Below are positions 1-64,000 of a stretch of 64,000 nucleotides of DNA, in pieces. The stretch covers positions 186,001 through 250,000 of the forward strand of contig NZ_KB894093.1 of NCBI RefSeq assembly GCF_000374305.1. The letters are read 5' to 3'. How positions within the stretch are numbered: the first letter of the stretch is position 1; every line of letters begins with the position of its first letter. This DNA comes from Actinomadura flavalba DSM 45200 (GTDB lineage Bacteria > Actinomycetota > Actinomycetes > Streptosporangiales > Streptosporangiaceae). Under the pieces are notes generated by a model. It searched no databases and was not told where the DNA came from. It saw nothing but the letters and a program-made list of their open reading frames with translations. Position numbers and translations under genes: made by a program.

Positions 1-246
1 AGGGCGGGGTTGGGGCGGGTGGCCAGTGACAGGGCGGGGGCTAGGCCGGGTGGCCAGTGACGGGGCGGGGGTTGGGTCGAGTGACCGGCGACGGGGCGGC
101 GGTTGGGCCGAATGGCCCGTGACGGGGTGAGGGCTGGGCCGGGTGACCGGCGACGGGGTTGGGGTTGGGCTGGGTGGCCAGTGAATGGGGTGGGGGTTCG
201 GTCGGTGGCCGGTGACGGGGTGAGGTTGGGCCGGGTGGCCGGTGAT
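1..246. repeat. 31-bp tandem minisatellite, about 8 copies
   Basis: Eight head-to-tail copies of a 30-31 bp G-rich unit run from the window edge. Each contains a GGGCGGG-type block and ends in GGCCAGTGAC, GACCGGCGAC or a close variant. Copies begin near 1, 31, 62, 93, 124, 155, 186 and 217, and the array may continue to the left of the window. The units are diverged from one another and one codon frame stays open through them. The repeat abuts the MFS gene and fills its expected promoter region. There are no unique spacers, so it is not a CRISPR. Confidence 0.85.
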
Positions 247-285
247 GGGAAGGGGCGGTTTGGGGGTGGGCGGTCTTCTGATCGG

Positions 286-1431
286 GTGATCGTCGGGGTC
301 GTTCTCGGGGTGCAGTTGGCGGCTTCGCTCGGGTTCTTTGCCGTGATGTCGCATGTTGTCGTGCATCTGCGGCATGACCTCGGGTTGCTGGCCGGGACGG
401 TGGGGCTCGTGCTGGGGCTGCGCATCGGTCTCCAGTACGCGCTGTACTTGCCCGCCGGGGTGCTCACCGACCGGGTGGGGGCGGCGCGGACGGGGGCCCT
501 GGCCTGCGTGCTCCGTGCCGCCGGTTTCGCGCTGCTCGGCTCAGCGTCGGGCCTGCCGACGCTGCTCGGCGCGGCGGTGCTGCTGGCGACGGGCGGCGCG
601 CTGTTCCACCCGGCGGCGCAGTCGCTTCTCGCCGGAGTCACCGCCCGCCGCCGCGCCTTCGCCGGCTACGTCGCCACCGGGCAGGCCGCGGCGGTGGCGG
701 GCCCGCCCCTGGGCCTGCTCGTGACGTTCTCCCACCTGGCCCTCGGCGCCGCCGTCCTCTGGACGACCGCCGCCCTGCTCTTCCTGGCCCTGCGTGGCCC
801 CACCACCACGGCGTCCGGCACGGCGGGCCGGGGGCACCTCCGCCCCGCGCTCCGCGACCGTGCCTTCCTGCGCCTGGCCCTGGTCCTCTCCCCCACGACG
901 CTGCTCATCGAGCAGATGGCGACGGCGGTACCCATGCTCGGCTCCGGCAGGGCCGCCGTGACCGTCTACCTGTGCGTCCTCGCGACGGTGGCCGCGATGA
1001 TCCAGCCCTTCATCGCCCGGCGAGCCGACCGCCCCGCGATCCTTCGCGCGTCCATGCTCGCCACCGCGTCGGCCTTCGCCCTGCTCCTGGTCGCGAACCC
1101 GCTCGCTTTCCTCGCCGCCGCCTGCCTGGCGGGCATCGCCACGGGAGCCATGCAACCGGCCGTCTTCCACTCCATCGTCCGCCACGCTCCCGCTCGGGCC
1201 GTCGGCGTCCACCTGGGCCTGGCCGCCTTCGCCTCCGGCGCCCTCGCCTTCACCGGCAACCTCCTGCTGGGCCACGCCTTCGAGGCCGACGCCGCCCCCG
1301 CCGCCCTCCTGGCCCTGGCCGCCCTCGCCCTGACGAGCGCCGCGACCCACCGCACCGCCCCGGCCCCACGCGTCGACTCTCCGCCTCTCACCACCCCACC
1401 GCGACCCGCCCCGGCACGCACGACGCAGTGA
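286..1431 (+). CDS. MFS transporter
   Basis: A membrane protein of about 381 residues with roughly twelve hydrophobic segments. The major-facilitator loop between TM2 and TM3 is visible as GVLTDRVGAARTG, the usual D-R-x-G-R-R-like motif. It is probably a proton-driven efflux or uptake carrier; the substrate cannot be read. The open frame extends upstream to 103, but that part is translated minisatellite rich in Gly, Arg and Val. I therefore place the start at the GTG at 286, just before the first transmembrane helix (VIVGVVLGVQLAASLGFF). A GTG at 235 is also possible. The C-terminus is Pro/Thr-rich. It converges on the DUF397 genes across a shared hairpin. Confidence 0.8.
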   Translation: MIVGVVLGVQLAASLGFFAVMSHVVVHLRHDLGLLAGTVGLVLGLRIGLQYALYLPAGVLTDRVGAARTGALACVLRAAGFALLGSASGLPTLLGAAVLLATGGALFHPAAQSLLAGVTARRRAFAGYVATGQAAAVAGPPLGLLVTFSHLALGAAVLWTTAALLFLALRGPTTTASGTAGRGHLRPALRDRAFLRLALVLSPTTLLIEQMATAVPMLGSGRAAVTVYLCVLATVAAMIQPFIARRADRPAILRASMLATASAFALLLVANPLAFLAAACLAGIATGAMQPAVFHSIVRHAPARAVGVHLGLAAFASGALAFTGNLLLGHAFEADAAPAALLALAALALTSAATHRTAPAPRVDSPPLTTPPRPAPARTTQ

Positions 1432-1461
1432 ACAACGGGCCGGTACCGGAAGCGAACGGCA

Positions 1462-1505
1462 GAACGCCCCTCGACCCGACCGGAAAGCCGGGGCGAGGGG
1501 CGTTC
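1462..1505. terminator. Bidirectional hairpin between convergent genes
   Basis: GAACGCCCCTCG at 1462-1473 pairs perfectly with CGAGGGGCGTTC at 1494-1505, and the intervening bases can extend the stem. It lies between the MFS stop (1431) and the convergent DUF397 stop (1513). There is no U-tract, which is common for actinobacterial terminators. Confidence 0.7.
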
Positions 1506-1512
1506 GCTGCGT

Positions 1513-1698
1513 TCAGAGGGACTTGACGGCTCCGGCGAACCGGCGGAAGTTCTCGCGGCCGACGAACAGCGTTCCGCCGTCGCGATCCTTGGTGTCGCGG
1601 ATCGCAACCGTGGCGGGGACGTTGGCCAGCTCGACGCAGTCTGTGCCGTGCGGACCGCTGCGCGATGACTTACGCCATGTCAACGTGTTCGTGTTCAT
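1513..1698 (-). CDS. DUF397 protein (copy 1)
   Basis: A 61-residue protein of the DUF397 family. The family opening W-R-K-S-S-x-S, the C-V-E-L-A segment and the V-A-I-R-D-x-K-D-x-D-G block are all visible. In actinomycetes such small acidic proteins are typically encoded beside XRE/DUF5753 regulators and act with them in developmental control (WhiJ-type loci). The C-terminal two thirds are almost identical, also at DNA level, to the next gene upstream (1745-1930). This indicates a recent tandem duplication or gene conversion. The start is the ATG at 1698. Confidence 0.9.
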   Translation of the reverse strand: MNTNTLTWRKSSRSGPHGTDCVELANVPATVAIRDTKDRDGGTLFVGRENFRRFAGAVKSL

Positions 1699-1744
1699 AG
1701 CTCTCCCATCACCTCCCGAGGGAACGCACGGGAGCCCTCAACAT

Positions 1745-1930
1745 TCAGAGGGACTTGACGGCTCCGGCGAACCGGCGGAAGCTCTCACGACCGACGAACA
1801 GCGTCCCGCCGTCGCGGTTCTTGGTGTCACGGATCGCGACCGTGGCGGGGGCGTTGGCCAGCTCGACACAGTCGCCACCGTCCGGGGTGCTGTACGACGA
1901 CTTGCGCCAGGTGGCGCGGTTCAGGTCCAT
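1745..1930 (-). CDS. DUF397 protein (copy 2)
   Basis: A 61-residue DUF397 protein with the same W-R-K-S-S-x-S, C-V-E-L-A and I-R-D-x-K motifs as its neighbour. The N-terminus (MDLNRATW) differs, whereas the last 40 or so residues are near-identical. Its ATG lies inside the 3' end of the XRE gene (10-nt overlap with stop at 1921), so translation is probably coupled. The pair is the standard DUF397/XRE partnership. It is presumed cytoplasmic and no catalytic residues are evident. Confidence 0.92.
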   Translation of the reverse strand: MDLNRATWRKSSYSTPDGGDCVELANAPATVAIRDTKNRDGGTLFVGRESFRRFAGAVKSL

Positions 1931-2715
1931 AGTTCTCCCCTCACCTCCCGGACGAACGTGCGGGAGTCTTCCACGTTCAGCGCGTACGCCTGGAGTGTAG
2001 CGACCTCTTTCAGAAGGTCCGCGACTGTCTCCGGATCTCGCGTTGACGTACCGAAGCGAGAGCGCGCGGCCTCCAGGAACGCAATCGAAGAACCGTCTGC
2101 CATGGTCGCGATACTGAATGATCCTGACGGGGAGACGGCAACGCGGCCACGGCGAAGGGCGTACGGCACGATTTGCACGGTGACGTTCGGACGGTGGGAC
2201 ATCTCGATGAGGTGGTCGTGCTGCTCCCGCATGATCTCCTCATCGCCAACCGTGCGGCGGAGCACGCTCTCGTCCAGCAGAACGGCGAGGTGCGGAGCGG
2301 CGGCACGGTCGAGCAGTTTGCGGCGATCTAGGCGGTCAGCCAGCACCTCGTCGCCAGTGGTCAGCGAGCGAGCGTAGGCGGGCGTCTGCACCAGCGTGGG
2401 CACGTAGATCATCTGCGTGGAGATGATCAGCTTGGCGTCCGGTTCTGAGGCGTGGTAGTCCGCGAACGGGTTTCGTCCCCCGTAGATCTCCTCCCACGCG
2501 TTCAGGATCTGGCCGTCTGCGTTGAGGATCTCGTCCATCGCTTTTGCGTCTTCGATGTGCGGCGTGAACCTGCCGTTCACGAGTTGACTGGTCCAGCCCT
2601 CACCCTTGTTGGCCATGCGCGAGATGGCCCCGGACGTCAGGGGTGAACGCACAACGAAGTCGTGCACAAATGACCCGAATCGTACGTTCTCGGGCGAAGG
2701 TTTGCGTTTTGGCAT
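1921..2715 (-). CDS. XRE-family regulator with DUF5753 domain (WhiJ-like)
   Basis: A protein of about 264 residues. The N-terminal 70 residues form a helix-turn-helix (LTSGAISRMANKGEGWTSQLVNG region). The rest matches the DUF5753 effector domain: IISTQMIYVPTLVQTPAYAR, an R-R-x-L-L-D-R region, VLLDESVLRR, and VTVQIVPYA followed by GSFSIA. This architecture is the WhiJ-like family of Streptomyces relatives, which pair with DUF397 proteins and AbaA-like ATPases. I chose the ATG at 2715 because GAGAGG lies just upstream; the frame is open to 2760. The HTH gene and the ATPase gene at 2878 diverge from a 160-bp intergenic region that must hold both promoters. Confidence 0.9.
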   Translation of the reverse strand: MPKRKPSPENVRFGSFVHDFVVRSPLTSGAISRMANKGEGWTSQLVNGRFTPHIEDAKAMDEILNADGQILNAWEEIYGGRNPFADYHASEPDAKLIISTQMIYVPTLVQTPAYARSLTTGDEVLADRLDRRKLLDRAAAPHLAVLLDESVLRRTVGDEEIMREQHDHLIEMSHRPNVTVQIVPYALRRGRVAVSPSGSFSIATMADGSSIAFLEAARSRFGTSTRDPETVADLLKEVATLQAYALNVEDSRTFVREVRGELWT

Positions 2716-2877
2716 TTTTCGCCTCTCGTGTTCGTGACCGCCGGGGACGGCGTGTGTCATTTGATGATGGCACCCGCAGTGTGTCCCGCGCTACGGAAAG
2801 CCGTGGAAACGTGTGTGTCGAGAGCTGCATATCCGACACGAACGCGGAGCGCGATCGAACACGAGAAGGGCCGCACG

Positions 2878-3306
2878 ATGATCACTTCCGGTATCACCGA
2901 GCACAAACCCCCGGACGGTGGAACGGCTCCGGGGACCGCGTGGGTGGGTGAAGCGCGTGATCTCGCCGGGCAGTGGGCGGACGCCGAGGGCTTCCCCACC
3001 GAAGTGATCGAGGACGTGCGGCTGGTCGCATCGGAACTGGTCACCAACGCGATCGCGCACGCGGCCGGGTCGGCGGGCGTTCTGTTGCGGCTGTACCGGT
3101 GTGAGGGCGGCGCGGTCGTGGAGGTGTGGGACGCCGACGCGAACAAGGTCCCCGAGATCGGGGAACCGGATGTCGTGCACGAGTCCGGCCGGGGGCTGTT
3201 CATCGTGAACAGTCTGACCGGTGGAATGTGGGGCTGGCAGCGCCTCGCGGACAACAAGGGAAAAGCGACGTGGGCGAGGATTCCATGCACAACAACCCGT
3301 ACATGA
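2878..3306 (+). CDS. Histidine-kinase-like ATP-binding protein (RsbW/AbaA-like)
   Basis: A 142-residue protein with the GHKL ATPase fold. The N-box reads VASELVTNAIAHA, the G1-type region reads VEVWDAD, and the G2-type glycine loop reads ESGRGLFIV. It resembles anti-sigma-factor kinases of the HATPase_c_2 group and the ATPases found in WhiJ/AbaA loci. The start is the ATG at 2878, preceded by GAGAAGGG. The target sigma factor or anti-anti-sigma partner is not in the window. It is followed by overlapping small regulatory genes that probably form one transcript. Confidence 0.88.
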   Translation: MITSGITEHKPPDGGTAPGTAWVGEARDLAGQWADAEGFPTEVIEDVRLVASELVTNAIAHAAGSAGVLLRLYRCEGGAVVEVWDADANKVPEIGEPDVVHESGRGLFIVNSLTGGMWGWQRLADNKGKATWARIPCTTTRT

Positions 3307-3482
3307 ACACTTCCATGAAGACGCGCGAGGTCGCGCGCCTGTTCGGCGTCACCCCCTACACGGTCGTGCGATGGACCCATAAGGGCCTCCTGACGGCCGG
3401 AACCACCCCGTCGGGCCACCTGCGCTTCGACCGCGCCCAGGTCATGGACCTGTACCGGGGCTCGAACGGAGAAGACGAATGA
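3285..3482 (+). CDS. BldC/MerR-like small DNA-binding protein
   Basis: A winged-helix protein of about 65 residues. The segment TREVARLFGVTPYTVVRW followed by H-K-G-L-L and S-G-H-L-R-F-D matches the excisionase/BldC-type MerR-like DNA-binding domain (helix-turn-helix plus wing). BldC itself is about 68 residues. The GAGGA at 3276-3280 supports the ATG at 3285. The ATG at 3303 overlaps the upstream stop as ATGA and is an alternative start. A 4-nt ATGA overlap with the next gene implies coupled translation. It probably regulates this locus or developmental genes; that is inference. Confidence 0.8.
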   Translation: MHNNPYMNTSMKTREVARLFGVTPYTVVRWTHKGLLTAGTTPSGHLRFDRAQVMDLYRGSNGEDE

Positions 3483-3796
3483 CCAGCATCAAGGCCCTGG
3501 TCACCTGGTTCATCTGGGTGCGCCGCCGTGCGGCGGCCGCGTCCTACCTGCGCGTTCTGAGCGGGGAGATGACGGCACGCGGCTGGTCGTGCTCGCTGGC
3601 GGCGTCCGCGGTACCGATCCTGTGGATCACCCCCGCCACTCGCGGCGAAAGGTCCATCGGCTACGGCGTCACCGCCGTCGTCATCAACGACCACGCCACC
3701 GTCCTCAGCCGCGACATGGAAGAACTGTGCTCCTGCGGCGACCCGGCCAAGGTGGCCGACACCCTCTCCGAACGCCTCGGCACAACACGCCTCTAG
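3479..3796 (+). CDS. Hypothetical protein
   Basis: A 105-residue protein that I do not recognise. It begins with a basic amphipathic stretch (KALVTWFIWVRRRAAAA) and has a short cysteine pair (CSCGDP) near the end. There is no signal peptide and no clear membrane helix. Its ATG overlaps the BldC-like gene's TGA, so it is the last gene of the ATPase/BldC-like operon and ends just before a strong hairpin. Confidence 0.65.
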   Translation: MTSIKALVTWFIWVRRRAAAASYLRVLSGEMTARGWSCSLAASAVPILWITPATRGERSIGYGVTAVVINDHATVLSRDMEELCSCGDPAKVADTLSERLGTTRL

Positions 3797-3831
3797 ACCA
3801 GGACCGGGGAACCACACCCCGTGTCCCACCC

Positions 3832-3875
3832 GAGAACCCCCGGTGCCCCAGGAGGGGAGGGCACCGGGGGTTCTC
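3832..3875 (+). terminator. Strong hairpin terminator
   Basis: A perfect 17-bp stem: GAGAACCCCCGGTGCCC at 3832-3848 pairs with its exact complement at 3859-3875 around a 10-nt loop. It lies 36 bp after the stop at 3796, at the end of the ATPase/BldC-like operon. Confidence 0.85.
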
Positions 3876-4023
3876 CACGCCTCAGCACGCCGCGCCACGC
3901 CCCATTCACTCGACAGTGGCGAGAATCCCCGCAACCAAGCAGGGATAAGTGGGACGAGAGGGACAATCTCGGCCGCTTCCGTGGCGCCCGGTGGTGTGCG
4001 GGGCTGCGACGGAGGGATATCGG

Positions 4024-4410
4024 TCAGCGCGTGAGGCATTGCACCGCCTCCCGGAGGTGGACCGCGATGGCCGCTTGGGCGTCGGCGTCCTTGTCGGTAT
4101 CCGGGGCCGCCCAGCGGAAGACGCTCTGCGTGAACCACTCGGTGATCCACAGCTTGAACCAGCCCGCCGCCCAGACGTGGGCGGGCAGTCCGGCTCGCGG
4201 TGCGGCGGCGTCGCCGGGGCCACCGGCGTCGATGTAGGCGCGCAGGAGCGCTTCGACGGCGGGCAGGTCGATCGGCTTCGGCGTTCCCTGCCACGAGACC
4301 AGGTCCAGCAGGCCCGGCCGAAACTCACGATGATCTCCCTTTCGCAGCCTGCATTCGGGGAGTGGAAAGCCCGGCCTGTGCTCCTCTTCGGGCTCGCAGA
4401 CGCCGGATCA
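4024..4410 (-). pseudogene. C-terminal gene remnant, possibly phosphotransferase-like
   Basis: A minus-strand frame with convincing protein composition ends at the TGA 4024-4026. It reads RPGLLDLVSWQGTPKPIDL, then AVEALLRAYIDAGG, then HVWAAGWFKLWITEWFTQS and VHLREAVQCL. No ATG or GTG opens the frame: it is closed by a TGA near 4411 upstream, so the 5' part of the gene is missing. The two other minus-strand frames through here are Arg/Pro/Ser-rich shadows. Tails of this kind occur in aminoglycoside-phosphotransferase-like kinases, but no catalytic motif is left to confirm that. The stretch 3876-4658 otherwise holds no gene I can support. Confidence 0.5.
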
Positions 4411-4548
4411 CGGAGCGTCCCGAACGGCTGCGACCGCATCCGCCTGCCGGTCAGGAAGCCGCCCGAGGACGTCTCGCGAACAGTACCGACGTCGAGGCGC
4501 GCACGCAGGAATACACACGGTGAGAACGAACCGTCCGTTCCGACGGCG

Positions 4549-4626
4549 GGCGCGCTCCGCGTAGTAGCGGCGCTCCGTGTGGTAGCGGCGCGCTCCGCGT
4601 GGTAGCGGCGCGCTCCGCGTAGTAGC
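4549..4626. repeat. 20-bp direct repeat, four copies
   Basis: Four contiguous copies of GGCGCGCTCCGCGTAGTAGC, the second 18 bp long and two of them with G for A near the 3' end (GTGGTAGC). It lies in the non-coding gap immediately downstream of the penicillin-binding protein gene. There are no spacers. It is possibly a simple tandem expansion; no function is visible. Confidence 0.8.
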
Positions 4627-4658
4627 TGCCGCAGAATCCGGAGAGGTCGGGTGGGGGG

Positions 4659-6281
4659 TCAGGTGGCGGCGCGGAGGAAGGTGGCTGCGGCTGGGGCGGC
4701 TGAGGTTGCGCCGGCTCCGCCTGATTCGACGATGACGGCGAAGGCCAGGTCGGACTTGTAGCCGATGAACCAGCCGTGGGTCGGGGGGTTCTCGCCGGAG
4801 CCGTATTCGGCGGTGCCCGTTTTGCCTGCGGTGCCCTTGGGGAAGTCGACGCCCGAGGCGGTGCCCTCGGAGACCACGGCGGGCATCAGGGTTTGCAGGG
4901 CCCTGCGGACCTTCGGTTCCAGCTCGCGGGGTGGCTGGGGCTTGCGGCCCTTGGTGTCGGCGGCCTCGGAGACCAGCTTGGCGTCGACCACGCGGGGCGA
5001 GCGCCAGGTGCCGGAAGCTGCCGCCGCCGCGACGCCCGCCATGTTCAGGGGGCTCGTCAGGACCTCGCCCTGCCCGAAGGACGCGGCGGCGAGGGCGGTG
5101 GCGTCCTTGGTGGCGGGGAAGGCGCCGCGGACGGCGGGCAGGCCCGCGATGATCGGCTGGCCGAAGCCGAACTGCTGCGCCACCTGCGCCAGGCGCGCCT
5201 GGTCGAGGCGGTCGGTGCTGAGCTTGGCGAACGTCGTGTTGCAGGAGTGCGCGAACGCCTCGCGGAACGGGACGCGGCCGAACGCCTCGTGCTCGCTGTT
5301 GCGGAACGACCGGCCGCCGATGGTGACCGTCGCCGGGCAGTCCACCGGCGTCGACGCGGCGAGGCCGTCCGCGACGAGCGCGGCGGCGGTGACGACCTTG
5401 AACGTCGAGCCGGGCGGATACTGGCCCATCAGCGCCCGGTTGTAGCCGCCGGGCTTGTTCGCGATCGCGACGATCTCACCGGTGGACGGCCGGACGGCGA
5501 CCAGCGACGCGTTCTTGTCGACGTCGGCGAGCGCGGCGGACGCGGCGCGCTGGGCGCGGGCGTCGATGGTCGTCTTGAGCGGCTCGCCCTCCTTGCCGCC
5601 GAACCGCTGGACGGTCTTCACGACCTTGCCTTCGCCCTCGACGATCTGGACGGCGAGCGCCGGAGTACCCGCGAGCCGTCGTTCGAACTGCTGCTGGAGG
5701 CCGTCAGTGCCGGCCGGATCGCCCTCCTTGTACGGAGCGCCGAGCTTCTCGGCCGTCTCGGCGTCGATCGCCCCGACGCGCCCCGCGATCTGCCCGGCCG
5801 ACCCGGGCCCGGACAGCGGCGTGCCGTCCGCCGCGAGGACGTCCGCGCGGTCCGGCCAGGCCCGCGCGGTGCGGAGCCGCTGGCCCTCCTTGAGCCCCGG
5901 ATAAAGGAGTGCGGGCGTCCACACGACGCGCCACTCGCCGTCGCGCTTCTCGACCGGCAGCGCGGCGGTGTAGCCGAACTCCCGGTTCCCGGCCAGGGTG
6001 AAGCGCGCGGTGAACGAGGCGCGGTCGTCCTTGACGGACGCCAGCTCGTACCGCTGCCCGGACGCGTTCATGTCCTCGCGCGCCTTCTTCAACCGGGCGT
6101 CGAGATCACCGGGAGCGTCGACGGTCAGCGACCGGACGGTCGCGTAGTCGCCCGCCGTCCACGCCGCGAGGAACCGTTCGGCGTTCTCCTGCGGGCCCCG
6201 GTCGCGCAGGAACCAGAAGGCGCCCCCGGCGCCGACCAGCACGATCGCCACGACGGCGACAACGATCCAGCCTCGTCGCAT
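4659..6281 (-). CDS. Penicillin-binding transpeptidase with MecA-like N-terminal domain
   Basis: A 540-residue class B-type PBP. A single N-terminal anchor (IVVAVVAIVLVGAGGAFWFL, residues 5-25) precedes an NTF2-like/MecA_N domain at about 30-135 (ENAERFLAAWTAGDY). A PBP linker domain follows, then the transpeptidase domain from about 245. The active-site motifs are STFK (292-295), SCN (346-348) and KTG (487-489), so all catalytic residues are intact. It should cross-link peptidoglycan outside the membrane. MecA-type N-domains occur in low-affinity PBPs as well as ordinary ones, so resistance is only a possibility. It diverges from a LysR gene that is coupled to a beta-lactamase-like gene. Confidence 0.93.
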   Translation of the reverse strand: MRRGWIVVAVVAIVLVGAGGAFWFLRDRGPQENAERFLAAWTAGDYATVRSLTVDAPGDLDARLKKAREDMNASGQRYELASVKDDRASFTARFTLAGNREFGYTAALPVEKRDGEWRVVWTPALLYPGLKEGQRLRTARAWPDRADVLAADGTPLSGPGSAGQIAGRVGAIDAETAEKLGAPYKEGDPAGTDGLQQQFERRLAGTPALAVQIVEGEGKVVKTVQRFGGKEGEPLKTTIDARAQRAASAALADVDKNASLVAVRPSTGEIVAIANKPGGYNRALMGQYPPGSTFKVVTAAALVADGLAASTPVDCPATVTIGGRSFRNSEHEAFGRVPFREAFAHSCNTTFAKLSTDRLDQARLAQVAQQFGFGQPIIAGLPAVRGAFPATKDATALAAASFGQGEVLTSPLNMAGVAAAAASGTWRSPRVVDAKLVSEAADTKGRKPQPPRELEPKVRRALQTLMPAVVSEGTASGVDFPKGTAGKTGTAEYGSGENPPTHGWFIGYKSDLAFAVIVESGGAGATSAAPAAATFLRAAT

Positions 6282-6362
6282 CGGAAATCCTCCCCCGTTG
6301 ATGCCTGCGGACAGGACATCACCTCCGTGGCGATGCGTCCAACATTCATATCGCTCACAGTC

Positions 6363-6382
6363 CGATACTCGAACTGATATCG
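6363..6382. promoter_or_regulatory. Putative LysR operator in divergent promoter
   Basis: CGATA at 6363-6367 and TATCG at 6378-6382 form an interrupted palindrome in the 110-bp gap between the PBP gene and the lysR gene. It ends 9 bp before the LysR GTG. LysR proteins typically bind T-N11-A dyads in such positions. Confidence 0.5.
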
Positions 6383-6391
6383 TCGCTGCTC

Positions 6392-7318
6392 GTGAACCTC
6401 GTGGGGCACCTGAGCTGCTTCGTCGCGGTCGCCGAAGAACTTCATTTCGGCCGGGCCGCCGACCGGCTCGGCATGGCCCAGCCCCCGCTGAGCCAGCGCA
6501 TCCAGCGGCTGGAACGCGAACTGGGCGTCAAGCTGTTCGACCGGTCCAGCCGCCACGTCGCGCTCACCGCCGCCGGTGAACTGCTGCTCGGCGAGGCCCG
6601 CGACCTGCTCGCCCGCGCCGACCGCATCACCGCGCTCGCCGAACGCGTGCGGGACGGCGAGGCGCTGCGCGCCGGGGTCCCCGCCGGGCTCGGCGGCGGC
6701 GTCGTCGCCGCGCTGATCGCCGCGTACCGCGAGCGCCGCCCCGGCGTCCGCCTGGACCTGCGCGAACTGCCCACCACGACGCAGGTCCGCGCGCTGCTGG
6801 ACGGCTCGCTCGACGTGGGCGTGCTCCGGCACCCGTGCGAGACGCGGGGCCTGTCCCTCGGCCCGCTGCTCGACCAGCGGATCGGCGTGCTGCTGCGCGC
6901 CCCGGCGCCGCCGGAACTGGCGCTGGCCGACCTGGCGGGCCGCGACCTCGTCCTGTTCCCCCGCGACGAGGCGCCCGGCAGCCACGACGACTGGCTCGCC
7001 GCCTGCCGCCGCCACGGCTTCGCCCCGCCCACCGTGCACGAGGCCCATCCGCCGTTCGCGCTCGGGCTCGTGCTGGCCGGGACGGCCGTGGCGTTCAGCC
7101 CGCGCGTGCCCGACACCGCCGAGGCCGTGTGGCGTCCGCTGCGCGGCGAGCCGCTGGCCTGGCGGACGTCCTGCGCGTGGCGGAACGACACCGTCGGTCC
7201 CGCCGTCGCCGATTTCACCTCCGTCGCCAGCGCCGTGTTCCGCCGGGAGGCCGCCATGACCGAACCCGGGCCGCGCCGCCGCGTCGTCCCGCGCCCCGCG
7301 TCCGGATTCCTCGCGTGA
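6392..7318 (+). CDS. LysR-family transcriptional regulator
   Basis: A 308-residue protein. The N-terminal winged HTH is typical (FVAVAEELHFGRAADRLGM, then QPPLSQRIQRLERELGVKLFDR), and a periplasmic-binding-like effector domain begins near residue 90. The start is the GTG at 6392, where LysR proteins normally begin (MNLVGHLSCF). It is transcribed away from the PBP gene and its stop overlaps the start of the beta-lactamase-like gene as GTGA. It probably autoregulates and controls either flank from the palindrome at 6363-6382. The inducer is unknown. Confidence 0.93.
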   Translation: MNLVGHLSCFVAVAEELHFGRAADRLGMAQPPLSQRIQRLERELGVKLFDRSSRHVALTAAGELLLGEARDLLARADRITALAERVRDGEALRAGVPAGLGGGVVAALIAAYRERRPGVRLDLRELPTTTQVRALLDGSLDVGVLRHPCETRGLSLGPLLDQRIGVLLRAPAPPELALADLAGRDLVLFPRDEAPGSHDDWLAACRRHGFAPPTVHEAHPPFALGLVLAGTAVAFSPRVPDTAEAVWRPLRGEPLAWRTSCAWRNDTVGPAVADFTSVASAVFRREAAMTEPGPRRRVVPRPASGFLA

Positions 7319-8190
7319 GGGCGGTGGCGGAGGCGTTCCGCGCGGCCGGGGTCACCGGCCGCCTGCACGCCCGCGACATCGACACCGGCGGCGTCGTGGA
7401 CGTCGGCGGCGACGAGCCGGTCGTGCTGGCGTCGGTGTACAAGGTGCCGCTGCTCGTGGCGTTCTACCGGGAGGCCGCCGCCGGTCGGCTCGACCCGGCC
7501 GAGCGGATCACGCTGCCCGCCGGGGGCCGGTCGCCGGGCCCGACCGGGACGTCGGTGATGCTGGACGACGTCACGCTGTCGCTGCGCGACCTCGCCCTGC
7601 TGATGATCACCGTGAGCGACAACGGCGCCGCCGACACGATCTACGACTACGTCGGCCGCGACACCGTCAACGCGGCGATGGCCGCCTTCGGCCTGACCCG
7701 CACCCGCGTCACCGGCAACGGCCGCGACCTGTTCGCCGGGCTGCTGGACGACGCGGCCGCCGCCGACCTGGGCGACCTGTGGGAGCGCCTGGACGAACCG
7801 GGCCTCTCGGGACGTCTCGGCGCACTGGACCCCACCCGGACGTCGGCCTCGACGCCCGCCGAGATGACCGCGCTGCTGGCGCTGATCTGGCGCGACGAGG
7901 CCGCCCCGCCCGACGCCTGCATGCACATGCGCCGGATGCTGGGCCTCCAGGTGTGGCCGCACCGGCTGTCGTCGGGCTTCCCGTTCGACGACGTCCACGT
8001 CGCGGGCAAGACCGGCACGCTCCCGACGATCCGCAACGAGATCGGCGTCGTGGAGTACCCCGACGGCGGCCGGTACGCCGTGGCGGTCTTCACCCGCTCC
8101 CTGCTCCCGGTGGCCGTCCTACCCGAGGCGGACGCGGTGATCGGCACGGCCGCCCGGCTGGCCGTGGAGGAACTGCGCCGCCGACCGTGA
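7315..8190 (+). CDS. Class A beta-lactamase-like serine hydrolase
   Basis: A 291-residue protein with the serine beta-lactamase triad of motifs: S-V-Y-K (Ser40, Lys43), SDN (101-103) and KTG (232-234). The GTG start overlaps the LysR stop (GTGA). Two features are odd. No signal peptide or lipobox can be seen even reading further upstream in frame, whereas true beta-lactamases are exported. I also cannot see the E-x-x-L-N omega-loop motif that carries the deacylating Glu in class A enzymes. It may be a cytoplasmic penicillin-recognising hydrolase or a sensor rather than a resistance enzyme. Fold assignment is firm; activity is uncertain. Confidence 0.85.
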   Translation: MRAVAEAFRAAGVTGRLHARDIDTGGVVDVGGDEPVVLASVYKVPLLVAFYREAAAGRLDPAERITLPAGGRSPGPTGTSVMLDDVTLSLRDLALLMITVSDNGAADTIYDYVGRDTVNAAMAAFGLTRTRVTGNGRDLFAGLLDDAAAADLGDLWERLDEPGLSGRLGALDPTRTSASTPAEMTALLALIWRDEAAPPDACMHMRRMLGLQVWPHRLSSGFPFDDVHVAGKTGTLPTIRNEIGVVEYPDGGRYAVAVFTRSLLPVAVLPEADAVIGTAARLAVEELRRRP

Positions 8191-8263
8191 AGGTTCTCCG
8201 ACTGTTTCGTAAAGCCACGTAGCATCAGATGTAACGCCTTTACCGACCCTTGGGGAGAATGCG

Positions 8264-10915
8264 TTGCGGCTGCCGGAGCATCTGGAGCTACTGCTCACCG
8301 ACGAGCCGGTCCTCGACGTGTACGCGTACGGGCCGTGGCGGGTGCCGGACGGGCTGTTCGAGGAGATCGCCGGACGGCTGGACGCGCTCGCCGCCGAACC
8401 GCGCGCCGCCGCGCTGACGACCGACGAGCACAAGCTGCTCACCCTGCCCGCGCCGCTCGTCCTCGCCGAGGTCTTCGGCATCCTGGCCTACCTGCCGGGC
8501 GGCGGCGCGATCAAGGCCGGGTCGTCCTCGCAGCTCCCCGAGCGGCTGCTGGGCAAACACCTGGTCAACCCCAGTCAGCTCAGCACCCGCATGACCCGCT
8601 GGGACGCGCCGGGCGGCCGGTGGCGGCCGCCCGTCGACTGGCTCGTCGAGGTGCCCGACCGCGAGCTGGGGATCGAACTGGCGCGGGACGCGCTCACCGC
8701 GCTGGAGGGCATCGCGCCGTTCGAGAAGCGCCGCGCCGCGCTGCTCGACATGTACGCGAACCCGCCGGACTGCGACGTCAACCTGTCCAAGCTCGAGCTG
8801 CGCGAGCGCTGGGCCGCCGGAGCCGACGAGGCGACGCTGTCCGCGCTGCCCGAACTGCTCGGCCCGGTCGGCTACCTGGAGTGGGTCGCCGCCGGGCTGC
8901 ACGCCGCGTTCCTGCACCTCAAGCGGGCCGCGCCCGTCGAGGAGTCGTTCGCGGCGCACCTGGCCCGGCTGCTGCTCCAGGGCAGCATGGCGGACGTGCC
9001 CGCCGAGCTGATCGTCGCGGTCGGCGAGGACGTGTACGGCGAGGTCCGCGAGCGGTTCTCGGCCGAGCAGCGGCGCGGGTTCAAGGCCGCGCGCTGGCAG
9101 GAGCAGACGCAGGCGTGGCTGTCGCGGGGCCTGGTCGCGGGCGCCGCCGACGGCTGCCGGGGCTGGCTCGACATGGCGATGCGGTTCGTCGCGACCTGCC
9201 AGGGGCTCCCGGGCGACCCGTGGTTCCCGCGCAACGAGTGGATTCCGGTCCGCCAGTTCCAGACCGATCTGCGGCGGTTGTTCGGCACCCGCCGCAGCGT
9301 CGCCAACCCGCTCGGCGACACGCTGCGCACCACCGCCGCCGACGAGGCCCCGGCCAAGACGCGCGCCGTCGAGCAGGCCCGCGCGCGGACCGGGCTCGTC
9401 GAGCAGGCCGAGGTCGTGGCGGCGCTGGCGGACGCGGGCGGCGGCAGCGAGCCGGTCCGGCTGCTCATCGCCGGGCCGGAGGCGACCGGCAAGCGCGACG
9501 CCGTGCAGGCGCTCGGCCGCACGCTGGCGCTCGGCCGCGACCCGCTGTGGGTGACGGGGAACCTGTACGTGGGGCAGCGGCTCGCGGACGCGGTGGCCCG
9601 GCTGCACGCCGACGCGCGGGACTGCGCGCCGGACCGGCTGCTCGTCATCGACGGCCTGGACGCGATCATCACCGACCCCGGCAACGGCGAGGTGCTGGCC
9701 GCCGAGCTGCGCCGCGCGCTGTCGGTGCACCCCGAGCTGCACTTCGTCGCGCTGTGCGGCGCGGGCGGCGACGAGCGCATCCGCGAGATCGACCCGGCGC
9801 TGACGCAGCGGTTCCGCGTCGCGCGCACGCGGCCGTTCACGGCGGAGGGGCACGCGGAGCTGTTCCGGCGGGCCGTCACGGCGCGCGGCGCGCGGGTCAC
9901 CCGGCCGGCCGCGCTGGCGGCCGGGGAGCTGCTGGCCGCGACACCGCCGGTGCAGACGCTGCGCAACGCGCGGCTGGCGCGGCACCTGGCCGACCAGGTG
10001 CTGCCCGACGTGTTCGCGCGGGACGGCGAGGCCGTCGTCCGCAAGCAGGACCTTCCCGACGTCCTGGACACCGGGCACACCGCCGGGAACCCGCTCGGTG
10101 ACCTGTCCGCGCTCACCGGGCTGAACACCGTCAAGCAGGAGATCGCGCTGCTGGTCGCGGGGACGCAGGCGGCGCGGCTGCGGCGCGAAGCCGGGCTCAA
10201 CGTGACGAACCCGACGCGGCACCTGGTGTTCACCGGCAACCCGGGCACCGGCAAGACGATGGTCGCGCGGCTGCTCGGCCGGATCTACAAGCGGCTCGGG
10301 GTGCTGTCGTCCGGGCATCTGGTGGAGGCTTCGCGGGCGCATCTCGTCGGTGAGTACATCGGGCAGACGGCGCCGCGCACGCGGCGGCTCGTCGAGCGCG
10401 CCGTCGGCGGGGTGCTGTTCATCGACGAGGCGTACACGCTGAGCCAGTCGTCGCTTAAGGGCGACTACGGGTACGAGGCGATCGCCGAGCTGGTCAAGCT
10501 CATGGAGGACCACCGCGACGATCTCGTGGTCGTCGTCGCCGGGTACGAGCGGGAGATGGCGGACTTCCTGGCCGCCAACCCCGGTCTGGACTCGCGGTTC
10601 CCGCGCCAGCTCCACTTCTCCGACTACACCGACGAGGAGTTGCTGGCGGTCTTCGCCCATCTGGCCGGTGAGGACGGGTTCGTCGTGCCGGACGCCACGC
10701 GCGACGCGCTGGCCCGGATGCTGCGGGCGATGCCGCGCGGGCCGTCGTTCGGGAACGGGCGGCTGATGCGGAACCTGCTCGACGTCGCGGTGGCGCGGCA
10801 GTCGGAGCGGATCGCGGCGTCGGCGCCGTCGCGGGACGACCTGGTGACGCTGCGTCCGGGCGACCTGCCGCCGGTGCTGGACAAGCCGGAGGAACTTCTC
10901 GGGGCGTACCTCTAA
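8264..10915 (+). CDS. Tandem AAA+ ATPase (CbxX/CfxQ type)
   Basis: An 883-residue protein. The N-terminal ~380 residues are unrecognised. A first, degenerate P-loop module (GPEATGKRDAVQALG, then LLVIDGLDAI) spans about 400-580. A complete CbxX/CfxQ-type AAA+ module follows from about 610, with Walker A GNPGTGKT, Walker B VLFIDEAY and an arginine-finger region around LDSRFP. Such proteins are hexameric remodelling ATPases. The start is TTG at 8264 with GGGGAG six bases upstream; no better in-frame codon exists. EccA of ESX systems is a relative, but no ESX gene is near. The client is unknown; the downstream Toprim gene is close enough (63 bp) to share a transcript. Confidence 0.85.
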   Translation: MRLPEHLELLLTDEPVLDVYAYGPWRVPDGLFEEIAGRLDALAAEPRAAALTTDEHKLLTLPAPLVLAEVFGILAYLPGGGAIKAGSSSQLPERLLGKHLVNPSQLSTRMTRWDAPGGRWRPPVDWLVEVPDRELGIELARDALTALEGIAPFEKRRAALLDMYANPPDCDVNLSKLELRERWAAGADEATLSALPELLGPVGYLEWVAAGLHAAFLHLKRAAPVEESFAAHLARLLLQGSMADVPAELIVAVGEDVYGEVRERFSAEQRRGFKAARWQEQTQAWLSRGLVAGAADGCRGWLDMAMRFVATCQGLPGDPWFPRNEWIPVRQFQTDLRRLFGTRRSVANPLGDTLRTTAADEAPAKTRAVEQARARTGLVEQAEVVAALADAGGGSEPVRLLIAGPEATGKRDAVQALGRTLALGRDPLWVTGNLYVGQRLADAVARLHADARDCAPDRLLVIDGLDAIITDPGNGEVLAAELRRALSVHPELHFVALCGAGGDERIREIDPALTQRFRVARTRPFTAEGHAELFRRAVTARGARVTRPAALAAGELLAATPPVQTLRNARLARHLADQVLPDVFARDGEAVVRKQDLPDVLDTGHTAGNPLGDLSALTGLNTVKQEIALLVAGTQAARLRREAGLNVTNPTRHLVFTGNPGTGKTMVARLLGRIYKRLGVLSSGHLVEASRAHLVGEYIGQTAPRTRRLVERAVGGVLFIDEAYTLSQSSLKGDYGYEAIAELVKLMEDHRDDLVVVVAGYEREMADFLAANPGLDSRFPRQLHFSDYTDEELLAVFAHLAGEDGFVVPDATRDALARMLRAMPRGPSFGNGRLMRNLLDVAVARQSERIAASAPSRDDLVTLRPGDLPPVLDKPEELLGAYL

Positions 10916-10978
10916 GGACCTTCCCGGGTGGGTATGACCGGTTCATCGACTTCCCCACGTGCGGTGAGGAGGTCGGTC

Positions 10979-12478
10979 ATGCCCTTCGACGCGGTGCTGC
11001 GGGATCTGGCGCGGCGCGAGGCCGACCGGCTGCGCGACGGGACGCTGCCGTGGGGCCTGTTCCTCGACCGGGCCGCCCGGCATGGGCGCCACGGGCTGCT
11101 CAACACACTGCTGATTCCGGCGCAGTGGCGCGGGGCGTCCGATGTGCGGTCGTACGCGGCGTGGCGGGCGGCGGGACGGCACGTCCGCCGAGGTGAGACG
11201 GGAATCCGGGTGCTGACGCGGTCCGGCGCGTCGCGGGCGGTCTTCGACGTCGCGCAGACCGACGGCCTGCCGGTCGGGCGGCCGGACCCGTGCGAGGCGC
11301 CCGGCCTGCTCGGGGCCGCCGCGCGGCGGCGCGGGCTCGCGGTCGCGCGCCGGGCGGACGTCGCCGGGACGGCGCGGGCGCTCGTCGGCGGGGGCGGGAC
11401 GGCGGAGGACGCGGCCGTCGTGTACGTCGTGCTGGCGCGGCTCGGGGTGGAGGCGGCGTCCCCCGCGGCGCCGCGCGGGTGCGGGGTCGCGGTCGCGCAG
11501 CGGGTGCTGGCGCGGGCGGCGGCGGTGTCGGCGGAGGTCGCTGACCGGTCGGACCCGGTGCGGGGCGCGGCGCACCGGTTCTTCCGGGCACGGCTGAGGG
11601 ACGGCTGGGTGCCCGCGTATCTCGCCGGACGCGGTGTTCCGCGCGGCGTGCAGCGGCGGCGCGGGATCGGGTACGCGCCGGCCGGGCCGCGCGCGCTGCT
11701 CGACCATCTGGCGCGCCTCGGGCACGCGGAGGCGGACATCGTCGCGGCGGGCCTCGCGCACGACGGGCGGGACGTGTTCCGCGACCGGGCCATGTTCGCC
11801 GTCCGCGACACCGGCGGCGCCATCGCCGGGTTCCTGGGACGCCGGGCCGACGACACGGTCGGGGCCAAATACCTCACGAGCCCCGGATTCCGGCGCGGCG
11901 ACCACCTCTACGGACTGTTCGAGGCCCGCGACCGGCTCGCGCACGGCGCCCGTCCCGTCCTCGTGGAAGGGCCGCTGGACGCGCTGGCCGTGGACCTCGC
12001 GGACCCGGCCGTGCACGCGGGCGTCGCCACGGGCGGGTCCGCGCTGACCGGCGCGCAGCTCGCGGCGCTCGCCGGTGTCGCGGACCTGCCCGGGACCGGC
12101 GTCCTCGCCGCGCTGGACGGCGACGCCGCCGGACACGCCGCCGCGCTGCGCGCCTGGCCGCTGCTGCGGGACCTCCCGCACGTGGACGCCGTGCCGTTCC
12201 CGTCCGGCGACGACCCGGCGGACCTGCTGGCCCGCGACGGCCGCGCCGCGCTCCGCGCGCGCCTGCACGCGCCGGTCCCGCTGCTCGATCACGTCGTGGA
12301 CGCCGCGGCCCCCGGGCCGTTCCGGTGGAACGAGGAGCGGCTGACGGCCCTGCGCGCCGCCACCCGCGCGGTCGCCGCCGCGCCGCCGGAGCAGGCCGCC
12401 CGGCAGGCGGCGCGGCTCTCGTCCCGGCTCGGGCTGCCGCACGGGCTCGTCACGGACGTTCTCACCGAGCGCTTCTGA
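10979..12478 (+). CDS. Toprim-domain protein with ArdC-like N-terminus
   Basis: A 499-residue protein. The first ~90 residues (LPWGLFLDRAARHGRHGLLN, later SYAAWRAAGRHVRRGETG) resemble the ssDNA-binding ArdC-type domain. A primase-like core follows (FFRARLRDGWVPAYLAGRGV; RAMFAVRDTGGAIAGFLGRR; KYLTSPGF). The Toprim signature then appears as PVLVEGPLDALAV and ALDGDAAG. There is no zinc finger as in DnaG. The ATG at 10979 has GAGGAGG upstream, which decides against the longer frame from 10928. Related proteins occur on actinomycete plasmids and integrative elements, yet nothing mobile is adjacent. Role in replication or repair is inferred. Confidence 0.75.
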   Translation: MPFDAVLRDLARREADRLRDGTLPWGLFLDRAARHGRHGLLNTLLIPAQWRGASDVRSYAAWRAAGRHVRRGETGIRVLTRSGASRAVFDVAQTDGLPVGRPDPCEAPGLLGAAARRRGLAVARRADVAGTARALVGGGGTAEDAAVVYVVLARLGVEAASPAAPRGCGVAVAQRVLARAAAVSAEVADRSDPVRGAAHRFFRARLRDGWVPAYLAGRGVPRGVQRRRGIGYAPAGPRALLDHLARLGHAEADIVAAGLAHDGRDVFRDRAMFAVRDTGGAIAGFLGRRADDTVGAKYLTSPGFRRGDHLYGLFEARDRLAHGARPVLVEGPLDALAVDLADPAVHAGVATGGSALTGAQLAALAGVADLPGTGVLAALDGDAAGHAAALRAWPLLRDLPHVDAVPFPSGDDPADLLARDGRAALRARLHAPVPLLDHVVDAAAPGPFRWNEERLTALRAATRAVAAAPPEQAARQAARLSSRLGLPHGLVTDVLTERF

Positions 12479-12521
12479 CGGCTCGGTTGCCGGTGCCGGA
12501 GGCGGCTGCGAGGATCGCCGC

Positions 12522-13655
12522 ATGGACCTGGCAGGCGCGATCAACCGGCTGACGGCGCGGTGGGCGGCGGAGCACACGGCGGGCTCCACGGTGTTCTCCG
12601 GGGCCGGGGCGTGGCCGCTGCTGGCGTTCCTCGCCGAGGCCGCCGACGGCGCCGCGCGCGCCGAACTGGAGGACGCGATCGGCGTGCCCGCCGCGCGCGG
12701 GGCCGAGGCGGGACGGGCGGCGCTGGAGCTGATGGCGTCCATCCCGGCCGTGCGGGCGGCGCTCGGGCTGTGGACCCGGCCCGGACTGCCCGTCCGGGAC
12801 GCCTGGCTCGCGACGCTGCCGTCCGGCGCGCACGGGACGCTCACCGGGCAGGCCGCGCTGGACGCCTGGGCCGACGAGCACACCGGCGGCCTCATCCCCC
12901 GCATGCCGATCGACCTCGACGACGACGTCCTGCTCGTCCTGGCGACGGCGCTGGCCGTCCGCACGACGTGGGACGTCCCGTTCGACGAGCGCGGCGGCTC
13001 GCTGACGTCCGGCCCGTGGGCGCCCGCCCGACCGAAGCTGATCACCAGGATGACGCGCGAACCGGCCGACGTCCGCCGCGCCGACACGCCCGGCGGGCCG
13101 CTCACGCTGATCCGCGTCGCGGGCGACGGCGACCTCGACGTCCACCTCGTCATCGGCGCCGAGGACCGTTCGCCCGGCTCGGTGCTGGCGGACGGCATCG
13201 CGGCGCTGTCCGGCCCGCAGACTCCGGCGCCCGGCTTCACCGAGTCGCCGGGCGTCTCGATCACCAAGGCCCGTTCGAGCCAGCGCCACGACCGCGTCTC
13301 GCTGACGCTCCCGCCCTTCGAGGTCCGCGCGACGCACGATCTCCTGGGCATCCCCGGCACGATGGGCCTGGGTGCGGCGTCCGACCCGTCGCACGGCCAC
13401 TTTTCCGCGATCTCCGCCGACGTCCCCCTGTACATCGCGCAGGCGCAGCAGAGCGCCCTGGCCCGGTTCCAGACGAAGGGCTTCGAGGCCGCCGCCGTCA
13501 CCGCCGTGGCCGCGAGCCGCGCGATGGCCGTCCGCCCGGCCCATCGCGTCCACCACGTCGAAGCGGTCCTGTCCCACCCCTTCGCCACCCTCGCCGTCCA
13601 CCGCCCGACGGGCCTGGTCCTGACGGCGACCTGGCTGGCCGAGCCGTCCGGCTAG
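12522..13655 (+). CDS. Serpin-family protease inhibitor
   Basis: A 377-residue protein, the usual serpin size. Recognisable blocks are the N-terminal STVFSGAGAWPLLAFLAEAA, LDAWADEHTGGLIPRMP (serpin W-V-x-x-x-T-x-G-x-I), ALAVRTTWDVPF (the conserved breach strand) and the reactive-centre hinge TKGFEAAAVTAVAAS. The C-terminal HPFATLAVH matches the serpin F-I-x-x-x-x-T-G region (TGLVLTATW). The alanine-rich hinge is what an inhibitory serpin needs. There is no signal peptide, so it would act inside the cell or after lysis. It is convergent with the SulP gene and the two share a CTAG double stop. Confidence 0.88.
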   Translation: MDLAGAINRLTARWAAEHTAGSTVFSGAGAWPLLAFLAEAADGAARAELEDAIGVPAARGAEAGRAALELMASIPAVRAALGLWTRPGLPVRDAWLATLPSGAHGTLTGQAALDAWADEHTGGLIPRMPIDLDDDVLLVLATALAVRTTWDVPFDERGGSLTSGPWAPARPKLITRMTREPADVRRADTPGGPLTLIRVAGDGDLDVHLVIGAEDRSPGSVLADGIAALSGPQTPAPGFTESPGVSITKARSSQRHDRVSLTLPPFEVRATHDLLGIPGTMGLGAASDPSHGHFSAISADVPLYIAQAQQSALARFQTKGFEAAAVTAVAASRAMAVRPAHRVHHVEAVLSHPFATLAVHRPTGLVLTATWLAEPSG

Positions 13656-15283
13656 GCGACGCGCACCAGCGCGCGGGCGTGCGCGATGGCGGCGGGCGTG
13701 CCGGCGAAGACGATGTCGCGGTCGGTGACGCCGAGGGCGCGCAGGACGCGGTCGTGCTCGGGCGCGACGCCCGACAGCAGCACGGTGATGCCGCGCCCCT
13801 CCAGCCGGGCGACCACGTCACCGAGGACCTGCGCGCCGGTCGCGTCCAGCGCGGTGACGCGGGACATGCGCAGGATGACGACGCGGACGTCGGCGATCTC
13901 GGAGAGTTCGAGCAGGAAGCGGTGGGCGGCGGCGAAGAACAGCGGCCCGTCCAGCCGGTAGGCGACGATGTGCTCGTCGAGCAGCGCGCGTTCCTCGGCG
14001 GTGTGGTCGCCGGGCTCCAGCGGGACGGCGTCCAGCCGGGCGGTGCGGGCGATGGCGCGCACCGCGAGCAGCACCGCCACGGCGACGCCGACGGCGACGG
14101 CCGTGATCAGGTCGAACGCGACCGTGACCGCGAACGTCGACGCCAGGACGAGCGCGTCGGCGCGGGTCGAGCGGGCCAGCGCCCGCAGCGACCCCACCTC
14201 GATCATCCGGACCGTGGTGGCGAGCAGCACCCCCGCGAGCGCGGCGAGCGGGATGCGCCCGACGAGCCCGGCGGCGGCGAACACGATCACCGCTAGGACG
14301 ACGGCGTGCGTGAGCGCCGCCAGCCGCGACCGCGCCCCCGCCCGCACGTTGACGGCGGTGCGCGCGATGGCCGCCGTGGCGGGGACGCCGCCGAACAGCG
14401 GCACCACCAGGTTCGCGACGCCCTGGCCGAACAGCTCCCGGTCGGGATCGTGCCGCTCCCCCACGCTCATCCCGTCCGCGACGCTCGCGCACAGCAGGCT
14501 CTCCAGCGCGGCGAGCGCGGCCACCGCCAGCGCGGACGGAACCAGCGCGACGAGCGTCCCGGCGTCGAGGAACCCCAGCGACGGCGCGGGGAACCCGGCG
14601 GGCAGCGCGCCGATCCGCGCCACGTCCAGCCCGGCGACGTCCGCGACGAGCGTGGCGCCCACGACCCCGGCCAGCGAGAACGGGAGGCCCGGCCGCAGCC
14701 GCGCCCCGGCGAGCATCAGCGCGGCGACGCCGAGCGCGGTGAGCGGCGCGGCCAGGGACGGCGCGGACGCGTAGCGGGCCACCGCCCCGGCGGCGACGCG
14801 CCACACCTGCTCGCCGTCCGGCGCGGCGACACCGAGCGCCGCCGGAACCTGCTGGAGCGCGATGACGACGGCGATCCCGGCCGTGAACCCCTCGATGACG
14901 GGGACGGGCAGCAGCGCGGCCAGCCGTCCCGCCCGGACCGCCGCGAGGACGACCAGGACCGCGCCCGCCATCAGGCCGACCGCCAGCACGCCCTGCGGGC
15001 CGTGCTGCGCGACGATGGGCACCAGCACGACGGTCATCGCCCCGGTCGGCCCGGACACCTGGAGGTTGCTGCCGCCGAACACGGCGGCCAGCGCCCCGGC
15101 GATGATCGCGGTGACGAGCCCGGCCTGCGCGCCGAGCCCCGAGCTGACGCCGAACGCGAGCGCCAGCGGCAGCGCGACGACGGCCACCACGAGCCCGGCG
15201 ACGAGATCACGCCCGGGGTCGCGGCGGGCGCCGCGCCAGTCGGAGGCGCGGGGCAGCAGGCGCGGCAGCTCCCGGACCGTCAC
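13652..15283 (-). CDS. SulP-family anion transporter
   Basis: A 543-residue protein with about eleven transmembrane segments (from DLVAGLVVAVVALPLALAFG) and a cytoplasmic STAS domain in the last ~110 residues (VRVVILRMSRVTALDATGAQVL). The segment GLVTAIIAGALAAVFGGS with the following VSGPTGAMTV is the SulP signature. SulP carriers move sulfate, bicarbonate or related anions. The GTG start overlaps the ArsR stop, so the two genes form an operon in the order arsR-sulP. The substrate is not deducible, though ArsR control could suggest thiosulfate/persulfide or metal-oxyanion signals. Confidence 0.92.
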   Translation of the reverse strand: MTVRELPRLLPRASDWRGARRDPGRDLVAGLVVAVVALPLALAFGVSSGLGAQAGLVTAIIAGALAAVFGGSNLQVSGPTGAMTVVLVPIVAQHGPQGVLAVGLMAGAVLVVLAAVRAGRLAALLPVPVIEGFTAGIAVVIALQQVPAALGVAAPDGEQVWRVAAGAVARYASAPSLAAPLTALGVAALMLAGARLRPGLPFSLAGVVGATLVADVAGLDVARIGALPAGFPAPSLGFLDAGTLVALVPSALAVAALAALESLLCASVADGMSVGERHDPDRELFGQGVANLVVPLFGGVPATAAIARTAVNVRAGARSRLAALTHAVVLAVIVFAAAGLVGRIPLAALAGVLLATTVRMIEVGSLRALARSTRADALVLASTFAVTVAFDLITAVAVGVAVAVLLAVRAIARTARLDAVPLEPGDHTAEERALLDEHIVAYRLDGPLFFAAAHRFLLELSEIADVRVVILRMSRVTALDATGAQVLGDVVARLEGRGITVLLSGVAPEHDRVLRALGVTDRDIVFAGTPAAIAHARALVRVA

Positions 15284-15618
15284 GTGCTCCGGTCCTCGGC
15301 GCGCAGCTCGGCCAGCAGCACGCCCTGCTCGGCCAGGACGTCCCCGAGGATGCGCCGGGCGGCGCGCAGCAGCTCGGCCACGTCGGGCGTGCTCAGCGCG
15401 TACACGACGGTGGCGCCGTCGCGGGTGGCCGTCACCAGCCCGGCGCGCCGCAGCACGGCGAGCTGCTGCGACAGGTTCGACGCCTCGACGTCGATCGCGG
15501 CCAGCAGCTCCCGCACGGGACGCGGGCCGTCCTGGAGCAGTTCCAGCGCCCGGATGCGCACGGGATGCCCGAGCGTCCGGAAGAACTCGGCCTTGGCCTG
15601 ATGCAGCGGAACGGGCAT
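15280..15618 (-). CDS. ArsR/SmtB-family repressor
   Basis: A 112-residue winged-helix repressor. The segment FFRTLGHPVRIRALELLQDGPRPVRELL followed by SNLSQQLAVLRRAGLV is the ArsR HTH. No metal-site ELCVCDL motif and no cysteine is present, so it is not an arsenic/cadmium sensor of the classic type. A perfect 22-bp palindrome 16 bp upstream of the ATG is the obvious operator for itself and the coupled SulP gene. Confidence 0.9.
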   Translation of the reverse strand: MPVPLHQAKAEFFRTLGHPVRIRALELLQDGPRPVRELLAAIDVEASNLSQQLAVLRRAGLVTATRDGATVVYALSTPDVAELLRAARRILGDVLAEQGVLLAELRAEDRST

Positions 15619-15634
15619 GGCGGGACGGTATCCC

Positions 15635-15656
15635 GAATTGAAGAATTCTTCAATTC
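15635..15656. promoter_or_regulatory. Perfect palindromic ArsR operator
   Basis: A 22-bp perfect palindrome centred on TTGAAGAATTCTTCAA, AT-rich in a very GC-rich setting, lies between arsR (start 15618) and the end of the mce operon (15679). Position and symmetry suit a homodimeric ArsR repressor. Confidence 0.8.
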
Positions 15657-15678
15657 ACCATGTGGTCACGCCCGGCCG

Positions 15679-16194
15679 CTACTGGTCCAGGGTGTTCAGG
15701 TCGGTGAGCTTCCACTTGCCGGAGGTCTTGGTGGCGTCGACCGTCAGCATGGTGGGGGTGAGGGCGGTCTTGCCGTCGGCGGTGTTGGTGGTGCGCTGGT
15801 CGGCGAAGACGAGGAGGCGGGCCTTGGCGGAGGTCAAGGAGATGACCGCCGACTCGGTGACGGTGGTGGTGAGGATGAGCTTCTGGGCGGGGCCCTGGGT
15901 CTTCACGCCGTTGAAGAGCGTCGCGTACTTGGTCGACGCGGCGCCGGTGAGGGACGCGCGGGCGGCCTGCTCGGTCTTCGCCGGGTCCGTGTAGGTGTAG
16001 GAGAAGATCTTGGTGACGATGTCGCCGATGGCGCCCTTGGCCTCGCTGGTGGCCGCGTTGTCGGTCAGCGCGGTGTTGTCGGCGGCGGCGACGTTGCGCA
16101 GCGCGGACGCCTGCTGCGTCGACCAGATGCCGAGGGCGGCCAGGACGACGGCGGTCGCGCCGAGGATCAGGGGAAGACGGCCGGCTCGGGTCAT
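15679..16194 (-). CDS. Mce-associated membrane protein
   Basis: A 171-residue protein with one N-terminal transmembrane helix (LPLILGATAVVLAALGIW) and an extracytoplasmic NTF2-like domain (GAIGDIVTKIFSYTYTD; KARLLVFADQRT; KWKLTDLNTL). It is homologous to the product of 16767-17276. It is the last gene of the mce operon and is joined to its neighbour by an ATGA overlap. Such proteins are thought to support assembly of Mce importers. Confidence 0.85.
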   Translation of the reverse strand: MTRAGRLPLILGATAVVLAALGIWSTQQASALRNVAAADNTALTDNAATSEAKGAIGDIVTKIFSYTYTDPAKTEQAARASLTGAASTKYATLFNGVKTQGPAQKLILTTTVTESAVISLTSAKARLLVFADQRTTNTADGKTALTPTMLTVDATKTSGKWKLTDLNTLDQ

Positions 16195-16745
16195 CAGGAG
16201 GCTCCCGTCGGGGACTGCCCCAGGGCGCTGATCTTCCAGCCGCCGGGGGTGCGTTCGAGCTGGGCGACGAGCCGGTTCGTCTTGACGCTCGGGTCGCCGT
16301 CCGGCGTCGTCACGGTGATGCGGACGGCCAGGATCATCGACGCCTTGCCCGCCCGGTCGTCGAGCTGCGTCACGGCGCTCGACAGCACCTTCGCGGACGT
16401 GATCGTCTGGGCCGCCTTGACGTCCTTCTCGAACTGCGCCGCACCGGCGGTGAGCTGTTCGTGCAGTTCGCCCGTGGACGAGTCGCGCCAGGTCGCCAGG
16501 CCCTTCGCGACGTCGCGGTGGTCGAGGGTGCTGAGGTTCTGCACGTGCTGCTCGCCGCTCTGCACCACGTCGTCGCGGAGCTTGGAGAACGCCAGCGCGT
16601 CGTCGTGCGCGGCGGCGTACCAGCGCCAGCCGCCCCACGCCGCGAACAGGGCCGCGACGAGCAGGAGGCACAGGGCCGTCCGGACCAGTGGATCGGTCCA
16701 CCGGCCCTCCGGCAGCTCGGGGGGTTTCGTCCGGATTTTGGTCAT
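16194..16745 (-). CDS. Mce-associated membrane protein
   Basis: A protein of about 183 residues with a single N-terminal transmembrane helix (TALCLLLVAALFAAWGGWRW) and an NTF2-like outer domain (GLATWRDSSTGELHEQL; PGGWKISALGQ). It is homologous to the 17273-17845 product. I prefer the ATG at 16745 because GGGAG sits about 10 bases upstream of it; a GTG at 16757 lies too close to the same site. It overlaps the next gene by ATGA. Confidence 0.85.
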   Translation of the reverse strand: MTKIRTKPPELPEGRWTDPLVRTALCLLLVAALFAAWGGWRWYAAAHDDALAFSKLRDDVVQSGEQHVQNLSTLDHRDVAKGLATWRDSSTGELHEQLTAGAAQFEKDVKAAQTITSAKVLSSAVTQLDDRAGKASMILAVRITVTTPDGDPSVKTNRLVAQLERTPGGWKISALGQSPTGAS

Positions 16746-16766
16746 GGTCACCGGCACTCCCGGGAA

Positions 16767-17276
16767 TCAGCTCGAACGGATGTCGGTGATGCGCCAGCGG
16801 CCGTCGGTACGGCGGGCCGTGACGGTGAGCTGGGCCGCGGCGGGGTCGCCCACGGGAGCCCCGGCGCGGGCCGTCTGCTGGTCGAGGAAGACGAGCAGGC
16901 GGGCGCGGTCGTCCTCCAGGGTGGTGACGCCCGCGCGGACCACGCGGGTCGTCAGCGACAGCCGCTGCGCGGGCGCCTGCGCCCGCACCGGGGCCAGGAT
17001 CTGCTGGTACTGCTTGGCGGCGTTGCCCGTCAGCGCCTCGGCCGCCGCCTTCTCGGTGTCGGCCAGCGTCGTCGGCGTGTACGACAGGACGCGCGCCAGC
17101 GCGCCCGACACGTCCCCGATGACGCCGGTCGTCTCGGCCGGGTCCAGCAGGCTCCGGTTCGTCGCGGGCGAACTGGACTCCGCCGACCGCGCCGCGTAGT
17201 TCAGCCCGACCGCGACCGCCGCGATCAGCGCGGCCACCAGCAGCGGCCGGTACAGGGCGAGGACGCGGGCGATCAC
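16767..17276 (-). CDS. Mce-associated membrane protein
   Basis: A 169-residue protein with an N-terminal anchor (LLVAALIAAVAVGLNY) and an outer domain (GVIGDVSGALARVLSYTP; ARLLVFLDQQT; DGRWRITDIRS). These segments align one-for-one with the 15679-16194 product. The GTG start overlaps the preceding TGA (GTGA). It is the second member of the first Mam pair in the operon. Confidence 0.85.
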   Translation of the reverse strand: MIARVLALYRPLLVAALIAAVAVGLNYAARSAESSSPATNRSLLDPAETTGVIGDVSGALARVLSYTPTTLADTEKAAAEALTGNAAKQYQQILAPVRAQAPAQRLSLTTRVVRAGVTTLEDDRARLLVFLDQQTARAGAPVGDPAAAQLTVTARRTDGRWRITDIRSS

Positions 17277-17845
17277 CGCTGCCCCGCCGGGATCGCGGTG
17301 AGCGACTTGAGCCGCCATCCGGCCGGGGTGCGGGTCAGGCCCGCCTCGAAGCGCTGGCGCTGCTCGGTGGCGTCACCGCCCGAGGTCGTCAGCAGGATGC
17401 GCACGGACGCGATCATGGTGGCGTCTCCCGTCTCCGCGTCGAGCTTGGTGACGGCCGCGTCGGTGACGGTGCCCTTCGCGCTCGTCCCCGCCTGGGCGAT
17501 CTTCTGCCGGTTCTGCGGCGCGTCCCGGCGCAACTGCTCGGCCAGGTCGCCGGTCGCCGCATCCTCCCACGCCTTGAGCCCCGCCGGAACGTCGCGGACG
17601 TCCATCGAGTTGAGCGCCGTCAGATGCGCCCGCCCCGACCGCAGCACGACGTCCCGGTCCCGCGCGGTGTCCCGCTCCCCCGACTGCGTCGCGGACAGCA
17701 GCGCCCACGCCGACCACGCAAGGAACAGCGTGGCGGCGAGGATCACCGACCAGCCGATCAGCCCCCACCCCGCGAACAGCGGCGCGGAACGGCGCTGCTC
17801 GCGGGGGCGGGGCTCGGCGGCCGGACGCTCGGTGTCCACGGTCAT
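17273..17845 (-). CDS. Mce-associated membrane protein
   Basis: A 190-residue protein with a charged cytoplasmic N-terminus, one transmembrane helix (LIGWSVILAATLFLAWSAW) and an NTF2-like outer domain (GLKAWEDAATGDLAEQL; PAGWRLKSL). The order of motifs matches the 16194-16745 protein. The start ATG at 17845 overlaps the mceF stop. Together with 16767-17276 it forms a two-gene unit that is repeated directly downstream. Confidence 0.85.
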   Translation of the reverse strand: MTVDTERPAAEPRPREQRRSAPLFAGWGLIGWSVILAATLFLAWSAWALLSATQSGERDTARDRDVVLRSGRAHLTALNSMDVRDVPAGLKAWEDAATGDLAEQLRRDAPQNRQKIAQAGTSAKGTVTDAAVTKLDAETGDATMIASVRILLTTSGGDATEQRQRFEAGLTRTPAGWRLKSLTAIPAGQR

Positions 17846-19080
17846 CGCCCGGTCCCGGGCTGGAGCAGCGTCCCGGTGGACGGCGGCAGCGGCGGGGTGC
17901 CGAGCGCGCCCGGCAGCGCACCGGCGCCGGAGACGCCGAGCGAACCGGCCCGGCGCGGCGGCGGCAGCGCGCCGCCGCCGGGCGCGTTGCCCGAGCCGCG
18001 CACGTTGATCCCCGACGACGGCGGCGAGGCGCAGCGCGCGTCGGTGTTGAACGGCTTGCCGGGCGAGGTGTCGAGCCCGTTGCGGTTCTGCGTCCCGCCG
18101 TAGCCGGCGGTGCACGGCCGCGGGTTGAAGAACGTCGTCGTCATGCCGAACTGGAGCTTGCCGTCCTGGATGACCGAGGACGCCGCGCCGACGACGCCGG
18201 GCAGCTTGGACAGCAGTTCCTCCAGCGCGGGCGCCCGCGTCTTCAGCACGTCCGACGTCGTCGTCATGTTCGCCAGCAGGACGCTGAACGACGGGTCGAG
18301 GTCGTCCAGCAGCCGCTCCATCTCGCGGGACGCGCCCGGCCCGGCGGCGATGAGGCGCCGCAGGTCTGGGTCGGACGTGCGGAGCTGCTGGGCGAGCAGC
18401 CGCGCGTCGCGGCCGAACTGCACGATCGCGCCCGCGTTGTCGTTCTGCGTGCGCAGGACGGTCTGCGTGTCCTGGATGAGGCGCGACGTCGGCTCGATGT
18501 TCTCGTTGGCGTGCTTGGTGAACTGCCGGCCGCTGTCCATCAGCGCCTGGAGGTTCTGCCCCTGGCCGTTGAACGCGGTGCCGAACTCGTCCACGACGAC
18601 CCGCAGCGACTCCAGCGGGACGGACGCGGCCAGCGCGTTGACGCTGGTCAGCAGGTCGGTGACGGGCGCGGGCGTCGCGGTCGCCGAGCGCGGGATGCGC
18701 GACCCGGCGGCCAGGTACGGCCCGGCGTCCGACGAGGGACGCAGGTCGATGTACTGCTCACCGACCGCCGACCGGTTCGCCACGACGGCCTGCGTCTGAC
18801 GCGGGATGTTCGGGGCGTCGTGGTCGATCTGCAACTCGGCGATGACACCGTCGTCGGTGAGCTTCAGCGGCCCCACACGGCCCACGGACGTGCCGCGCAG
18901 CGTCACGTCCGCGTGCGTGGTCAGGCCGCCGGTCTGCGGCAGCTCGACCGAGACGACGTAGTAGCCCTTGAGCCCGACGAGCCCGCCGAGCTTGGCGTAG
19001 TTGAGCGCGATGAAACCGATCGCGAACGTCCCGATGATCAGGAACGCGATGTTCTTCAGCTTCGTGCTGAGCGTGACCAT
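17842..19080 (-). CDS. mceF: MCE-family protein (MceF position)
   Basis: A 412-residue protein with an N-terminal transmembrane helix (IAFLIIGTFAIGFIALNY) and an MCE domain (YYVVSVELPQTGGLTTHADVTLRGTSVGRVGPL). A long helical region with coiled-coil character and a Pro/Gly-rich tail follow. It is predicted to contribute one subunit of the hexameric periplasm-spanning lipid tunnel. Its ATG overlaps the mceE stop. The symbol is given by operon position, as the last of six MCE proteins. Confidence 0.9.
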   Translation of the reverse strand: MVTLSTKLKNIAFLIIGTFAIGFIALNYAKLGGLVGLKGYYVVSVELPQTGGLTTHADVTLRGTSVGRVGPLKLTDDGVIAELQIDHDAPNIPRQTQAVVANRSAVGEQYIDLRPSSDAGPYLAAGSRIPRSATATPAPVTDLLTSVNALAASVPLESLRVVVDEFGTAFNGQGQNLQALMDSGRQFTKHANENIEPTSRLIQDTQTVLRTQNDNAGAIVQFGRDARLLAQQLRTSDPDLRRLIAAGPGASREMERLLDDLDPSFSVLLANMTTTSDVLKTRAPALEELLSKLPGVVGAASSVIQDGKLQFGMTTTFFNPRPCTAGYGGTQNRNGLDTSPGKPFNTDARCASPPSSGINVRGSGNAPGGGALPPPRRAGSLGVSGAGALPGALGTPPLPPSTGTLLQPGTGR

Positions 19081-20138
19081 CAGTTCCCCTCACCGGAGGC
19101 GGGCAGTGGCGCACGCGCGCCTTCCTGCGGCGGCGGCATGTCGTCGGGCGGCGTCAGCGGCGGGATGATCGTCGTCTTGGGCTGCGCCGTGACCACCAGA
19201 TAGGTGTTGAGGTAGTCGCCCTTGACGGCGGGCAGCACCGCGTCGGTGAACGGGAACGTCAGCAGCACCTGGAGGGCGCGCGGCAGGTCCCGGCCGGAGT
19301 CCGCGAGCTTGCGCAGAACCGGGTCGAGCGCCTTGAGGTCCGCGACGATGTCGTCCTTGGACGCCTTCAGCGTCGAGACCGCCACACCCGACAGCCGCTC
19401 CAGCGACCCGAGCATCCGCACCAGTTCGCCGCGCTGCTCCTCCAGCACCTTCAGGCCGGGGGCCAGGTCGTCCAGGACGGTGCCGATCTCGGCGCGCCGC
19501 GCGTTCATCGTCGAGGACAGCTTCGCCATCCCGTCCAGGGCGGCGGTGATGTTCCGCTTGTTGGAGTCGAGATCCTCGGTGAGCGTGGTGAGGCGGCCGA
19601 GCAGCGACTTGATCTGCTTCTCGTTGCCGTTCAGCGCGTTGTTCATCTCGACCGTGATCGTGCGGAGCTGGGCGAGCCCGCCGCCGTTGAGCAGCAGCGA
19701 CAGCGCGCCGAGCACCTCCTCGACCTCGGGGTTGCGGTTGGTGCGGTCGGGCGGGATCGTCGCGCCGTCGGCGAGGGCGCCGGTCGGCGCCGTCGCCGGG
19801 CCCGCGAGCTGGATGTACTTCTCACCCAGCAGGCTGGACTGGCGGAGCTGCGCGTAGGAGTTCGCGGGCAGCTTCACCTTCCGGTTGACGAGCATCGTCA
19901 CCTCGGCCGTCCATCCGCCCGACGGCAGCGACACCTTCGTGACGCGGCCGACCGCGACGTCGTTGACCTTCACGGCCGACTGCGGCACGAGGTTCAGCAC
20001 GTTGGCGAACTGCGCCTTGACGGTGATCGGGTCCGAGCCGACGTCGGCGCCTCCGGGCAGCGGCATGTTCTGCACGCCGAGCCCGCAGCCGGACGTGGTC
20101 AGCGCGGCGGCGAGCGCGGCTGCGGCGAGCCGTCTCAT
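19080..20138 (-). CDS. mceE: MCE-family lipoprotein (MceE position)
   Basis: A 352-residue protein with a lipoprotein signal ending L-T-T-S-G-C (Cys18), as expected for MceE/LprK. The MCE domain is at about 35-115 (ITVKAQFANVLNLVPQSAVKV; VGRVTKVSL), followed by helical repeats. It is the only one of the six MCE proteins here with a lipobox. It is exported, lipid-anchored and part of the Mce importer. It overlaps its neighbours by 1-4 nt. Confidence 0.92.
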   Translation of the reverse strand: MRRLAAAALAAALTTSGCGLGVQNMPLPGGADVGSDPITVKAQFANVLNLVPQSAVKVNDVAVGRVTKVSLPSGGWTAEVTMLVNRKVKLPANSYAQLRQSSLLGEKYIQLAGPATAPTGALADGATIPPDRTNRNPEVEEVLGALSLLLNGGGLAQLRTITVEMNNALNGNEKQIKSLLGRLTTLTEDLDSNKRNITAALDGMAKLSSTMNARRAEIGTVLDDLAPGLKVLEEQRGELVRMLGSLERLSGVAVSTLKASKDDIVADLKALDPVLRKLADSGRDLPRALQVLLTFPFTDAVLPAVKGDYLNTYLVVTAQPKTTIIPPLTPPDDMPPPQEGARAPLPASGEGN

Positions 20139-21133
20139 CGGCCACCTCCCTGGGCGGTCGCGCCGGCGGCCGGAAGCGGCGCGACCAGCTCGTTGAGGTT
20201 GCCGCGGCCCATGAGCGTCCCGGTCTTCGGGTCGTAGGCGCGCAGCATGTTGCCCGCCGCGAGCGGCTGGACGTCCAGCGCCTCGGCCAGCGACTTGCGC
20301 TGGTTCACGAGGGTCTGCGTGAGCTTGCCGAGCTTCTCGACGTTCGTCTTGAGCAGCGTCCGGTTCTCCCGGATGAACTTCTCGACGCGGCCGAGCGCGT
20401 CCGCGAGGGCGCGCAGCGCGGCGCCGAGCGTCTCGCGGTCGTCGGCGAGGAACCGGGTGACCTCGGCGAGCTGCGTCTGCGCCTGCCGGACCTGCCCGTC
20501 GTTCGCCTTGAGCATCCCGGTGAACTTGGACAGGTTCGTGATCGTGGCGAACAGGTCCTCCTGCGACCCGGTGAGGGTCTTGGCGGCCTTGCCGAACTCC
20601 TCGATCGTGGCGCCGAGCGCGCGGCCGTTGCCGCGCATGTTCTCGGCGCCGGTGCCGATCGCCCGCGACACCGCGCCCTCGGAGTTGAGCCCGTTGGGAC
20701 CGAGGTCGTCGGCGAGCTTGGTGATGCTCGCGTACACCTTGTCGAGTTCCAGCGGCGTCGCGGTGCGCTCCAGCGGGATCGTGGCGCCCGACGCCATCTT
20801 CGGGCCGGTCTCGTAGGCCGGGGTGAGCTGGATGTACCGGTCGGACACCAGGCTCGGCGCGACCGCCACCGCCCGCGCCCCGTCCGGCACGCCCACGCTC
20901 GGGTCGACCTCCAGGACGACCTTCACCCGCGAACCGGACGCCCGGACGCTCGCGATCTTCCCGGTCTTGACGCCGAGGATGCGCACGTCCGACCCGGCGT
21001 ACACGCCGACGGCCTGCGAGAAGTACGCGGTGATCCGGGTCGGTTCCGGCGGGCGGAACCCGACGAACAGGCCGACCGCGACGATCAGGGCGACTCCCGC
21101 CGCGATCAGTCCGGTCCGCAGTTTGCTCACCAT
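20135..21133 (-). CDS. mceD: MCE-family protein (MceD position)
   Basis: A 332-residue protein with an N-terminal helix (GLIAAGVALIVAVGLFVGF) and an MCE domain (ITAYFSQAVGVYAGSDVRILGVKTGKIASV; SDRYIQLTPAY). Long alpha-helical repeats and a Gly-rich end follow. It is translationally coupled on both sides (ATGA overlaps). It is probably one wall of the lipid-transport tunnel. Confidence 0.9.
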   Translation of the reverse strand: MVSKLRTGLIAAGVALIVAVGLFVGFRPPEPTRITAYFSQAVGVYAGSDVRILGVKTGKIASVRASGSRVKVVLEVDPSVGVPDGARAVAVAPSLVSDRYIQLTPAYETGPKMASGATIPLERTATPLELDKVYASITKLADDLGPNGLNSEGAVSRAIGTGAENMRGNGRALGATIEEFGKAAKTLTGSQEDLFATITNLSKFTGMLKANDGQVRQAQTQLAEVTRFLADDRETLGAALRALADALGRVEKFIRENRTLLKTNVEKLGKLTQTLVNQRKSLAEALDVQPLAAGNMLRAYDPKTGTLMGRGNLNELVAPLPAAGATAQGGGR

Positions 21134-22227
21134 CACTGGCCCCTCTTCCCGGTACCGGGCACGGTCGCCTGGCAGCCCTTCTCCGGCGGCGTGCCCGGGG
21201 GCAGGTACTTCTTCAGGACGAGCCCGCACAGGTAGCCGTCCATCCAGCGCCCGTTGCCCATCGTGTTGCCGACGACGCGGGTGTAGGGCCCGGCGAGCTT
21301 GAGCACCCGGTCGAGGTTCTTCTGGTTCTTCAGCAGCAGGTCGGTGACCTTCTCCAGGGCCAGCAGCGACGGCCGCAACTGCCGGTCGTTGTCCTGGACG
21401 AACCCGGAGAGCTGCCGGCCGAGGTCCTCGGTGCCGACGAGCAGGCCGTGGATCGCCTCGCGGCGGCGGCGCAGCTCGGCGAGCAGCACGTTGCCGTCGC
21501 GCAGCAGCGCCTCGAACGACTCGTTCTGGTCCGCGAGCGTGCCGGTGACCTTGCGGCTCCCGGCGAGCAGCCGGTTCAGCTCGGCGTCCTTGCTGGAGAT
21601 CGTCTTGGACAGCGCGGACATGCCGTCCAGCGCCTTGCGGACGCTCGGGGACGTGCGGGAGAACGTCGAGGAGATCGCGTCCAGGCTGGACGCGAGCTGC
21701 GCGGAGTCGATCTGCCCGGCGTTGCTGGCCAGGTCCTCGAACGCGCGGGTGACGTCGTAGGGGGACGTCGTCCGGTTGACCGGGATGACGGTGCCGGGGT
21801 CCTGCGACTCGGGGCCGAGCGGGTCGACGGCGAGGAACTTGTCGCCGAGGAGCGTCTTGATCGCGATGGCGGCGGTGCTGGTGTTGCCGACCCAGGCGTC
21901 CTTCACCCGGAACGACACGCGCACCTTGGCGCCGTTCAGCCGCACCTTGGTGATCTTGCCGACCTTGACGCCCGCGACGCGGACCTCGTTGCCCTCGCGG
22001 AGCCCGGCCGACTCGCGGAAGTCGGCCGTGTAGGTGGTACCGCCGCCGATGACCGGCAGGTCGTCGGCCGACAGCGCCACCAGCGACGCCACGACGATCG
22101 CGACGATGCCGACGATCGCGACGGTGATCGGATTGCGGTCGCGGACCGGCTTGGGCCTGCGCAGCCGCAGCTTGGCGGGCTTGCGTCGCGGGGCGCCCTG
22201 CCCCGCGACGGGCATCGGGGCCGTCAC
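21133..22227 (-). CDS. mceC: MCE-family protein (MceC position)
   Basis: A protein of about 364 residues. A basic N-terminus precedes a transmembrane helix (ITVAIVGIVAIVVASLVAL) and an MCE domain (YTADFRESAGLREGNEVRVAGVKVGKITKV). A helical region and a C-terminal segment with conserved Cys (DGYLCGLVLKKYLPPGTPPEKGC) follow. I use the GTG at 22227 because it overlaps the mceB stop as GTGA, as everywhere else in this operon; a GTG at 22236 is also in frame. Confidence 0.9.
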   Translation of the reverse strand: MTAPMPVAGQGAPRRKPAKLRLRRPKPVRDRNPITVAIVGIVAIVVASLVALSADDLPVIGGGTTYTADFRESAGLREGNEVRVAGVKVGKITKVRLNGAKVRVSFRVKDAWVGNTSTAAIAIKTLLGDKFLAVDPLGPESQDPGTVIPVNRTTSPYDVTRAFEDLASNAGQIDSAQLASSLDAISSTFSRTSPSVRKALDGMSALSKTISSKDAELNRLLAGSRKVTGTLADQNESFEALLRDGNVLLAELRRRREAIHGLLVGTEDLGRQLSGFVQDNDRQLRPSLLALEKVTDLLLKNQKNLDRVLKLAGPYTRVVGNTMGNGRWMDGYLCGLVLKKYLPPGTPPEKGCQATVPGTGKRGQ

Positions 22228-23267
22228 TTGCCGCACCTCGCCGCTTCGTCCACGCGACCCTTCGGGTCGGCGGGCTGCTTCTCGCCCTCACCGACCTTCT
22301 CGTACTTGACGCCGGTCACGATCGCCTCGCAGAGGTAGAAGTTCATCCACGATCCGTACGAGGCGATCCGCCCGATCGCCTCCATCTTCGTCGGCGTCGT
22401 GGCCAGGAACCGCTCGATGGTCGGAGCGTCGCGGTTGAGGTTGTTCGACAACCGGCCGAGTTCCCGGATGTCGTTCTTCAGCGGGGCGCGGCCGTCGCGC
22501 AGCAGGCCCGCCGTGCTGTTGGCCAGGTCGTCCAGCGCGCTGACGGCCTCGCCGATCGGCTTGCGGTCGGCGGCCAGCCCGGAGACGAGCTGCCGCATCG
22601 TCACGACCAGGTCGCCCAGCTCGTCGCCGCGTCCGTTGACGGTGTCCAGGACGGCCGTGAGGTTGTCCACGACCTGCCCGATGACCTTGTCCTTGGACGC
22701 GATCGTGCCGGTCAGCGACCCGATCGTGCCGAGCAGGTTCTCCACCGTGCCGCTCTCGCCCTGGAGCACCTGGACGATCGAGCCCGCGAGCTGGTTGACG
22801 TCCTTGGGCGACAGCGCGGCGAACAGCGGCTGGAAGCCGTTGAAGAGCTGGGTGAGGTTGAGCGCGGGCGTCGTCCGCTCGGTCGGGATCGTCGCGCCCG
22901 CGGCCAGCGAACCGGCCTCGCCCGCACCCCGGTCCAGCTCGACGTAGCGCTGGCCGACGAGGTTCAGGTACTTGATCGTCGCGGTGGACGAGGCCGGCAG
23001 CCGCCGGTCCTTCTCCACCGAGAACGTGACGAGCGCGACGCGCTTCTCCACCACGCCGATCTTGTCGACGCGGCCGACCTGCACGCCCGCGACGCGGACG
23101 CTGTCGCCCGCGCGCAGCCCGGACGCGTCGGTGAACCGCGCCTTGTACGTGGTCGTCGACCCGCTCCCGGTCTGGGCGATGCTCATCGCCAGCACCAGCG
23201 TCGCCACGATCGTGACGACGATGAACACGAGCGACTTGGCGATCGGCCCCGCGAGGCTGCGCCTCAT
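22224..23267 (-). CDS. mceB: MCE-family protein (MceB position)
   Basis: A 347-residue protein with a transmembrane helix (SLVFIVVTIVATLVLAMSIA) and an MCE domain (YKARFTDASGLRAGDSVRVAGVQVGRVDKI; LNLVGQRYVELDRG). Helical repeats and a Cys-containing tail (YLCEAIVTGVKYEKVG) follow. It is coupled to mceA and mceC by 4-nt overlaps. Confidence 0.9.
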   Translation of the reverse strand: MRRSLAGPIAKSLVFIVVTIVATLVLAMSIAQTGSGSTTTYKARFTDASGLRAGDSVRVAGVQVGRVDKIGVVEKRVALVTFSVEKDRRLPASSTATIKYLNLVGQRYVELDRGAGEAGSLAAGATIPTERTTPALNLTQLFNGFQPLFAALSPKDVNQLAGSIVQVLQGESGTVENLLGTIGSLTGTIASKDKVIGQVVDNLTAVLDTVNGRGDELGDLVVTMRQLVSGLAADRKPIGEAVSALDDLANSTAGLLRDGRAPLKNDIRELGRLSNNLNRDAPTIERFLATTPTKMEAIGRIASYGSWMNFYLCEAIVTGVKYEKVGEGEKQPADPKGRVDEAARCGK

Positions 23268-24544
23268 CCGACCTTCACCTCCGTTCCCCGGTAGACCGGG
23301 CCGGCGAGCACGCTGCTCCAGTCCGGCAGCGCCTCGGGGACCTCCTGGAGGCCGGGCGCGATCAGCTCGTTGACCAGGCGGTTCTCCTGCGGCGAGTTCG
23401 GCAGCCCGAGCCCGCCCGGCACGACCGCGACCGGCGCGTCCGCGGACGCCGTGGCGGCCCGCGCGGGCGCGGCCTTGGCGCCGTAGGGGACCGACGGGCA
23501 GTGCGGCCCGTTGCCCCGCCCGTACTTCGGCGCGTCCTTGCCTGGCTTGTAGCGGCCCTTGGACGGCAGCGTCTTCACGTTGACGTGCAGGCCGGGCTGG
23601 CCCGTCCCCTTGCCGAGCACCTGGTCCATCTTCGGGATGAAGTCGTTGATCATCCCGATCGTGCACGGCAGCATCGGCGCGTACCGGGCCATCGTCTCCA
23701 GGCTCGCGCGGCTCTGCGCCGACACCCGGATGAGGTTGGCGCGGTTGTCGCGCAGGAAGTCCGTGAGGTCCTGCGAGCCGCGCGTCAGCGAGGAGTACAT
23801 GGTGGCGAGGTTCTGCCGCTGGCTCACGATCGTCTGGCTGGTGCGCGTCAGGTCGTTCAGCGCGTCCAGGATGTCGGGCGTGGCCTGGCTGTAGGTCTCG
23901 GTGAACTTCACCAGCTCGCGGATGCCGTTGTTCAGCGCGGGCAGGTTCGGGTTCAGTTCCTTCAGGTAGGAGTCCAGCTCGACCATCGTCTTGCCGAGGT
24001 CGGTGCCGCGTCCGTCGAGCGCCTGCGACACGGCCGTCAGCGTGGCCGAGAGCTGCTGCGGCCGGACGGCCGTGAGCAGCGGCAGCAGGTTGTCCAGCAC
24101 GCGCTGGAGCTCGATCGCGTTGGCCGAGCGGTCCTGGCCGATCACGCTGTCGGCCGTCAGCCGCGCCGGTTCCGGCTGCGCCGGGGGGACGAACGCGACG
24201 TACCGCGCGCCGAACAGCGTCGTCGGGAGCATCTGCGCGGACACGTTCGCCGGGACCATCGCCAGCTTGTCCGGCTGAAGGGCCAGCTTCAGCGTCGCGC
24301 CGTTCCCGTCCGCCTGGATATCGCGGACCTCGCCGATGACGACGCCGCGCATCTTCACGTCCGCGTGCCGGTGCATCTCGTTGCCGACGCTCGCGGTCTT
24401 GACCGTCACCCACGCGACGCTGGTGAACTTCTTGTCGTAGATCGCGACCGACAGCCAGATGAGCAGTGCCGGGACGAGGATGAACACCACGCCCGCGCTC
24501 CGTCGGAGCAGCACGCCGCCGTCGTTCCTGCTGCGGTGTCTCAT
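23264..24544 (-). CDS. mceA: MCE-family protein (MceA position)
   Basis: A 426-residue protein with an N-terminal transmembrane helix (GVVFILVPALLIWLSVAIY) and an MCE domain (AWVTVKTASVGNEMHRHADVKMRGVVIGEV; LFGARYVAFVPP). An extended helical part and a Pro/Ala-rich C-terminus follow. It is the first MCE protein after the two permeases. The start ATG overlaps the yrbEB stop. It is a substrate-channel subunit by family. Confidence 0.92.
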   Translation of the reverse strand: MRHRSRNDGGVLLRRSAGVVFILVPALLIWLSVAIYDKKFTSVAWVTVKTASVGNEMHRHADVKMRGVVIGEVRDIQADGNGATLKLALQPDKLAMVPANVSAQMLPTTLFGARYVAFVPPAQPEPARLTADSVIGQDRSANAIELQRVLDNLLPLLTAVRPQQLSATLTAVSQALDGRGTDLGKTMVELDSYLKELNPNLPALNNGIRELVKFTETYSQATPDILDALNDLTRTSQTIVSQRQNLATMYSSLTRGSQDLTDFLRDNRANLIRVSAQSRASLETMARYAPMLPCTIGMINDFIPKMDQVLGKGTGQPGLHVNVKTLPSKGRYKPGKDAPKYGRGNGPHCPSVPYGAKAAPARAATASADAPVAVVPGGLGLPNSPQENRLVNELIAPGLQEVPEALPDWSSVLAGPVYRGTEVKVG

Positions 24545-25371
24545 CCGGCCACCTTCACCGTCGTGGTCGTGCCCCACAGGGCCAGGCTGAGGAAGAAGTC
24601 CGTCACGCTGATGAGGACGATGGACGTGCGTACCGCGCGGCCGACGGCCCGGCCCACCCCGGCGGGGCCGCCGACCGCGCGGTAGCCGTAGTAGCAGTGC
24701 GACAAGATCACCATGACGCTGAAGATCAGCACCTTGAGGAACGACAGCAGTACGTCCGTGGGCGACAGGAACAGCCCGAAATAGTGGTCGTACGTGCCGG
24801 CCGACTGCCCGTTGAAGACCACCGTGACCTGCCGCGACGCGACGTAGCTGCACAGCAGCCCGATCGCGTACAGCGGAATGATCGCGACGGCGCCCGCGAT
24901 GATGCGCGTCGTGACGAGGTAGGGCAGGCTCGGGATGCCCATGACCTCCAGGGCGTCGACCTCGTCGCTGATCCGCATCGCGCCGAGCTGGGCCGTGAAG
25001 CCCGCCCCGACGGTCGCCGACAGCGCGAGGCCCGACACCAGGGGCGCGATCTCGCGGGTGTTGAAGTAGGCGGAGGCGAACCCGGTGAAGGCCGCCGTGC
25101 CGATCTGCTGGAGCGCCGAGTAGCCCTGGAGACCGACGATCATGCCGGTCGCGAGGGTCATGGCGATCATGACGCCGATCGTGCCGCCGATGACGCCGAG
25201 CCCGCCGGACCCGAAGGAGACCTCGGCCAGCAGCCGCTGGATCTCCTTGGTGTAGCGGCGCAGCGCGCGCGGAATCCACAGCATCGCGCGCACGTAGAAG
25301 ATGAGCTGGTCGCCGGGGGCGTCGAGCCGGCCGAGCAGGCGGCCCGGCCGCATCGTGTCGAGCAGTGCCAC
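24541..25371 (-). CDS. yrbEB: YrbE/MlaE-family ABC permease (YrbEB)
   Basis: A 276-residue permease with about five hydrophobic segments and the MlaE-family signature region (VSGLALSATVGAGFTAQLGAMRISDEVDALEVMGIP). The start is the GTG at 25371 with GGGAGG upstream, one base after the yrbEA stop. With YrbEA it forms the inner-membrane core of the Mce importer. The partner ATPase (MceG) is not in the window and is commonly encoded elsewhere. Confidence 0.93.
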   Translation of the reverse strand: MALLDTMRPGRLLGRLDAPGDQLIFYVRAMLWIPRALRRYTKEIQRLLAEVSFGSGGLGVIGGTIGVMIAMTLATGMIVGLQGYSALQQIGTAAFTGFASAYFNTREIAPLVSGLALSATVGAGFTAQLGAMRISDEVDALEVMGIPSLPYLVTTRIIAGAVAIIPLYAIGLLCSYVASRQVTVVFNGQSAGTYDHYFGLFLSPTDVLLSFLKVLIFSVMVILSHCYYGYRAVGGPAGVGRAVGRAVRTSIVLISVTDFFLSLALWGTTTTVKVAG

Positions 25372-25372
25372 G

Positions 25373-26158
25373 TCAGCCTCCCTTCGGCGGGACGACCTGG
25401 AGGTAGATCCCGGTGATCACGAGGTTGACGATGAACAGCAGCAGGAACGTGATGACCACCGACTGGTTCACCACGTCACCGACGCCCTTCGGCCCGCCCT
25501 TGGGGTTCAGGCCCCGGTAGGACGCGACGATCCCGGCGATGAACCCGAACAGGATCGCCTTGAACTCGCTGACGTACAGGTCGGGGAGCTGGGCGAGAGC
25601 GGAGAAGCTCGCCAGGTACGCGCCCGGCGTGCCGCCCTGCATCATGACGTTGAAGACGTAGCCGCCCGCGACGCCGACGACCGACACCAGGCCGTTCAGC
25701 AGCGTCGCCACCAGCACGCAGGCCAGCACCCGGGGGACGACGAGCCGCTGGATCGGTGAGACGCCCAGCACCTCCATGGCGTCCAGCTCCTCGCGGATCG
25801 TCCGCGAGCCGATGTCGGCGCAGATCGCGGACCCCGCCACCCCGGAGATCAGCAGCGCCACGATCATCGGGCTCGCCTGCTGGATGACCGCCAGGACGCT
25901 GGCGCCGCCGGTGAACGACTGCGCGCCGAGCTGCTGCGTCAGCGACCCCACCTGGAGCGAGATGACCGCGCCGAACGGGATGGAGACCAGCGCCGTCGGC
26001 AGGATGGTGACGCCCGCGATGAACCAGAACTGCTCCACGAACTCGCGGAACTGGAACGGGCGCCGGAACATCTGGCGGAGCACGGTCGCGCCGAGGGCGA
26101 ACAGCCGTCCCGTCTCGCGCAGCGCACCGGCGACGGGGATCGCCGTCAGCGCGCTCAT
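25373..26158 (-). CDS. yrbEA: YrbE/MlaE-family ABC permease (YrbEA)
   Basis: A 261-residue permease and the first gene of the 12-gene mce operon. The family block appears as LLISGVAGSAICADIGSRTIREELDAMEVLGVSPIQRLVVPR. Hydrophobic segments lie at about 50-75, 90-110, 145-185 and 195-255. The operon promoter should lie in 26159-26320; I see no clear -35/-10 or known operator there and no adjacent FadR- or TetR-type regulator. Confidence 0.93.
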   Translation of the reverse strand: MSALTAIPVAGALRETGRLFALGATVLRQMFRRPFQFREFVEQFWFIAGVTILPTALVSIPFGAVISLQVGSLTQQLGAQSFTGGASVLAVIQQASPMIVALLISGVAGSAICADIGSRTIREELDAMEVLGVSPIQRLVVPRVLACVLVATLLNGLVSVVGVAGGYVFNVMMQGGTPGAYLASFSALAQLPDLYVSEFKAILFGFIAGIVASYRGLNPKGGPKGVGDVVNQSVVITFLLLFIVNLVITGIYLQVVPPKGG

Positions 26159-26320
26159 GAGCCGATCTCCAAGACGTACTCCTCGGGGTGGTGGCCGGCG
26201 GTCGATCTCGGGGGTGCCGGGGCGATCACGCTATCGACGGCGAGAAACGGGAAACAAGGGACAGAAGTGAGGTTTTCGGATTCTTGGCACCGGGTGATAA
26301 CCGGGCTTTTCCAAAGGGCT

Positions 26321-26371
26321 CGATAAAGGCACGCACACCCGGCCTGAGCTGCGGAGAACGTGCCTTTATCG
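26321..26371 (-). terminator. Hairpin between secreted-protein gene and mce operon
   Basis: CGATAAAGGCACG at 26321-26333 pairs perfectly with CGTGCCTTTATCG at 26359-26371 (13 bp, 25-nt loop). It lies 6 bp beyond the stop of the upstream gene (26377) and about 160 bp before the first mce gene, so it insulates the operon. Confidence 0.75.
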
Positions 26372-26376
26372 AACGA

Positions 26377-27984
26377 TCACCGCTCCGGGACCGCGTACGG
26401 GCAGGTGGTCGGCTTCTCGGCCGACCCGCGGTTGCAGATCTTGCCCTGCCTCATCTTCACGTAGTTGCCGGGACCGGAGATGCTGGCGGTGAGGAGGGCG
26501 TCGATCTTCTCCCCGACGCCGCACCCCTTGAACGGCGGGATGGTGTAGTAGCCGCGCAGCGGACCGCCCAGCAAGATGTTGGAGTACTCCGGCTTGCCGC
26601 CGCTCAGCACGAGCTTGGCCGGGGTCGTTGTGGTGCAGTTCGGCCCCACCGGCAGCGTCGCGCCGTTCACCGTCGCCTTGATCACCCTGACCCGCATGTT
26701 CGTCGTGGCCTGGACCCGGTAATCACCGTTCGACGACAGCGTGCCGTCCATCAGCGAGTCTCCGACCTGCGTCATCTCGACCGTCGCCCGAACCGGCATG
26801 AATTCGAAGTTCAGCGACTGCATCTCGGACCGCAGCGGCTTCGCGAACTGGATCTCGGCGCCGAACTTCCCGCCCGAGGGCGGGATGACGCGGATGTGCG
26901 CGTGCACAGGGGTGGTGATCCTGGCCGGGTCGTTGATCGCCATGGCCGCGTCCAGCTTCTTGATGTTGGAGAAGCCGGAGATGTACGTGCAGCGACCCCA
27001 GTCGGCGCCGTCCTTGCCCTTGGGCTTGCCGCAGTCGGCGGGGGTGGGCGGGTCCTTCGGCGGCTCAGCGCCTGCCTTCCCGGTCTTCACGGTGAGCGGT
27101 TGGCTCGCCGGGGAGACGTTGCCCGCCTCGTCGCGGGCCTTGACCGTCAGCGTGTACTCGGTCTCCGGCTTGAGGCTCTTCACCACACCCTCGGCCTGGT
27201 CGAACGAACCGAGCTTCGTACTGCCGTTGAAGACGTCGTACCCGGCGACACCGACGTTGTCCGTGGACGCCTGCCAGCTCAGGGCGACGCTCTCGCCGGT
27301 GATCTCGCCCGCGGTCGGCTTACCGGGAGCCGTGGGCGGCTCCTTGTCCTCCGGCGCGGGGCCACCGTCGCCACCCGTCACCGTGAACTTGGCGAGGGTC
27401 GCGTCCTGGCCCGGGTTGAGCTTGCACGGAATGTCGCTCAGGTCGGGATCGGTGATCTCGGTGCCGTCCGTGTCGCGCGCGGTGATGTGCAGCGCCAGGT
27501 CTCCGACGACGATCGATCCCGGACCGGCCTCCGGGAGCGTGATGGTCGGCGCGACACCGTCGCCCTCGACGGTGAAGTCACCGGAGGGCGGAGCGTCCCG
27601 CTTCTTCAGCTTGATCGGCACGTTGACGGTCTTGTCGCCGCCGGGCGCCTTGACGATGTTCGTGGAGGTCGCCGTGCCCTCGATCGACGCCGCGCCGATG
27701 AGAGAGAGTCCGGCGGTGGTGCCGTCGTTGATCGTCGAGACCGTGTCCACGCGGATCGTCGGGACGGGCTTGCCCGCCTCGATGCTCTCCGGGATGTCGG
27801 TCTTGATGACGACCTTGAGCGGCTGCTCGTCCACCAGCGGGTAGTTGCAGGTGAAGTTCAGCGTCTTCGTCACCGGCGCCGCCTGGGCGGGGGGCTGGCC
27901 GACGAGGCCCGAGGCCGCCGCCGCTGCGGTGACGGCGGCGAGCGCAGCGACGGTACTCAACCGCCGCGTGGTGAACAGGGTCAT
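26377..27984 (-). CDS. Secreted protein with fibronectin type III domain
   Basis: A 535-residue protein with a classical signal peptide ending around A-Q-A-A (residue ~36). A first beta-rich domain (TKTLNFTCNYPLVDEQPLKV) is followed by a fibronectin type III domain at about 216-302 (VALSWQASTDNVGVAGYDVF; YTLTVKARDEAGNVSP). The last ~215 residues contain paired cysteines (CGKPKG, WGRCTY, NCTTTT, GCGVGE, CNRG, TCPY). It is extracellular. Domains like the N-terminal one recur in actinomycete surface proteins of unknown function. GGAAGG precedes the ATG at 27984. Adhesion or carbohydrate binding is conceivable but not shown. Confidence 0.82.
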   Translation of the reverse strand: MTLFTTRRLSTVAALAAVTAAAAASGLVGQPPAQAAPVTKTLNFTCNYPLVDEQPLKVVIKTDIPESIEAGKPVPTIRVDTVSTINDGTTAGLSLIGAASIEGTATSTNIVKAPGGDKTVNVPIKLKKRDAPPSGDFTVEGDGVAPTITLPEAGPGSIVVGDLALHITARDTDGTEITDPDLSDIPCKLNPGQDATLAKFTVTGGDGGPAPEDKEPPTAPGKPTAGEITGESVALSWQASTDNVGVAGYDVFNGSTKLGSFDQAEGVVKSLKPETEYTLTVKARDEAGNVSPASQPLTVKTGKAGAEPPKDPPTPADCGKPKGKDGADWGRCTYISGFSNIKKLDAAMAINDPARITTPVHAHIRVIPPSGGKFGAEIQFAKPLRSEMQSLNFEFMPVRATVEMTQVGDSLMDGTLSSNGDYRVQATTNMRVRVIKATVNGATLPVGPNCTTTTPAKLVLSGGKPEYSNILLGGPLRGYYTIPPFKGCGVGEKIDALLTASISGPGNYVKMRQGKICNRGSAEKPTTCPYAVPER

Positions 27985-28346
27985 CACGCGTCTGCCTTCC
28001 GACGGGGTGGGGGTCGCGGCAGCGTAACGACGCGGCCGAAATGGGAACAAGACGCACGTCACACATCCGGCGGGAGTTGGCGCATCGCGATAGTTTTCCG
28101 CCTCGCGGGACCGCTCGAATGTGCGCTGCCACCATTGCCGAGGATGCCGTAAAGGACGGCCCGCACGTGCTGTGACGTCCGAAAACACTCGCCGCCGCAC
28201 AAGGCCGGAAATCGGAGTCCGCACCCCGCGCCAAGAAGTCCGCGCGCCCCTTGTCGGCGCCCGCCGCCGCGTGTTCCTCTCGTCCGTGTTCGCGGCCCGC
28301 CGGGGCCGTCCGGCTCCGAGGCGCGCAGGAAAGCAGGTGGTGATCG
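27985..28346. other. Divergent intergenic region
   Basis: About 360 bp between two divergent genes for exported proteins. It must contain both promoters. I see no convincing operator, small ORF or RNA structure in it. Confidence 0.6.
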
Positions 28347-29582
28347 GTGCGGTTCGCACGGCGCCCGCTCGTCGCGGGGCTCGGCGCGGCGGCGGTGATC
28401 GCCGCAGGCGCGGCGACGCCCCTGGTCGCGGGCCAGCCGGCCGCGCGTGCCGCCGCGGCGCCCGAGCTGTACATCAGCACGTCGGCGTCGGCCGGCAGTG
28501 TGCGGCCCGGCTCCCAGTTCAACGTCACGGTGCAGGTGCGATCGGGCGCGGACCCGGTGGACAAGACCTACGTGCGGCTCACCTCGCCGGTGTTCAGGTT
28601 CTCCCCGCACAACGCCTCGCTCGGCACCGTGGACAGCGGCGGCAAGACGTTCACCACGACGGCCACCGTCCCGGAGGGCGCCGACGCGGGATCCGTCGCG
28701 ATCAACACCCGGGCCGTCGCCTACGGCGCTCCGACGCAGGCGAACTCGATCAGTGTCCAGATCAGCTCGCCTCCGCCGCCGACCAAGCCGCCCACGAAGC
28801 CCCCCACCAAGCCGCCGACGAAGCCCCCCACGAAACCGCCGACGAACAAGCCGACCCGGCCGCCGTCGGCGCCCGGCACGGTCACTCCCCCCAGTGGGGG
28901 GAACCCGTCGTCGCCGAACTCCCCGACGGTGCCCGGTCTGCCCGGCATGAACGCGCCGGTCGCCCCGCCCACGGGCACCTCGTCGGTGCTGCCGCCGTCC
29001 GCGCCGCAGCTCGCGCTGCCGCCGATCGCGGCGCCGCAGGTGGCGCCGGTGAGCAGCGCCCCGATGGGCGCGACCGTGCTGCGCTCGGCGGGCAACGTCG
29101 CCGAGACGGACCTGGCCGCCGCGCAGGCGGGCTGGCTCGCCGCGCTGATCACCGGTCAGTTGCTGCTCGGCGCCCGCTTCTGGGCGCTGCGCCGGCGCCG
29201 CGTCGCGCTGGTCGCGGACGGCCCCGCCGCCGCGACCGCGCCGATGGCCGCCGTCGCGGCTCCCGACGACAAGACGCGGGAACTGCCCCGTCCGGACGAC
29301 AAGGCGGGCACGACGCCGCCGGTGCGCCGCGCCACGCGGATGACGTCGTCCCTGCCGATCCAGCGCCCCGCCGAGACTCCGGCCGAGGCGACGAAGGCCG
29401 CCCCGCCGGTCGCGGACGAGGCGCCCGCCGAGGCCGCACCGCCCGCCAAGGACGACAAGACGGCCAAGACCGACAAGCCCGCCGGGACGCCCCGGCACGG
29501 CACCCGCCGGGCGCCCAAGGCCAAGCGCCGCCCGGCCCGGCTCTCCCTCTCGCTGCTGCCCAAGCCGAAGGACGAGCCCTAG
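28347..29582 (+). CDS. Surface protein with Pro-Thr-Lys repeat and C-terminal membrane anchor
   Basis: A 411-residue protein. It has a signal peptide to about residue 36 (ending A-R-A-A) and an immunoglobulin-like domain at about 40-135 (FNVTVQVRSGADPVDKTYVRL). A low-complexity spacer of about six PPTK units follows at about 145-170. One hydrophobic segment near residue 250 precedes a basic stop-transfer (WALRRRR), and the cytoplasmic tail is rich in Ala, Lys and Pro. The start is GTG at 28347 with AGGAAAG upstream. The repeat spacer suggests a stalk crossing the wall. No enzyme motif is seen. Confidence 0.8.
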   Translation: MRFARRPLVAGLGAAAVIAAGAATPLVAGQPAARAAAAPELYISTSASAGSVRPGSQFNVTVQVRSGADPVDKTYVRLTSPVFRFSPHNASLGTVDSGGKTFTTTATVPEGADAGSVAINTRAVAYGAPTQANSISVQISSPPPPTKPPTKPPTKPPTKPPTKPPTNKPTRPPSAPGTVTPPSGGNPSSPNSPTVPGLPGMNAPVAPPTGTSSVLPPSAPQLALPPIAAPQVAPVSSAPMGATVLRSAGNVAETDLAAAQAGWLAALITGQLLLGARFWALRRRRVALVADGPAAATAPMAAVAAPDDKTRELPRPDDKAGTTPPVRRATRMTSSLPIQRPAETPAEATKAAPPVADEAPAEAAPPAKDDKTAKTDKPAGTPRHGTRRAPKAKRRPARLSLSLLPKPKDEP

Positions 29583-29587
29583 AGACC

Positions 29588-29635
29588 GGCCCCTTCCCCG
29601 GCTCGCAGCGCGCCGTTCGGACCGGGGAAGGGGCC
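29588..29635. terminator. Hairpin terminator
   Basis: GGCCCCTTCCCCGG at 29588-29601 pairs perfectly with CCGGGGAAGGGGCC at 29622-29635. It lies 6 bp after the stop at 29582. Confidence 0.8.
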
Positions 29636-29647
29636 TTCACGAACAGG

Positions 29648-29679
29648 CGGAGCCCCGGGACAGCAGTCCCGGGGCTCCG
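29648..29679. terminator. Hairpin terminator
   Basis: A 13-bp perfect stem (CGGAGCCCCGGGA, 29648-29660, with its complement at 29667-29679) closes a 6-nt loop. It lies 21 bp beyond the minus-strand pucR stop. With the preceding hairpin it gives each convergent gene its own terminator. Confidence 0.82.
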
Positions 29680-29699
29680 CCGCGTTCGGGGCCGGTGCG

Positions 29700-30950
29700 T
29701 CAGGCCGTCTCCGCCTGCCGAATCCACGCGCTGAGCAGCAGCATCAGCTCCAGCCGGATCTCCGGGTCCTCGATGTCGAAGTCGAACATCTCGTGCAGTT
29801 GCGCCATGCGGTACCGGACCGTCTGCGGGTGCACGTTCAGCGTCACCGCCGCGTCGGTCGCGTTGAAGCCGGTCTTCAGGCACTCCAGCAGCGTGTACGC
29901 GAGGCTGAGTCCCTTCTTGGACCGGTTCTGCGTCATCAGCGGCGCGAGCCGCCGCGCCGCGACGATCTCGACGAGCCGTCCGCCCTCGGCGACCAGCAGT
30001 TCGGGGACGTGCTGCTCGGCGTGGACGAGCACGCTCGTGCGGCGGGCCGTCGCCTCCGCCGAGCCGCCCGTCGCCAGCTCCAGCGACCGGCGCGCCCAGT
30101 GCAGCGACTCGCGCGCCTGCTCGGGCGGCACGGCGGGTCCGGCCGCGGCCGTCCAGCCCGCGAGCATCCCGGCGAGCCGGTCGGCCTGGCCGGGTCCGTC
30201 CGGGTCGGGCATGACGAGGCAGGGACGCCCGTGGTCGAGGCCGGTGAGGATCTCGGGCGGCAGCCCGGCCGGGCCCTCGCCGCCGTGCCCCTGCCAGGGC
30301 TGGAGCACGACGACGGCGAGCCGGCGCGGCAGCTTCCAGCCCGCCACCGCCGCCTGCTCGGCGACGACGTTGGCGGGCACCGGCGTCTCGGACAGCAGCA
30401 GCCCGAGCAGCCGCGCGCGGCGCTGCTCGCGCTCCCCGGCGGCCTTCTCCCGGGCGCGCGCGTAACCGTCGGCGGCGGCGCGGGACAGTTCGTCCAGGTA
30501 GGCGAAGTTCGCCTCGGCCATCAGGCCGAGGATGGCCATCTCGCGGCCCTCGCGCTCGTGCTCGGTGGACAGGTAGCGCCAGGCGATGCGGGACGCGATC
30601 CGCATCGCGTTCTGGAGGTGCTCCAGGCTGCGTCCCTCGACGGCCTCGCCGTAGCCGACGTCGAAGTAGACCTGCCGGACGTCCTTCCAGGAGGTGTCGG
30701 CGTCGTCGATGAGCCGGACGAAGTGCTCCATCGCGAACGCGACGGCGGCCTCCACGACGCGTTCGTACAGCGGGTCGCCGGGCCGGGCGTACTCGGGCAC
30801 CTCGCGGACGACGGCGTCCGCCATGAGCCGCTGCACGGTGGGCAGGTGGGCCGCCATCCAGCCGGCGGTCTCGTCCGGCAGCTCCCGCCACGGCGCCACC
30901 TCGACCCGTACGGCCCAGTCGCCGTTCGTGCGCGTGTCCGTCATGCTCAT
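29700..30950 (-). CDS. PucR-family transcriptional regulator
   Basis: A 416-residue protein. The C-terminal HTH reads LLECLKTGFNATDAAVTLNVHPQTVRYRMAQLHEMFDFDIED, diagnostic of PucR/CdaR-type regulators. The N-terminal ~180 residues form a helical sensor region (RsbR-like: EHFVRLIDDADTSWKDVRQVY) and a GGDEF-like middle domain lies between. I choose the ATG at 30950, with GGAGGT eight bases upstream; the frame is open to 31058. The regulated genes are unknown. The upstream neighbour is separated by a strong hairpin. Confidence 0.9.
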   Translation of the reverse strand: MSMTDTRTNGDWAVRVEVAPWRELPDETAGWMAAHLPTVQRLMADAVVREVPEYARPGDPLYERVVEAAVAFAMEHFVRLIDDADTSWKDVRQVYFDVGYGEAVEGRSLEHLQNAMRIASRIAWRYLSTEHEREGREMAILGLMAEANFAYLDELSRAAADGYARAREKAAGEREQRRARLLGLLLSETPVPANVVAEQAAVAGWKLPRRLAVVVLQPWQGHGGEGPAGLPPEILTGLDHGRPCLVMPDPDGPGQADRLAGMLAGWTAAAGPAVPPEQARESLHWARRSLELATGGSAEATARRTSVLVHAEQHVPELLVAEGGRLVEIVAARRLAPLMTQNRSKKGLSLAYTLLECLKTGFNATDAAVTLNVHPQTVRYRMAQLHEMFDFDIEDPEIRLELMLLLSAWIRQAETA

Positions 30951-31025
30951 CGACCGCACCTCCGTCACGTTCCGGACTCCCGAAGGTAATTCGGCCGTGC
31001 GTCGCGGGACACTCAACGGACACAC

Positions 31026-31077
31026 GTGACCACCCGCCCGCGTTGTCACCGATGTCACAAGCTGGGCGGGTGGTCAC
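31026..31077 (-). terminator. Hairpin after the DoxX-like gene
   Basis: GTGACCACCCGCCC at 31026-31039 pairs perfectly with GGGCGGGTGGTCAC at 31064-31077 (14 bp, 24-nt loop). It begins 10 bp past the doxX-like stop (31088) and lies upstream of pucR. It is probably a terminator, though it could also serve as a PucR operator. Confidence 0.7.
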
Positions 31078-31087
31078 AAATGCGAGG

Positions 31088-31618
31088 TCAGCGGAGGAAC
31101 GGGTACTTTCGGACGACCGCCAGCCCGCGCCACCACCAGCCCAGCCCCCAGGTGTTCCCCGCCGCGACGAGCGCGAGGCCGACCAGGACGAGCGTGTAGA
31201 TCAGGTGGTCGTCCAGGAACGGGTTGTTCGCGGGCGGCAGCACCGCGGTCCACATCAGCACCAGCATGAGCCCGCCGCTCACGGCCGCGATCCACATCGC
31301 GATCCCGAGCGCCAGCGCGACGCCGATGGCGAGCAGCCCGGCCATGAACAGCCAGTCCGCCCAGGCGGCCCCGGCCAGGTCCTTGTAGAGACCGGCGAAC
31401 GGCCCCTTCGGGGCGTTGGCGAGGAACCCGGCGGTCGGGCTGCCGCCGTCCAGCCACGCCTTGTCGGCGGGGGTCTCGTGGCCGAGGCCGAACGTCTTGT
31501 CGAGGAACGCCCACAGGAAGATCCAGGCGAGCGCGAGCCGCACCAGCGCCCACACCTTCGCGGCGGGTTCGGCACTGGTCCGGACGTCGGTACGTGCGTC
31601 GGGCGCGGAGACGGCCAT
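31088..31618 (-). CDS. DoxX-like membrane protein
   Basis: A 176-residue protein with four transmembrane segments (VWALVRLALAWIFLWAFLDKTFGLG; WLFMAGLLAIGVALALGIAMWIA; GGLMLVLMWTAVLP; LIYTLVLVGLALVAAG). The first helix followed by L-D-K-T-F-G-L matches DoxX/DoxD-type proteins, related to thiosulfate:quinone oxidoreductase subunits or to oxidative-stress membrane complexes. A DevR/DosR-type box lies 96 bp upstream of the ATG, linking it to the neighbouring two-component system. Its biochemical role is not deducible. Confidence 0.78.
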   Translation of the reverse strand: MAVSAPDARTDVRTSAEPAAKVWALVRLALAWIFLWAFLDKTFGLGHETPADKAWLDGGSPTAGFLANAPKGPFAGLYKDLAGAAWADWLFMAGLLAIGVALALGIAMWIAAVSGGLMLVLMWTAVLPPANNPFLDDHLIYTLVLVGLALVAAGNTWGLGWWWRGLAVVRKYPFLR

Positions 31619-31713
31619 GGGGGGTCTGCCTTCCTGGCGGGAGCCGTTCTTGTCACTCCCCAGACAACCCCGTCCGGATCTTCACGTGCAGGTGCGTTCG
31701 CCCTGCTTTCGCC

Positions 31714-31727
31714 GGGACGTAGGTCCC
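31714..31727 (-). promoter_or_regulatory. DevR/DosR-type box upstream of doxX-like gene
   Basis: GGGACGTAGGTCCC matches the core GGGAC-N4-GTCCC of the mycobacterial Dos box with perfect dyad arms. It lies 96 bp before the ATG of the DoxX-like gene and just past the 3' end of the kinase gene. Confidence 0.65.
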
Positions 31728-31740
31728 GGAAAGGTCCCGG

Positions 31741-33468
31741 TCAGGCGGCGTCGTGGAGGGGGACGCGCCATTCCAGCAGGGTGCCGCCGCCGGGGCGGTC
31801 GGCGGTGGAGAAGCGGCCGCCGAGGCGGTGGGCGCGTTCCTCCATGTTGCGCAGGCCGCTGCGGCGGCCGACGGGCGAGATGCCGCGGCCGTCGTCCTCG
31901 ACGCGCAGGACGAGGTCGGCGCCGACCTCCACGGACACCGTCGCGCTCGCGGCGTCCGCGTGCCGGGCGATGTTCGACAGCGCCTCGCTCGCCACGGCCA
32001 GGAGGTGCCCGCCGACCTCCTCGGGGACGTCGTTGTCGAGCGGGCCGTCGACCCGGACCGCCGGAGCGAAGCCGAGCGGGTGCGCGGCCGCCTCGACGAC
32101 GTCGTACAGCCGGGCCCGCAGGCCGTCGTCGCCGGGGGCGCGCTGCAACGCGAAGATCGTGGAGCGGATCTGCTGGATGGTGCCGTCCAGGTCGTCCACG
32201 GCGCGCCGCACGCGGGTGCCGACCTCGGGGTTCTCGGTGATGCGGACCGTGCTCATCAGCGTCATCGCGGTCGCGAACAGCCGCTGGATCACCGTGTCGT
32301 GCAGGTCCTTGGCGATGCGGTCGCGGTCCTCCAGGAGGGCCAGCCGCTCGGTGTCGCGGCGCCGCGCGGCCAGCTCCAGCGCGATCGCCGCCTGACCCGC
32401 GAACGCCTCCAGGAGCCGCTGCACCGCGTCGGTGAACTCCGGCTCGCCGCGTCCGTTGGCCACCGCGATGACGCCGCGCGCCGAGCCGTCCAGGCCGAGC
32501 GGCACGATGAGCAGCGGGCCGACGGCCAGGCCCGGGGGCGCGCCCGCCTCGGCGGCCACCGCCGCGCCGTCGGCGAGCCGCTGCGGACGGCCCGTCGCGT
32601 ACACGGCGTCCACGACCGTCCGGCCGCCGGGGATGCGCAGGCCCAGCACCGGCTGCGCGTCCGGGCCGTCGACGGCGACGATCTCGAACGCCTCGCCCGA
32701 CTCGTCCGCGAGCGCCACCGCCGCCATCGTCGCGCCCGCCACCTGCCGGGCGCGCTCGGCGACGAGCGACGTGACGTCCTGCGGGTCGGTGCCCGACAGC
32801 AGCGCCGTGGAGATCTCCGCCGACGCCTCCAGCCAGCGTTCCCGGCGGCGCGCCTCGTCGTACAGCCGGGCGTTCTCGATCGCGATGCCGGCGGCCGTCG
32901 CCAGCGCCGTGACGATGACCTCGTCCTCCTCCTCGAAGGCGCCGCCGCCCGCCTTCTCGGTGAGGTACAGGTTGCCGAACACCTCGTCGCGGACGCGGAT
33001 CGGGACGCCGAGGAACGTGCTCATCGGCGGATGGTCGGCCGGGAAGCCGTGCGACTCGGGGTGCGTGGCGAGGTCGGTGAGCCGCAGCGGGTGCGGCTCC
33101 TTGATGAGCAGGCCGAGGATGCCGTGCCCGTGCGGCCAGTGGTCGATCCGGGCGATGTCGGCCTCGTCCATGCCGACCGTGACGAACTGGACGAGCCGTT
33201 CGCCGTCCTCGTCGATGACGCCGAGCGCGCCGTAGCGGGCCTCGGCCAGCGCCGTCGCGGCCTCGGTGATGCGCCGCAGCACGGTCTCCAGGTCGAGTTC
33301 GCCGCCGATCGAGACGACGGCCTCCAGCAGCGCGTGCACCCGGTCGCGGGTGCCGCGCGCGGCGTCGAGCCGGGCGTGCAGCTCGGCGAGCAGGTCGTCC
33401 AGGCGGAGTTGCGGCAGGGTCAGCCGCGCGCGGTCGTCGCTCTCGGCGGCACGCCTCTCCTGCACCAT
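31741..33468 (-). CDS. devS: GAF sensor histidine kinase, DevS/DosS-like
   Basis: A 575-residue protein with two GAF domains (about 45-205 and 215-370) and a HisKA_3/HATPase module with the phosphoacceptor in KDLHDTV (His390). GAF-A contains DHPPM (His146) and GNLYL (Tyr168). By alignment from memory these match the proximal haem ligand His149 and distal Tyr171 of M. tuberculosis DevS. The surrounding block FLGVPIRVRDEVFGNLYLTEK is strongly DevS-like. It should therefore sense O2/NO/CO or redox state through haem and phosphorylate the DevR-like regulator encoded divergently. No transmembrane segment is seen. Confidence 0.88.
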   Translation of the reverse strand: MVQERRAAESDDRARLTLPQLRLDDLLAELHARLDAARGTRDRVHALLEAVVSIGGELDLETVLRRITEAATALAEARYGALGVIDEDGERLVQFVTVGMDEADIARIDHWPHGHGILGLLIKEPHPLRLTDLATHPESHGFPADHPPMSTFLGVPIRVRDEVFGNLYLTEKAGGGAFEEEDEVIVTALATAAGIAIENARLYDEARRRERWLEASAEISTALLSGTDPQDVTSLVAERARQVAGATMAAVALADESGEAFEIVAVDGPDAQPVLGLRIPGGRTVVDAVYATGRPQRLADGAAVAAEAGAPPGLAVGPLLIVPLGLDGSARGVIAVANGRGEPEFTDAVQRLLEAFAGQAAIALELAARRRDTERLALLEDRDRIAKDLHDTVIQRLFATAMTLMSTVRITENPEVGTRVRRAVDDLDGTIQQIRSTIFALQRAPGDDGLRARLYDVVEAAAHPLGFAPAVRVDGPLDNDVPEEVGGHLLAVASEALSNIARHADAASATVSVEVGADLVLRVEDDGRGISPVGRRSGLRNMEERAHRLGGRFSTADRPGGGTLLEWRVPLHDAA

Positions 33469-33554
33469 GACCCCAGTATCGCGGCTCCCGCCCAGGCTTG
33501 GGGCGGTATCGCGCCGGTACCGTGGAGATCCCTTGCAGCGTGCGGAGGTGCCCC

Positions 33555-34220
33555 ATGTCCGACGAGCCCATCCGGGTGTTCCTCATGGACGACCACGAGG
33601 TCGTCCGGCGCGGGGTCGCCGCGCTGCTGTCCGCCGAGGACGACATCGTCGTGGTGGGCGAGGCGGGGTCGGCCGAGGAGGCGCTGGCCCGCGTCCCGGC
33701 GGCCCGCCCGAACGTCGCCGTGCTGGACGTGCGGATGCCCGGCGGCGACGGCGTCGCGGTCTGCCGGGAGATCCGCTCGACGCACCCGGAGGTGGCGTGC
33801 CTCATGCTCACCTCGTTCGACGACGACGACGCCCTCTTCGAGGCGGTCATCGCGGGCGCGGCGGGCTACGTGCTCAAGCAGATCCACGGCTCGGACCTGG
33901 TGGGGGCCGTCCGCACGGTCGCGTCCGGCCAGTCCCTGCTGGACACGCGCAGCACGGCCCGCATGATGGAGCGGCTGCGCGAGCGCCAGCAGCACGCCGA
34001 CCCGCTCGCCGTGCTGACGTCGCAGGAGCGGCAGATCCTCGAACTCATCGGGGACGGGCTCACCAACCGGCAGATCGGCGAGCGGATGTTCCTCGCGGAG
34101 AAGACCGTGAAGAACTACGTGTCGAACCTGTTCGCCAAGCTCAACATGAGCCGCCGCACGCAGGCCGCCGCGTACATGGCGCAGCTCCGCGCGGGCCGGT
34201 CCCGCCCGCGCGACGTCTAG
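33555..34220 (+). CDS. devR: NarL/LuxR response regulator, DevR/DosR-like
   Basis: A 221-residue protein. The receiver domain has VFLMDDHEVVRRGV and the phosphorylation site in VAVLDVRMPGGDG (Asp58). The LuxR HTH contains LTSQERQILELIGDGLTNRQIGERM then FLAEKTVKNYVSNL. The last motif, with its ERMFLAEKTVKNYVS wording, is the DevR/DosR signature. The start ATG is at 33555. It is divergent from the kinase gene and convergent with the nitroreductase gene, sharing a CTAG double stop. The boxes nearby are its probable targets; none lies in its own promoter gap. Confidence 0.92.
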   Translation: MSDEPIRVFLMDDHEVVRRGVAALLSAEDDIVVVGEAGSAEEALARVPAARPNVAVLDVRMPGGDGVAVCREIRSTHPEVACLMLTSFDDDDALFEAVIAGAAGYVLKQIHGSDLVGAVRTVASGQSLLDTRSTARMMERLRERQQHADPLAVLTSQERQILELIGDGLTNRQIGERMFLAEKTVKNYVSNLFAKLNMSRRTQAAAYMAQLRAGRSRPRDV

Positions 34221-35173
34221 TCCAGGACGTCCGCGAGCGGACGCCGGACCGGGGGCGGCGGCGCGGTCCCGGTGCGGCCGACGCGCAGCAGCATCTGGGC
34301 GTGGGCGCCGCCGGTGAAGTGCCGCTCCAGGAAGGCGCGCAGGTCGTCCAGTTCGAGGGCCTGGGTGTGGAAGGCGGCCGCCAGTCCCGCGTCGGCGGCG
34401 CGCAGCAGGACGCGCTGGAGGGCCTGCCCGGCGCGCAGCCAGTCGGCGGGGTCGTCGCCGGTGGTGGTGAGCAGCAGGACGGCGCCGGTGCCGTCGCCGG
34501 GGTCGTCGGCGGCGCCCCAGGCGCGTCCGCGCGCGAAGTCGCGGGCCGGGAAGTGCGGTTCGGTGCGCGCCGGGGCGGCCGGGTAGGCGCCGGGGTGGAC
34601 GCCGTCGGCGCGGGAGCTGCCGGGGGCGGGCGCCCACCGGGCCAGCTCGCGGGCGAGCGCCGGGACGCGGCCCAGGACGTGCTCCGCGACCTGCGTCAGC
34701 GCCGCCAGCGCCGCGCGGTCGGCCGCGTCGGAGACCGGGACGAGCCGGGCGCCCTCCAGGTCGGCGTCGCGCACCAGTTCGGCGATCAGCGCGGCGGGCA
34801 CGTCCTCGGCCAGGAACCCGCCCCGGTGCGTGCGGCGGGTGCGGACCTGCGCGAACAGCCGCAGGTCGGACGGCTCGGGCGGGCGGGCCGCGCCGCGCTC
34901 CACCTCCGCGAGCAGGTGCGGACGGTCCGGATCGGGCAGCAGCCGCGTGCGCTCCTCCCGCCCGGCGGCGCGCACCGCGAGGCGCAGCGTGCCGAGCGCC
35001 GCGCCGCAGCCGATGAGCATCTCCCGGCCGCGCGGATCGACGGTGTCCAGCCTGCGCGCGGCGTCCGCCCGGAGCGTGACGCCCTCGTCCTGGACGGCGA
35101 ACCGCCACGGCTGCGTGTTGTGCACCGACGGCGCGTGCGTGGCCGCGCCGACCGCCTCGTACAGGTCGTCCAT
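34217..35173 (-). CDS. Acg-family nitroreductase-like protein
   Basis: A 318-residue protein of the Acg/nitroreductase fold. The N-terminal APSVHNTQPWRF motif and VRTRRTHRGGF in the middle are typical. Rv2032 (Acg) is a member of the DosR regulon of M. tuberculosis. FMN binding is expected, although Acg-like proteins may sequester rather than use FMN. The ATG at 35173 has CTGGAG upstream; the frame opens earlier but crosses the operator region. A double DosR-type box ends 36 bp upstream. Confidence 0.88.
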   Translation of the reverse strand: MDDLYEAVGAATHAPSVHNTQPWRFAVQDEGVTLRADAARRLDTVDPRGREMLIGCGAALGTLRLAVRAAGREERTRLLPDPDRPHLLAEVERGAARPPEPSDLRLFAQVRTRRTHRGGFLAEDVPAALIAELVRDADLEGARLVPVSDAADRAALAALTQVAEHVLGRVPALARELARWAPAPGSSRADGVHPGAYPAAPARTEPHFPARDFARGRAWGAADDPGDGTGAVLLLTTTGDDPADWLRAGQALQRVLLRAADAGLAAAFHTQALELDDLRAFLERHFTGGAHAQMLLRVGRTGTAPPPPVRRPLADVLD

Positions 35174-35208
35174 GCCGTCCACTCCAGCAGAGCGCGGACG
35201 CTTCTCCG

Positions 35209-35247
35209 CAGGGCCGAACGTCCCCGGTGGCGGGACGTTCGGCCCTG
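35209..35247. promoter_or_regulatory. Paired inverted DevR/DosR-type boxes in a divergent promoter
   Basis: CAGGGCCGAACGTCCC at 35209-35224 is the exact reverse complement of the sequence at 35232-35247, separated by 7 bp. Each arm contains one GGGACGTTCGGCCC box, one mismatch from GGGAC-N4-GTCCC. Box centres are 21 bp apart, two helical turns. The pair sits midway between the nitroreductase ATG (36 bp away) and the PPOX ATG (35 bp away), so it can serve both. Confidence 0.7.
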
Positions 35248-35281
35248 TCCGCCCCGCCCGGCCTTGCCGGATGCTGACGGG

Positions 35282-35689
35282 ATGGACGGCCACGGCGCGC
35301 TACCGCGCGGAGAATGCCTGGAGCTGCTGCGCACGGCGCGCCTCGGGCGGCTCGTGTTCACCGACCGCGCCCTGCCCGCCGTCCTGCCCGTCGACTTCGT
35401 CCTCGACGCCACCGGCGGCGTCGTGCTGCGCACGCCGCCCGGCTCCCGCCTCGCCGCCGCCGTCCGGGGCCGCGTCGTCGCCTTCCACGCCGACCGGGTG
35501 GACGCGCGCACCGGCGCCGGATGGTCGGTGACGGTCGTCGGCGAGGGCCGCCCCGTCACCGACCCGGGCGACCTCGCCGCCCTCCCCCACCGCCCCTGGC
35601 CCGGCACCCCCACCGACCTGGCCTTCCGCATCGGCAGCCGCTACATCACCGGCCAGCGTGTCTGTTTCACCGCGCGGTGCACCTCGTGA
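35282..35689 (+). CDS. Pyridoxamine 5'-phosphate oxidase-like (PPOX) flavoprotein
   Basis: A 135-residue split-barrel protein. The start C-L-E-L-L-R-T-A-R-L-G-R-L-V-F-T and the following LPAVLPVDFVLD match PPOX-type proteins that bind FMN, F420 or haem. Similar small proteins recur in DosR-type regulons of actinobacteria. It is divergent from the nitroreductase and abuts the universal-stress-protein gene tail to tail. The cofactor cannot be told from the sequence. Confidence 0.85.
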   Translation: MDGHGALPRGECLELLRTARLGRLVFTDRALPAVLPVDFVLDATGGVVLRTPPGSRLAAAVRGRVVAFHADRVDARTGAGWSVTVVGEGRPVTDPGDLAALPHRPWPGTPTDLAFRIGSRYITGQRVCFTARCTS

Positions 35690-36568
35690 TCAGTTCTGCG
35701 GTGGGTGGACGATCGCCAGGGGGCAGTGGGAGCGGTTGACCATCGCCTGGCCCACCGAGCCCAGCAGGAGGCCCTTGAAGCCGCCCCGGCCGCGCGAGCC
35801 CAGCACGAGCAGGTCGGCGCGGGCCGAGACGCCCGTCAGCACCCGGACCGGGCGGCCCGGGACGACCTCGGCGACGACCTCGACGTCCGGGTAGCGCTCG
35901 CGGCGGCCCGCCAGCGCCTCGGCCAGCTCGCGCTCCTGGACGCTGCCGTCCTCGTACGCCTCGTAGATGATCGGGCCGAGCGCGGCCCCGCCGAGCGGCA
36001 TCGGCTCCTCCCACGCCAGGACGGCCCGCAGCCGCGCCCCGCGCAGCGACGCCGCCTCGAACGCGAAGTCGATCGCCGCCGCCGCGACCTCCGAGCCGTC
36101 CACCGCGACCGCGACCTCGCCGTAGGCCGCGCCGCCGTGGTGCTGCACGACGACCGCCGGGCCCCGCGCGTGCGTCACGACCTGGAACGCGACCGACCCG
36201 ACCAGCGCGCCCGCGAGACGCCCCACGCCGTGCGAGCCCACGACCGTCATCAGCGCGTTCGCGCCGCGCTCCACCAGCACCCCGGCGGGCTGCCCCGGGG
36301 CCTGCTCGGTGACGACCTCCAGCCCGGGGACGCGTTCGCGCGCCGCCGCCGCCACCCGCTCCAGCGCGTTCTGCCCCCCGCGCGCCAGCCACTCGCGGGC
36401 CTCCAGCACGCGCGCGTCGCTGCTCTCCCACTCCAGCCACGGCCCGGCGACGTTGACGATCCGCAGCGTCGCGCCGCGCCGTCCCGCCTCCTCGGCGGCC
36501 CACAGGACCGCCGCCGTGCTCTGCTCCGACTCGTCGATACCGACCAGGATCTCGTTGATCTCGCTCAT
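35690..36568 (-). CDS. Two-domain universal stress protein
   Basis: A 292-residue protein made of two tandem USP domains (about 1-145 and 150-292). Each ends with the ATP-binding loop, VVGSHGVGRLAGALVGSVA and VLGSRGRGGFKGLLLGSVG, corresponding to G-x2-G-x9-G-S. Two-domain ATP-binding USPs are hallmark DosR-regulon members. The ATG at 36568 begins MSEINEILVGIDES. A DosR-type box lies about 38 bp upstream, inside the tail of the next gene. Confidence 0.92.
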   Translation of the reverse strand: MSEINEILVGIDESEQSTAAVLWAAEEAGRRGATLRIVNVAGPWLEWESSDARVLEAREWLARGGQNALERVAAAARERVPGLEVVTEQAPGQPAGVLVERGANALMTVVGSHGVGRLAGALVGSVAFQVVTHARGPAVVVQHHGGAAYGEVAVAVDGSEVAAAAIDFAFEAASLRGARLRAVLAWEEPMPLGGAALGPIIYEAYEDGSVQERELAEALAGRRERYPDVEVVAEVVPGRPVRVLTGVSARADLLVLGSRGRGGFKGLLLGSVGQAMVNRSHCPLAIVHPPQN

Positions 36569-36578
36569 ACCCTGCACG

Positions 36579-36995
36579 TTAGGGAGCGCGGGGGGACTCC
36601 TGTCGAGGACCTTCGTCCCGTGTCGCAAGGCGAACGTCGCTCATTCCGGCGCACGCCGACTCCACCGCGTCCGGCGCGCACACCAGCGTGGCCCGCTCCG
36701 CGAGCGCGGTGCCCTCCGGCGCGCGCCCCGCGATGATCAGCGGCGTCCCGGCGGCGACGGCGCACGCGGCCCCCATCTCCCGCGCCGACGGCGGGCCGCC
36801 CGCGATCCGCACGTCCACGACGACGTCGGCGCCGCCGTCGGTCAGCGGGCAGCATCCGCCCGGCGCGAGCCCCGCGCACGGCCAGCCGGTGGAGCCGGGC
36901 GGATGGCAGAAGTCCACGTCGTGGCCCCGGACCGCGAGCAGCGCCCCGACCGTCCGCCCGTCGTCGGGCTCCACCTCGGTCACCAGGATCTTCAT
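36579..36995 (-). CDS. Receiver-like hypothetical protein
   Basis: A protein of about 138 residues. The beginning (MKILVTEVEPDDGRTVGALL) looks like a response-regulator receiver, with a candidate phospho-Asp in VVVDVRI (Asp61). However, no effector domain is attached and the region after the third strand is Cys/Pro-rich (CHPPGSTGWPC; GGCCP). It may be a degenerate receiver or a Rossmann-like protein. I use the ATG at 36995; a perfect DosR-type box sits 63 bp upstream, and another for the next gene overlaps its 3' end. Confidence 0.65.
   Translation of the reverse strand: MKILVTEVEPDDGRTVGALLAVRGHDVDFCHPPGSTGWPCAGLAPGGCCPLTDGGADVVVDVRIAGGPPSAREMGAACAVAAGTPLIIAGRAPEGTALAERATLVCAPDAVESACAGMSDVRLATRDEGPRQESPRAP
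36606..36619 (-). promoter_or_regulatory. DevR/DosR-type box upstream of usp
   Basis: AGGACCTTCGTCCC matches GGGAC-N4-GTCCC with one mismatch. It lies 38 bp upstream of the USP ATG (36568), within the last codons of the receiver-like gene. Confidence 0.6.
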
Positions 36996-37057
36996 CGCCG
37001 CGCCGCCCCTCATCACTGAGAAGCGTCCAGCCTCCCGAGGCCGCTCCATGAACGCCA

Positions 37058-37071
37058 GGGACCTTGGTCCC
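37058..37071 (-). promoter_or_regulatory. DevR/DosR-type box upstream of receiver-like gene
   Basis: GGGACCTTGGTCCC is a perfect core box, 63 bp upstream of the ATG at 36995, in the short gap after the NACHT gene's stop (37077). Confidence 0.7.
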
Positions 37072-37076
37072 GGCCG

Positions 37077-39440
37077 TCAGGACCGTTCGCCCCGCAGGTT
37101 CCGGTGGAGGTATCCGAGGACGGCCTGCGTCACCCGCACGTCGGTCCAGACCATCTCGGCCGCGCACGGCTGCGCGTCGAGGCGGCGGACGGTGACCACG
37201 AACCCGGGCGTCTCCGGCGGCCACCGCCCGCTGAGCGCGGCGAGCACCCGCGGCGTGCGGCCCGCGTTGATCCGCAGGGTCTGCGGGGCGTTCGTCCCGA
37301 CGCGCAGTGCGATCTCGGCGACGGCGGCGGGGCACCCGTCGAGCCGCGCATGGCCGCGCAGCCCGGAGAAGGCCACCGAGCCGGACGCGTCGCGCAGCGC
37401 GAAGCGGGTCTCGGTGCGCGCGCCGGGCGGCAGCCGCCAGGTGTGGACGACCTGGCTGAAGGAGCAGTCCTCCGGCTGCCCCTGCGCGTTGGGGCAGTTC
37501 TGCTCGACGAGGACGGTCGAGCGCGCGGGCCGGTATCCGTCCACCGCCTCCAGCGACACCTCGGGCCAGGTCGTGAGGTAGACCAGCACGGCGACCAGCA
37601 GCGCCACGACCGGCGCCGCGATCCGCAGCAGCGACGCCGACCACCAGCCGAGGCGCGGGGGCGCCTCGCCGTCCCCCGGTCCGTCGGGCGATCCGGCCAG
37701 CCGGTCCTGGAGGCGGGCGTGCCGGAACTGGTGGACGGCCCCCGCCCGGCGCAGCACCCCGCGCCGGTGGGCCTCCTTCAGGAACGGGTGGAGCCGGAGC
37801 GGGAGCCGTCCGGTCAGCGCCAGCCAGCCGTGCGAGACCAGGTACGCGCCCCATGAGCTGCTCACCGCCGTGCTCAGCCCGAACAGCGCCGCGAACGCGA
37901 CCCCGAGCAGGCGGGCGCGGACCGAGTCCCCGCCGACGCCGCCCGCCGCGACGAACAGCAGCAGGCCCACCAGCGTGCCGACCAGCGCCGTCCACAGGCC
38001 GGACAGGGCGAGGTGGCGGCGCAGGACCGAGCGCGGGTCGGCGGCGGCGTCGCGCGGCGCGTCGGCCCGTTCGCCGACCATCGCGGTCAGCGCCCCCGCC
38101 AGCCCGACCAGGACGCCGCCGAGGTGCGTCTGCCAGGCGGTCGTACCGAACATGAGCCCGCACAGCAGCCAGCCGCCGGCGCCCGCCGCCGCGCCGCCCA
38201 CCAGCGCCACGACGCCCGACCGGAGCTGCCACGGCGCGATGTCGCGGGTGCCGCGCCACCACATCTGGCGGGCGAGCGCGGCCAGCCACCGCCGGGCCCG
38301 GTCGCGCCGGTAGCGGCCGTGCTCGGGGAAGACGGCCGGGACGAGGTTGTCGAGCAGGTGGTCCTCGATCGCGCCCCGCTCGCCGAACCGGTCGGCGTCC
38401 AGGAGCTCGGCGGGGTCACTGCCGGGGGCGGTGTAGGCGGTGCGGGCCAGGTCGACCATGAGCGGCGTGGACAGCGCGGCGGCGAGCGGGCCGTCCCGAT
38501 CGGCGCGCAGGCGGGCGAACACGGGCGTCCACCGGTCGCCGGACGGGCCGTCGACGCGCTCCAGGAACGCGATCGTGTCCTCGACGTCCACGTCCTCCAG
38601 CTCGATGACGGGCGCGCGGCTGATCGGGGTGTTCGACGCGGTGACGGTCTCCTCGTACTCGTCGGCGCGGCAGGTCAGCACCAGCGGGTCGGTGGAGAAC
38701 GCCCGCTCGACGGCCTCGATCGCGGCGGCGCGGCGGGCCGGGGCGACCTCGTCCAGGCCGTCCAGGACGGGCATGACGCGGCCGGCGGCGATCAGCCGGG
38801 CGGCGACGCCGGGGCCGTGCGCGCGGGCGTCGGTGAGGAAGGCGTGGTCCTCCTCCAGCCGCTCGGCCATCCATGCGCGCACGTCCGTCCGGGTGTTCCA
38901 GGACGACAGCGGCAGCAGCACCGGCACGGGTTCGCCGGGGCGCGGCTCGCGCAGCAGCTCGACGACGAGCAGGACGGTCAGCGTCGTCTTGCCCGCGCCG
39001 GGGCCGCCCAGGATCACGAGCTGCCGTGCCGGGTTCGCCCGGAAGTTCGCCGCGAGCCGCGCGCCGTCGCCGCGCCGCCGCAGGTCGCGCGCCGGGACGG
39101 CGGCCTGGACGGGCCGCCGCGTGGTCGACCAGCGCACCCGCAGCGGTTCGGGCCGCCACAGGCCCCGGACGCGGGCCTCCTCGCGCCACTGGGCGCCGAC
39201 GGCCTCGGCGAGCAGGGCCGCCGCCGTGTCGAGCGCGTCGCCGGGCGCGGGCGGCGGCGTCCGCCACTGCCACAGCGCGACCCCGGCCATCGCGAACGCC
39301 GTCAGGGCGCCGATCACGCTGCCGTACTGGTCCGCCTTGTCGAGCCCGACGGCGACGAAGAGCACCGCGAACGCCAGCAGCCCGCCGCCAAACACGGCGG
39401 CCACCGACCACGGTCTGCGCCCCCGCGCCCTCCCGAACAC
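37077..39440 (-). CDS. Membrane-anchored NACHT NTPase
   Basis: A 787-residue protein. Two N-terminal transmembrane helices (about 14-33 and 40-58) precede a NACHT module with Walker A GGPGAGKT (145-152) and Walker B VMPVLDGLDEV (222-232). The sensor region LTCRADEYEE follows. A pair of hydrophobic clusters lies at about 395-440 and 480-545, another helix near 615, and the final ~150 residues carry Cys pairs (CPNAQG, DCSF, DGCP, PCAA) and are probably extracytoplasmic. STAND/NACHT proteins act in signalling and, in some bacteria, phage defence. No classical effector domain such as a nuclease or TIR is fused. It lies 119 bp downstream of a Sir2 gene on the same strand. Confidence 0.83.
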   Translation of the reverse strand: MFGRARGRRPWSVAAVFGGGLLAFAVLFVAVGLDKADQYGSVIGALTAFAMAGVALWQWRTPPPAPGDALDTAAALLAEAVGAQWREEARVRGLWRPEPLRVRWSTTRRPVQAAVPARDLRRRGDGARLAANFRANPARQLVILGGPGAGKTTLTVLLVVELLREPRPGEPVPVLLPLSSWNTRTDVRAWMAERLEEDHAFLTDARAHGPGVAARLIAAGRVMPVLDGLDEVAPARRAAAIEAVERAFSTDPLVLTCRADEYEETVTASNTPISRAPVIELEDVDVEDTIAFLERVDGPSGDRWTPVFARLRADRDGPLAAALSTPLMVDLARTAYTAPGSDPAELLDADRFGERGAIEDHLLDNLVPAVFPEHGRYRRDRARRWLAALARQMWWRGTRDIAPWQLRSGVVALVGGAAAGAGGWLLCGLMFGTTAWQTHLGGVLVGLAGALTAMVGERADAPRDAAADPRSVLRRHLALSGLWTALVGTLVGLLLFVAAGGVGGDSVRARLLGVAFAALFGLSTAVSSSWGAYLVSHGWLALTGRLPLRLHPFLKEAHRRGVLRRAGAVHQFRHARLQDRLAGSPDGPGDGEAPPRLGWWSASLLRIAAPVVALLVAVLVYLTTWPEVSLEAVDGYRPARSTVLVEQNCPNAQGQPEDCSFSQVVHTWRLPPGARTETRFALRDASGSVAFSGLRGHARLDGCPAAVAEIALRVGTNAPQTLRINAGRTPRVLAALSGRWPPETPGFVVTVRRLDAQPCAAEMVWTDVRVTQAVLGYLHRNLRGERS

Positions 39441-39559
39441 CGCGCCACCCTAACGGCGCACAACACCCCGGCACCACGCTTTCCCGGCGAATCCGGCCAC
39501 CTCGCCGCAAGCGAGCGCGCCGGGGGTCGCGACGCAGGCGGGCCGGGTCGCGGCGACGA

Positions 39560-40399
39560 TCACCGGGCGGCGGCCGGGACGAGGTGGGCCGCGAGGGACG
39601 TGAGCGTCGGGCCGAGGGGGGCGTCGAGGCGGACGCGGGCGTCGGCGTCGCCGCGCGTCGGGCCGAGGTTGACGATCGCGACCGGGACCGCGTGCCGGGC
39701 CGCGCGGCGGACGAACCGGTACCCCGACAGCACCGTCAGCGACGAGCCGAGGACGAGCAGCGTCCCCGCGTTCTCGGTGACCGTGAAGCACCGGTCCACC
39801 AGGGGGCGCCGGACGTTCTCACCGAAGAACACGACGTCGGGTTTGAGGACGCCGCCGCAGCCCGCGCAGTCGACCGTCCGGAAGGCGGCGGTCTCGGCGT
39901 CGGTGAGGGGGACGTCCCCGTCGGGGTTGAGGCCGCGCGCCCGCACGTCCCAGTCGGCGTTGGCGGCGCGCAGCCGCCGGTCGAGGTCGAGCCGGGCCGT
40001 CCGCTCTCCGCAGCCCAGGCAGATCACCCGGTCGAGCGCGCCGTGCAGTTCGACGACGTCGCGGGCGCCCGCCGCCTGGTGCAGCCCGTCCACGTTCTGC
40101 GTGATCACGTCGCTGACCAGCCCGCACCGCTGCAACGCGGCGACCGCGCGGTGCCCGTCGTTCGGCGCGGCCCCGGTGATGTGCCGCCACCCGAGGTGGC
40201 TGCGCGCCCAGTACCGCCGCCGCGCCCCGGCGCTGCCCACGAACGTCTGATAGGTCATCGGACGCGGATCACGCCCCCGCGACAGCGGCCCCCGGTAGTC
40301 GGGAATCCCGGACTCGGTGGACAACCCGGCCCCGCTCAGGACCACGACGCCCCCGTCCCCGACCAGATCGGCCAGCGCCGCGAACCCCTCCCCCGTCAT
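39560..40399 (-). CDS. Sir2-family NAD-dependent protein deacylase
   Basis: A 279-residue sirtuin. NAD-binding motifs are GAGLSTESGIPDYRG and TQNVDGLHQAAG, the catalytic His lies in ELHGAL, and the Zn tetrad is C-L-G-C ... C-A-G-C. The region VLKPDVVFFGENV is typical. The full set of residues suggests an active deacylase of the CobB type rather than a degenerate NADase-only domain. The ATG at 40399 begins MTGEGFAALADL. The next gene on this strand is the NACHT NTPase; both could share a transcript. Confidence 0.93.
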   Translation of the reverse strand: MTGEGFAALADLVGDGGVVVLSGAGLSTESGIPDYRGPLSRGRDPRPMTYQTFVGSAGARRRYWARSHLGWRHITGAAPNDGHRAVAALQRCGLVSDVITQNVDGLHQAAGARDVVELHGALDRVICLGCGERTARLDLDRRLRAANADWDVRARGLNPDGDVPLTDAETAAFRTVDCAGCGGVLKPDVVFFGENVRRPLVDRCFTVTENAGTLLVLGSSLTVLSGYRFVRRAARHAVPVAIVNLGPTRGDADARVRLDAPLGPTLTSLAAHLVPAAAR

Positions 40400-40459
40400 C
40401 CCTCCATGGTGCCCGACACACGGACCAACGGGACGTCCGCGCATGGTTTGCTGTCTCGA

Positions 40460-41299
40460 ATGGAACAGGCGGCCGTCCTCGCGGCGGAGCACGTGGCGTC
40501 CGTCGCGGACGACGTGGAGGCGCGGGTCGCGCTCGCGGCGGCGTTCTACACGGGTCCGGCGGCCCGCTACGGGCGCGCCGAGCTGGCGTTCCTGCGCTGG
40601 GAGATCGGCCGCGGCGTCCTCGACGCCGGCACCGGAAGCCCCTGGTGGCGGGCCGTCAACGACCGGCTGCTGCGGGACAAGGCCGAAGCGGCCCTGCTCG
40701 GCCCGGCCGGACGCCCGTCGTCGCACTGCGTCGCCCTGTGGCGGCGGTTCCTCGCCCGGCCGTCGCCCGCCGCCTGGTTCACCGCGCACAACGCCAGCGT
40801 CGTCGCCGGATACCTCGCGCACGAGGACCTCGCGCGGCGGGAGACACCCGCCGAACGCTTCATGATCAACGTGGCGCTGCTGCGCGTCCTGTACACGCAC
40901 GCCCTCGCCACCGCGCCCCGGCTCGCGCTCGGGCTGCTCGCCCCGCTCGGCGGCGTCGTGGGCGATCCGCGCGGCGCGTCGGTCGGCTTCTTCCTCGACC
41001 TGCGCGACGCCTTCCCCGAGGAGTACCCACTGACGGGCCTGACCTTCGACGACCTGATCCGCCTCGAAGGGGCGCTGCCGCACGCCCTGGACTTCGGCGT
41101 CATCCTGCCGCGGCTGCCCGCGCTGCTGTCGTTCGCGGCGGCTTCCCTGCCCGAGCCGCGCGTGCTGTCCCTCGTCCGTCCCGACGGGACGTTCCGTTAC
41201 GCGGACCTGTCCGTCGCGCCCGGGCTGTTCGCCCGGCGGCGTCCCCTGGCCCGCGCGGCGCGGGCGCTAACGGCCCCGCTGCCCCGCGCCGCGCGGTAG
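40460..41299 (+). CDS. Conserved hypothetical protein
   Basis: A 279-residue, mostly alpha-helical protein without signal peptide. I do not recognise it. Notable stretches are FLRWEIGRGVLD, SSHCVALWRRFLARP, FMINVALLRVLYTHAL, and GASVGFFLDLRDAFPEEYPL. The hydrophobic part at about 150-180 could associate with a membrane. It is divergent from sir2 with only 60 bp between them. Confidence 0.7.
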   Translation: MEQAAVLAAEHVASVADDVEARVALAAAFYTGPAARYGRAELAFLRWEIGRGVLDAGTGSPWWRAVNDRLLRDKAEAALLGPAGRPSSHCVALWRRFLARPSPAAWFTAHNASVVAGYLAHEDLARRETPAERFMINVALLRVLYTHALATAPRLALGLLAPLGGVVGDPRGASVGFFLDLRDAFPEEYPLTGLTFDDLIRLEGALPHALDFGVILPRLPALLSFAAASLPEPRVLSLVRPDGTFRYADLSVAPGLFARRRPLARAARALTAPLPRAAR

Positions 41300-41300
41300 G

Positions 41301-41320
41301 CGGCGGCACGGGGGCCGCCG
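41301..41320. terminator. Hairpin between convergent genes
   Basis: CGGCGGC at 41301-41307 pairs with GCCGCCG at 41314-41320 around a 6-nt loop, in the 36-bp gap between two convergent stops. Confidence 0.5.
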
Positions 41321-41335
41321 CCGTGCGTGCTCCGG

Positions 41336-42205
41336 TCAGGCCGGGCAGGTGTCGCGGTACTCGCTGATGGCCGTGTCGGTGGCCGGGGCCGGGCAGAGGA
41401 ACTTGCTGTAGCGCTCGTCGCCGTCCACGTAGCGCTTGAGCCAGGAGAGCGTGTACTTGTTCACGACCGGGCTCTGCTGGGTCGGGGCCCAGTGGTTGCC
41501 GCCGCGCAGTTCCAGGTACGCCTTCTCGGGGGCGTTGGTCAGCTTGGTGAAGAAGTTGCTGGCCATGCCGCCGACCGGGGCGATCTTGTCGTCCTCGCCG
41601 CCGATCACCAGGGTCGGGGTGCGGACGCCGTCCCACGCGCTGTTGTACTCCCACGGCGCGAGCGGGATCGCGGCCTTCAGCGATGTCCGCTTCTGCGCCG
41701 ACCACAGGCTGCCGCCGCCGCCCATCGAGTGCCCGATGACCGCGAGGCGGGACGCGTCGATGCGGTCGCGCACCGGGCTGGACTTGACGAGGTAGTCCAG
41801 CGCGGCGAGCTGCTGGTTCGAGCGCGCGGTCGGGAAGTTCATCGGCATGGCGCTGTCCAGCGTGATGACGACGAACCCGTACGACGCGAGCCGCGGCCCG
41901 AACCACTGGATCGTCGACTGCGGCGACACGAAGCCGGGCATCACTGCGATGGCGCCGAACGTGCCGTCGGTCTTGGTGTCGGGGTAGTAGATCGTCCCCC
42001 GGTTGAAGCCGGTGCCCCGGTTGACCTTGGTCTCCCCGACGGCGTAAGTGCCGCGCTCCGCCTTGACGCTCGCCTCGGTCGGGTCGGGTCCGCGCTGGTG
42101 GGACGGGTCCGCGTGCGCGGGGGCGACGCCGAACCCGAGCGACGCGCAGACCAGGGCGGTTCCGGCGGGCAGCAGCCGGAGCCGTTTCACGAAGGTGGAG
42201 TTCAC
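41336..42205 (-). CDS. Secreted PET-hydrolase/cutinase-type polyester hydrolase
   Basis: A 289-residue protein with a signal peptide ending about A-P-A-H-A (residue 32). The mature part aligns closely with actinomycete cutinases such as Thermobifida Cut1/Cut2: R-G-P-D-P-T-E at the start, GTIYYP, GHSMGGGGS with nucleophile Ser160, catalytic Asp206 in DDKIAP and His238 in GGNHWAP. Trp185 (APWEYN) matches the aromatic-clamp Trp, and Cys271/Cys287 match the C-terminal disulfide. Those enzymes cleave cutin and PET ester bonds. The start is GTG at 42205 with GAGAGGAC upstream. Differences from the family lie next to the catalytic His (W for F) and after the clamp Trp (E-Y). Confidence 0.9.
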   Translation of the reverse strand: MNSTFVKRLRLLPAGTALVCASLGFGVAPAHADPSHQRGPDPTEASVKAERGTYAVGETKVNRGTGFNRGTIYYPDTKTDGTFGAIAVMPGFVSPQSTIQWFGPRLASYGFVVITLDSAMPMNFPTARSNQQLAALDYLVKSSPVRDRIDASRLAVIGHSMGGGGSLWSAQKRTSLKAAIPLAPWEYNSAWDGVRTPTLVIGGEDDKIAPVGGMASNFFTKLTNAPEKAYLELRGGNHWAPTQQSPVVNKYTLSWLKRYVDGDERYSKFLCPAPATDTAISEYRDTCPA

Positions 42206-42457
42206 GCGGAGTCCTCTCTCGGATACCCCCGGGGTGGGGCGCGTGAGCAGTGTGAATCTCCGCACGCCGGTCCGCATCACCTGCGGCGATGCAATTTCCG
42301 GCCGCTCTGTCGTTTGAGAATGAGATTTGCGCCCACGCGAAGAATCCGGAACCGCGTTTGTCACCCCACGAGTACGTCCACCGCGCGTGCGATCTGGGTC
42401 ACATCGGGGCATGATGGGCGCAGGGCCGGTTCGCGGCGGCCCGGAGGAGCACGGCGG

Positions 42458-43657
42458 ATGGGTGACGACGGCGCCCTCGACCTGCGCAGGGCGGAGCTGG
42501 AACGGGAGTGGTCGCGGCGCGTGCCGACCGGACGGCCGCTCGCCGACGGACGCCTCGTGCGGACCGAGATCGCCCAGTCGTGGGCGCGGTCGCTCGCGCA
42601 GGTCGATCCCGCGCGCACCAGCGCGCCCGGCGAGGACGACGTCACCGCCCGCTGGCGCGGATCGCCGCTGCGCACCCCCGTCGAGGAGCTGGCCGCCGAA
42701 CTGCGCGCCATCGCCGACGACGCCGGGTTCGTCGCCGCCGTCACCGACGAGTCCGGCACCATCCTGTGGACGTGCGGCGGCCGCGTCATGCGCAACCGCG
42801 CCGAACGCGTCAACTTCGCCCCCGGCGGGCGCTGGGACGAGACCGGCATGGGCACCAACGCGCTGTCGCTGGCGCTGCGCGACGGGCGGCCCGCCCGCGT
42901 CTTCTCCGCCGAGCACCTGGTCGCCGCGCTGCACGGCTGGGTCTGCTACTGCGCGCCGATCCGCACCGCGCAGGGCCGCACCCTCGGCGTCCTCGACCTG
43001 TCCACCACGTGGGACCGCTCGCACCCGCTGGCGATGGCGACCGTCCGCAGCCTCGCCACCGCGATCCAGGCCCGGCTCGGACCCGCCGCCCCCGCCGGAC
43101 GCGTCCGGCTCGACTGCCTCGGCACCGCCCGCGCCGTCCGCGACGGACGTCCGCTGCCGCTGCGTCCCCGGCAGATCGAGATCCTCACCCTGCTCGCCCT
43201 CGAACCGGACGGCTTCTCCCCCGCCCGCCTCCGGCACGCGCTCTACGGCGACCGCCCGGTGAGCGACGCCACGCTGAAAGCCCACGTGTCCCGGCTCCGC
43301 GCCACCCTCGGCGGCACCCTCGCGACCCGCCGCTACGCGCTCACCGAGCCCGTCGCCTGCGACGCCGCCGCCGTCCTGGAAGCCCTCGCGGCCGGTGACG
43401 CCGCCACCGCCGTCGCCCGGTACACCGGGCCGCTGCTGCCCGAGTCGGACGCGCCCGGCCTGGCCGAGTGGCGCGACCACCTGGAGGTCGCCGTCCGTGC
43501 GGCGGTGCTCGCGTCGCGGGACGCGTCCGTCGCGCTGGCGTACGGCGAGCGCAGCCCGTTCGACGCCGCCGTCCACGAGCACGCCCGCCGCCTGCTGCCG
43601 CCCGGCGACGCCCGGCGCGGCCTGGTCGCCGCCCGCCTCGCCGCCGCGCGGACCTGA
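42458..43657 (+). CDS. GAF-domain regulator with OmpR/SARP-like DNA-binding domain
   Basis: A 399-residue protein. The N-terminal half resembles the sensor part of AcoR-type activators: [15 protein letters not shown], a GAF domain ([63 protein letters not shown]). Instead of a sigma-54 AAA+ domain it carries a winged helix ([44 protein letters not shown]) and a helical BTAD-like tail. GGAGGAG precedes the ATG at 42458. It is immediately upstream of the aldehyde dehydrogenase gene and is its likely activator. Confidence 0.85.
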
Positions 43658-43724
43658 GCGGCAACCTTCCGGCAACCTGCGCGGCGCATCGTGGCCCTCC
43701 CACCCCAGTGAGCGAGGAGGCGTC

Positions 43725-45241
<1,517 letters not shown>

Positions 45242-45242
<1 letters not shown>

Positions 45243-45637
45243 TGACCGGCCGGGCGGAGCGGGTCGCCCTCACCGAGGCGGCCCGCTCCCTCCTGGAGAC
45301 GCTGATCGCCGCGCACGGACCGGTGATGTTCCACCAGTCGGGCGGCTGCTGCGACGGCAGTTCCCCGATGTGCTTCCCGCGCGGCGAGTTCCAGGTCGGC
45401 GCTGCCGACGTGCTGCTCGGCCACGTCCACGACGGCACCCCGTTCTGGATGAGCACGAGCCAGTACGCGTACTGGAAGCACACCCACCTCACGGTCGACG
45501 TCGTCCCGGGCCGGGGAAGCGGCTTCTCCCTGGAGGCCCCCGAGGGCGTCCGCTTCCTGCTGCGCTCCCGCCTCCTCACCGACGCCGAGTCCGCCCGCAT
45601 CGACGCCGAACCCCCACTGCCCACCGGCGACGCCTGA
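45242..45637 (+). CDS. DUF779 protein
   Basis: A 131-residue protein with the DUF779 motifs MFHQSGGCCDGSSPMCFP and TPFWMSTSQYAYWKHTHLTVDVV. The Cys-Cys pair and following Cys suggest metal binding. The family is commonly encoded directly after ExaC/AldA-type aldehyde dehydrogenases, as here (1-nt overlap). Its function is unknown and presumably supports the dehydrogenase. Confidence 0.93.
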
Positions 45638-45648
45638 GCGGCGCGTAT

Positions 45649-45673
45649 CTTGATCGTCGGGCCGACGATCAAG
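45649..45673 (+). promoter_or_regulatory. Inverted repeat at the ribosome-binding site of the CoA-transferase gene
   Basis: CTTGATCGTCG at 45649-45659 pairs perfectly with CGACGATCAAG at 45663-45673 (11 bp, 3-nt loop). It begins 11 bp after the DUF779 stop and its last base starts the GGGAGG ribosome-binding site of the gene at 45686. It could be an operator, an attenuator or an RNA hairpin affecting translation. Confidence 0.55.
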
Positions 45674-45685
45674 GGGAGGTGCGGC

Positions 45686-46918
45686 ATGCGGGTCGTCACC
45701 GAGGCGCGGCTGGCCGCCGTGCTCGCGGGACTGCCGGGGAACCCGCGCGTCGTCGCCGGAGGCAACTTCGGGACGCCGTGGCGGACGCTCGGGCTGCTCG
45801 ACGCGACCGTGGCCGAGTACCGGCTGTTCATGCTGAACGCGCAGGACGGCGTGCCCGACCGGGACGGCGTCGTGCTGGAGACGCCGTTCGTCGGGCCGGG
45901 GATGCGGCGGCGGAAGCGGCTGCGGTACCTGCCGTGCCGGCTGTCGCTCGTGCCGCTGCTGCTCACCGGGACGCTGCCGCCGGACGTGGTCGTCGTCCAG
46001 ACCTCGCCGCCCGTGGACGGGACGGTGTCGCTCGGCGTCGAAGTGAACATCCTGCCCGCCGCGATCGAGGCGGTGCGGGCGCGCGGCGGCGTCGTCATCG
46101 CCGAGACGAACCCGCACATGCCGTACACCTACGGCGACGCGGTCCTTCCGGTGGACGACATCGACTACGCGATCGAGGGCGGCGACCCGCTGCCGTCCCC
46201 GGCGCCGCGCGAGCCCGGCGCCGTCGCGCACCGCATCGGGGAGCGCGTCGCGGGGCTCGTCCCCGAGGCGGCGACGCTCCAGATCGGCATCGGCGCGATC
46301 CCCGACGCCGTCCTGGCGTCCCTCGCCGACCGGCGCGGGCTCGCGGTCTGGTCGGAGATGTTCAGCGACGGCGTGCTGGCGCTGGAGAAGTCCGGCACGC
46401 TCGACCCCGGCACCCCGATCGTGGCGTCGTTCGCGTTCGGCACCGCCGAGCTGTACGCGTGGATGGACCGCAGCGACCGCGTCCGGATGCTCCGCACCGA
46501 GAAGACCAACGACCCGGCGCTCATCGCGCGCCATCCCCGGCTCGTCTCCGTCAACAGCGCCGTCCAGGTGGACCTGTTCGCGCAGGCCAACGCCGCCCGC
46601 GTCCGGGGCGCCGTCCATTCCGGATTCGGCGGGCAGAGCGACTTCGTGGTGGGCGCGCTGCACTCGCGCGGCGGCCGGGCGATCATCGCGCTGCCGTCGT
46701 GGCATCCGCGCGCCGACGTCTCCACCATCGTCGCGCGCCTCGACGGCCCGGCGACGTCCTTCCAGCACAGCTACATCGTCAGCGAGCAGGGCACCGCCGC
46801 CGTCTGGGGGCAGGACACCCTCTCCCAGGCCGCGCAGCTCGTGGAGCAGGTCGCCCACCCCGACGCGCGCCCCCGTCTCCGCGAGCAGGCCCGGACACTC
46901 GGGCTGCCGCTGGACTGA
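45686..46918 (+). CDS. Acetyl-CoA hydrolase/CoA-transferase family protein
   Basis: A 410-residue protein. The family's segments are visible: VVVQTSPPVDGTVSLGVEVN, LQIGIGAIPDAVL, the active-site Glu region VWSEMFSDGVLALEKSG, and VNSAVQVDLFAQAN with FGGQSDFVVGA. Such enzymes hydrolyse acetyl-CoA or transfer CoA between short acids, which fits the neighbouring acetaldehyde oxidation. The ATG at 45686 has GGGAGG upstream. The frame opens earlier, at 45650, within the hairpin. Confidence 0.88.
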   Translation: MRVVTEARLAAVLAGLPGNPRVVAGGNFGTPWRTLGLLDATVAEYRLFMLNAQDGVPDRDGVVLETPFVGPGMRRRKRLRYLPCRLSLVPLLLTGTLPPDVVVVQTSPPVDGTVSLGVEVNILPAAIEAVRARGGVVIAETNPHMPYTYGDAVLPVDDIDYAIEGGDPLPSPAPREPGAVAHRIGERVAGLVPEAATLQIGIGAIPDAVLASLADRRGLAVWSEMFSDGVLALEKSGTLDPGTPIVASFAFGTAELYAWMDRSDRVRMLRTEKTNDPALIARHPRLVSVNSAVQVDLFAQANAARVRGAVHSGFGGQSDFVVGALHSRGGRAIIALPSWHPRADVSTIVARLDGPATSFQHSYIVSEQGTAAVWGQDTLSQAAQLVEQVAHPDARPRLREQARTLGLPLD

Positions 46919-46935
46919 CGGGGGCGCGCGGGCGG

Positions 46936-47106
46936 TCAGTCGAAGAGGTCCTTCACGCGGTCCCCGTTCTGGCCGACGTCGGCGCGGGCCTGCTCGGCGC
47001 GGCCGTCGGCCTCCATGCGGCCGCTGCCGACGGTCTTCCCGGTGACCTCCATGGCCTTGCCCTTCAGCTCCCGCAGCTTGTTGCTGGCCTTGTCCTCAAG
47101 ACTCAT
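46936..47106 (-). CDS. CsbD-family stress protein
   Basis: A 56-residue, highly charged helical protein. The start MSLEDKASNKLRELKGKAME, followed by VTGKTVGSGRMEADGRAEQ, is the CsbD-like signature. The family is induced by general stress in many bacteria and its function is unknown. The ATG is at 47106 and the stop at 46936; it is convergent with the CoA-transferase gene. Confidence 0.85.
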   Translation of the reverse strand: MSLEDKASNKLRELKGKAMEVTGKTVGSGRMEADGRAEQARADVGQNGDRVKDLFD

Positions 47107-47246
47107 CGTTCTCCCCCGGTCGCGTGGTCGGTCTCCTACGTGCCCCGAACGGCGGCATCGACACCGGTCAGATGCGGGGTCAAATCTCGGCCCGGGAACG
47201 CCCCAGACGTGATCAAGTGCCCGGCGGGCCGGTTGATGCTGGTGGG

Positions 47247-48782
47247 GTGAGTGCTTCCAGCGATGCCGCCGCCCGCCCCGCCGTGACGGTCGTCGTGCGG
47301 GGCCGTCCGGGCGCGGCGCTCGACCGCTCCGTCGCCTCGGTGCGCGCCCAGGCGCTGCGCGCGGTGGAGGTCGTCACCGGCGACGGCCGCGGCACCGGCG
47401 AGTACGTCCTGTTCCTCGACGCGGGCCGCGAACTCGACCGCCACGCCTGCCGCACCCTCCTCGCCGCCCTGGACGGCACCCCGGCCGCCGTCGCCTGCGC
47501 CCACGGCCCCGGCGACGACGCGGCCTCCCGCGATCCGTCCGCCCGCCTGTACCGCCGCTCGTTCCTGGAGGAGACCGGCACCTGGCCCGCCGACGACGCG
47601 GGCTCCGCCGCCCTCCGCGCCGCCGGGCCGGACCGCGTCGTCCTGCTGCCCCACCGCCTCGTCCGTCCCGCCGCCGCACCGCCCGAACGGCCCGGCCAGC
47701 GGCTCCACCCGCGCGTGCGGCGCGGCATCCGGCTCGCCGGGGTGGGGCGCGCACTGTATCGGCGCGTGTTGCGGCGGCTGCCCGTGCGGCGGGGCAGCGT
47801 CGTGTTCGAGAGCCGGGGCGGGCGCGCGTACGAGGGCGGGCCGCGCGAGGTCTACGAGGTGCTGCGGGCGAGCGGCTACCGGGGGCGGATGGTGTGGGCC
47901 GCGCGGGACGGCGCGTCCGGCTTCCCGGCGGGGGTGCGGGTCGTGCGGCGGCTGTCCCTCGCGCACTACCTCGCGCTGGCCCGGGCCCGGTACTGGGTGA
48001 CCGACCACCCGCTGCCCGCGCACCTGCGCAAGCGGCCCGAGACCGCCTACCTGCACCTGCCGCCCGAGTCCCCCGTCGCGTACACCGGCCTGGACGACCC
48101 GGCGGTGAAGCTGGCGTCGCGGGCCGAGCGGCGGCGCCTGCGGCGGGCGGCGGCCCGCATCGACCTGGTGGCCGTCGGGTCCGCGCACGACGAGGAGACG
48201 CTCGTCCCCGCGCTGGGCTCGTCCGCCGAGGTGCTGCGCACCGGCCGCCCCGGCAACGACGCGCTCCTGGACGGCCGCGCCGCCGAACGCGCCGCCACCG
48301 CCGCCCGCGCCCTCGGCGTCCACGAGAAGGTCCGCGTCCTGTGGGCGGCCCCGGCCGTCCCCGATCTCGGCCCGGCCGCGCTCGCCGCCCGGCTCGGCGC
48401 GGAGTTCGCCGTCCTGCCGTGGGAGGACGCCGTCCGCGCCACCGACGCCACCACGGCTCTCGCGCTCGGCGACGTCCTGGTCACCGACGCCTCGCCGCTG
48501 GTGTTCCGGCACCTCCTGCTCGACCGCCCGATGGTCCTGCTCGACCCCGGCCCGCCCGCCCGGCGCACCGGCGTCTACCTCGACCTGTCCGACGAGGTCC
48601 CGGGCCCCGTCGTCCGCGACCTCGACGCGCTGACCGGCGCCGTCCGCGACCGCGACCACGCCCGCCACCGCGAGGCCCGGCACGCCTTCGCCGCCAAGCA
48701 CGCCACCTACGAGCGCGGCGACGCCGCCGCCGAACTCGCCCGCCGCGTCTTCGCCCACGAACCCACCCCGCCGGAGCCATGA
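47247..48782 (+). CDS. CDP-glycerol glycerophosphotransferase-like protein
   Basis: A 511-residue protein. The N-terminal ~110 residues are a shortened, degenerate GT2-like fold (VTVVVRGRPGAALDRSVASV; YVLFLDAGREL). The remainder is TagF-like: GSVVFESRGGRAYEGGPREVYEVL, ARYWVTDHPLP, then LALGDVLVTDASPLVFRHLLLDRPMVLLDP. It is probably involved in teichoic-acid-like or other phosphodiester-linked wall polymers. The glutamates and Asp-x-Asp expected of an active GT2 are poorly kept. The start is GTG 47247; the ATGA overlap with the next gene implies one operon. Confidence 0.72.
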   Translation: MSASSDAAARPAVTVVVRGRPGAALDRSVASVRAQALRAVEVVTGDGRGTGEYVLFLDAGRELDRHACRTLLAALDGTPAAVACAHGPGDDAASRDPSARLYRRSFLEETGTWPADDAGSAALRAAGPDRVVLLPHRLVRPAAAPPERPGQRLHPRVRRGIRLAGVGRALYRRVLRRLPVRRGSVVFESRGGRAYEGGPREVYEVLRASGYRGRMVWAARDGASGFPAGVRVVRRLSLAHYLALARARYWVTDHPLPAHLRKRPETAYLHLPPESPVAYTGLDDPAVKLASRAERRRLRRAAARIDLVAVGSAHDEETLVPALGSSAEVLRTGRPGNDALLDGRAAERAATAARALGVHEKVRVLWAAPAVPDLGPAALAARLGAEFAVLPWEDAVRATDATTALALGDVLVTDASPLVFRHLLLDRPMVLLDPGPPARRTGVYLDLSDEVPGPVVRDLDALTGAVRDRDHARHREARHAFAAKHATYERGDAAAELARRVFAHEPTPPEP

Positions 48783-50257
48783 CGGCCTCCGCCCTGCCGC
48801 TGCCCGCCGTCCGCGCCCGCCTCGACGCCGTCACGGTCGCGGCCGTCCCCGCGCTGATCGCGCTGCTGCTCGGGCTGTGGAGCACGGGCCGCCCGTCGCT
48901 GTGGACGGACGAGATCGTCACGGTGGACGTCGCGCGCCGCTCCCGGGAGCAGATCTGGGCGCTGCTCGGCAACGTGGACGCCGTCCACGGCCTGTACTAC
49001 CTGCTGATGCACGAGTGGACGAACCTCGCCGGAACGTCGCCCACCGCGCTGCGCCTGCCGTCGGTGCTGGCCACGGTGCTGACGGCCGCCGCCGTGGGCC
49101 TTCTCGGCCGGGCCCTGTCCGGTCCCGTGACGGGCCTGGTCGCCGGTCTCGTCTTCGCCGCCCTGCCCGTGACGAGCCAGTACGCCCTGGAGGCCCGCTC
49201 CTACGCGCTGGTCGCCGCCGCCGCGACGGTCACGACGCTCGTCCTCGTCCACGCCCTGAGCCGCCCCGCGTGGTTCGCGGCCTACGCCCTGGGACTGACC
49301 GTCGTGGGCGCCCTGCACCTGTTCGCGGTCCTCCTCGTCCCGGCCCACCTGGTCATCGTCCTGGGCCTCCGGCCCGCCGGGAAGGGGCGCGGCGCGGTGT
49401 TCCTCGCGTGGGTCGCGGCGACCGGGGCGGCGGGGCTCGCGCTGACGCCGCTCGCGCTGGTCGCGGCCGGGCAGCGCGGGGCCGTCGAGTGGATCCGGCC
49501 GCCGGACGCCGCCATGCTCGTGCGGGTCGTCACGGGGGTGACCGGGGGCGTCGCCGCGACCGCGCTCGCGGCGGCGCTGTGCGGGTGGGCGCTGGCGCGG
49601 TCGGGGGCGGGGCGGCTGCTGTGGGTCGCGGTGCCGTGGCTGGTGGTGCCGCCGGTCGCGCTGCTGGGCCTGTCGCTGCGCGAGCCGATGTTCGTCGGCC
49701 GCTACGTGCTGTACGCCGTGCCCGCGCTGGCGCTGCTCATCGCGGCGGGCGCGGTGTCCCGTCCGCGCGCGGTGACGGTCCCGGCGGCGGTCGCGCTCCT
49801 GCTGGCGTGCGCCGTGGCGCAGCCCGCCGTCCGCCGCCCCGACAGCAAGTGGCACGACGTGACGCCGGTCGTGCGGGCCCTGTCGGCGCACTCCCGTCCC
49901 GGCGACGGCTTCCTCCTCACGCCGTCGGTCACCCGGGGTCTGGCCGCCGCCTACCCGAACGTGTTCGCCCCGCTCACCGACCTGGCCCTGCGCACCCCCG
50001 CCGCCCGCCGCGCGTCCCTGCGCGCCCGCGACGTCCGCGCGTCCGAGCTGGCCCGCCGCCTCCGCTCGGCCGACCGCGTCTGGCTCATCCGCCGCCTCAA
50101 CGGCGACCCCCGCACCGCCGCCGCGGCGGCCCGGCGCGAGCAGGCCGTCCGCCGCGCGGGCCTGACCACCCGCAAGGCCCGCTGGACCGCCAAACGCATG
50201 CGCCTGACCCTCTACGAACGCCCCGCCCACGCCGCGCGGGTGCCTCACGTCGGGTGA
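48779..50257 (+). CDS. GT39-like membrane glycosyltransferase
   Basis: A 492-residue integral membrane protein with about ten hydrophobic segments. Early motifs SLWTDEIVTVDVARRS and DAVHGLYYLLMHEW carry the acidic pair expected of GT-C enzymes using polyprenyl-phosphate sugars. A later region reads SQYALEARSYALVAA. The hydrophilic, very basic C-terminal ~120 residues face one side of the membrane. It probably adds a sugar to the polymer made by this cluster outside the membrane. It is coupled to the preceding gene and its end overlaps the convergent Stealth gene by 13 nt. Confidence 0.85.
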   Translation: MTASALPLPAVRARLDAVTVAAVPALIALLLGLWSTGRPSLWTDEIVTVDVARRSREQIWALLGNVDAVHGLYYLLMHEWTNLAGTSPTALRLPSVLATVLTAAAVGLLGRALSGPVTGLVAGLVFAALPVTSQYALEARSYALVAAAATVTTLVLVHALSRPAWFAAYALGLTVVGALHLFAVLLVPAHLVIVLGLRPAGKGRGAVFLAWVAATGAAGLALTPLALVAAGQRGAVEWIRPPDAAMLVRVVTGVTGGVAATALAAALCGWALARSGAGRLLWVAVPWLVVPPVALLGLSLREPMFVGRYVLYAVPALALLIAAGAVSRPRAVTVPAAVALLLACAVAQPAVRRPDSKWHDVTPVVRALSAHSRPGDGFLLTPSVTRGLAAAYPNVFAPLTDLALRTPAARRASLRARDVRASELARRLRSADRVWLIRRLNGDPRTAAAAARREQAVRRAGLTTRKARWTAKRMRLTLYERPAHAARVPHVG

Positions 50258-51837
50258 GAGCCGCGTTCCCAGGGGGCGGGGATCGGGAAGTAGCGGGGCA
50301 GAAAGGACGCCACGGCGGCCGTCTTCTCGTCTTCGGTCAGGTCGCCGGTCGCCAGGTCGTTGAGGCAGAACGCGTCGCGGTCGCGGGCCGTCAGAAGGCG
50401 TTCCAGCGTGGGCAGGGCGTCGGCGCGGCCCAGCGGGATCGTGTCGCAGGACAGCGAGCCGTCCACGGCGGCGCCCGTGCGGCGGCCGTGGTGCTGGTAG
50501 AGGGACGACACCGGCGCGATGTCGTGGCGGGAGCGGACGCGGCTGGCCGCCGTCGCCGCGAAGGCCGCCGGGAAGCGCGCCTCCAGGTCGGCCAGGACGC
50601 TCCGGCGCAGCGCGTAGGGCGCGTGCTTGAACGCGCACGTCGTCGTGCTGCCGAACTCCGACTCCACCAGTGCCCGCGCGTTCTTCGCCGCCGCGATCCA
50701 CGTCGGATCGCCCTCGGCCACGGGTCCGGGGGGAATCGTCGTCGGTGACGGGAAGCAGCGCGCCACCCCCGCCGGTGTGAAGAACCGTTCGGGACGCAAC
50801 GGGCGCCCGAGGAAGAAGTCGTCGTTCAGGTACAGGAAGTGCTCGGCGAGCCCGTCGATGTGGTGCAGCCGCGTCTCGATCGCGTGCGAGTTGTAGGTGG
50901 GCAGCGCGGACGGGTCGGTGAACACGTCGCGATGGTCGACGACGCGGACGCGCGGATGCGCGGTGTCCAGCCACGCGGGCACCTGCGCGTCCGTGACGAT
51001 CCACACGCGCCCGATCCACGGCGCGAACATCGCCAGCGACCGCAGCGAGTACCGCAGCTCGTCGCGGCTGAGGTAGCGGGCCGGGCCGCCGTCGGCGCGG
51101 TGCGGACGCCGCTCGCCCAGCGCCGCCGCCCGCCGCGACAGCCAGGCCGGGTCGGCGCCGTCCACCCAGGTGTACACGGCGTCCACCGCGAACCCGACCT
51201 CGTCACTGCGCGGCCGCACGAACGCCTCCAGCGACGGATACCGCCGATCCCCCACGGGCAGCGCGGCGGGCACCTGCGCGGCGGCCGGGACGTCGCGTCC
51301 GATCGGCGTCCCGCACGGCGCCCGCAGCGCTCCGTCCCCGGCGACGGACCAGAACTCCAGGTCGCAGCCGCAGTCCGCCCCGAACGCCAGCTCCGCCGAG
51401 GCCGCCACCCGCCGGAACAGCCGCACCCCGTACCCGTCCGGGTCGGTGAGGTCGGCGGCCGGGACGGCCCGCGCCCCGTCGGTCCCCAGCAGCCGCGCCC
51501 GCATCGACGCGGCCTCCGGGCACCCCGCCACGGCCGCCAGCGCCGCGCGCCGCGACGGCTCGCGCACCACGACCCGGTGCCGCACCCCCGGCACGCGCAG
51601 CACGAGGTACGGCACACCGGCCGCCTCCAGCGCGTCCGCGACGACTTCGAGGTTCAGCCGCGCCACGTCGTGCGGCCCGAGATCCGTCCGCGTCCGCGCC
51701 GGAGCGGCCTTCACGACCGGAGCGGCCCGTACCGACCGCACCGCCCGCCCCATCAACCCGCGCATCCGCCCGGCCACCACCGAACCCCCCGAAAACGACC
51801 TCCCTTCCCTTCTTGCCGCAACCCGAGGCTTGATCAT
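50245..51837 (-). CDS. Stealth-family polysaccharide phosphotransferase
   Basis: A protein of about 530 residues with the four Stealth conserved regions in order: CR1 VDAVYTWVDGADPAWL, CR2 SRDELRYSLRSLAMFAPW then VWIVTDAQVPAWL, CR3 HHIDGLAEHFLYLNDDFFLG, and CR4 near RSRHDIAPVSSLYQHH. Stealth enzymes transfer hexose-1-phosphate to make phosphodiester-linked capsular or wall polysaccharides. The start is uncertain: the ATG at 51837 has a weak ribosome site, while a GTG at 51780 follows GGGGGG. It is the only minus-strand gene inside the cluster. Confidence 0.92.
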   Translation of the reverse strand: MIKPRVAARREGRSFSGGSVVAGRMRGLMGRAVRSVRAAPVVKAAPARTRTDLGPHDVARLNLEVVADALEAAGVPYLVLRVPGVRHRVVVREPSRRAALAAVAGCPEAASMRARLLGTDGARAVPAADLTDPDGYGVRLFRRVAASAELAFGADCGCDLEFWSVAGDGALRAPCGTPIGRDVPAAAQVPAALPVGDRRYPSLEAFVRPRSDEVGFAVDAVYTWVDGADPAWLSRRAAALGERRPHRADGGPARYLSRDELRYSLRSLAMFAPWIGRVWIVTDAQVPAWLDTAHPRVRVVDHRDVFTDPSALPTYNSHAIETRLHHIDGLAEHFLYLNDDFFLGRPLRPERFFTPAGVARCFPSPTTIPPGPVAEGDPTWIAAAKNARALVESEFGSTTTCAFKHAPYALRRSVLADLEARFPAAFAATAASRVRSRHDIAPVSSLYQHHGRRTGAAVDGSLSCDTIPLGRADALPTLERLLTARDRDAFCLNDLATGDLTEDEKTAAVASFLPRYFPIPAPWERGSHPT

Positions 51838-51940
51838 CCGTGTCGTGCCAAGGTTCCGGTCGGCCTTGTTCAACTCGCGTTACACGTGTCCGACATGCGC
51901 TCATAACCCCGTCCAGATGCCCACAGGAAGGGAGCGGCGG

Positions 51941-53080
51941 GTGGGACGCGACATCTTCCTCATCTGCAACAACATCGAGATCATGGGCGGCGTCCAGACA
52001 TGGGCGCATTTCATGGGACGGCTGTTCACCGAGCGCGGCCACCGCGTCCACCTCATCGGCATGGTCCGCCCGGCCTGGACGCACGACCACGGCCCCGCCC
52101 CGTACGCGACGACCGTCCTGCACGCCGAGGCGCCCGGCGGCACCTGGGAGCCGCAGGGCCTGCGCGACCGCTTCCACCCCGACCGCCGCGCCCGCCGCGC
52201 GGAGCGGTGGCGCGGCGTCGCACGCCTCGCCGCGATCCTGCGGAACGCGCGGCCGGGCGCCGTCGCCGTCGTCGCCGAGGTCTGGTCGATGGAGTGGGTG
52301 CAACGCGCCGCGCCGCCCGGAATGCCGGTGATCGGAATGGTGCACGAGTCGCACGCCGCGTCCAAGCTGGCCCGCCGCCACGGCCGCATCCTGCGCCACT
52401 TCGCCGACGCCGACCGCCTCCTCGCCCTGACCTGCGCGGACGCCGACGCCTTCGCCCGCGACGGCCTCACCAACACCGGCCACCTGCCGAACCCGCTGCA
52501 CATCGTCCCCGACGGCCGGGCCCGCCTGGACGCCCCCGTCGTCGTCCGCCTCGGCCGCCTCGACTACGACAAGGGCCAGGACCTGCTGCTGGAGGCGTGG
52601 TCGCTCGTCGCCCCGGCCGCGCCCGCGTGGACGCTCCGCGTCCACGGCGCCGACAAGTCCGGCGGACGCGAGGAACGCCGCCTGCACGAGCTGGCCCGCG
52701 ACCTCGGCATCGCCGACAGCGTCGAGTGGCCCGGCCGCACCACCGCGATCGGGCCCGCGCTGCGCGCCGGTTCGGTCTTCGCGCTCACCTCCCGCGAGGA
52801 GGGCTTCCCGCTGGCGATCATGGAGGCGATGGCGCACGGCCTGCCCTGCGTCGCCTTCGACTGCGCCCCCGGCGTCCGCGAGCTGATCACCGACGGCGTC
52901 GACGGCCTGGTCACCCCGGCGGGCGACGTCCCCGCCTTCGCCGCCGCCCTGCGCGCCCTCATCGACGATCCCGCCCTGCGCCGCTCCCTCGGCGCCGCCG
53001 CCCGCACGTCCGTGCGGCGGTTCGACCCCGACGCCATCGCCGCCCGCTGGGACCGCGAGTTCGACCTCGTCCACCGGTGA
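51941..53080 (+). CDS. GT4-family glycosyltransferase
   Basis: A protein of about 379 residues with GT-B fold. The N-terminal CNNIEIMGGVQTWAHFMGRLFTERGHRV and the C-terminal donor-site motif TSREEGFPLAIMEAMAHGLPCVAFDCAPGVREL identify GT4. VVRLGRLDYDKGQDLLLEAW is the usual inter-domain segment. I use the GTG at 51941, which has GGAAGGGAG seven bases upstream; an ATG at 51917 is in frame. It is followed after 23 bp by the GT2-TagF gene. Donor and acceptor are unknown. Confidence 0.9.
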   Translation: MGRDIFLICNNIEIMGGVQTWAHFMGRLFTERGHRVHLIGMVRPAWTHDHGPAPYATTVLHAEAPGGTWEPQGLRDRFHPDRRARRAERWRGVARLAAILRNARPGAVAVVAEVWSMEWVQRAAPPGMPVIGMVHESHAASKLARRHGRILRHFADADRLLALTCADADAFARDGLTNTGHLPNPLHIVPDGRARLDAPVVVRLGRLDYDKGQDLLLEAWSLVAPAAPAWTLRVHGADKSGGREERRLHELARDLGIADSVEWPGRTTAIGPALRAGSVFALTSREEGFPLAIMEAMAHGLPCVAFDCAPGVRELITDGVDGLVTPAGDVPAFAAALRALIDDPALRRSLGAAARTSVRRFDPDAIAARWDREFDLVHR

Positions 53081-53103
53081 CCCGCACGGAAAGGAAAGGC
53101 CCT

Positions 53104-56100
53104 ATGCAGCCGACGCTCAGTGTCGTGGTCCCGTTCTACGACGTCGCCGGGTACATCGACGACTGCCTGGCGTCGCTGGCCCGCCAGACCCTCACCGACC
53201 TCCAGGTGATCATGGTGGACGACGGCTCCACCGACGACAGCGTCGTCACCGCCAAGGAGTACGCGTCCCGCGACGACCGCTTCGTCCTGGTCCAGCAGGA
53301 CAACGCCGGCCTCGGCCCGGCCCGCAACACCGGCGCGGCCCACGCGACCGGGACGTACCTGGCGTTCGCCGACAGCGACGACATGCTGCTCCCGCACGCC
53401 TACGAACGCATGGTCGGCACCCTGGAACGCACCGGCTCGGACCTGTGCACCGGCGCCGTCGAACGCTTCGACGCCGACCGCGTCACCCGCGCGTCCTTCT
53501 ACGGCGACGCGTTCCGCCGCGCCCGCACCCGCACCCACGTCTCCGCCGACCGCGCCCTCCTGCACGACCGCACCGCGTGGAACAAGGTGTTCCGCCGCTC
53601 CTTCTGGGACGAGCACGGCTTCGCGTTCCCGACCGGCGCCTACGAGGACGCCCCCGTCACCATCCCCGCCCACGTCCGCGCGGACGCCGTCGACGTCCTC
53701 GCCGACCCCGTCTACCGGTACCGGGTGCGGACCGGCGGCGGCCCGTCCATCACCCAGCGCCGCACCGAGATCTCCAACCTGCGCGACCGCGTCGCGTCGG
53801 TGTCGGCCGTGTCGGCGTTCCTGCGCGCGCACGCCCCCGACCTCAAGGACGAGTACGACCGGACCGTCCTCAACGACGACCTCATGCTGTACGTCAACGT
53901 CGTCGAGGAGGCCGACGACGCCTACCGCGCCGAGCTGTGCCGCCGCATCGACGGCTACCTGCGCGGCGTGCGCCCCGGCCTGCTCCGCGAACTGCCCGCA
54001 CTGCCACGGCTGAAGTACCACCTGGCGTGCGCCGGGCGCGCCGCCGACCTCGTCACCGTCCGCGAGCTGGAACGCTGCGGCCTCCCGCTCGCCCCCGCCC
54101 GGCCGCGCGGCCTGCTGCGCCGCCGCTGGTACGCGGGCCTGCCGTTCCGCGACGACCCGGCGATCCCCGCCGCCGTCCACGACGTCACCGGCGAACTGAC
54201 CGTGCGCGCCGGGATCGACGCCGTCGCGTGGACCGGCGACCGGCTGGAGATCACCGGCCATGCGCACATCGCCGGGCTCCCCATGACCGCCGACGACCGC
54301 ATCGACGTGTGGCTCCGGCACGGCTCGTCCAAACGCCGCGTCGCGCTGCCGATCCGGCGCATCCGGACGCCCGACGCGGGCCAGCCGTCCCTGCCCTGCG
54401 ACCATGCCGGATTCGTCGCCACCGTCGACCCGGCCGCGCTGCGCCGCGTCCCCAAGTGGCGGTCGGCGGACTGGCGCGTCGTCGTCGCCGTCCGCGCCGG
54501 ACGCGGCCGGTCCCGCGTCCGCCGGGCCGCGACGCTGCGCCGCTTCGGCCCCGCCGCCACCTGGACCCGCGCGCGGCACCTGGCGGACGGCGTCCGCGTC
54601 CAGGTCGTCCCGGCCGACGACGGGCGGGCCGTCGTCCGGCTCCGCCACCCGCGCGCCGTCGCGACCGGCGTGTCCGGCGACGCGGTCACCGGCTACGTGC
54701 GCGGCGCGACCGGCGACGACGACGCCGTGACGATCCGCTGCCGCGAGCGCGACGCGACCCGCACCGTGCCCGTCGCGTACGGGACGCCGGACGACGGGCG
54801 CACCCCGTTCCGGTTCGTCCTGCCCGACCTGGACGGCGACGCGTCCGTGCGCTGCGACGTCTCGCTCGTCATCGCGGGCAAAGCGGTACGGATCGGCGTC
54901 GGGGACGCGTTCGCCGACACCGTCCACGGCCCCACGACGGTCACGCGGACCCGGTACGGGAACCTCGTCCTCGCGCAGAACCCGCGCCGCGTCCTGGTGA
55001 CCGGCGTCGCGTGGGACGGCGGCGACCTCGTCGTCACCGGCACCGGCGTGCCGCCCGCCGCGCTCACCCTCGCCCGCCGCCGCTCCGGCCACCGCCACAC
55101 GTTCGCCGCCGCCCTCGACGGCGACCGGTTCGCCGTCCGGATGCCGCTGGCCGCGCTGCCCGCCGCCGAGGGCGTCCTGCCGCTGTTCACCGGCACCTGG
55201 GAGATCGGCGCGCGCGACACGTCCGGCGCCCCGCTCGACCTGACCGTGGCGCGCGACCTGCTCACCGTCCTGCCGCCCGAACGCACCGTCGGGCCGATGG
55301 CGTACCGCGTCCGGCCGACGCGCGGCGACGAGGGCCTGCACATCGCCGCCGCGCCCGCCTTCCAGCCCGAGGAACGCGGCCCGTACGGGCGGCGGGTGCT
55401 GCGCGAGCACCGCTACCCGGTGTGGCGGCGCCGCCCGCTGCGCGACCTCGTCCTGTTCGAGAGCTACTTCGGCTGGCAGGCGTCCTGCAACCCGCGCGCG
55501 ATCTGCGACGAGTTCCGCCGCCGCGACACCGGCCACGACCTCGTCTGGGTGCGCGGCGACCGCCCGTTCCCCGCCCCGCCCGGCACGCGGACCGTGCAGC
55601 GGTTCTCCGCCGAGTACTACGAGCTGACCGCGACGGCCCGCCTCATCGTCAACAACGTCGCGCAGCCGCCCTGCTACCGTCCCCGCGACGGCCAGCGCTA
55701 CGTGCAGACCTGGCACGGGACGCCGCTGAAGAAGGTCGGCTTCGACACCGACTGGACGCGCGGCGAACGCCGCGACCAGCGCTACCGCGAGCTGGCGCAC
55801 GACGTCGCCCGCTGGGACCTGCTCATCACCCAGAACCCGTTCAGCACCCGGGAACTGGCCCGCGCGTTCCGCTACGACGGCGAGATCCTGGAGAGCGGCT
55901 ACCCGCGCAACGACGCCGCCCACCACCCCGACACCCGCGACGCGCTCCGCGCCGACGTCCGCCGCCGCCTCGGCATCCCGGACGGCAAACGCGCCGTCCT
56001 GTTCGCCCCGACCTGGCGCGACCACCTCCAGACCGACCGCCACGGCCTCGCCGTCCACCACCTGGGCCTGGACCTGGAACGAGCGGCGTCGGCCCTGGCC

Positions 56101-56526
56101 CACGACACCGTCCTGCTGCTCCGCTCCCACCACCTGCTGAACACCGAGCCGCTACCGTCCCTGCCGGGCTTCCTGGTAGACGTCTCGGACCACCCCGACA
56201 TCACCGCCCTCTACGCGGCCTCGGACGCCCTGATCACCGACTACTCATCCGCGATGTGCGACTTCGCGGGCCTACGCCGCCCGATCCTCCTGTACACCCC
56301 GGACATCACCGACTACCAGACGTCCGTCCGCGGCCTGACCCTGAACCTGACCGAACAAGCCCCCGGCCCCCTCTACACCAAGGGAGACGACCTAATCGAA
56401 GCCCTAACCGACCTAGACGCCGTAGCGACCTCCTCCAAACACCGCCTCCACACCTTCGCCACCACCTACGCCCCCCACGACGACGGCCAAGCCACCACCC
56501 GCGTCGTGAACCACCTACTCACCTAA
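53104..56526 (+). CDS. Bifunctional GT2-TagF wall polymer synthase
   Basis: A 1140-residue fusion. The N-terminal ~230 residues are a GT2 domain (LSVVVPFYDVAGYIDDCL; IMVDDGSTDDS; YLAFADSDDM). A beta-rich middle region spans about 340-740. The C-terminal ~390 residues are a CDP-glycerol glycerophosphotransferase: YVQTWHGTPLKKVGFD, LLITQNPFSTRELARAF, ESGYPRND, VLFAPTWRD, LLLRSHHLL, and DALITDYSSAMCDFAG. The Asp/His-Ser residues of TagF enzymes are all present. It should polymerise a glycerol- or ribitol-phosphate-type chain, with the GT2 part adding a sugar. The last 500 bp use less G/C-biased codons than the rest. Confidence 0.9.
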   Translation: MQPTLSVVVPFYDVAGYIDDCLASLARQTLTDLQVIMVDDGSTDDSVVTAKEYASRDDRFVLVQQDNAGLGPARNTGAAHATGTYLAFADSDDMLLPHAYERMVGTLERTGSDLCTGAVERFDADRVTRASFYGDAFRRARTRTHVSADRALLHDRTAWNKVFRRSFWDEHGFAFPTGAYEDAPVTIPAHVRADAVDVLADPVYRYRVRTGGGPSITQRRTEISNLRDRVASVSAVSAFLRAHAPDLKDEYDRTVLNDDLMLYVNVVEEADDAYRAELCRRIDGYLRGVRPGLLRELPALPRLKYHLACAGRAADLVTVRELERCGLPLAPARPRGLLRRRWYAGLPFRDDPAIPAAVHDVTGELTVRAGIDAVAWTGDRLEITGHAHIAGLPMTADDRIDVWLRHGSSKRRVALPIRRIRTPDAGQPSLPCDHAGFVATVDPAALRRVPKWRSADWRVVVAVRAGRGRSRVRRAATLRRFGPAATWTRARHLADGVRVQVVPADDGRAVVRLRHPRAVATGVSGDAVTGYVRGATGDDDAVTIRCRERDATRTVPVAYGTPDDGRTPFRFVLPDLDGDASVRCDVSLVIAGKAVRIGVGDAFADTVHGPTTVTRTRYGNLVLAQNPRRVLVTGVAWDGGDLVVTGTGVPPAALTLARRRSGHRHTFAAALDGDRFAVRMPLAALPAAEGVLPLFTGTWEIGARDTSGAPLDLTVARDLLTVLPPERTVGPMAYRVRPTRGDEGLHIAAAPAFQPEERGPYGRRVLREHRYPVWRRRPLRDLVLFESYFGWQASCNPRAICDEFRRRDTGHDLVWVRGDRPFPAPPGTRTVQRFSAEYYELTATARLIVNNVAQPPCYRPRDGQRYVQTWHGTPLKKVGFDTDWTRGERRDQRYRELAHDVARWDLLITQNPFSTRELARAFRYDGEILESGYPRNDAAHHPDTRDALRADVRRRLGIPDGKRAVLFAPTWRDHLQTDRHGLAVHHLGLDLERAASALAHDTVLLLRSHHLLNTEPLPSLPGFLVDVSDHPDITALYAASDALITDYSSAMCDFAGLRRPILLYTPDITDYQTSVRGLTLNLTEQAPGPLYTKGDDLIEALTDLDAVATSSKHRLHTFATTYAPHDDGQATTRVVNHLLT

Positions 56527-56603
56527 GACCCCCAGCACCCCCTTCAACGCACAAACCAACAACCCCACACCACACAAAGCCCCATGCCACACCCACCCAA
56601 AAC

Positions 56604-56960
56604 GTTGCCCCTCTCAGGGGCGATGGGGACGCCAGCGGCGCCGGGCGAACCCTGGCGAAGATGACGTTGCGACCCCTCTCAGGGGCGATGGGGACGCGAG
56701 CGGCGCGGGCTACAGACCGCCGGCGCCCTTGCGTTGCGACCCCTCGTAGGGGCGATGGGGACTTCGGCCTCCCGGCCGGGCGCCAGCACGTCGAGCGTGT
56801 TGCGACCCCTCGTAGGGGCGATGGGGACATGGCCATCGCGCCGGGAACCTACGCGTGCGTGATCAGTTGCGACCCCTCGTAGGGGCGATGGGGACCGACT
56901 CATCCGCCACATCGCCCGCGGCGTCCACCAGTTGCGACCCCTCGTAGGGGCGATGGGGAC
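56604..56960 (-). CRISPR. CRISPR array 1: 6 repeats, 5 spacers
   Basis: A 30-bp repeat, in plus reading GTTGCGACCCCTCGTAGGGG then CGATGGGGAC. Copies lie at 56604-56630 (27 bp, 3-bp deletion), 56666-56695, 56733-56762, 56799-56828, 56866-56895 and 56931-56960. Spacers are 35, 37, 36, 37 and 35 bp and all differ. The two leftmost copies have CTCTCAG in place of CTCGTAG. Degeneration on the left and the conserved leader on the right show transcription leftwards, giving crRNA repeats beginning GTCCCCATCG and ending TCGCAAC, with a CCCCT/AGGGG hairpin. Confidence 0.96.
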
Positions 56961-57065
56961 CCCACGGTAAAGTCGCAGCTCAACCACCCGCGAAACCGCA
57001 AGTTCTCGTGGCAGTTTTCAGCGACCCTCCGGTCGTGTCGCAAACCCCGGTGTGTCGCTGAAATC
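56961..57065 (-). promoter_or_regulatory. CRISPR leader of array 1
   Basis: About 105 bp right of array 1 begins CCCACGGTAAAGTCGCAGCTC and contains GGTCGTGTCG and TGTCGCTGAAA. Alignable sequence flanks arrays 2 and 3 at the same distance and orientation relative to the repeats. This identifies it as leader with the array promoter. From here to 57247 no gene is seen. Confidence 0.8.
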
Positions 57066-57247
57066 CGGAGCTCAAGTCCGTGCTCAGCGTACGCCGGTCA
57101 GGATGGCTTCGGGTCACCATGTCCGCAATGGGGCCTCGCCTGAAGCGCCACCCAGGCGCCGACGCGCACCCGACAGTCCGACGACCCGTCCGCCACAAGC
57201 ATCACCGACGAGCCAGCATCCACGCGACTGACTTGTAAGGTCGCGCC

Positions 57248-57913
57248 ATGCAGACTGGTCGCCCCCTCCGAGAGCCGAAAGCACCCGAGATCCCCACGTC
57301 CCTGACACCGGCGACCGCCGCCGACACCGAGCTGGTCCACGACGGGAAGTACCTCTCGCTCGCCTACGGCCCGGTGACGATCACCGCCGAAGACGTGGAG
57401 GACCCCGACTTCGAGCGCTGCCGGTTCGAACAGACCTACCTGCCCGCGATCGTCCTGCACCGTGCCGGGTTCGCCGACGTGGAATTCACCGGATGCGACA
57501 TGGCGAACGCCCGCCTGTTCAACTCACGGATGTTCAACGCTGCCGTCACCACCTGCCGGATGACCGGCCTCCAGCTCACCGAGGCCGGACTGCGCGACGT
57601 CACCTTCGAGGGCTGCCGCGCCGACCTGGCCAACTTCCGCTTCGCCCACCTGCGCGACGTGGTCTTCCGCGACTGCAACCTGTCCGAGGCCGGCTTCCAG
57701 AACGCCGAACTAACCCACGTCCGATTCGAGCGCTGCAAGCTCACAGCGACCCAATTCAGCAACGCCCGCATGAACAACGTGCACTTCTCCGCCTGCGACC
57801 TCAACGGCGTACGAGGCATCACCAGCTTCGCAGGCGCAACCGTCTCCAACAACGACGCCATGGGCCTACTGGACGCGATGGCATCAGCCCTGGGCATAAC
57901 AATCGAGAACTAA
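57248..57913 (+). CDS. Pentapeptide-repeat protein
   Basis: A 221-residue protein. From about residue 55 it is built of five-residue beta-helix repeats with Phe/Leu at the centre: FERCRFEQ, FADVEFTGCDMANARLF, LRDVTFEGCRADLANFRFAHL, VVFRDCNLSEAGFQNAEL, VRFERCKLTATQFSNARM, VHFSACDL. Such right-handed quadrilateral helices include DNA-mimicking gyrase protectors (Qnr, MfpA), though many have other roles. It is cytoplasmic, with no signal. It lies between the array 1 leader and a transposase remnant. Confidence 0.9.
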   Translation: MQTGRPLREPKAPEIPTSLTPATAADTELVHDGKYLSLAYGPVTITAEDVEDPDFERCRFEQTYLPAIVLHRAGFADVEFTGCDMANARLFNSRMFNAAVTTCRMTGLQLTEAGLRDVTFEGCRADLANFRFAHLRDVVFRDCNLSEAGFQNAELTHVRFERCKLTATQFSNARMNNVHFSACDLNGVRGITSFAGATVSNNDAMGLLDAMASALGITIEN

Positions 57914-57980
57914 CCCACCGTCTCCCGGTTCCACCACCGCGAAGCCCAGCGTCTTAGGGATGGGCCGCATGACGGCCTAC

Positions 57981-58157
57981 CGTAGGACCCCGGCAGCGCC
58001 GCTGCGGACGACTCCGACGACGACCAACCGCTCCTATAAACAGGTCAGGGCCTGTGTCGAGCACGCCTTCTTGCGCGACTGCCGCCTGAGAGGCGACGGC
58101 GTGCACCACGCGCTGCTCGGCATCGCGCGCCTGCACAACTCGGCCCTGGTGGGCTGA
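57981..58157 (+). pseudogene. Transposase C-terminal remnant (IS5/IS112-like)
   Basis: The frame reads RSYKQVRACVEHAF then LRDCRLRGDGVHHALLGIARLHNSALVG and stops. This is the well-known C-terminus of IS5-group actinomycete transposases, in which VEHAF is normally followed by about eight residues (such as A-R-M-K-x-x-K-I) before LRDCR; these are deleted here. Everything upstream is missing. The following 60 bp, with GGGCATTCTCTCGC, may be the element's terminus. Confidence 0.82.
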
Positions 58158-58297
58158 GAGGGCATTCTCTCGCTCCGACCACCATGTGCGGTTTTCGCTT
58201 GTCAGGCATGAGTCCCATCGGGGCGATGCCCCGAGCGTAAAGCGTTGCCGATGGACTACCAGGCGTTGGTGAGGAGCGGAGCGGTTGCCATGACGGG

Positions 58298-59113
58298 TCA
58301 GGGGGTGAGGGCGTACTCGATGAAGTGGCCGCAGACGGTGAAACCGAGGCGGCGGTAGACAGGTTCCCCGTCGGCGGATGCCTGTAGCACCACGGTCTCG
58401 TAGCCCGCGTCCCGGGCGGTGTGCAAAGCGGCCGCGGTGATGGTGCCGCCATAGCCGCGGCGGCGGTCGGTGGCGAGTGTGGCGATGTTGTAGATGCCGA
58501 CGACGCCCGCGTGCAGGAAGACCTCGGCCGAGCAGACGGGACGGCCATCGACGTAGCCGACCAGATAGCGAGCGGGACAGTCGGCGGTGAGAGCCGAATC
58601 GGCGGCGTCGGCGAAGAACTGGCGCACCGTGGCGGCGGGCGGGTTCCAGTTCGCGGCGAGGACCGTGGCGTAGTCGGCAAGCTGTTCCGGAGTGATGGCC
58701 GGACGGATCTCCAGGCCGTCGACGTGTGCGTCGGGGAGGGGGTCGCGCAGGTCCTTCCACATGCCCGCCTCCGTTTCCGACGCCTCCAGGCCGGCGGCCC
58801 GAAGGTGCTCGGCGAGATCGTCCGGCGTGGAGGCGGGGCCCACCCACCAGGAGAAGGGGCGGCCGGTGGCGGCCAGGGTTCGGGCCGTCTCCGCAGCGCC
58901 TGCCGGGGCTGTGCCCGGCGTGAAGCGGGCCGTCGCGACGATGTTGAAGGTGTCGTCGTCGAGACCACTGTCGGCTATGAGCAGGTCGCCGGTCTCGGTG
59001 ACGGACGCGCCCTTCAGGGTTCGATGCAGGTGGCAGGCGTGCTCGGCGAGATTCTGCTCCATCGCGAGCGGAAGTTCGGATTCGTTGACGGACAGGATGT
59101 GCACGGACCTCAT
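58298..59113 (-). CDS. GNAT-family N-acetyltransferase
   Basis: A 271-residue protein. The C-terminal half contains the GNAT acetyl-CoA loop as [26 protein letters not shown], with Q/R-x-x-G-x-G/A in R-R-G-Y-G-G, followed by [26 protein letters not shown]. The N-terminal half is a second, degenerate GNAT-like domain ([24 protein letters not shown]). The acceptor substrate is unknown. Confidence 0.9.
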
Positions 59114-59485
59114 GATGAATCATCCCAGCGTGCCGTCTGGGAGGCTCGCAGGTGCTTTTCCGGGCCTGCGAACGGGCTGACCAGGAGCTGTCCGCTGAAC
59201 CATGCCGACAGCACAGGCACGGTGTAACGGGTCGCGCGGCTAGCGCGCGAGCCTCGTGGCTCACGCCTCGGACGAGGCTCACCCAGGACGCCACAGTGCC
59301 CACACAACCACCCAGCCAGTTCCCCGCTGCCCGTCGGATCAGCTCTGACAGACCGGGCATGGTTTCGGGACGACCCCTAGGGTCGACGAGCCCAAACCAG
59401 CCACACTGCGAAGCCGGATGGCTATTCCTCGCGTGTGAAGCTCTGTCCTCAGCGCAACGGAAGCCGACGCAGAGGCGTTCGCGTC
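59114..59485. other. Non-coding stretch
   Basis: About 370 bp between the acetyltransferase start and the istB remnant. Open frames here are short and have no family resemblance. It probably holds the acetyltransferase promoter and decayed mobile-element DNA. Confidence 0.5.
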
Positions 59486-59766
59486 CTGACGAACGCGGCG
59501 CCGAACTGCTGCTCTTACGAATCCTCACCCAACGCGAGGAGAAAACGTGCATCGCCGTCGCTTCCGACGATTGGTTCGGCGGTCCGGCTAGGCATCGACC
59601 GAACGACAACTCTGCACCGTGACGGTCGACCGCAGCATCTTCACACTGCGTGATCATCGAGACCGGCACCGAGTCCTATCGGCTCGTCCACACCTACGCC
59701 CGCCGAGCCCAGAACCCTGCCGACCCACGGCGCACCGATATTCAAGAGCGGTCTCACGCCCGGTGA
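59486..59766 (+). pseudogene. istB (IS21 helper ATPase) C-terminal remnant
   Basis: Two fragments in different frames reproduce the end of IstB. The first is GAELLLLRILTQREEKTCIAVASDDWFGG at about 59497-59585, matching the family's L-L-x-x-I-x-x-R-E-E-x-x-S-I-x-x-A-S-N. The second is CVIIETGTESYRLVHTYARRA from about 59648 to the TGA at 59764-59766, matching I-I-E-T-G-T-x-S-Y-R-L. The joining part is deleted or frameshifted and the P-loop half is absent, so no function remains. Confidence 0.75.
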
Positions 59767-59781
59767 TGCGACACTCCCCGG

Positions 59782-60321
59782 ATGACCGCCGATCCCGACG
59801 AATGGGACTACCTGCGAGGCCTTGAGCTACTCGCACGCGAACTCGTCGCTCGAGCAGACGATGAAGGCTGGCTCAGCTACGAGCCCGGACCCGACGACGC
59901 CACACCGCTCCAACGCACCATTAGCAAGATCGCCAAGTCGGCGCGGCACTACCACTTCGAAGGCGACGGCTGCCTCGACGAAGACCGACCATTCATCAGC
60001 CTCGGAGGTGCCGCGCTGATCAGACCTGAATCATTGCTCGGCCCCATCTACGAGCAACTCTGCCAGCTCTTGGGAGTTGCACCACGTTCCGAGGGATGGG
60101 CACTTTGGTACTCGTGGGACAACCGACAACGAGCCCACACCCTCGTTACCAATCGAATCGCCACCACCGAAGGACTCTTGGAGAACTGGTCCCGCGGCAT
60201 CAGCACCAACCCGACAGCACCCGACCCCGCACACATCACCGCAGTGGTCCGTGGCTGGAGGGGACCCGTCATCCTCTCACCCGACCACGCCCGCGTTCTC
60301 GACCTCCCGCCCCGCACCTGA
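59782..60321 (+). CDS. Hypothetical protein
   Basis: A 179-residue acidic protein without signal peptide or membrane helix. I do not recognise the family. It begins MTADPDEWDYLRGLELLARELV; other marked segments are HYHFEGDGCLDEDRPFISLGG, ALWYSWDN, and VVRGWRGPVILSPDHARVL. Codon use is less G/C-biased than in core genes of the window, consistent with acquired DNA. It begins 16 bp after the istB remnant. Confidence 0.65.
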   Translation: MTADPDEWDYLRGLELLARELVARADDEGWLSYEPGPDDATPLQRTISKIAKSARHYHFEGDGCLDEDRPFISLGGAALIRPESLLGPIYEQLCQLLGVAPRSEGWALWYSWDNRQRAHTLVTNRIATTEGLLENWSRGISTNPTAPDPAHITAVVRGWRGPVILSPDHARVLDLPPRT

Positions 60322-60680
60322 TCCGCCTGACCGAGACCCGACAGGCGAGAGGCAAGCTCAATTTGGGATACCATCCCGCCAAGATCACTAATCGAAGTGA
60401 ATACCCGCGCTAATCCAATGCGGCCATGCATTCTCCTGGTCAACCTGCCCGGGGCCGCCAGAAGTTGCCATCATGCCCGGCACCATGTTCACCAATAAGA
60501 CTCGCGATGGCCACAGGCCCTTTAAGGCGATGATGCGCAACTCCAGATTGCCCGCGTTGCGCCGCCTTCCGCTGTGCGGTTCTCCTCTAGCAATCAGGAC
60601 GGGACCATCGCTGCCGCGACGCTCCATCCCCCGCAGGGTGATCGGGACAGCGTAGGACGCCTCACTGCCGCCTCTGTGCC
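60322..60680. other. Non-coding stretch left of array 2
   Basis: About 360 bp of comparatively low GC between the unknown gene and the leader-distal end of array 2. I find no credible gene, repeat or hairpin in it; it could contain decayed repeats of the array. Confidence 0.5.
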
Positions 60681-60825
60681 GTGACGCGACCCTCCCAGGG
60701 CGATGGGGACCCGGAGATCGTACTCGTAGTCGGTGCGAATCGCCCGGCTGCGACCCCTCCCAGGGCAATGGGGGGGCAGCGCTGTTCCGGTTCGCGTTAC
60801 GACCCCTCGTAGGGGCGATGGGGAC
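60681..60825 (-). CRISPR. CRISPR array 2: 3 degenerate repeats
   Basis: Copies of the same 30-bp repeat family lie at 60681-60710, 60747-60776 and 60796-60825. Only the last, leader-proximal copy is near-consensus (GTTACGACCCCTCGTAGGGG). The other two have a TCCCAGGG variant of the stem, and the middle one ends GGGGGG instead of GGGGAC. The left spacer is 36 bp but the right one is only 19 bp, half the normal length. The leader lies to the right. It is a decaying or partly deleted array. Confidence 0.85.
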
Positions 60826-60906
60826 TCCACGGTAAAGGCGCAGCTCAGCCCAGGATTAGAGTCGTGGATTCTCGGTGTGTTCTTCAGCGAGCCGCCGGTT
60901 GTGAGG
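60826..60906 (-). promoter_or_regulatory. CRISPR leader of array 2
   Basis: The 80 bp begin TCCACGGTAAAGGCGCAGCTC and continue to CTTCAGCGAGCCGCCGGTTG, aligning with the array 1 leader over its whole length. It fills exactly the space between array 2 and the cas6 stop. Confidence 0.78.
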
Positions 60907-61650
60907 TCAGGCACCGATCCAGCCCATTCCCGTGCTGTTCGCCTGGCCGAGCCCCCAGGAATGGAGCGCCGACAACGTCTCCGGCGGCCCCGACACCGTG
61001 ATCTCGACGCACGCGCCCGGCTTCCTGCCCCCGGCGCCGCGACTGCTCCCCACCGCGAACGACCGCTTCGCCCCGACCCATCCGACGCCCTCGACGCTGA
61101 CGTCCGGATCGAGATTCACGGTCTCGGCCTTGCGGCGCAGATTGTTCTGCACGAACACTTCCCATTCGGGATCGCTTGGAAGGCACCATGCCTGCCGCGT
61201 CGTGCGCGTTCCGTGCTCGTCCCGGCCCGAACCCTTCATCACCACCGGCGTCTCGGTGCGGAACGTCGCCCGCCCGGACGGAAACGCCGGCGCGTCGACG
61301 GGCTGAATGTCGTCCACGATGAACGCCGTCGCGCCCCACGCGATCACCGGCATCGACGCGAGGGCAGCCGCCCACGCCTCAACGACGGCGAGCAACGGAC
61401 TGCCCAGTTCGAGCACCCCCGGCCCCTCCGAGGGATAAGCGCCCCGGCGCTTCCGCGCGGCCGGGAACACCGGGGCGCCGTACCCGAACGGCACCATCCC
61501 GTGCGGACCCCAGCCCTTCTCGTGAATCACACTTCCCAGCTCAGGCGCACCCCGCTCCAGCAGCGCGTAACAGAGGGGACGACCGGGCGCCAGGACGTCG
61601 TCCCAGGGCAGCTCACGCGCACTCGTGTGGAAAGACACTCGCAATCGCAT
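60907..61650 (-). CDS. cas6: CRISPR RNA endonuclease Cas6
   Basis: A protein of about 247 residues with two ferredoxin-like halves. It starts MRLRVSFHTSARELPWDDVL, has the family's LIH/GYGAP-like region (GSVIHEKGWGPHGMVPFGYGAP), and ends with the glycine-rich G-loop SWGLGQANSTGMGWIG that defines Cas6. His residues in the HEKGWGPH segment are candidates for catalysis. Cas6 cuts the repeat hairpin of pre-crRNA to leave an 8-nt 5' handle. The ATG at 61650 has a better-spaced GAGAGG than that at 61659. No other cas gene is in the window; arrays 2 and 3 flank this gene on both sides. Confidence 0.85.
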   Translation of the reverse strand: MRLRVSFHTSARELPWDDVLAPGRPLCYALLERGAPELGSVIHEKGWGPHGMVPFGYGAPVFPAARKRRGAYPSEGPGVLELGSPLLAVVEAWAAALASMPVIAWGATAFIVDDIQPVDAPAFPSGRATFRTETPVVMKGSGRDEHGTRTTRQAWCLPSDPEWEVFVQNNLRRKAETVNLDPDVSVEGVGWVGAKRSFAVGSSRGAGGRKPGACVEITVSGPPETLSALHSWGLGQANSTGMGWIGA

Positions 61651-61931
61651 CTGACTCATTCCTCTCTATGTCCGGACGTGCGACGACGCTTCGATCAGTT
61701 CTCTCGTTACGCGCCGCGTGGACGCGGCCACCACTCACGTCCACGCACGGGCCGAAGCTAGCGCCCAGGGGCGACTTGTCGGTCTACTTCAACGAAAAAC
61801 TGGATACTACGGACCGAGATGTCGGGCGATATACCGTTCCGAGCCCAACGCACCACGCCCCCTCCCAGCGGCATTCACCCGCGTACAGCGCGACCGGCCT
61901 CCGCGCTCGCCATGTACAGATGGACGAACGG

Positions 61932-62034
61932 TTTCAGCGACACGCCGGGGTCCACGACACGACCAGAGGCCCGCCGAAATCCGGCCAAGATCCGCCCACC
62001 TCACTCCACGCGCGAGCTGGTGCTTTACCCTGGG
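61932..62034 (+). promoter_or_regulatory. CRISPR leader of array 3
   Basis: The 103 bp from TTTCAGCGACACGCCGGGG to GAGCTGGTGCTTTACCCTGG are the reverse complement counterpart of the array 1 leader, sharing CGACACGACC, GAGCTG and CTTTACC at matching positions. Array 3 is thus inverted relative to arrays 1 and 2. The 280 bp left of it up to cas6 hold the cas6 promoter; no gene is seen there. Confidence 0.75.
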
Positions 62035-62194
62035 GTCCCCATCACCCCTTCGAGGGGTCGCAGCACGCTGTGGTGAGCGCCGTGCGGATGTATCCCCGCG
62101 TGCCCATCACCCCCTTCGAAGGCCGCAACGCGCGCAGTGCCCGGTTGATGCGGATGTAGCCCGCGTCCCCATCACCCCTTCGAGGGGCCGCAAA
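62035..62194 (+). CRISPR. CRISPR array 3: 3 repeats, 2 spacers
   Basis: Repeats at 62035-62064, 62100-62129 and 62165-62194 read GTCCCCATCACCCCTTCGAG then GGGTCGCAGC, with variants. Both spacers are 35 bp and differ. The leader lies on the left, so transcription is rightwards. The repeat is the same family as in arrays 1 and 2 but with A for G at position 10 and a TCG instead of ACG hairpin loop. The middle copy begins GTGCCCATC with one extra C later. Confidence 0.9.
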
Positions 62195-62338
62195 GTCTCG
62201 CTTTCTGGAGGGCGCCGTGCTTCTTATCGTGGGCGGGGACGGTGGAGGCGGTGGGGGTCGTCCATCTGGGTGGGGTGTCGGCTTGGGGGTTGAAGGACGG
62301 AGTCTCGGCATGGGGCGGGTCACGCTCGGTTCGGGCGG

Positions 62339-62749
62339 ATGAGCGACTACGCGCGACGGGTTCGCGCGCGGCCGTACGGTCCTCGGGACGTCACGGCGGG
62401 AGGCGTGCTGGCGTTCTTTCATGGGCCTTTCGCGGTGCTGACCTTCGACGGGGGCGGGGGTGCGGTGACGGTGCGTGCCGCCGCCGACGTCGGTGACGGG
62501 GGCGCGTCCGGCCTTGTCGCGGTGCTGAGCGCCGCCGCCCGAGGGGAGGCCGCCGAGCTGGAGCGGCCCGATCGGCTCGCGGCGGACGGCGGCGCGGTGC
62601 CGGTCCGGTTGGGATGTGGTCCGTGCGGGGAGGGTGTCGCGTTCGACGTCCGGGTCGTCGGGCGTGGGGCGACGGTCGTGGTCAGCCTCGCCGAAGCCGG
62701 GCGGCTCGCGGCGGCGGCACGGCGCTGGGCGGCGGCGACGTCGCCGTGA
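62339..62749 (+). CDS. Hypothetical protein
   Basis: A 136-residue protein rich in Ala, Gly and Val, unrecognised. It has a beta-rich core (VLAFFHGPFAVLTFDGGGGAVTVRA; VPVRLGCGPCGEGVAFDVRVVGRGATVVVSLAE) with a C-G-P-C pair. There is no signal peptide. Its last 68 bp overlap the convergent gene on the other strand. Confidence 0.55.
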   Translation: MSDYARRVRARPYGPRDVTAGGVLAFFHGPFAVLTFDGGGGAVTVRAAADVGDGGASGLVAVLSAAARGEAAELERPDRLAADGGAVPVRLGCGPCGEGVAFDVRVVGRGATVVVSLAEAGRLAAAARRWAAATSP

Positions 62750-63728
62750 GGCGTGCCGTCCACTCCAGGCCCGCCGCCGCGACGAGGCCGGCCAGCCTGC
62801 GGACGAACCGCCGCGCCGCCCGATCCCCGAGGCGCAACCGGTGGACGGCCGCCGCGACGGGGTCGCCGTGCCCCTCGATCCCGGCCGCGCACACCTCCGC
62901 GACGACCGCGCGATAGGCGGGCCGGACGACGAGGCGGCGGAGCGTCGCGCGGGCGTCGTCCCGGTCGGCGGACACCGTCTCCCACTCCCCCGGGTCGCTC
63001 GGTGCCGCCGGGACGACGCCGATGTTGGCCGCGTGGAAGCCCGGGTTCACCGCGTGCAGGCGCGAGAGCGCGGCTCCCTGCATCCGGGCGGCATCGCGCC
63101 GGGTGAGGCCGTGGCGCTCGCGCAGGTCGTCCGGAACGTCCAGGTCGGCAGCGCCGCGCCGGACGCGGAACACGGTCGCGACCAGCAGGTCGACCGCGAC
63201 CGGGTCGGTGCGCAGCGGCGCCGCCCAGCCGGCCGTCCGCAGGTCGCGGTCCGGGCGGGCCGCCGCGCCGCGCGCGACCGCGTCCGCCCGTCGGACCCGC
63301 TCCTCCAGGTGCAGCAGCGGATAGTGGACGAGCTGGAACCGGGCGGCGCGCACCCACGCCGGTTCTTCCCCGGTCTCCGTCCGCAGCACCGATGCGAACG
63401 CGTCGGCGTTCTCGTCGGCGGCCTCCGGCGCGGTCAGGTGCGCGCAGACGACGGCCATCTCCCGCACGGCCGCGCCCTGCCCGGTGCGCGGAGGGTTCCC
63501 GGCGAGCGCCGCCCGCAACCGCGAGAACGATTTCATCAGCAGGTCGTCGGCGGTGGCGTCGCACTCGTCGCACCATCCGCCGCCCGGACCCCGGCAGGGC
63601 CGGACCGGATGCCGGGCGCGGCACAGCGCGGGACGCGCGGCGGCGCGCAGGGCCGGGCCGACCAGGACGTAGAAGGCCGGGAACGCGATCGCGTCGTCGA
63701 GATCGGCCAGATGGGCGACAGCCCGCAT
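62682..63728 (-). CDS. Hypothetical protein with CxxC cluster
   Basis: A 348-residue protein that I cannot assign. The N-terminal part has a possible metal site (ALCRARHPVRPCRG then GGWCDECDATADDL). Helical segments follow (LMKSFSRLRAALAG; AWVRAARFQLVHYPLLHLEERV; LRTDPVAVDLLVATVFRVR; FVRRLAGLVAAAGLEW). AGGAGG upstream supports the ATG at 63728; an ATG at 63749 is also in frame. A 10-bp inverted repeat brackets its promoter region. Confidence 0.65.
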   Translation of the reverse strand: MRAVAHLADLDDAIAFPAFYVLVGPALRAAARPALCRARHPVRPCRGPGGGWCDECDATADDLLMKSFSRLRAALAGNPPRTGQGAAVREMAVVCAHLTAPEAADENADAFASVLRTETGEEPAWVRAARFQLVHYPLLHLEERVRRADAVARGAAARPDRDLRTAGWAAPLRTDPVAVDLLVATVFRVRRGAADLDVPDDLRERHGLTRRDAARMQGAALSRLHAVNPGFHAANIGVVPAAPSDPGEWETVSADRDDARATLRRLVVRPAYRAVVAEVCAAGIEGHGDPVAAAVHRLRLGDRAARRFVRRLAGLVAAAGLEWTARLTATSPPPSAVPPPRAARLRRG

Positions 63729-63734
63729 GCTGTT

Positions 63735-63802
63735 CCTCCTGAGGGGCACGAAGAACAGGCCGCGCTTCGGACGACGTCGCGAAACGGGCCTACCTCAGGA
63801 GG
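63735..63802. promoter_or_regulatory. Inverted repeat upstream of the CxxC protein gene
   Basis: CCTCCTGAGG at 63735-63744 and CCTCAGGAGG at 63793-63802 are exact reverse complements separated by 48 bp. The left arm contains the gene's ribosome-binding site. It could be an RNA structure masking that site or a pair of operator half-sites. Confidence 0.45.
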
Positions 63803-63917
63803 GCGCGGAGCCCTCGGAAACGCTCTCGGGCCGAGGCCGTCGAACGGACCTCCAGCATCCCACGGCCCCCAGCCCCGCGCCACGGTAATGACCGAAAAGC
63901 CGAAGATCCGCGCCGTG

Positions 63918-64000
63918 TTACTCGGCCGCCAGCCGGTCGAGCCGGACGCGCAGTTCCTCGAAGCGGACGAGAAGCCCCCGGTCGCCGGGTCCGGCGGCGC
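63918..64000 (-). CDS. C-terminus of a gene running off the window
   Basis: The minus-strand frame ending at the TAA 63918-63920 reads GDRGLLVRFEELRVRLDRLAAE, an amphipathic helix typical of protein C-termini. The gene begins beyond the right edge and is not identifiable. Confidence 0.5.
   Translation of the reverse strand, partial: AAGPGDRGLLVRFEELRVRLDRLAAE

Follow-up and report, generated by a model that had tools for sequence, protein, structure and literature searches.

The window, a stretch of 64,000 nt from the genome of Actinomadura flavalba DSM 45200, contains three short CRISPR arrays and a single cas6 gene. Array 1 (56601..56960, minus strand) consists of six repeats of 30 nt and five spacers of 35–37 nt; five of the six repeats are intact or near-intact, and the last one is degenerate with eight mismatches. 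Its leader (56961..57066, minus strand) contains the inverted repeat TTTCAGCGACAC...GTCGCTGAAA and is common to the other arrays of the genome, array 2 retaining only a part of it. Array 2 (60683..60825, minus strand) has three repeats, the first with one mismatch and the other two eroded, the last being 28 nt long, and spacers of 19 and 36 nt; the 5' part of its leader (60826..60903, minus strand) is gone. Array 3 (62035..62194, plus strand) follows its leader (61931..62034, plus strand) and comprises three degenerate repeats with two spacers of 35 nt. The arrays of six, three, and three repeats reported in the earlier note are real, and those flanking cas6 are transcribed away from each other (array 2 on the minus, array 3 on the plus strand), as stated there. 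Array 1 has the near-constant repeats and unique spacers of similar length of a CRISPR array, while arrays 2 and 3 have them only in eroded form and therefore may be dead even if other arrays are live.

The gene between arrays 2 and 3, cas6 (60907..61659, minus strand), has an open reading frame of 250 aa, whose start may instead be the ATG at 61650. Its product matches the PADLOC model of Cas6b (PDLC01786) over residues 4–248 with E = 4.9e-93 and Pfam Cas6_C (PF01881) with 40.7 bits at a cut-off of 23, while the score with NCBIfam cas_cas6 (TIGR01877), 42.9 bits, is below the cut-off of 58.65. With a profile match across most of its length, the product is a Cas6 endoribonuclease, as had been recognized from the sequence. 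Compared to the nearest relatives, third codon positions of the gene differ at 0.49–0.50 and second positions at 0.09–0.10.

Searched in the whole genome, the repeat pattern with at most three mismatches yielded 52 matches compared to none for the reversed control, so the arrays are not due to chance. This search for further arrays, proposed in the earlier note, brings their total to nine, all of a single repeat family; the six arrays outside the window have mostly intact repeats and full leaders. As for dispersal of the arrays by a mobile unit, no element beyond the leader is common to all array flanks. The 378 bp upstream of the arrays at C1:521k and C3:300k are alike at 81%, which suggests duplication of a segment.

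Seven of the nine window spacers (of 47 in the genome) were searched singly against phages, three at E up to 1 and four at E up to 0.1, and no convincing protospacer was found: five spacers had no match, and two had weak matches only (E of 0.1–0.4). Exact 24-nt cores of four spacers had no matches in viral contigs. These searches covered phage and viral sequences and spacers of the window only; the six arrays outside it carry another 38 unique spacers.

The type III-Dv operon and its neighbors

About 2.1 kb past the window edge, at C1:252118-262824 (66118-76824 on the window scale), lies a complete type III-Dv operon of 10.7 kb, with open frames that are all on one strand, that of cas6 (minus). 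We compared its products with chains A, C, D, and E of the Synechocystis III-Dv structure (8s9t) and obtained matches for Cas10 (E = 2.1e-65), Cas7-Cas5-Cas11 (E = 4.6e-99), Cas7-2x (E = 1.8e-66), and two Cas7-insertion paralogues (E = 3.2e-102 and 5.6e-115); Csx19 was identified by a profile, TIGR03984, above the cut-off. Cas10 contains GGDD, and no N-terminal HD was seen in it. Since cas10, the cas7-cas5-cas11 fusion, cas7-2x, csx19, and cas7-insertion form one operon, the system belongs to type III-Dv (III-D2).

Therefore, a truly lone Cas6 is ruled out, and cas6 looks "lone" only because of where the window ends. The earlier claim of a cas6 without effectors is nearly correct within the window, which includes only the last 83 bases of an effector gene described below, but does not hold for the genome; the earlier note had itself said that its claim would fall if a full cas operon lay immediately beyond the window. 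Its suggestion that effectors elsewhere use the arrays was essentially right, if crRNAs are indeed used as we propose, except that the effectors are only just past the window edge.

As far as the description in PMC11026444 goes, the III-Dv operon of Synechocystis PCC6803 has the same order, cas10, cas7-cas5-cas11, cas7-2x, csx19, cas7-insertion, and shares with the operon considered here a cas6 nearby and the GGDD in Cas10. By contrast, the adaptation genes that it has beside the operon were not found in the A. flavalba genome, while A. flavalba has, in addition, the second cas7-insertion paralogue at the 5' end of the operon, a Csm6-2-like effector, and a protein that we call P355.

The effector gene, which comes after the operon, enters the window with its 3' end (63918..64000, minus strand), and its longest frame, 63918-66194, crosses the edge. 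The product matches the PADLOC CARF-HEPN model PDLC01976 with 1076 bits and has R-X6-H close to its C-terminal end, a motif found also in the related locus L036; no PDB chain matched it by sequence at E of 0.01. Csm6-2 is described, in the portions of PMC11229360 and PMC13187428 that concern it, as a fused CARF-HEPN-CARF-HEPN effector of III-D loci, and the protein considered here is likewise a single polypeptide from a III-D locus of an actinomycete, with 758 aa compared to about 795. It is probably of the Csm6-2 kind, judging by the PADLOC CARF-HEPN model, the length, the context, and one motif. The activator of Csm6-2 is given in these sources as cA6 (2024) and as preferentially cA5 (2026).

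The neighboring gene (62682..63749, minus strand) encodes P355, a protein of unassigned family. P355 is present in all 11 genomes with the Csm6-2-like gene among the 65 searched, yielded no useful match in Pfam, NCBIfam, PADLOC, or PHROGs, and found nothing better in PDB than E of 1.6 and 5.6. Its AlphaFold model, built from two sequences, has a mean pLDDT of 56.8 and a pTM of 0.29. Among its 13 matches, the realigned L073, L078, and L079 have no stop before the C-terminal end, and L082 is a fragment. Tentatively, P355 might act in the cyclic-oligoadenylate branch of actinomycete III-Dv systems as a component not described so far, for instance, by regulating the Csm6-2-like ribonuclease or by serving as its partner.

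Type I-B genes in this and related genomes

Cas1 and Cas2 had no matches in the genome (99.27% complete, 22 contigs); of 14 control genomes, 9 were positive for Cas1 and 10 for Cas2. Hence the absence of adaptation genes from the window holds genome-wide, and the genome does not encode a complete adaptive CRISPR-Cas system, that is, one with Cas1 and Cas2. In a type III system with numerous arrays but no known way of acquiring spacers, the memory should be frozen. Cas7b (DevR) also had no matches genome-wide, with the DevR control positive in just two of 14 genomes. The Cas3 profile TIGR01587 had eight matches in the whole genome, none above the cut-off (the best at 31.9 compared to 102.45 bits), which we read as other helicases, and seven type I-B proteins of A. 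livida had no match at E of 1e-3 in the window or in seven stretches of the A. flavalba genome. Among the type I interference genes, the genome-wide search covered Cas3 and DevR/Cas7b; with nothing above the cut-off for the former and no matches for the latter, the idea that another part of the genome encodes a type I system was rejected. The genome search for type I and type III effectors proposed in the earlier note has thus been positive for type III and, as far as Cas3 and DevR/Cas7b go, negative for type I.

In seven of ten related loci, the same Cas6 is directly followed by a type I-B operon (cas8b to cas2). In six Actinomadura I-B loci (L033, L034, L035, L036, L038, and L040) and in Streptomyces specialis (L042), where the operon also directly follows cas6, Cas6 is 70–77% identical to that of the window. 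These loci carry cas8b-cas7-cas5-cas3-cas4-cas1-cas2, while the window lacks all seven genes. The CRISPR leader is the same as in the window in the three aligned loci, L033, L034, and L036, and in three of the seven loci that keep the operon (L033, L035, and L036) outward-facing arrays are found on both sides of it. In the window, three bases after the cas6 stop codon (60907-60909) the sequence enters the array 2 leader midway, which forms an apparent deletion scar (60903..60909, minus strand). The array-cas6-array layout, noted earlier as unusual, would then be explained by outward-facing flanking arrays of the relatives and deletion of the operon here; in other words, it looks like the frame of a type I-B locus emptied of its contents.

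The same Cas6 occurs in 18 of 65 genomes of the genus, none of which lacks both full-length Cas1 and Cas10: full-length Cas1 is present in 15, and the remaining three all have Cas10. The latter is not significant alone, as 13 of the 18 have Cas10. Conversely, 13 of the 14 genomes with Cas10 among the 65 also have this Cas6, the exception being G023; in G061 the Cas6 is merely a 33% homologue. Here, Cas1 was counted by long matches to PF01867 only (E below 1e-40), omitting partial ones (about 100 of 283 positions, E of 1e-4 to 1e-10), which gives 20 Cas1-bearing genomes compared to 37 of 65 by the Pfam cut-off. The absence of Cas1 from G006 and G037 depends on omitting partial matches that pass this cut-off; with these counted, A. 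flavalba is the only one of the 18 without Cas1.

The Cas6 tree has three changes of state, but it is weakly resolved (of its 17 inner branches, five are starred and eight open), and the count labeled the second, distant Cas6 of G037 as having I-B, though G037 has no full-length Cas1. The end branches of Cas6 from the I-B-less genomes are 0.12, 0.12, and 0.18, the last being that of the window, compared to 0.05–0.11 for most of the close I-B-bearing ones, which could reflect weakened constraint. By our reading, the type I-B operon has been lost up to three times in the genus, with Cas6 kept in genomes with III-Dv.

Probable origin and proposed use of cas6 and the arrays

Gene content, layout, the scar, the missing Cas1, Cas2, and Cas7b matches, and the co-occurrence are direct observations. 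We consider it likely, with a probability of roughly 0.83, that the locus is the remnant of a type I-B system in which a deletion between the cas6 stop codon and the downstream leader removed the interference and adaptation genes, cas8b to cas2, and that it most likely supplies the III-Dv complex with crRNAs. The best reading of why Cas6b outlived its operon is that the neighboring III-Dv complex needs it. As suggested by the protein families for crRNA processing, complex assembly, and signaling, the arrays would be transcribed from their own leaders, and Cas6b would cleave the repeat hairpin, leaving the 8-nt handle GUCGCAAC. The complex of Cas10, Cas7-Cas5-Cas11, Cas7-2x, Csx19, and Cas7-insertion would take up the crRNA and then cut matching RNA, while Cas10 would produce cyclic oligoadenylate, switching on the Csm6-2-like ribonuclease. 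Type III systems that borrow Cas6 or arrays from other loci, in so far as PMC12669027 presents them, similarly have no adaptation of their own and use Cas6 from the locus of another system; the difference is that here the donor system is gone, while Cas6 and the arrays remain.

The whole locus could also be decaying, with cas6 and the arrays unused since the loss of I-B, and III-Dv using other guides or being idle. Degenerate repeats in arrays 2 and 3, one truncated spacer, the lack of detected adaptation genes in the genome, the end branch of the window Cas6 exceeding those of the close I-B-bearing ones, and the lack of a convincing protospacer among the seven searched of 47 spacers are consistent with this, but the reading frames of cas6 and of the III-Dv operon are open, GGDD is kept in Cas10, cas6 has changed mainly at third codon positions, six other arrays have mostly intact repeats and full leaders, and the association of this Cas6 with Cas10 extends to 13 of 14 genomes. 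We therefore regard decay as unlikely. The earlier idea of a relic kept for another use holds only for the I-B half, now lost. A non-defence role of Cas6 and the arrays independent of III-Dv, such as regulation by crRNA-like RNAs, has no specific support and is very improbable, given the adjoining complete Class 1 effector operon and the fact that this Cas6 is never alone, being accompanied by full-length Cas1, Cas10, or both in 18 of 18 genomes.

Scarcely more probable is that I-B has never been present here, the cas6-array frame being older and cas8b-cas2 having been acquired by the relatives, at a site between cas6 and the array. The counts of changes cannot separate gain from loss, but the Streptomyces specialis locus has the operon in the same place, and the array 2 leader is cut midway at the end of cas6, which fits a deletion here rather than a gain elsewhere; the truncated leader would be the main argument for loss.

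With a probable remnant of a type I-B locus beside a III-Dv operon, the apparent anomaly of a lone cas6 with arrays is settled, and the genus offers a natural experiment, in which the reliance of type III systems on a type I Cas6 can be tested where type I is gone. As the neighbor of the Csm6-2-like nuclease, P355 offers a concrete target and the most open lead. If P355 acts as suggested above, A. flavalba would have a type III system that works on a fixed memory of nine frozen arrays, with Cas6 from a dead type I-B system and P355 as its own control protein.

Arrays and the operon beyond the window edge

The window comprises bases 186001–250000 of contig 1 (C1) in a genome of 6.17 Mb, which is 99.27% complete in 22 contigs. 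The three CRISPR arrays that the earlier note had placed near cas6 are real, with six, three, and three repeats in arrays 1, 2, and 3, respectively, and profile searches identified the product of the 60907–61659 frame as Cas6. The repeat in the crRNA orientation is GTCCCCATCGCCCCTACGAGGGGTCGCAAC; its pattern, with at most three mismatches, had 52 matches genome-wide, and the reversed control had none. Arrays 2 and 3 are eroded, with several mismatches in most repeats, and array 2 has a spacer shortened to 19 nt. Between arrays 1 and 2, the plus strand encodes a pentapeptide-repeat protein (57248–57913; Pentapeptide_4, E 2e-47), for which no CRISPR link was seen. A short plus-strand reading-frame remnant at ~58020–58160 resembles the end of an IS5-type transposase and may be derived from one.

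Six further arrays with the same repeat (C1:521k, C1:1734k, C3:18k, C3:300k, C3:337k, and C3:342k, where C3 is another contig) bring the total to nine. The whole leader of ~105 nt with an inverted repeat precedes eight of the nine, including those at 56961–57066 and 61931–62034; the leader of array 2 is partial and has lost one arm. The inverted repeat reads TTTCAGCGACAC..GTCGCTGAAA at array 1 and varies among the other leaders; it lies some 55–105 nt before the first repeat and is possibly a protein-binding site. Several such leaders also occur in other genomes of the genus, with or without Cas1. The arrays at C1:521k and C3:300k have in common 378 bp upstream of the leader (81% identity), which suggests that an array spread through segment duplication. 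A search with seven of the 47 spacers gave no convincing target.

Although alone in the window, cas6 is not alone in the genome: to its right, a III-Dv operon lies beyond the window edge and a CARF-HEPN (Csm6-2-like) gene crosses that edge. A search for RAMP proteins yielded five matches at C1:253825–262437, which is 4–12 kb past the right edge of the window. The operon occupies the minus strand from C1:262824 to 252118, in the order Cas7-insertion paralogue, Cas10, Cas7-Cas5-Cas11, Cas7-2x, Csx19, and second Cas7-insertion. Csx19 scored above the NCBIfam cut-off, and in a PDB comparison each of the other products matched the corresponding subunit of the Synechocystis III-Dv structure 8s9t. 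As far as the excerpted description of the Synechocystis operon goes (PMC11026444), the order from cas10 onward is the same, whereas A. flavalba has two Cas7-insertion paralogues, in the first and last places (10494–12824 and 2118–4712 of stretch L019, minus strand), instead of one. Cas10 carries GGDD at residue 317 of its longest frame; the sole HD pair, at 483, is far from the N terminus, and therefore no HD nuclease is evident. HD was found in only 3% of III-D systems, according to an excerpt of a published survey (PMC11229360).

The operon is followed by the CARF-HEPN gene (758 aa, PDLC01976, 1076 bits), which ends at window base 63918, a gene for a protein here called P355 (62682–63749, minus strand), array 3, cas6, and array 2, in succession; the window thus shows the tail of a III-Dv locus. 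P355 was found in all 11 genomes with the CARF-HEPN gene. In ten of these the two share a contig, with 156–755 bp between the matches in nine and 3.3 kb in G041. Two genomes without the CARF-HEPN gene also have P355, one as a fragment; outside this fragment, stops in the matches are at the C-terminal end. No family model in Pfam, NCBIfam, PADLOC, or PHROGs matched P355, and its predicted structure was too poor for use.

The missing type I-B operon

Cas1, Cas2, and DevR/Cas7b had no matches in the whole genome (the DevR control was positive in only two of 14 control genomes), and none of the eight Cas3 matches was above the cut-off. Because there is no Cas1-Cas2, the A. flavalba arrays should be frozen.

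Scanning named genomes with Cas6 gave ten related loci, nine from Actinomadura and one from Streptomyces (L042, S. specialis). In seven (L033, L034, L035, L036, L038, L040, and L042), cas6 is directly followed by cas8b, cas7b, cas5b, cas3b, cas4b, cas1b, and cas2b, identified by profiles on L033 and by tblastn on the remaining loci. In L037 and L039 (Actinomadura roseirufa), the operon is absent: the only match, 41 or 48 residues long, is to the first part of the cas8b frame, which overlaps the cas6 end. The contig of L041 stops within cas6. In L037 (Actinomadura chibensis), a CorA-like gene lies just upstream of cas6 (8666–9814; PDLC01176, E 1.9e-131) and a Csa3-like regulator just downstream (10837–11190), at the site of the missing operon. 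L041 (Actinomadura soli) has cas2 fragments at 3195–3347 and 8527–8652 (residues 29–83 and 42–83) in a stretch with CRISPR repeats, as if the end of cas2 was copied along with arrays.

Directly after the cas6 stop codon, the window reads 'cct' and continues with CACAACCGGCGGCTCGCTGAAG, a sequence that aligns with the middle of the leader of the other arrays. We take this junction of the stop codon with mid-leader sequence as direct evidence of a deletion. The Cas6 C-terminal end, NSTGMGWIGA, is identical in the window and in L033, L034, L036, L038, and L040; therefore, the deletion extends from the stop codon, or a point just behind it, into the leader of array 2.

We searched the related loci for repeats with at most seven mismatches to the A. 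flavalba repeat. An outward-facing frame was seen in three of the seven loci with the I-B operon (L033, L035, and L036): an array upstream of cas6 points away from that gene, and downstream of cas2 there are opposite-strand repeats, of which L035 has only one. L034 has repeats only after cas2, L038 and L040 have one weak repeat each, and the repeats before cas6 in L042 point towards it. Array 3, cas6, and array 2 of the window fit the outward-facing frame. The observation in the earlier note is thus right, and the apparent anomaly is accounted for by the window edge and the operon deletion.

Cas6 and its partners in the genus

Cas6 of this kind is present in 18 of the 65 genus genomes (E 1e-10), the match in G061 being only a 33% homologue. 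Full-length Cas1, with partial matches left out, accompanies it in 15, the exceptions being A. flavalba, G006, and G037; when partial matches are included, only A. flavalba lacks Cas1. Cas10 of this kind occurs in 14 genomes, all with Cas6 except G023, and in all three Cas6 genomes without Cas1. The five Cas6 genomes without this Cas10 all have Cas1. As all 18 have Cas1, Cas10, or both, Cas6 is never alone.

In the Cas6 tree, which is weakly resolved, absence of I-B requires three changes, counted with a second, distant Cas6 of G037 labelled as 'present'. The A. flavalba cas6 frame is open, and its differences from the two nearest relatives, which include those from the time before the I-B loss, are mostly at third codon positions (0.49–0.50, vs. 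0.09–0.10 at second positions). The end branches of the three I-B-less proteins (G006, G037, and A. flavalba) are longer, at 0.12, 0.12, and 0.18, compared with 0.05–0.11 in most close ones. Their identity to the Streptomyces protein, 69.8–70.4%, is the lowest among the 14 closest of 19 proteins; the other five (G033, G057, G003, G061, and the second G037 Cas6) are lower still. The longer branches and low identity may stem from these proteins having been freed of their Cascade partner.

Probable crRNA supply to the III-Dv complex

Among the matches listed in the open-licence PMC literature, no title on Actinomadura CRISPR subtypes, or on Cas6 sharing and adaptation loss, concerned this locus, nor did any in the open-licence PMC literature on Csm6-2 and actinobacterial systems, all of which is weak evidence of absence. 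The word 'Actinomadura' occurred in none of the listed papers on Actinomadura CRISPR subtypes, nor in the excerpted text of a 2025 review of CRISPR in actinomycetes (PMC12231136).

According to an excerpt of the 2025 classification (PMC12669027), the majority of type III systems apparently depend on Cas6 encoded at other loci. In A. flavalba, Cas6b left over from the I-B locus would supply crRNA to the adjacent III-Dv complex, a mechanism that we consider quite probable (about 0.83).
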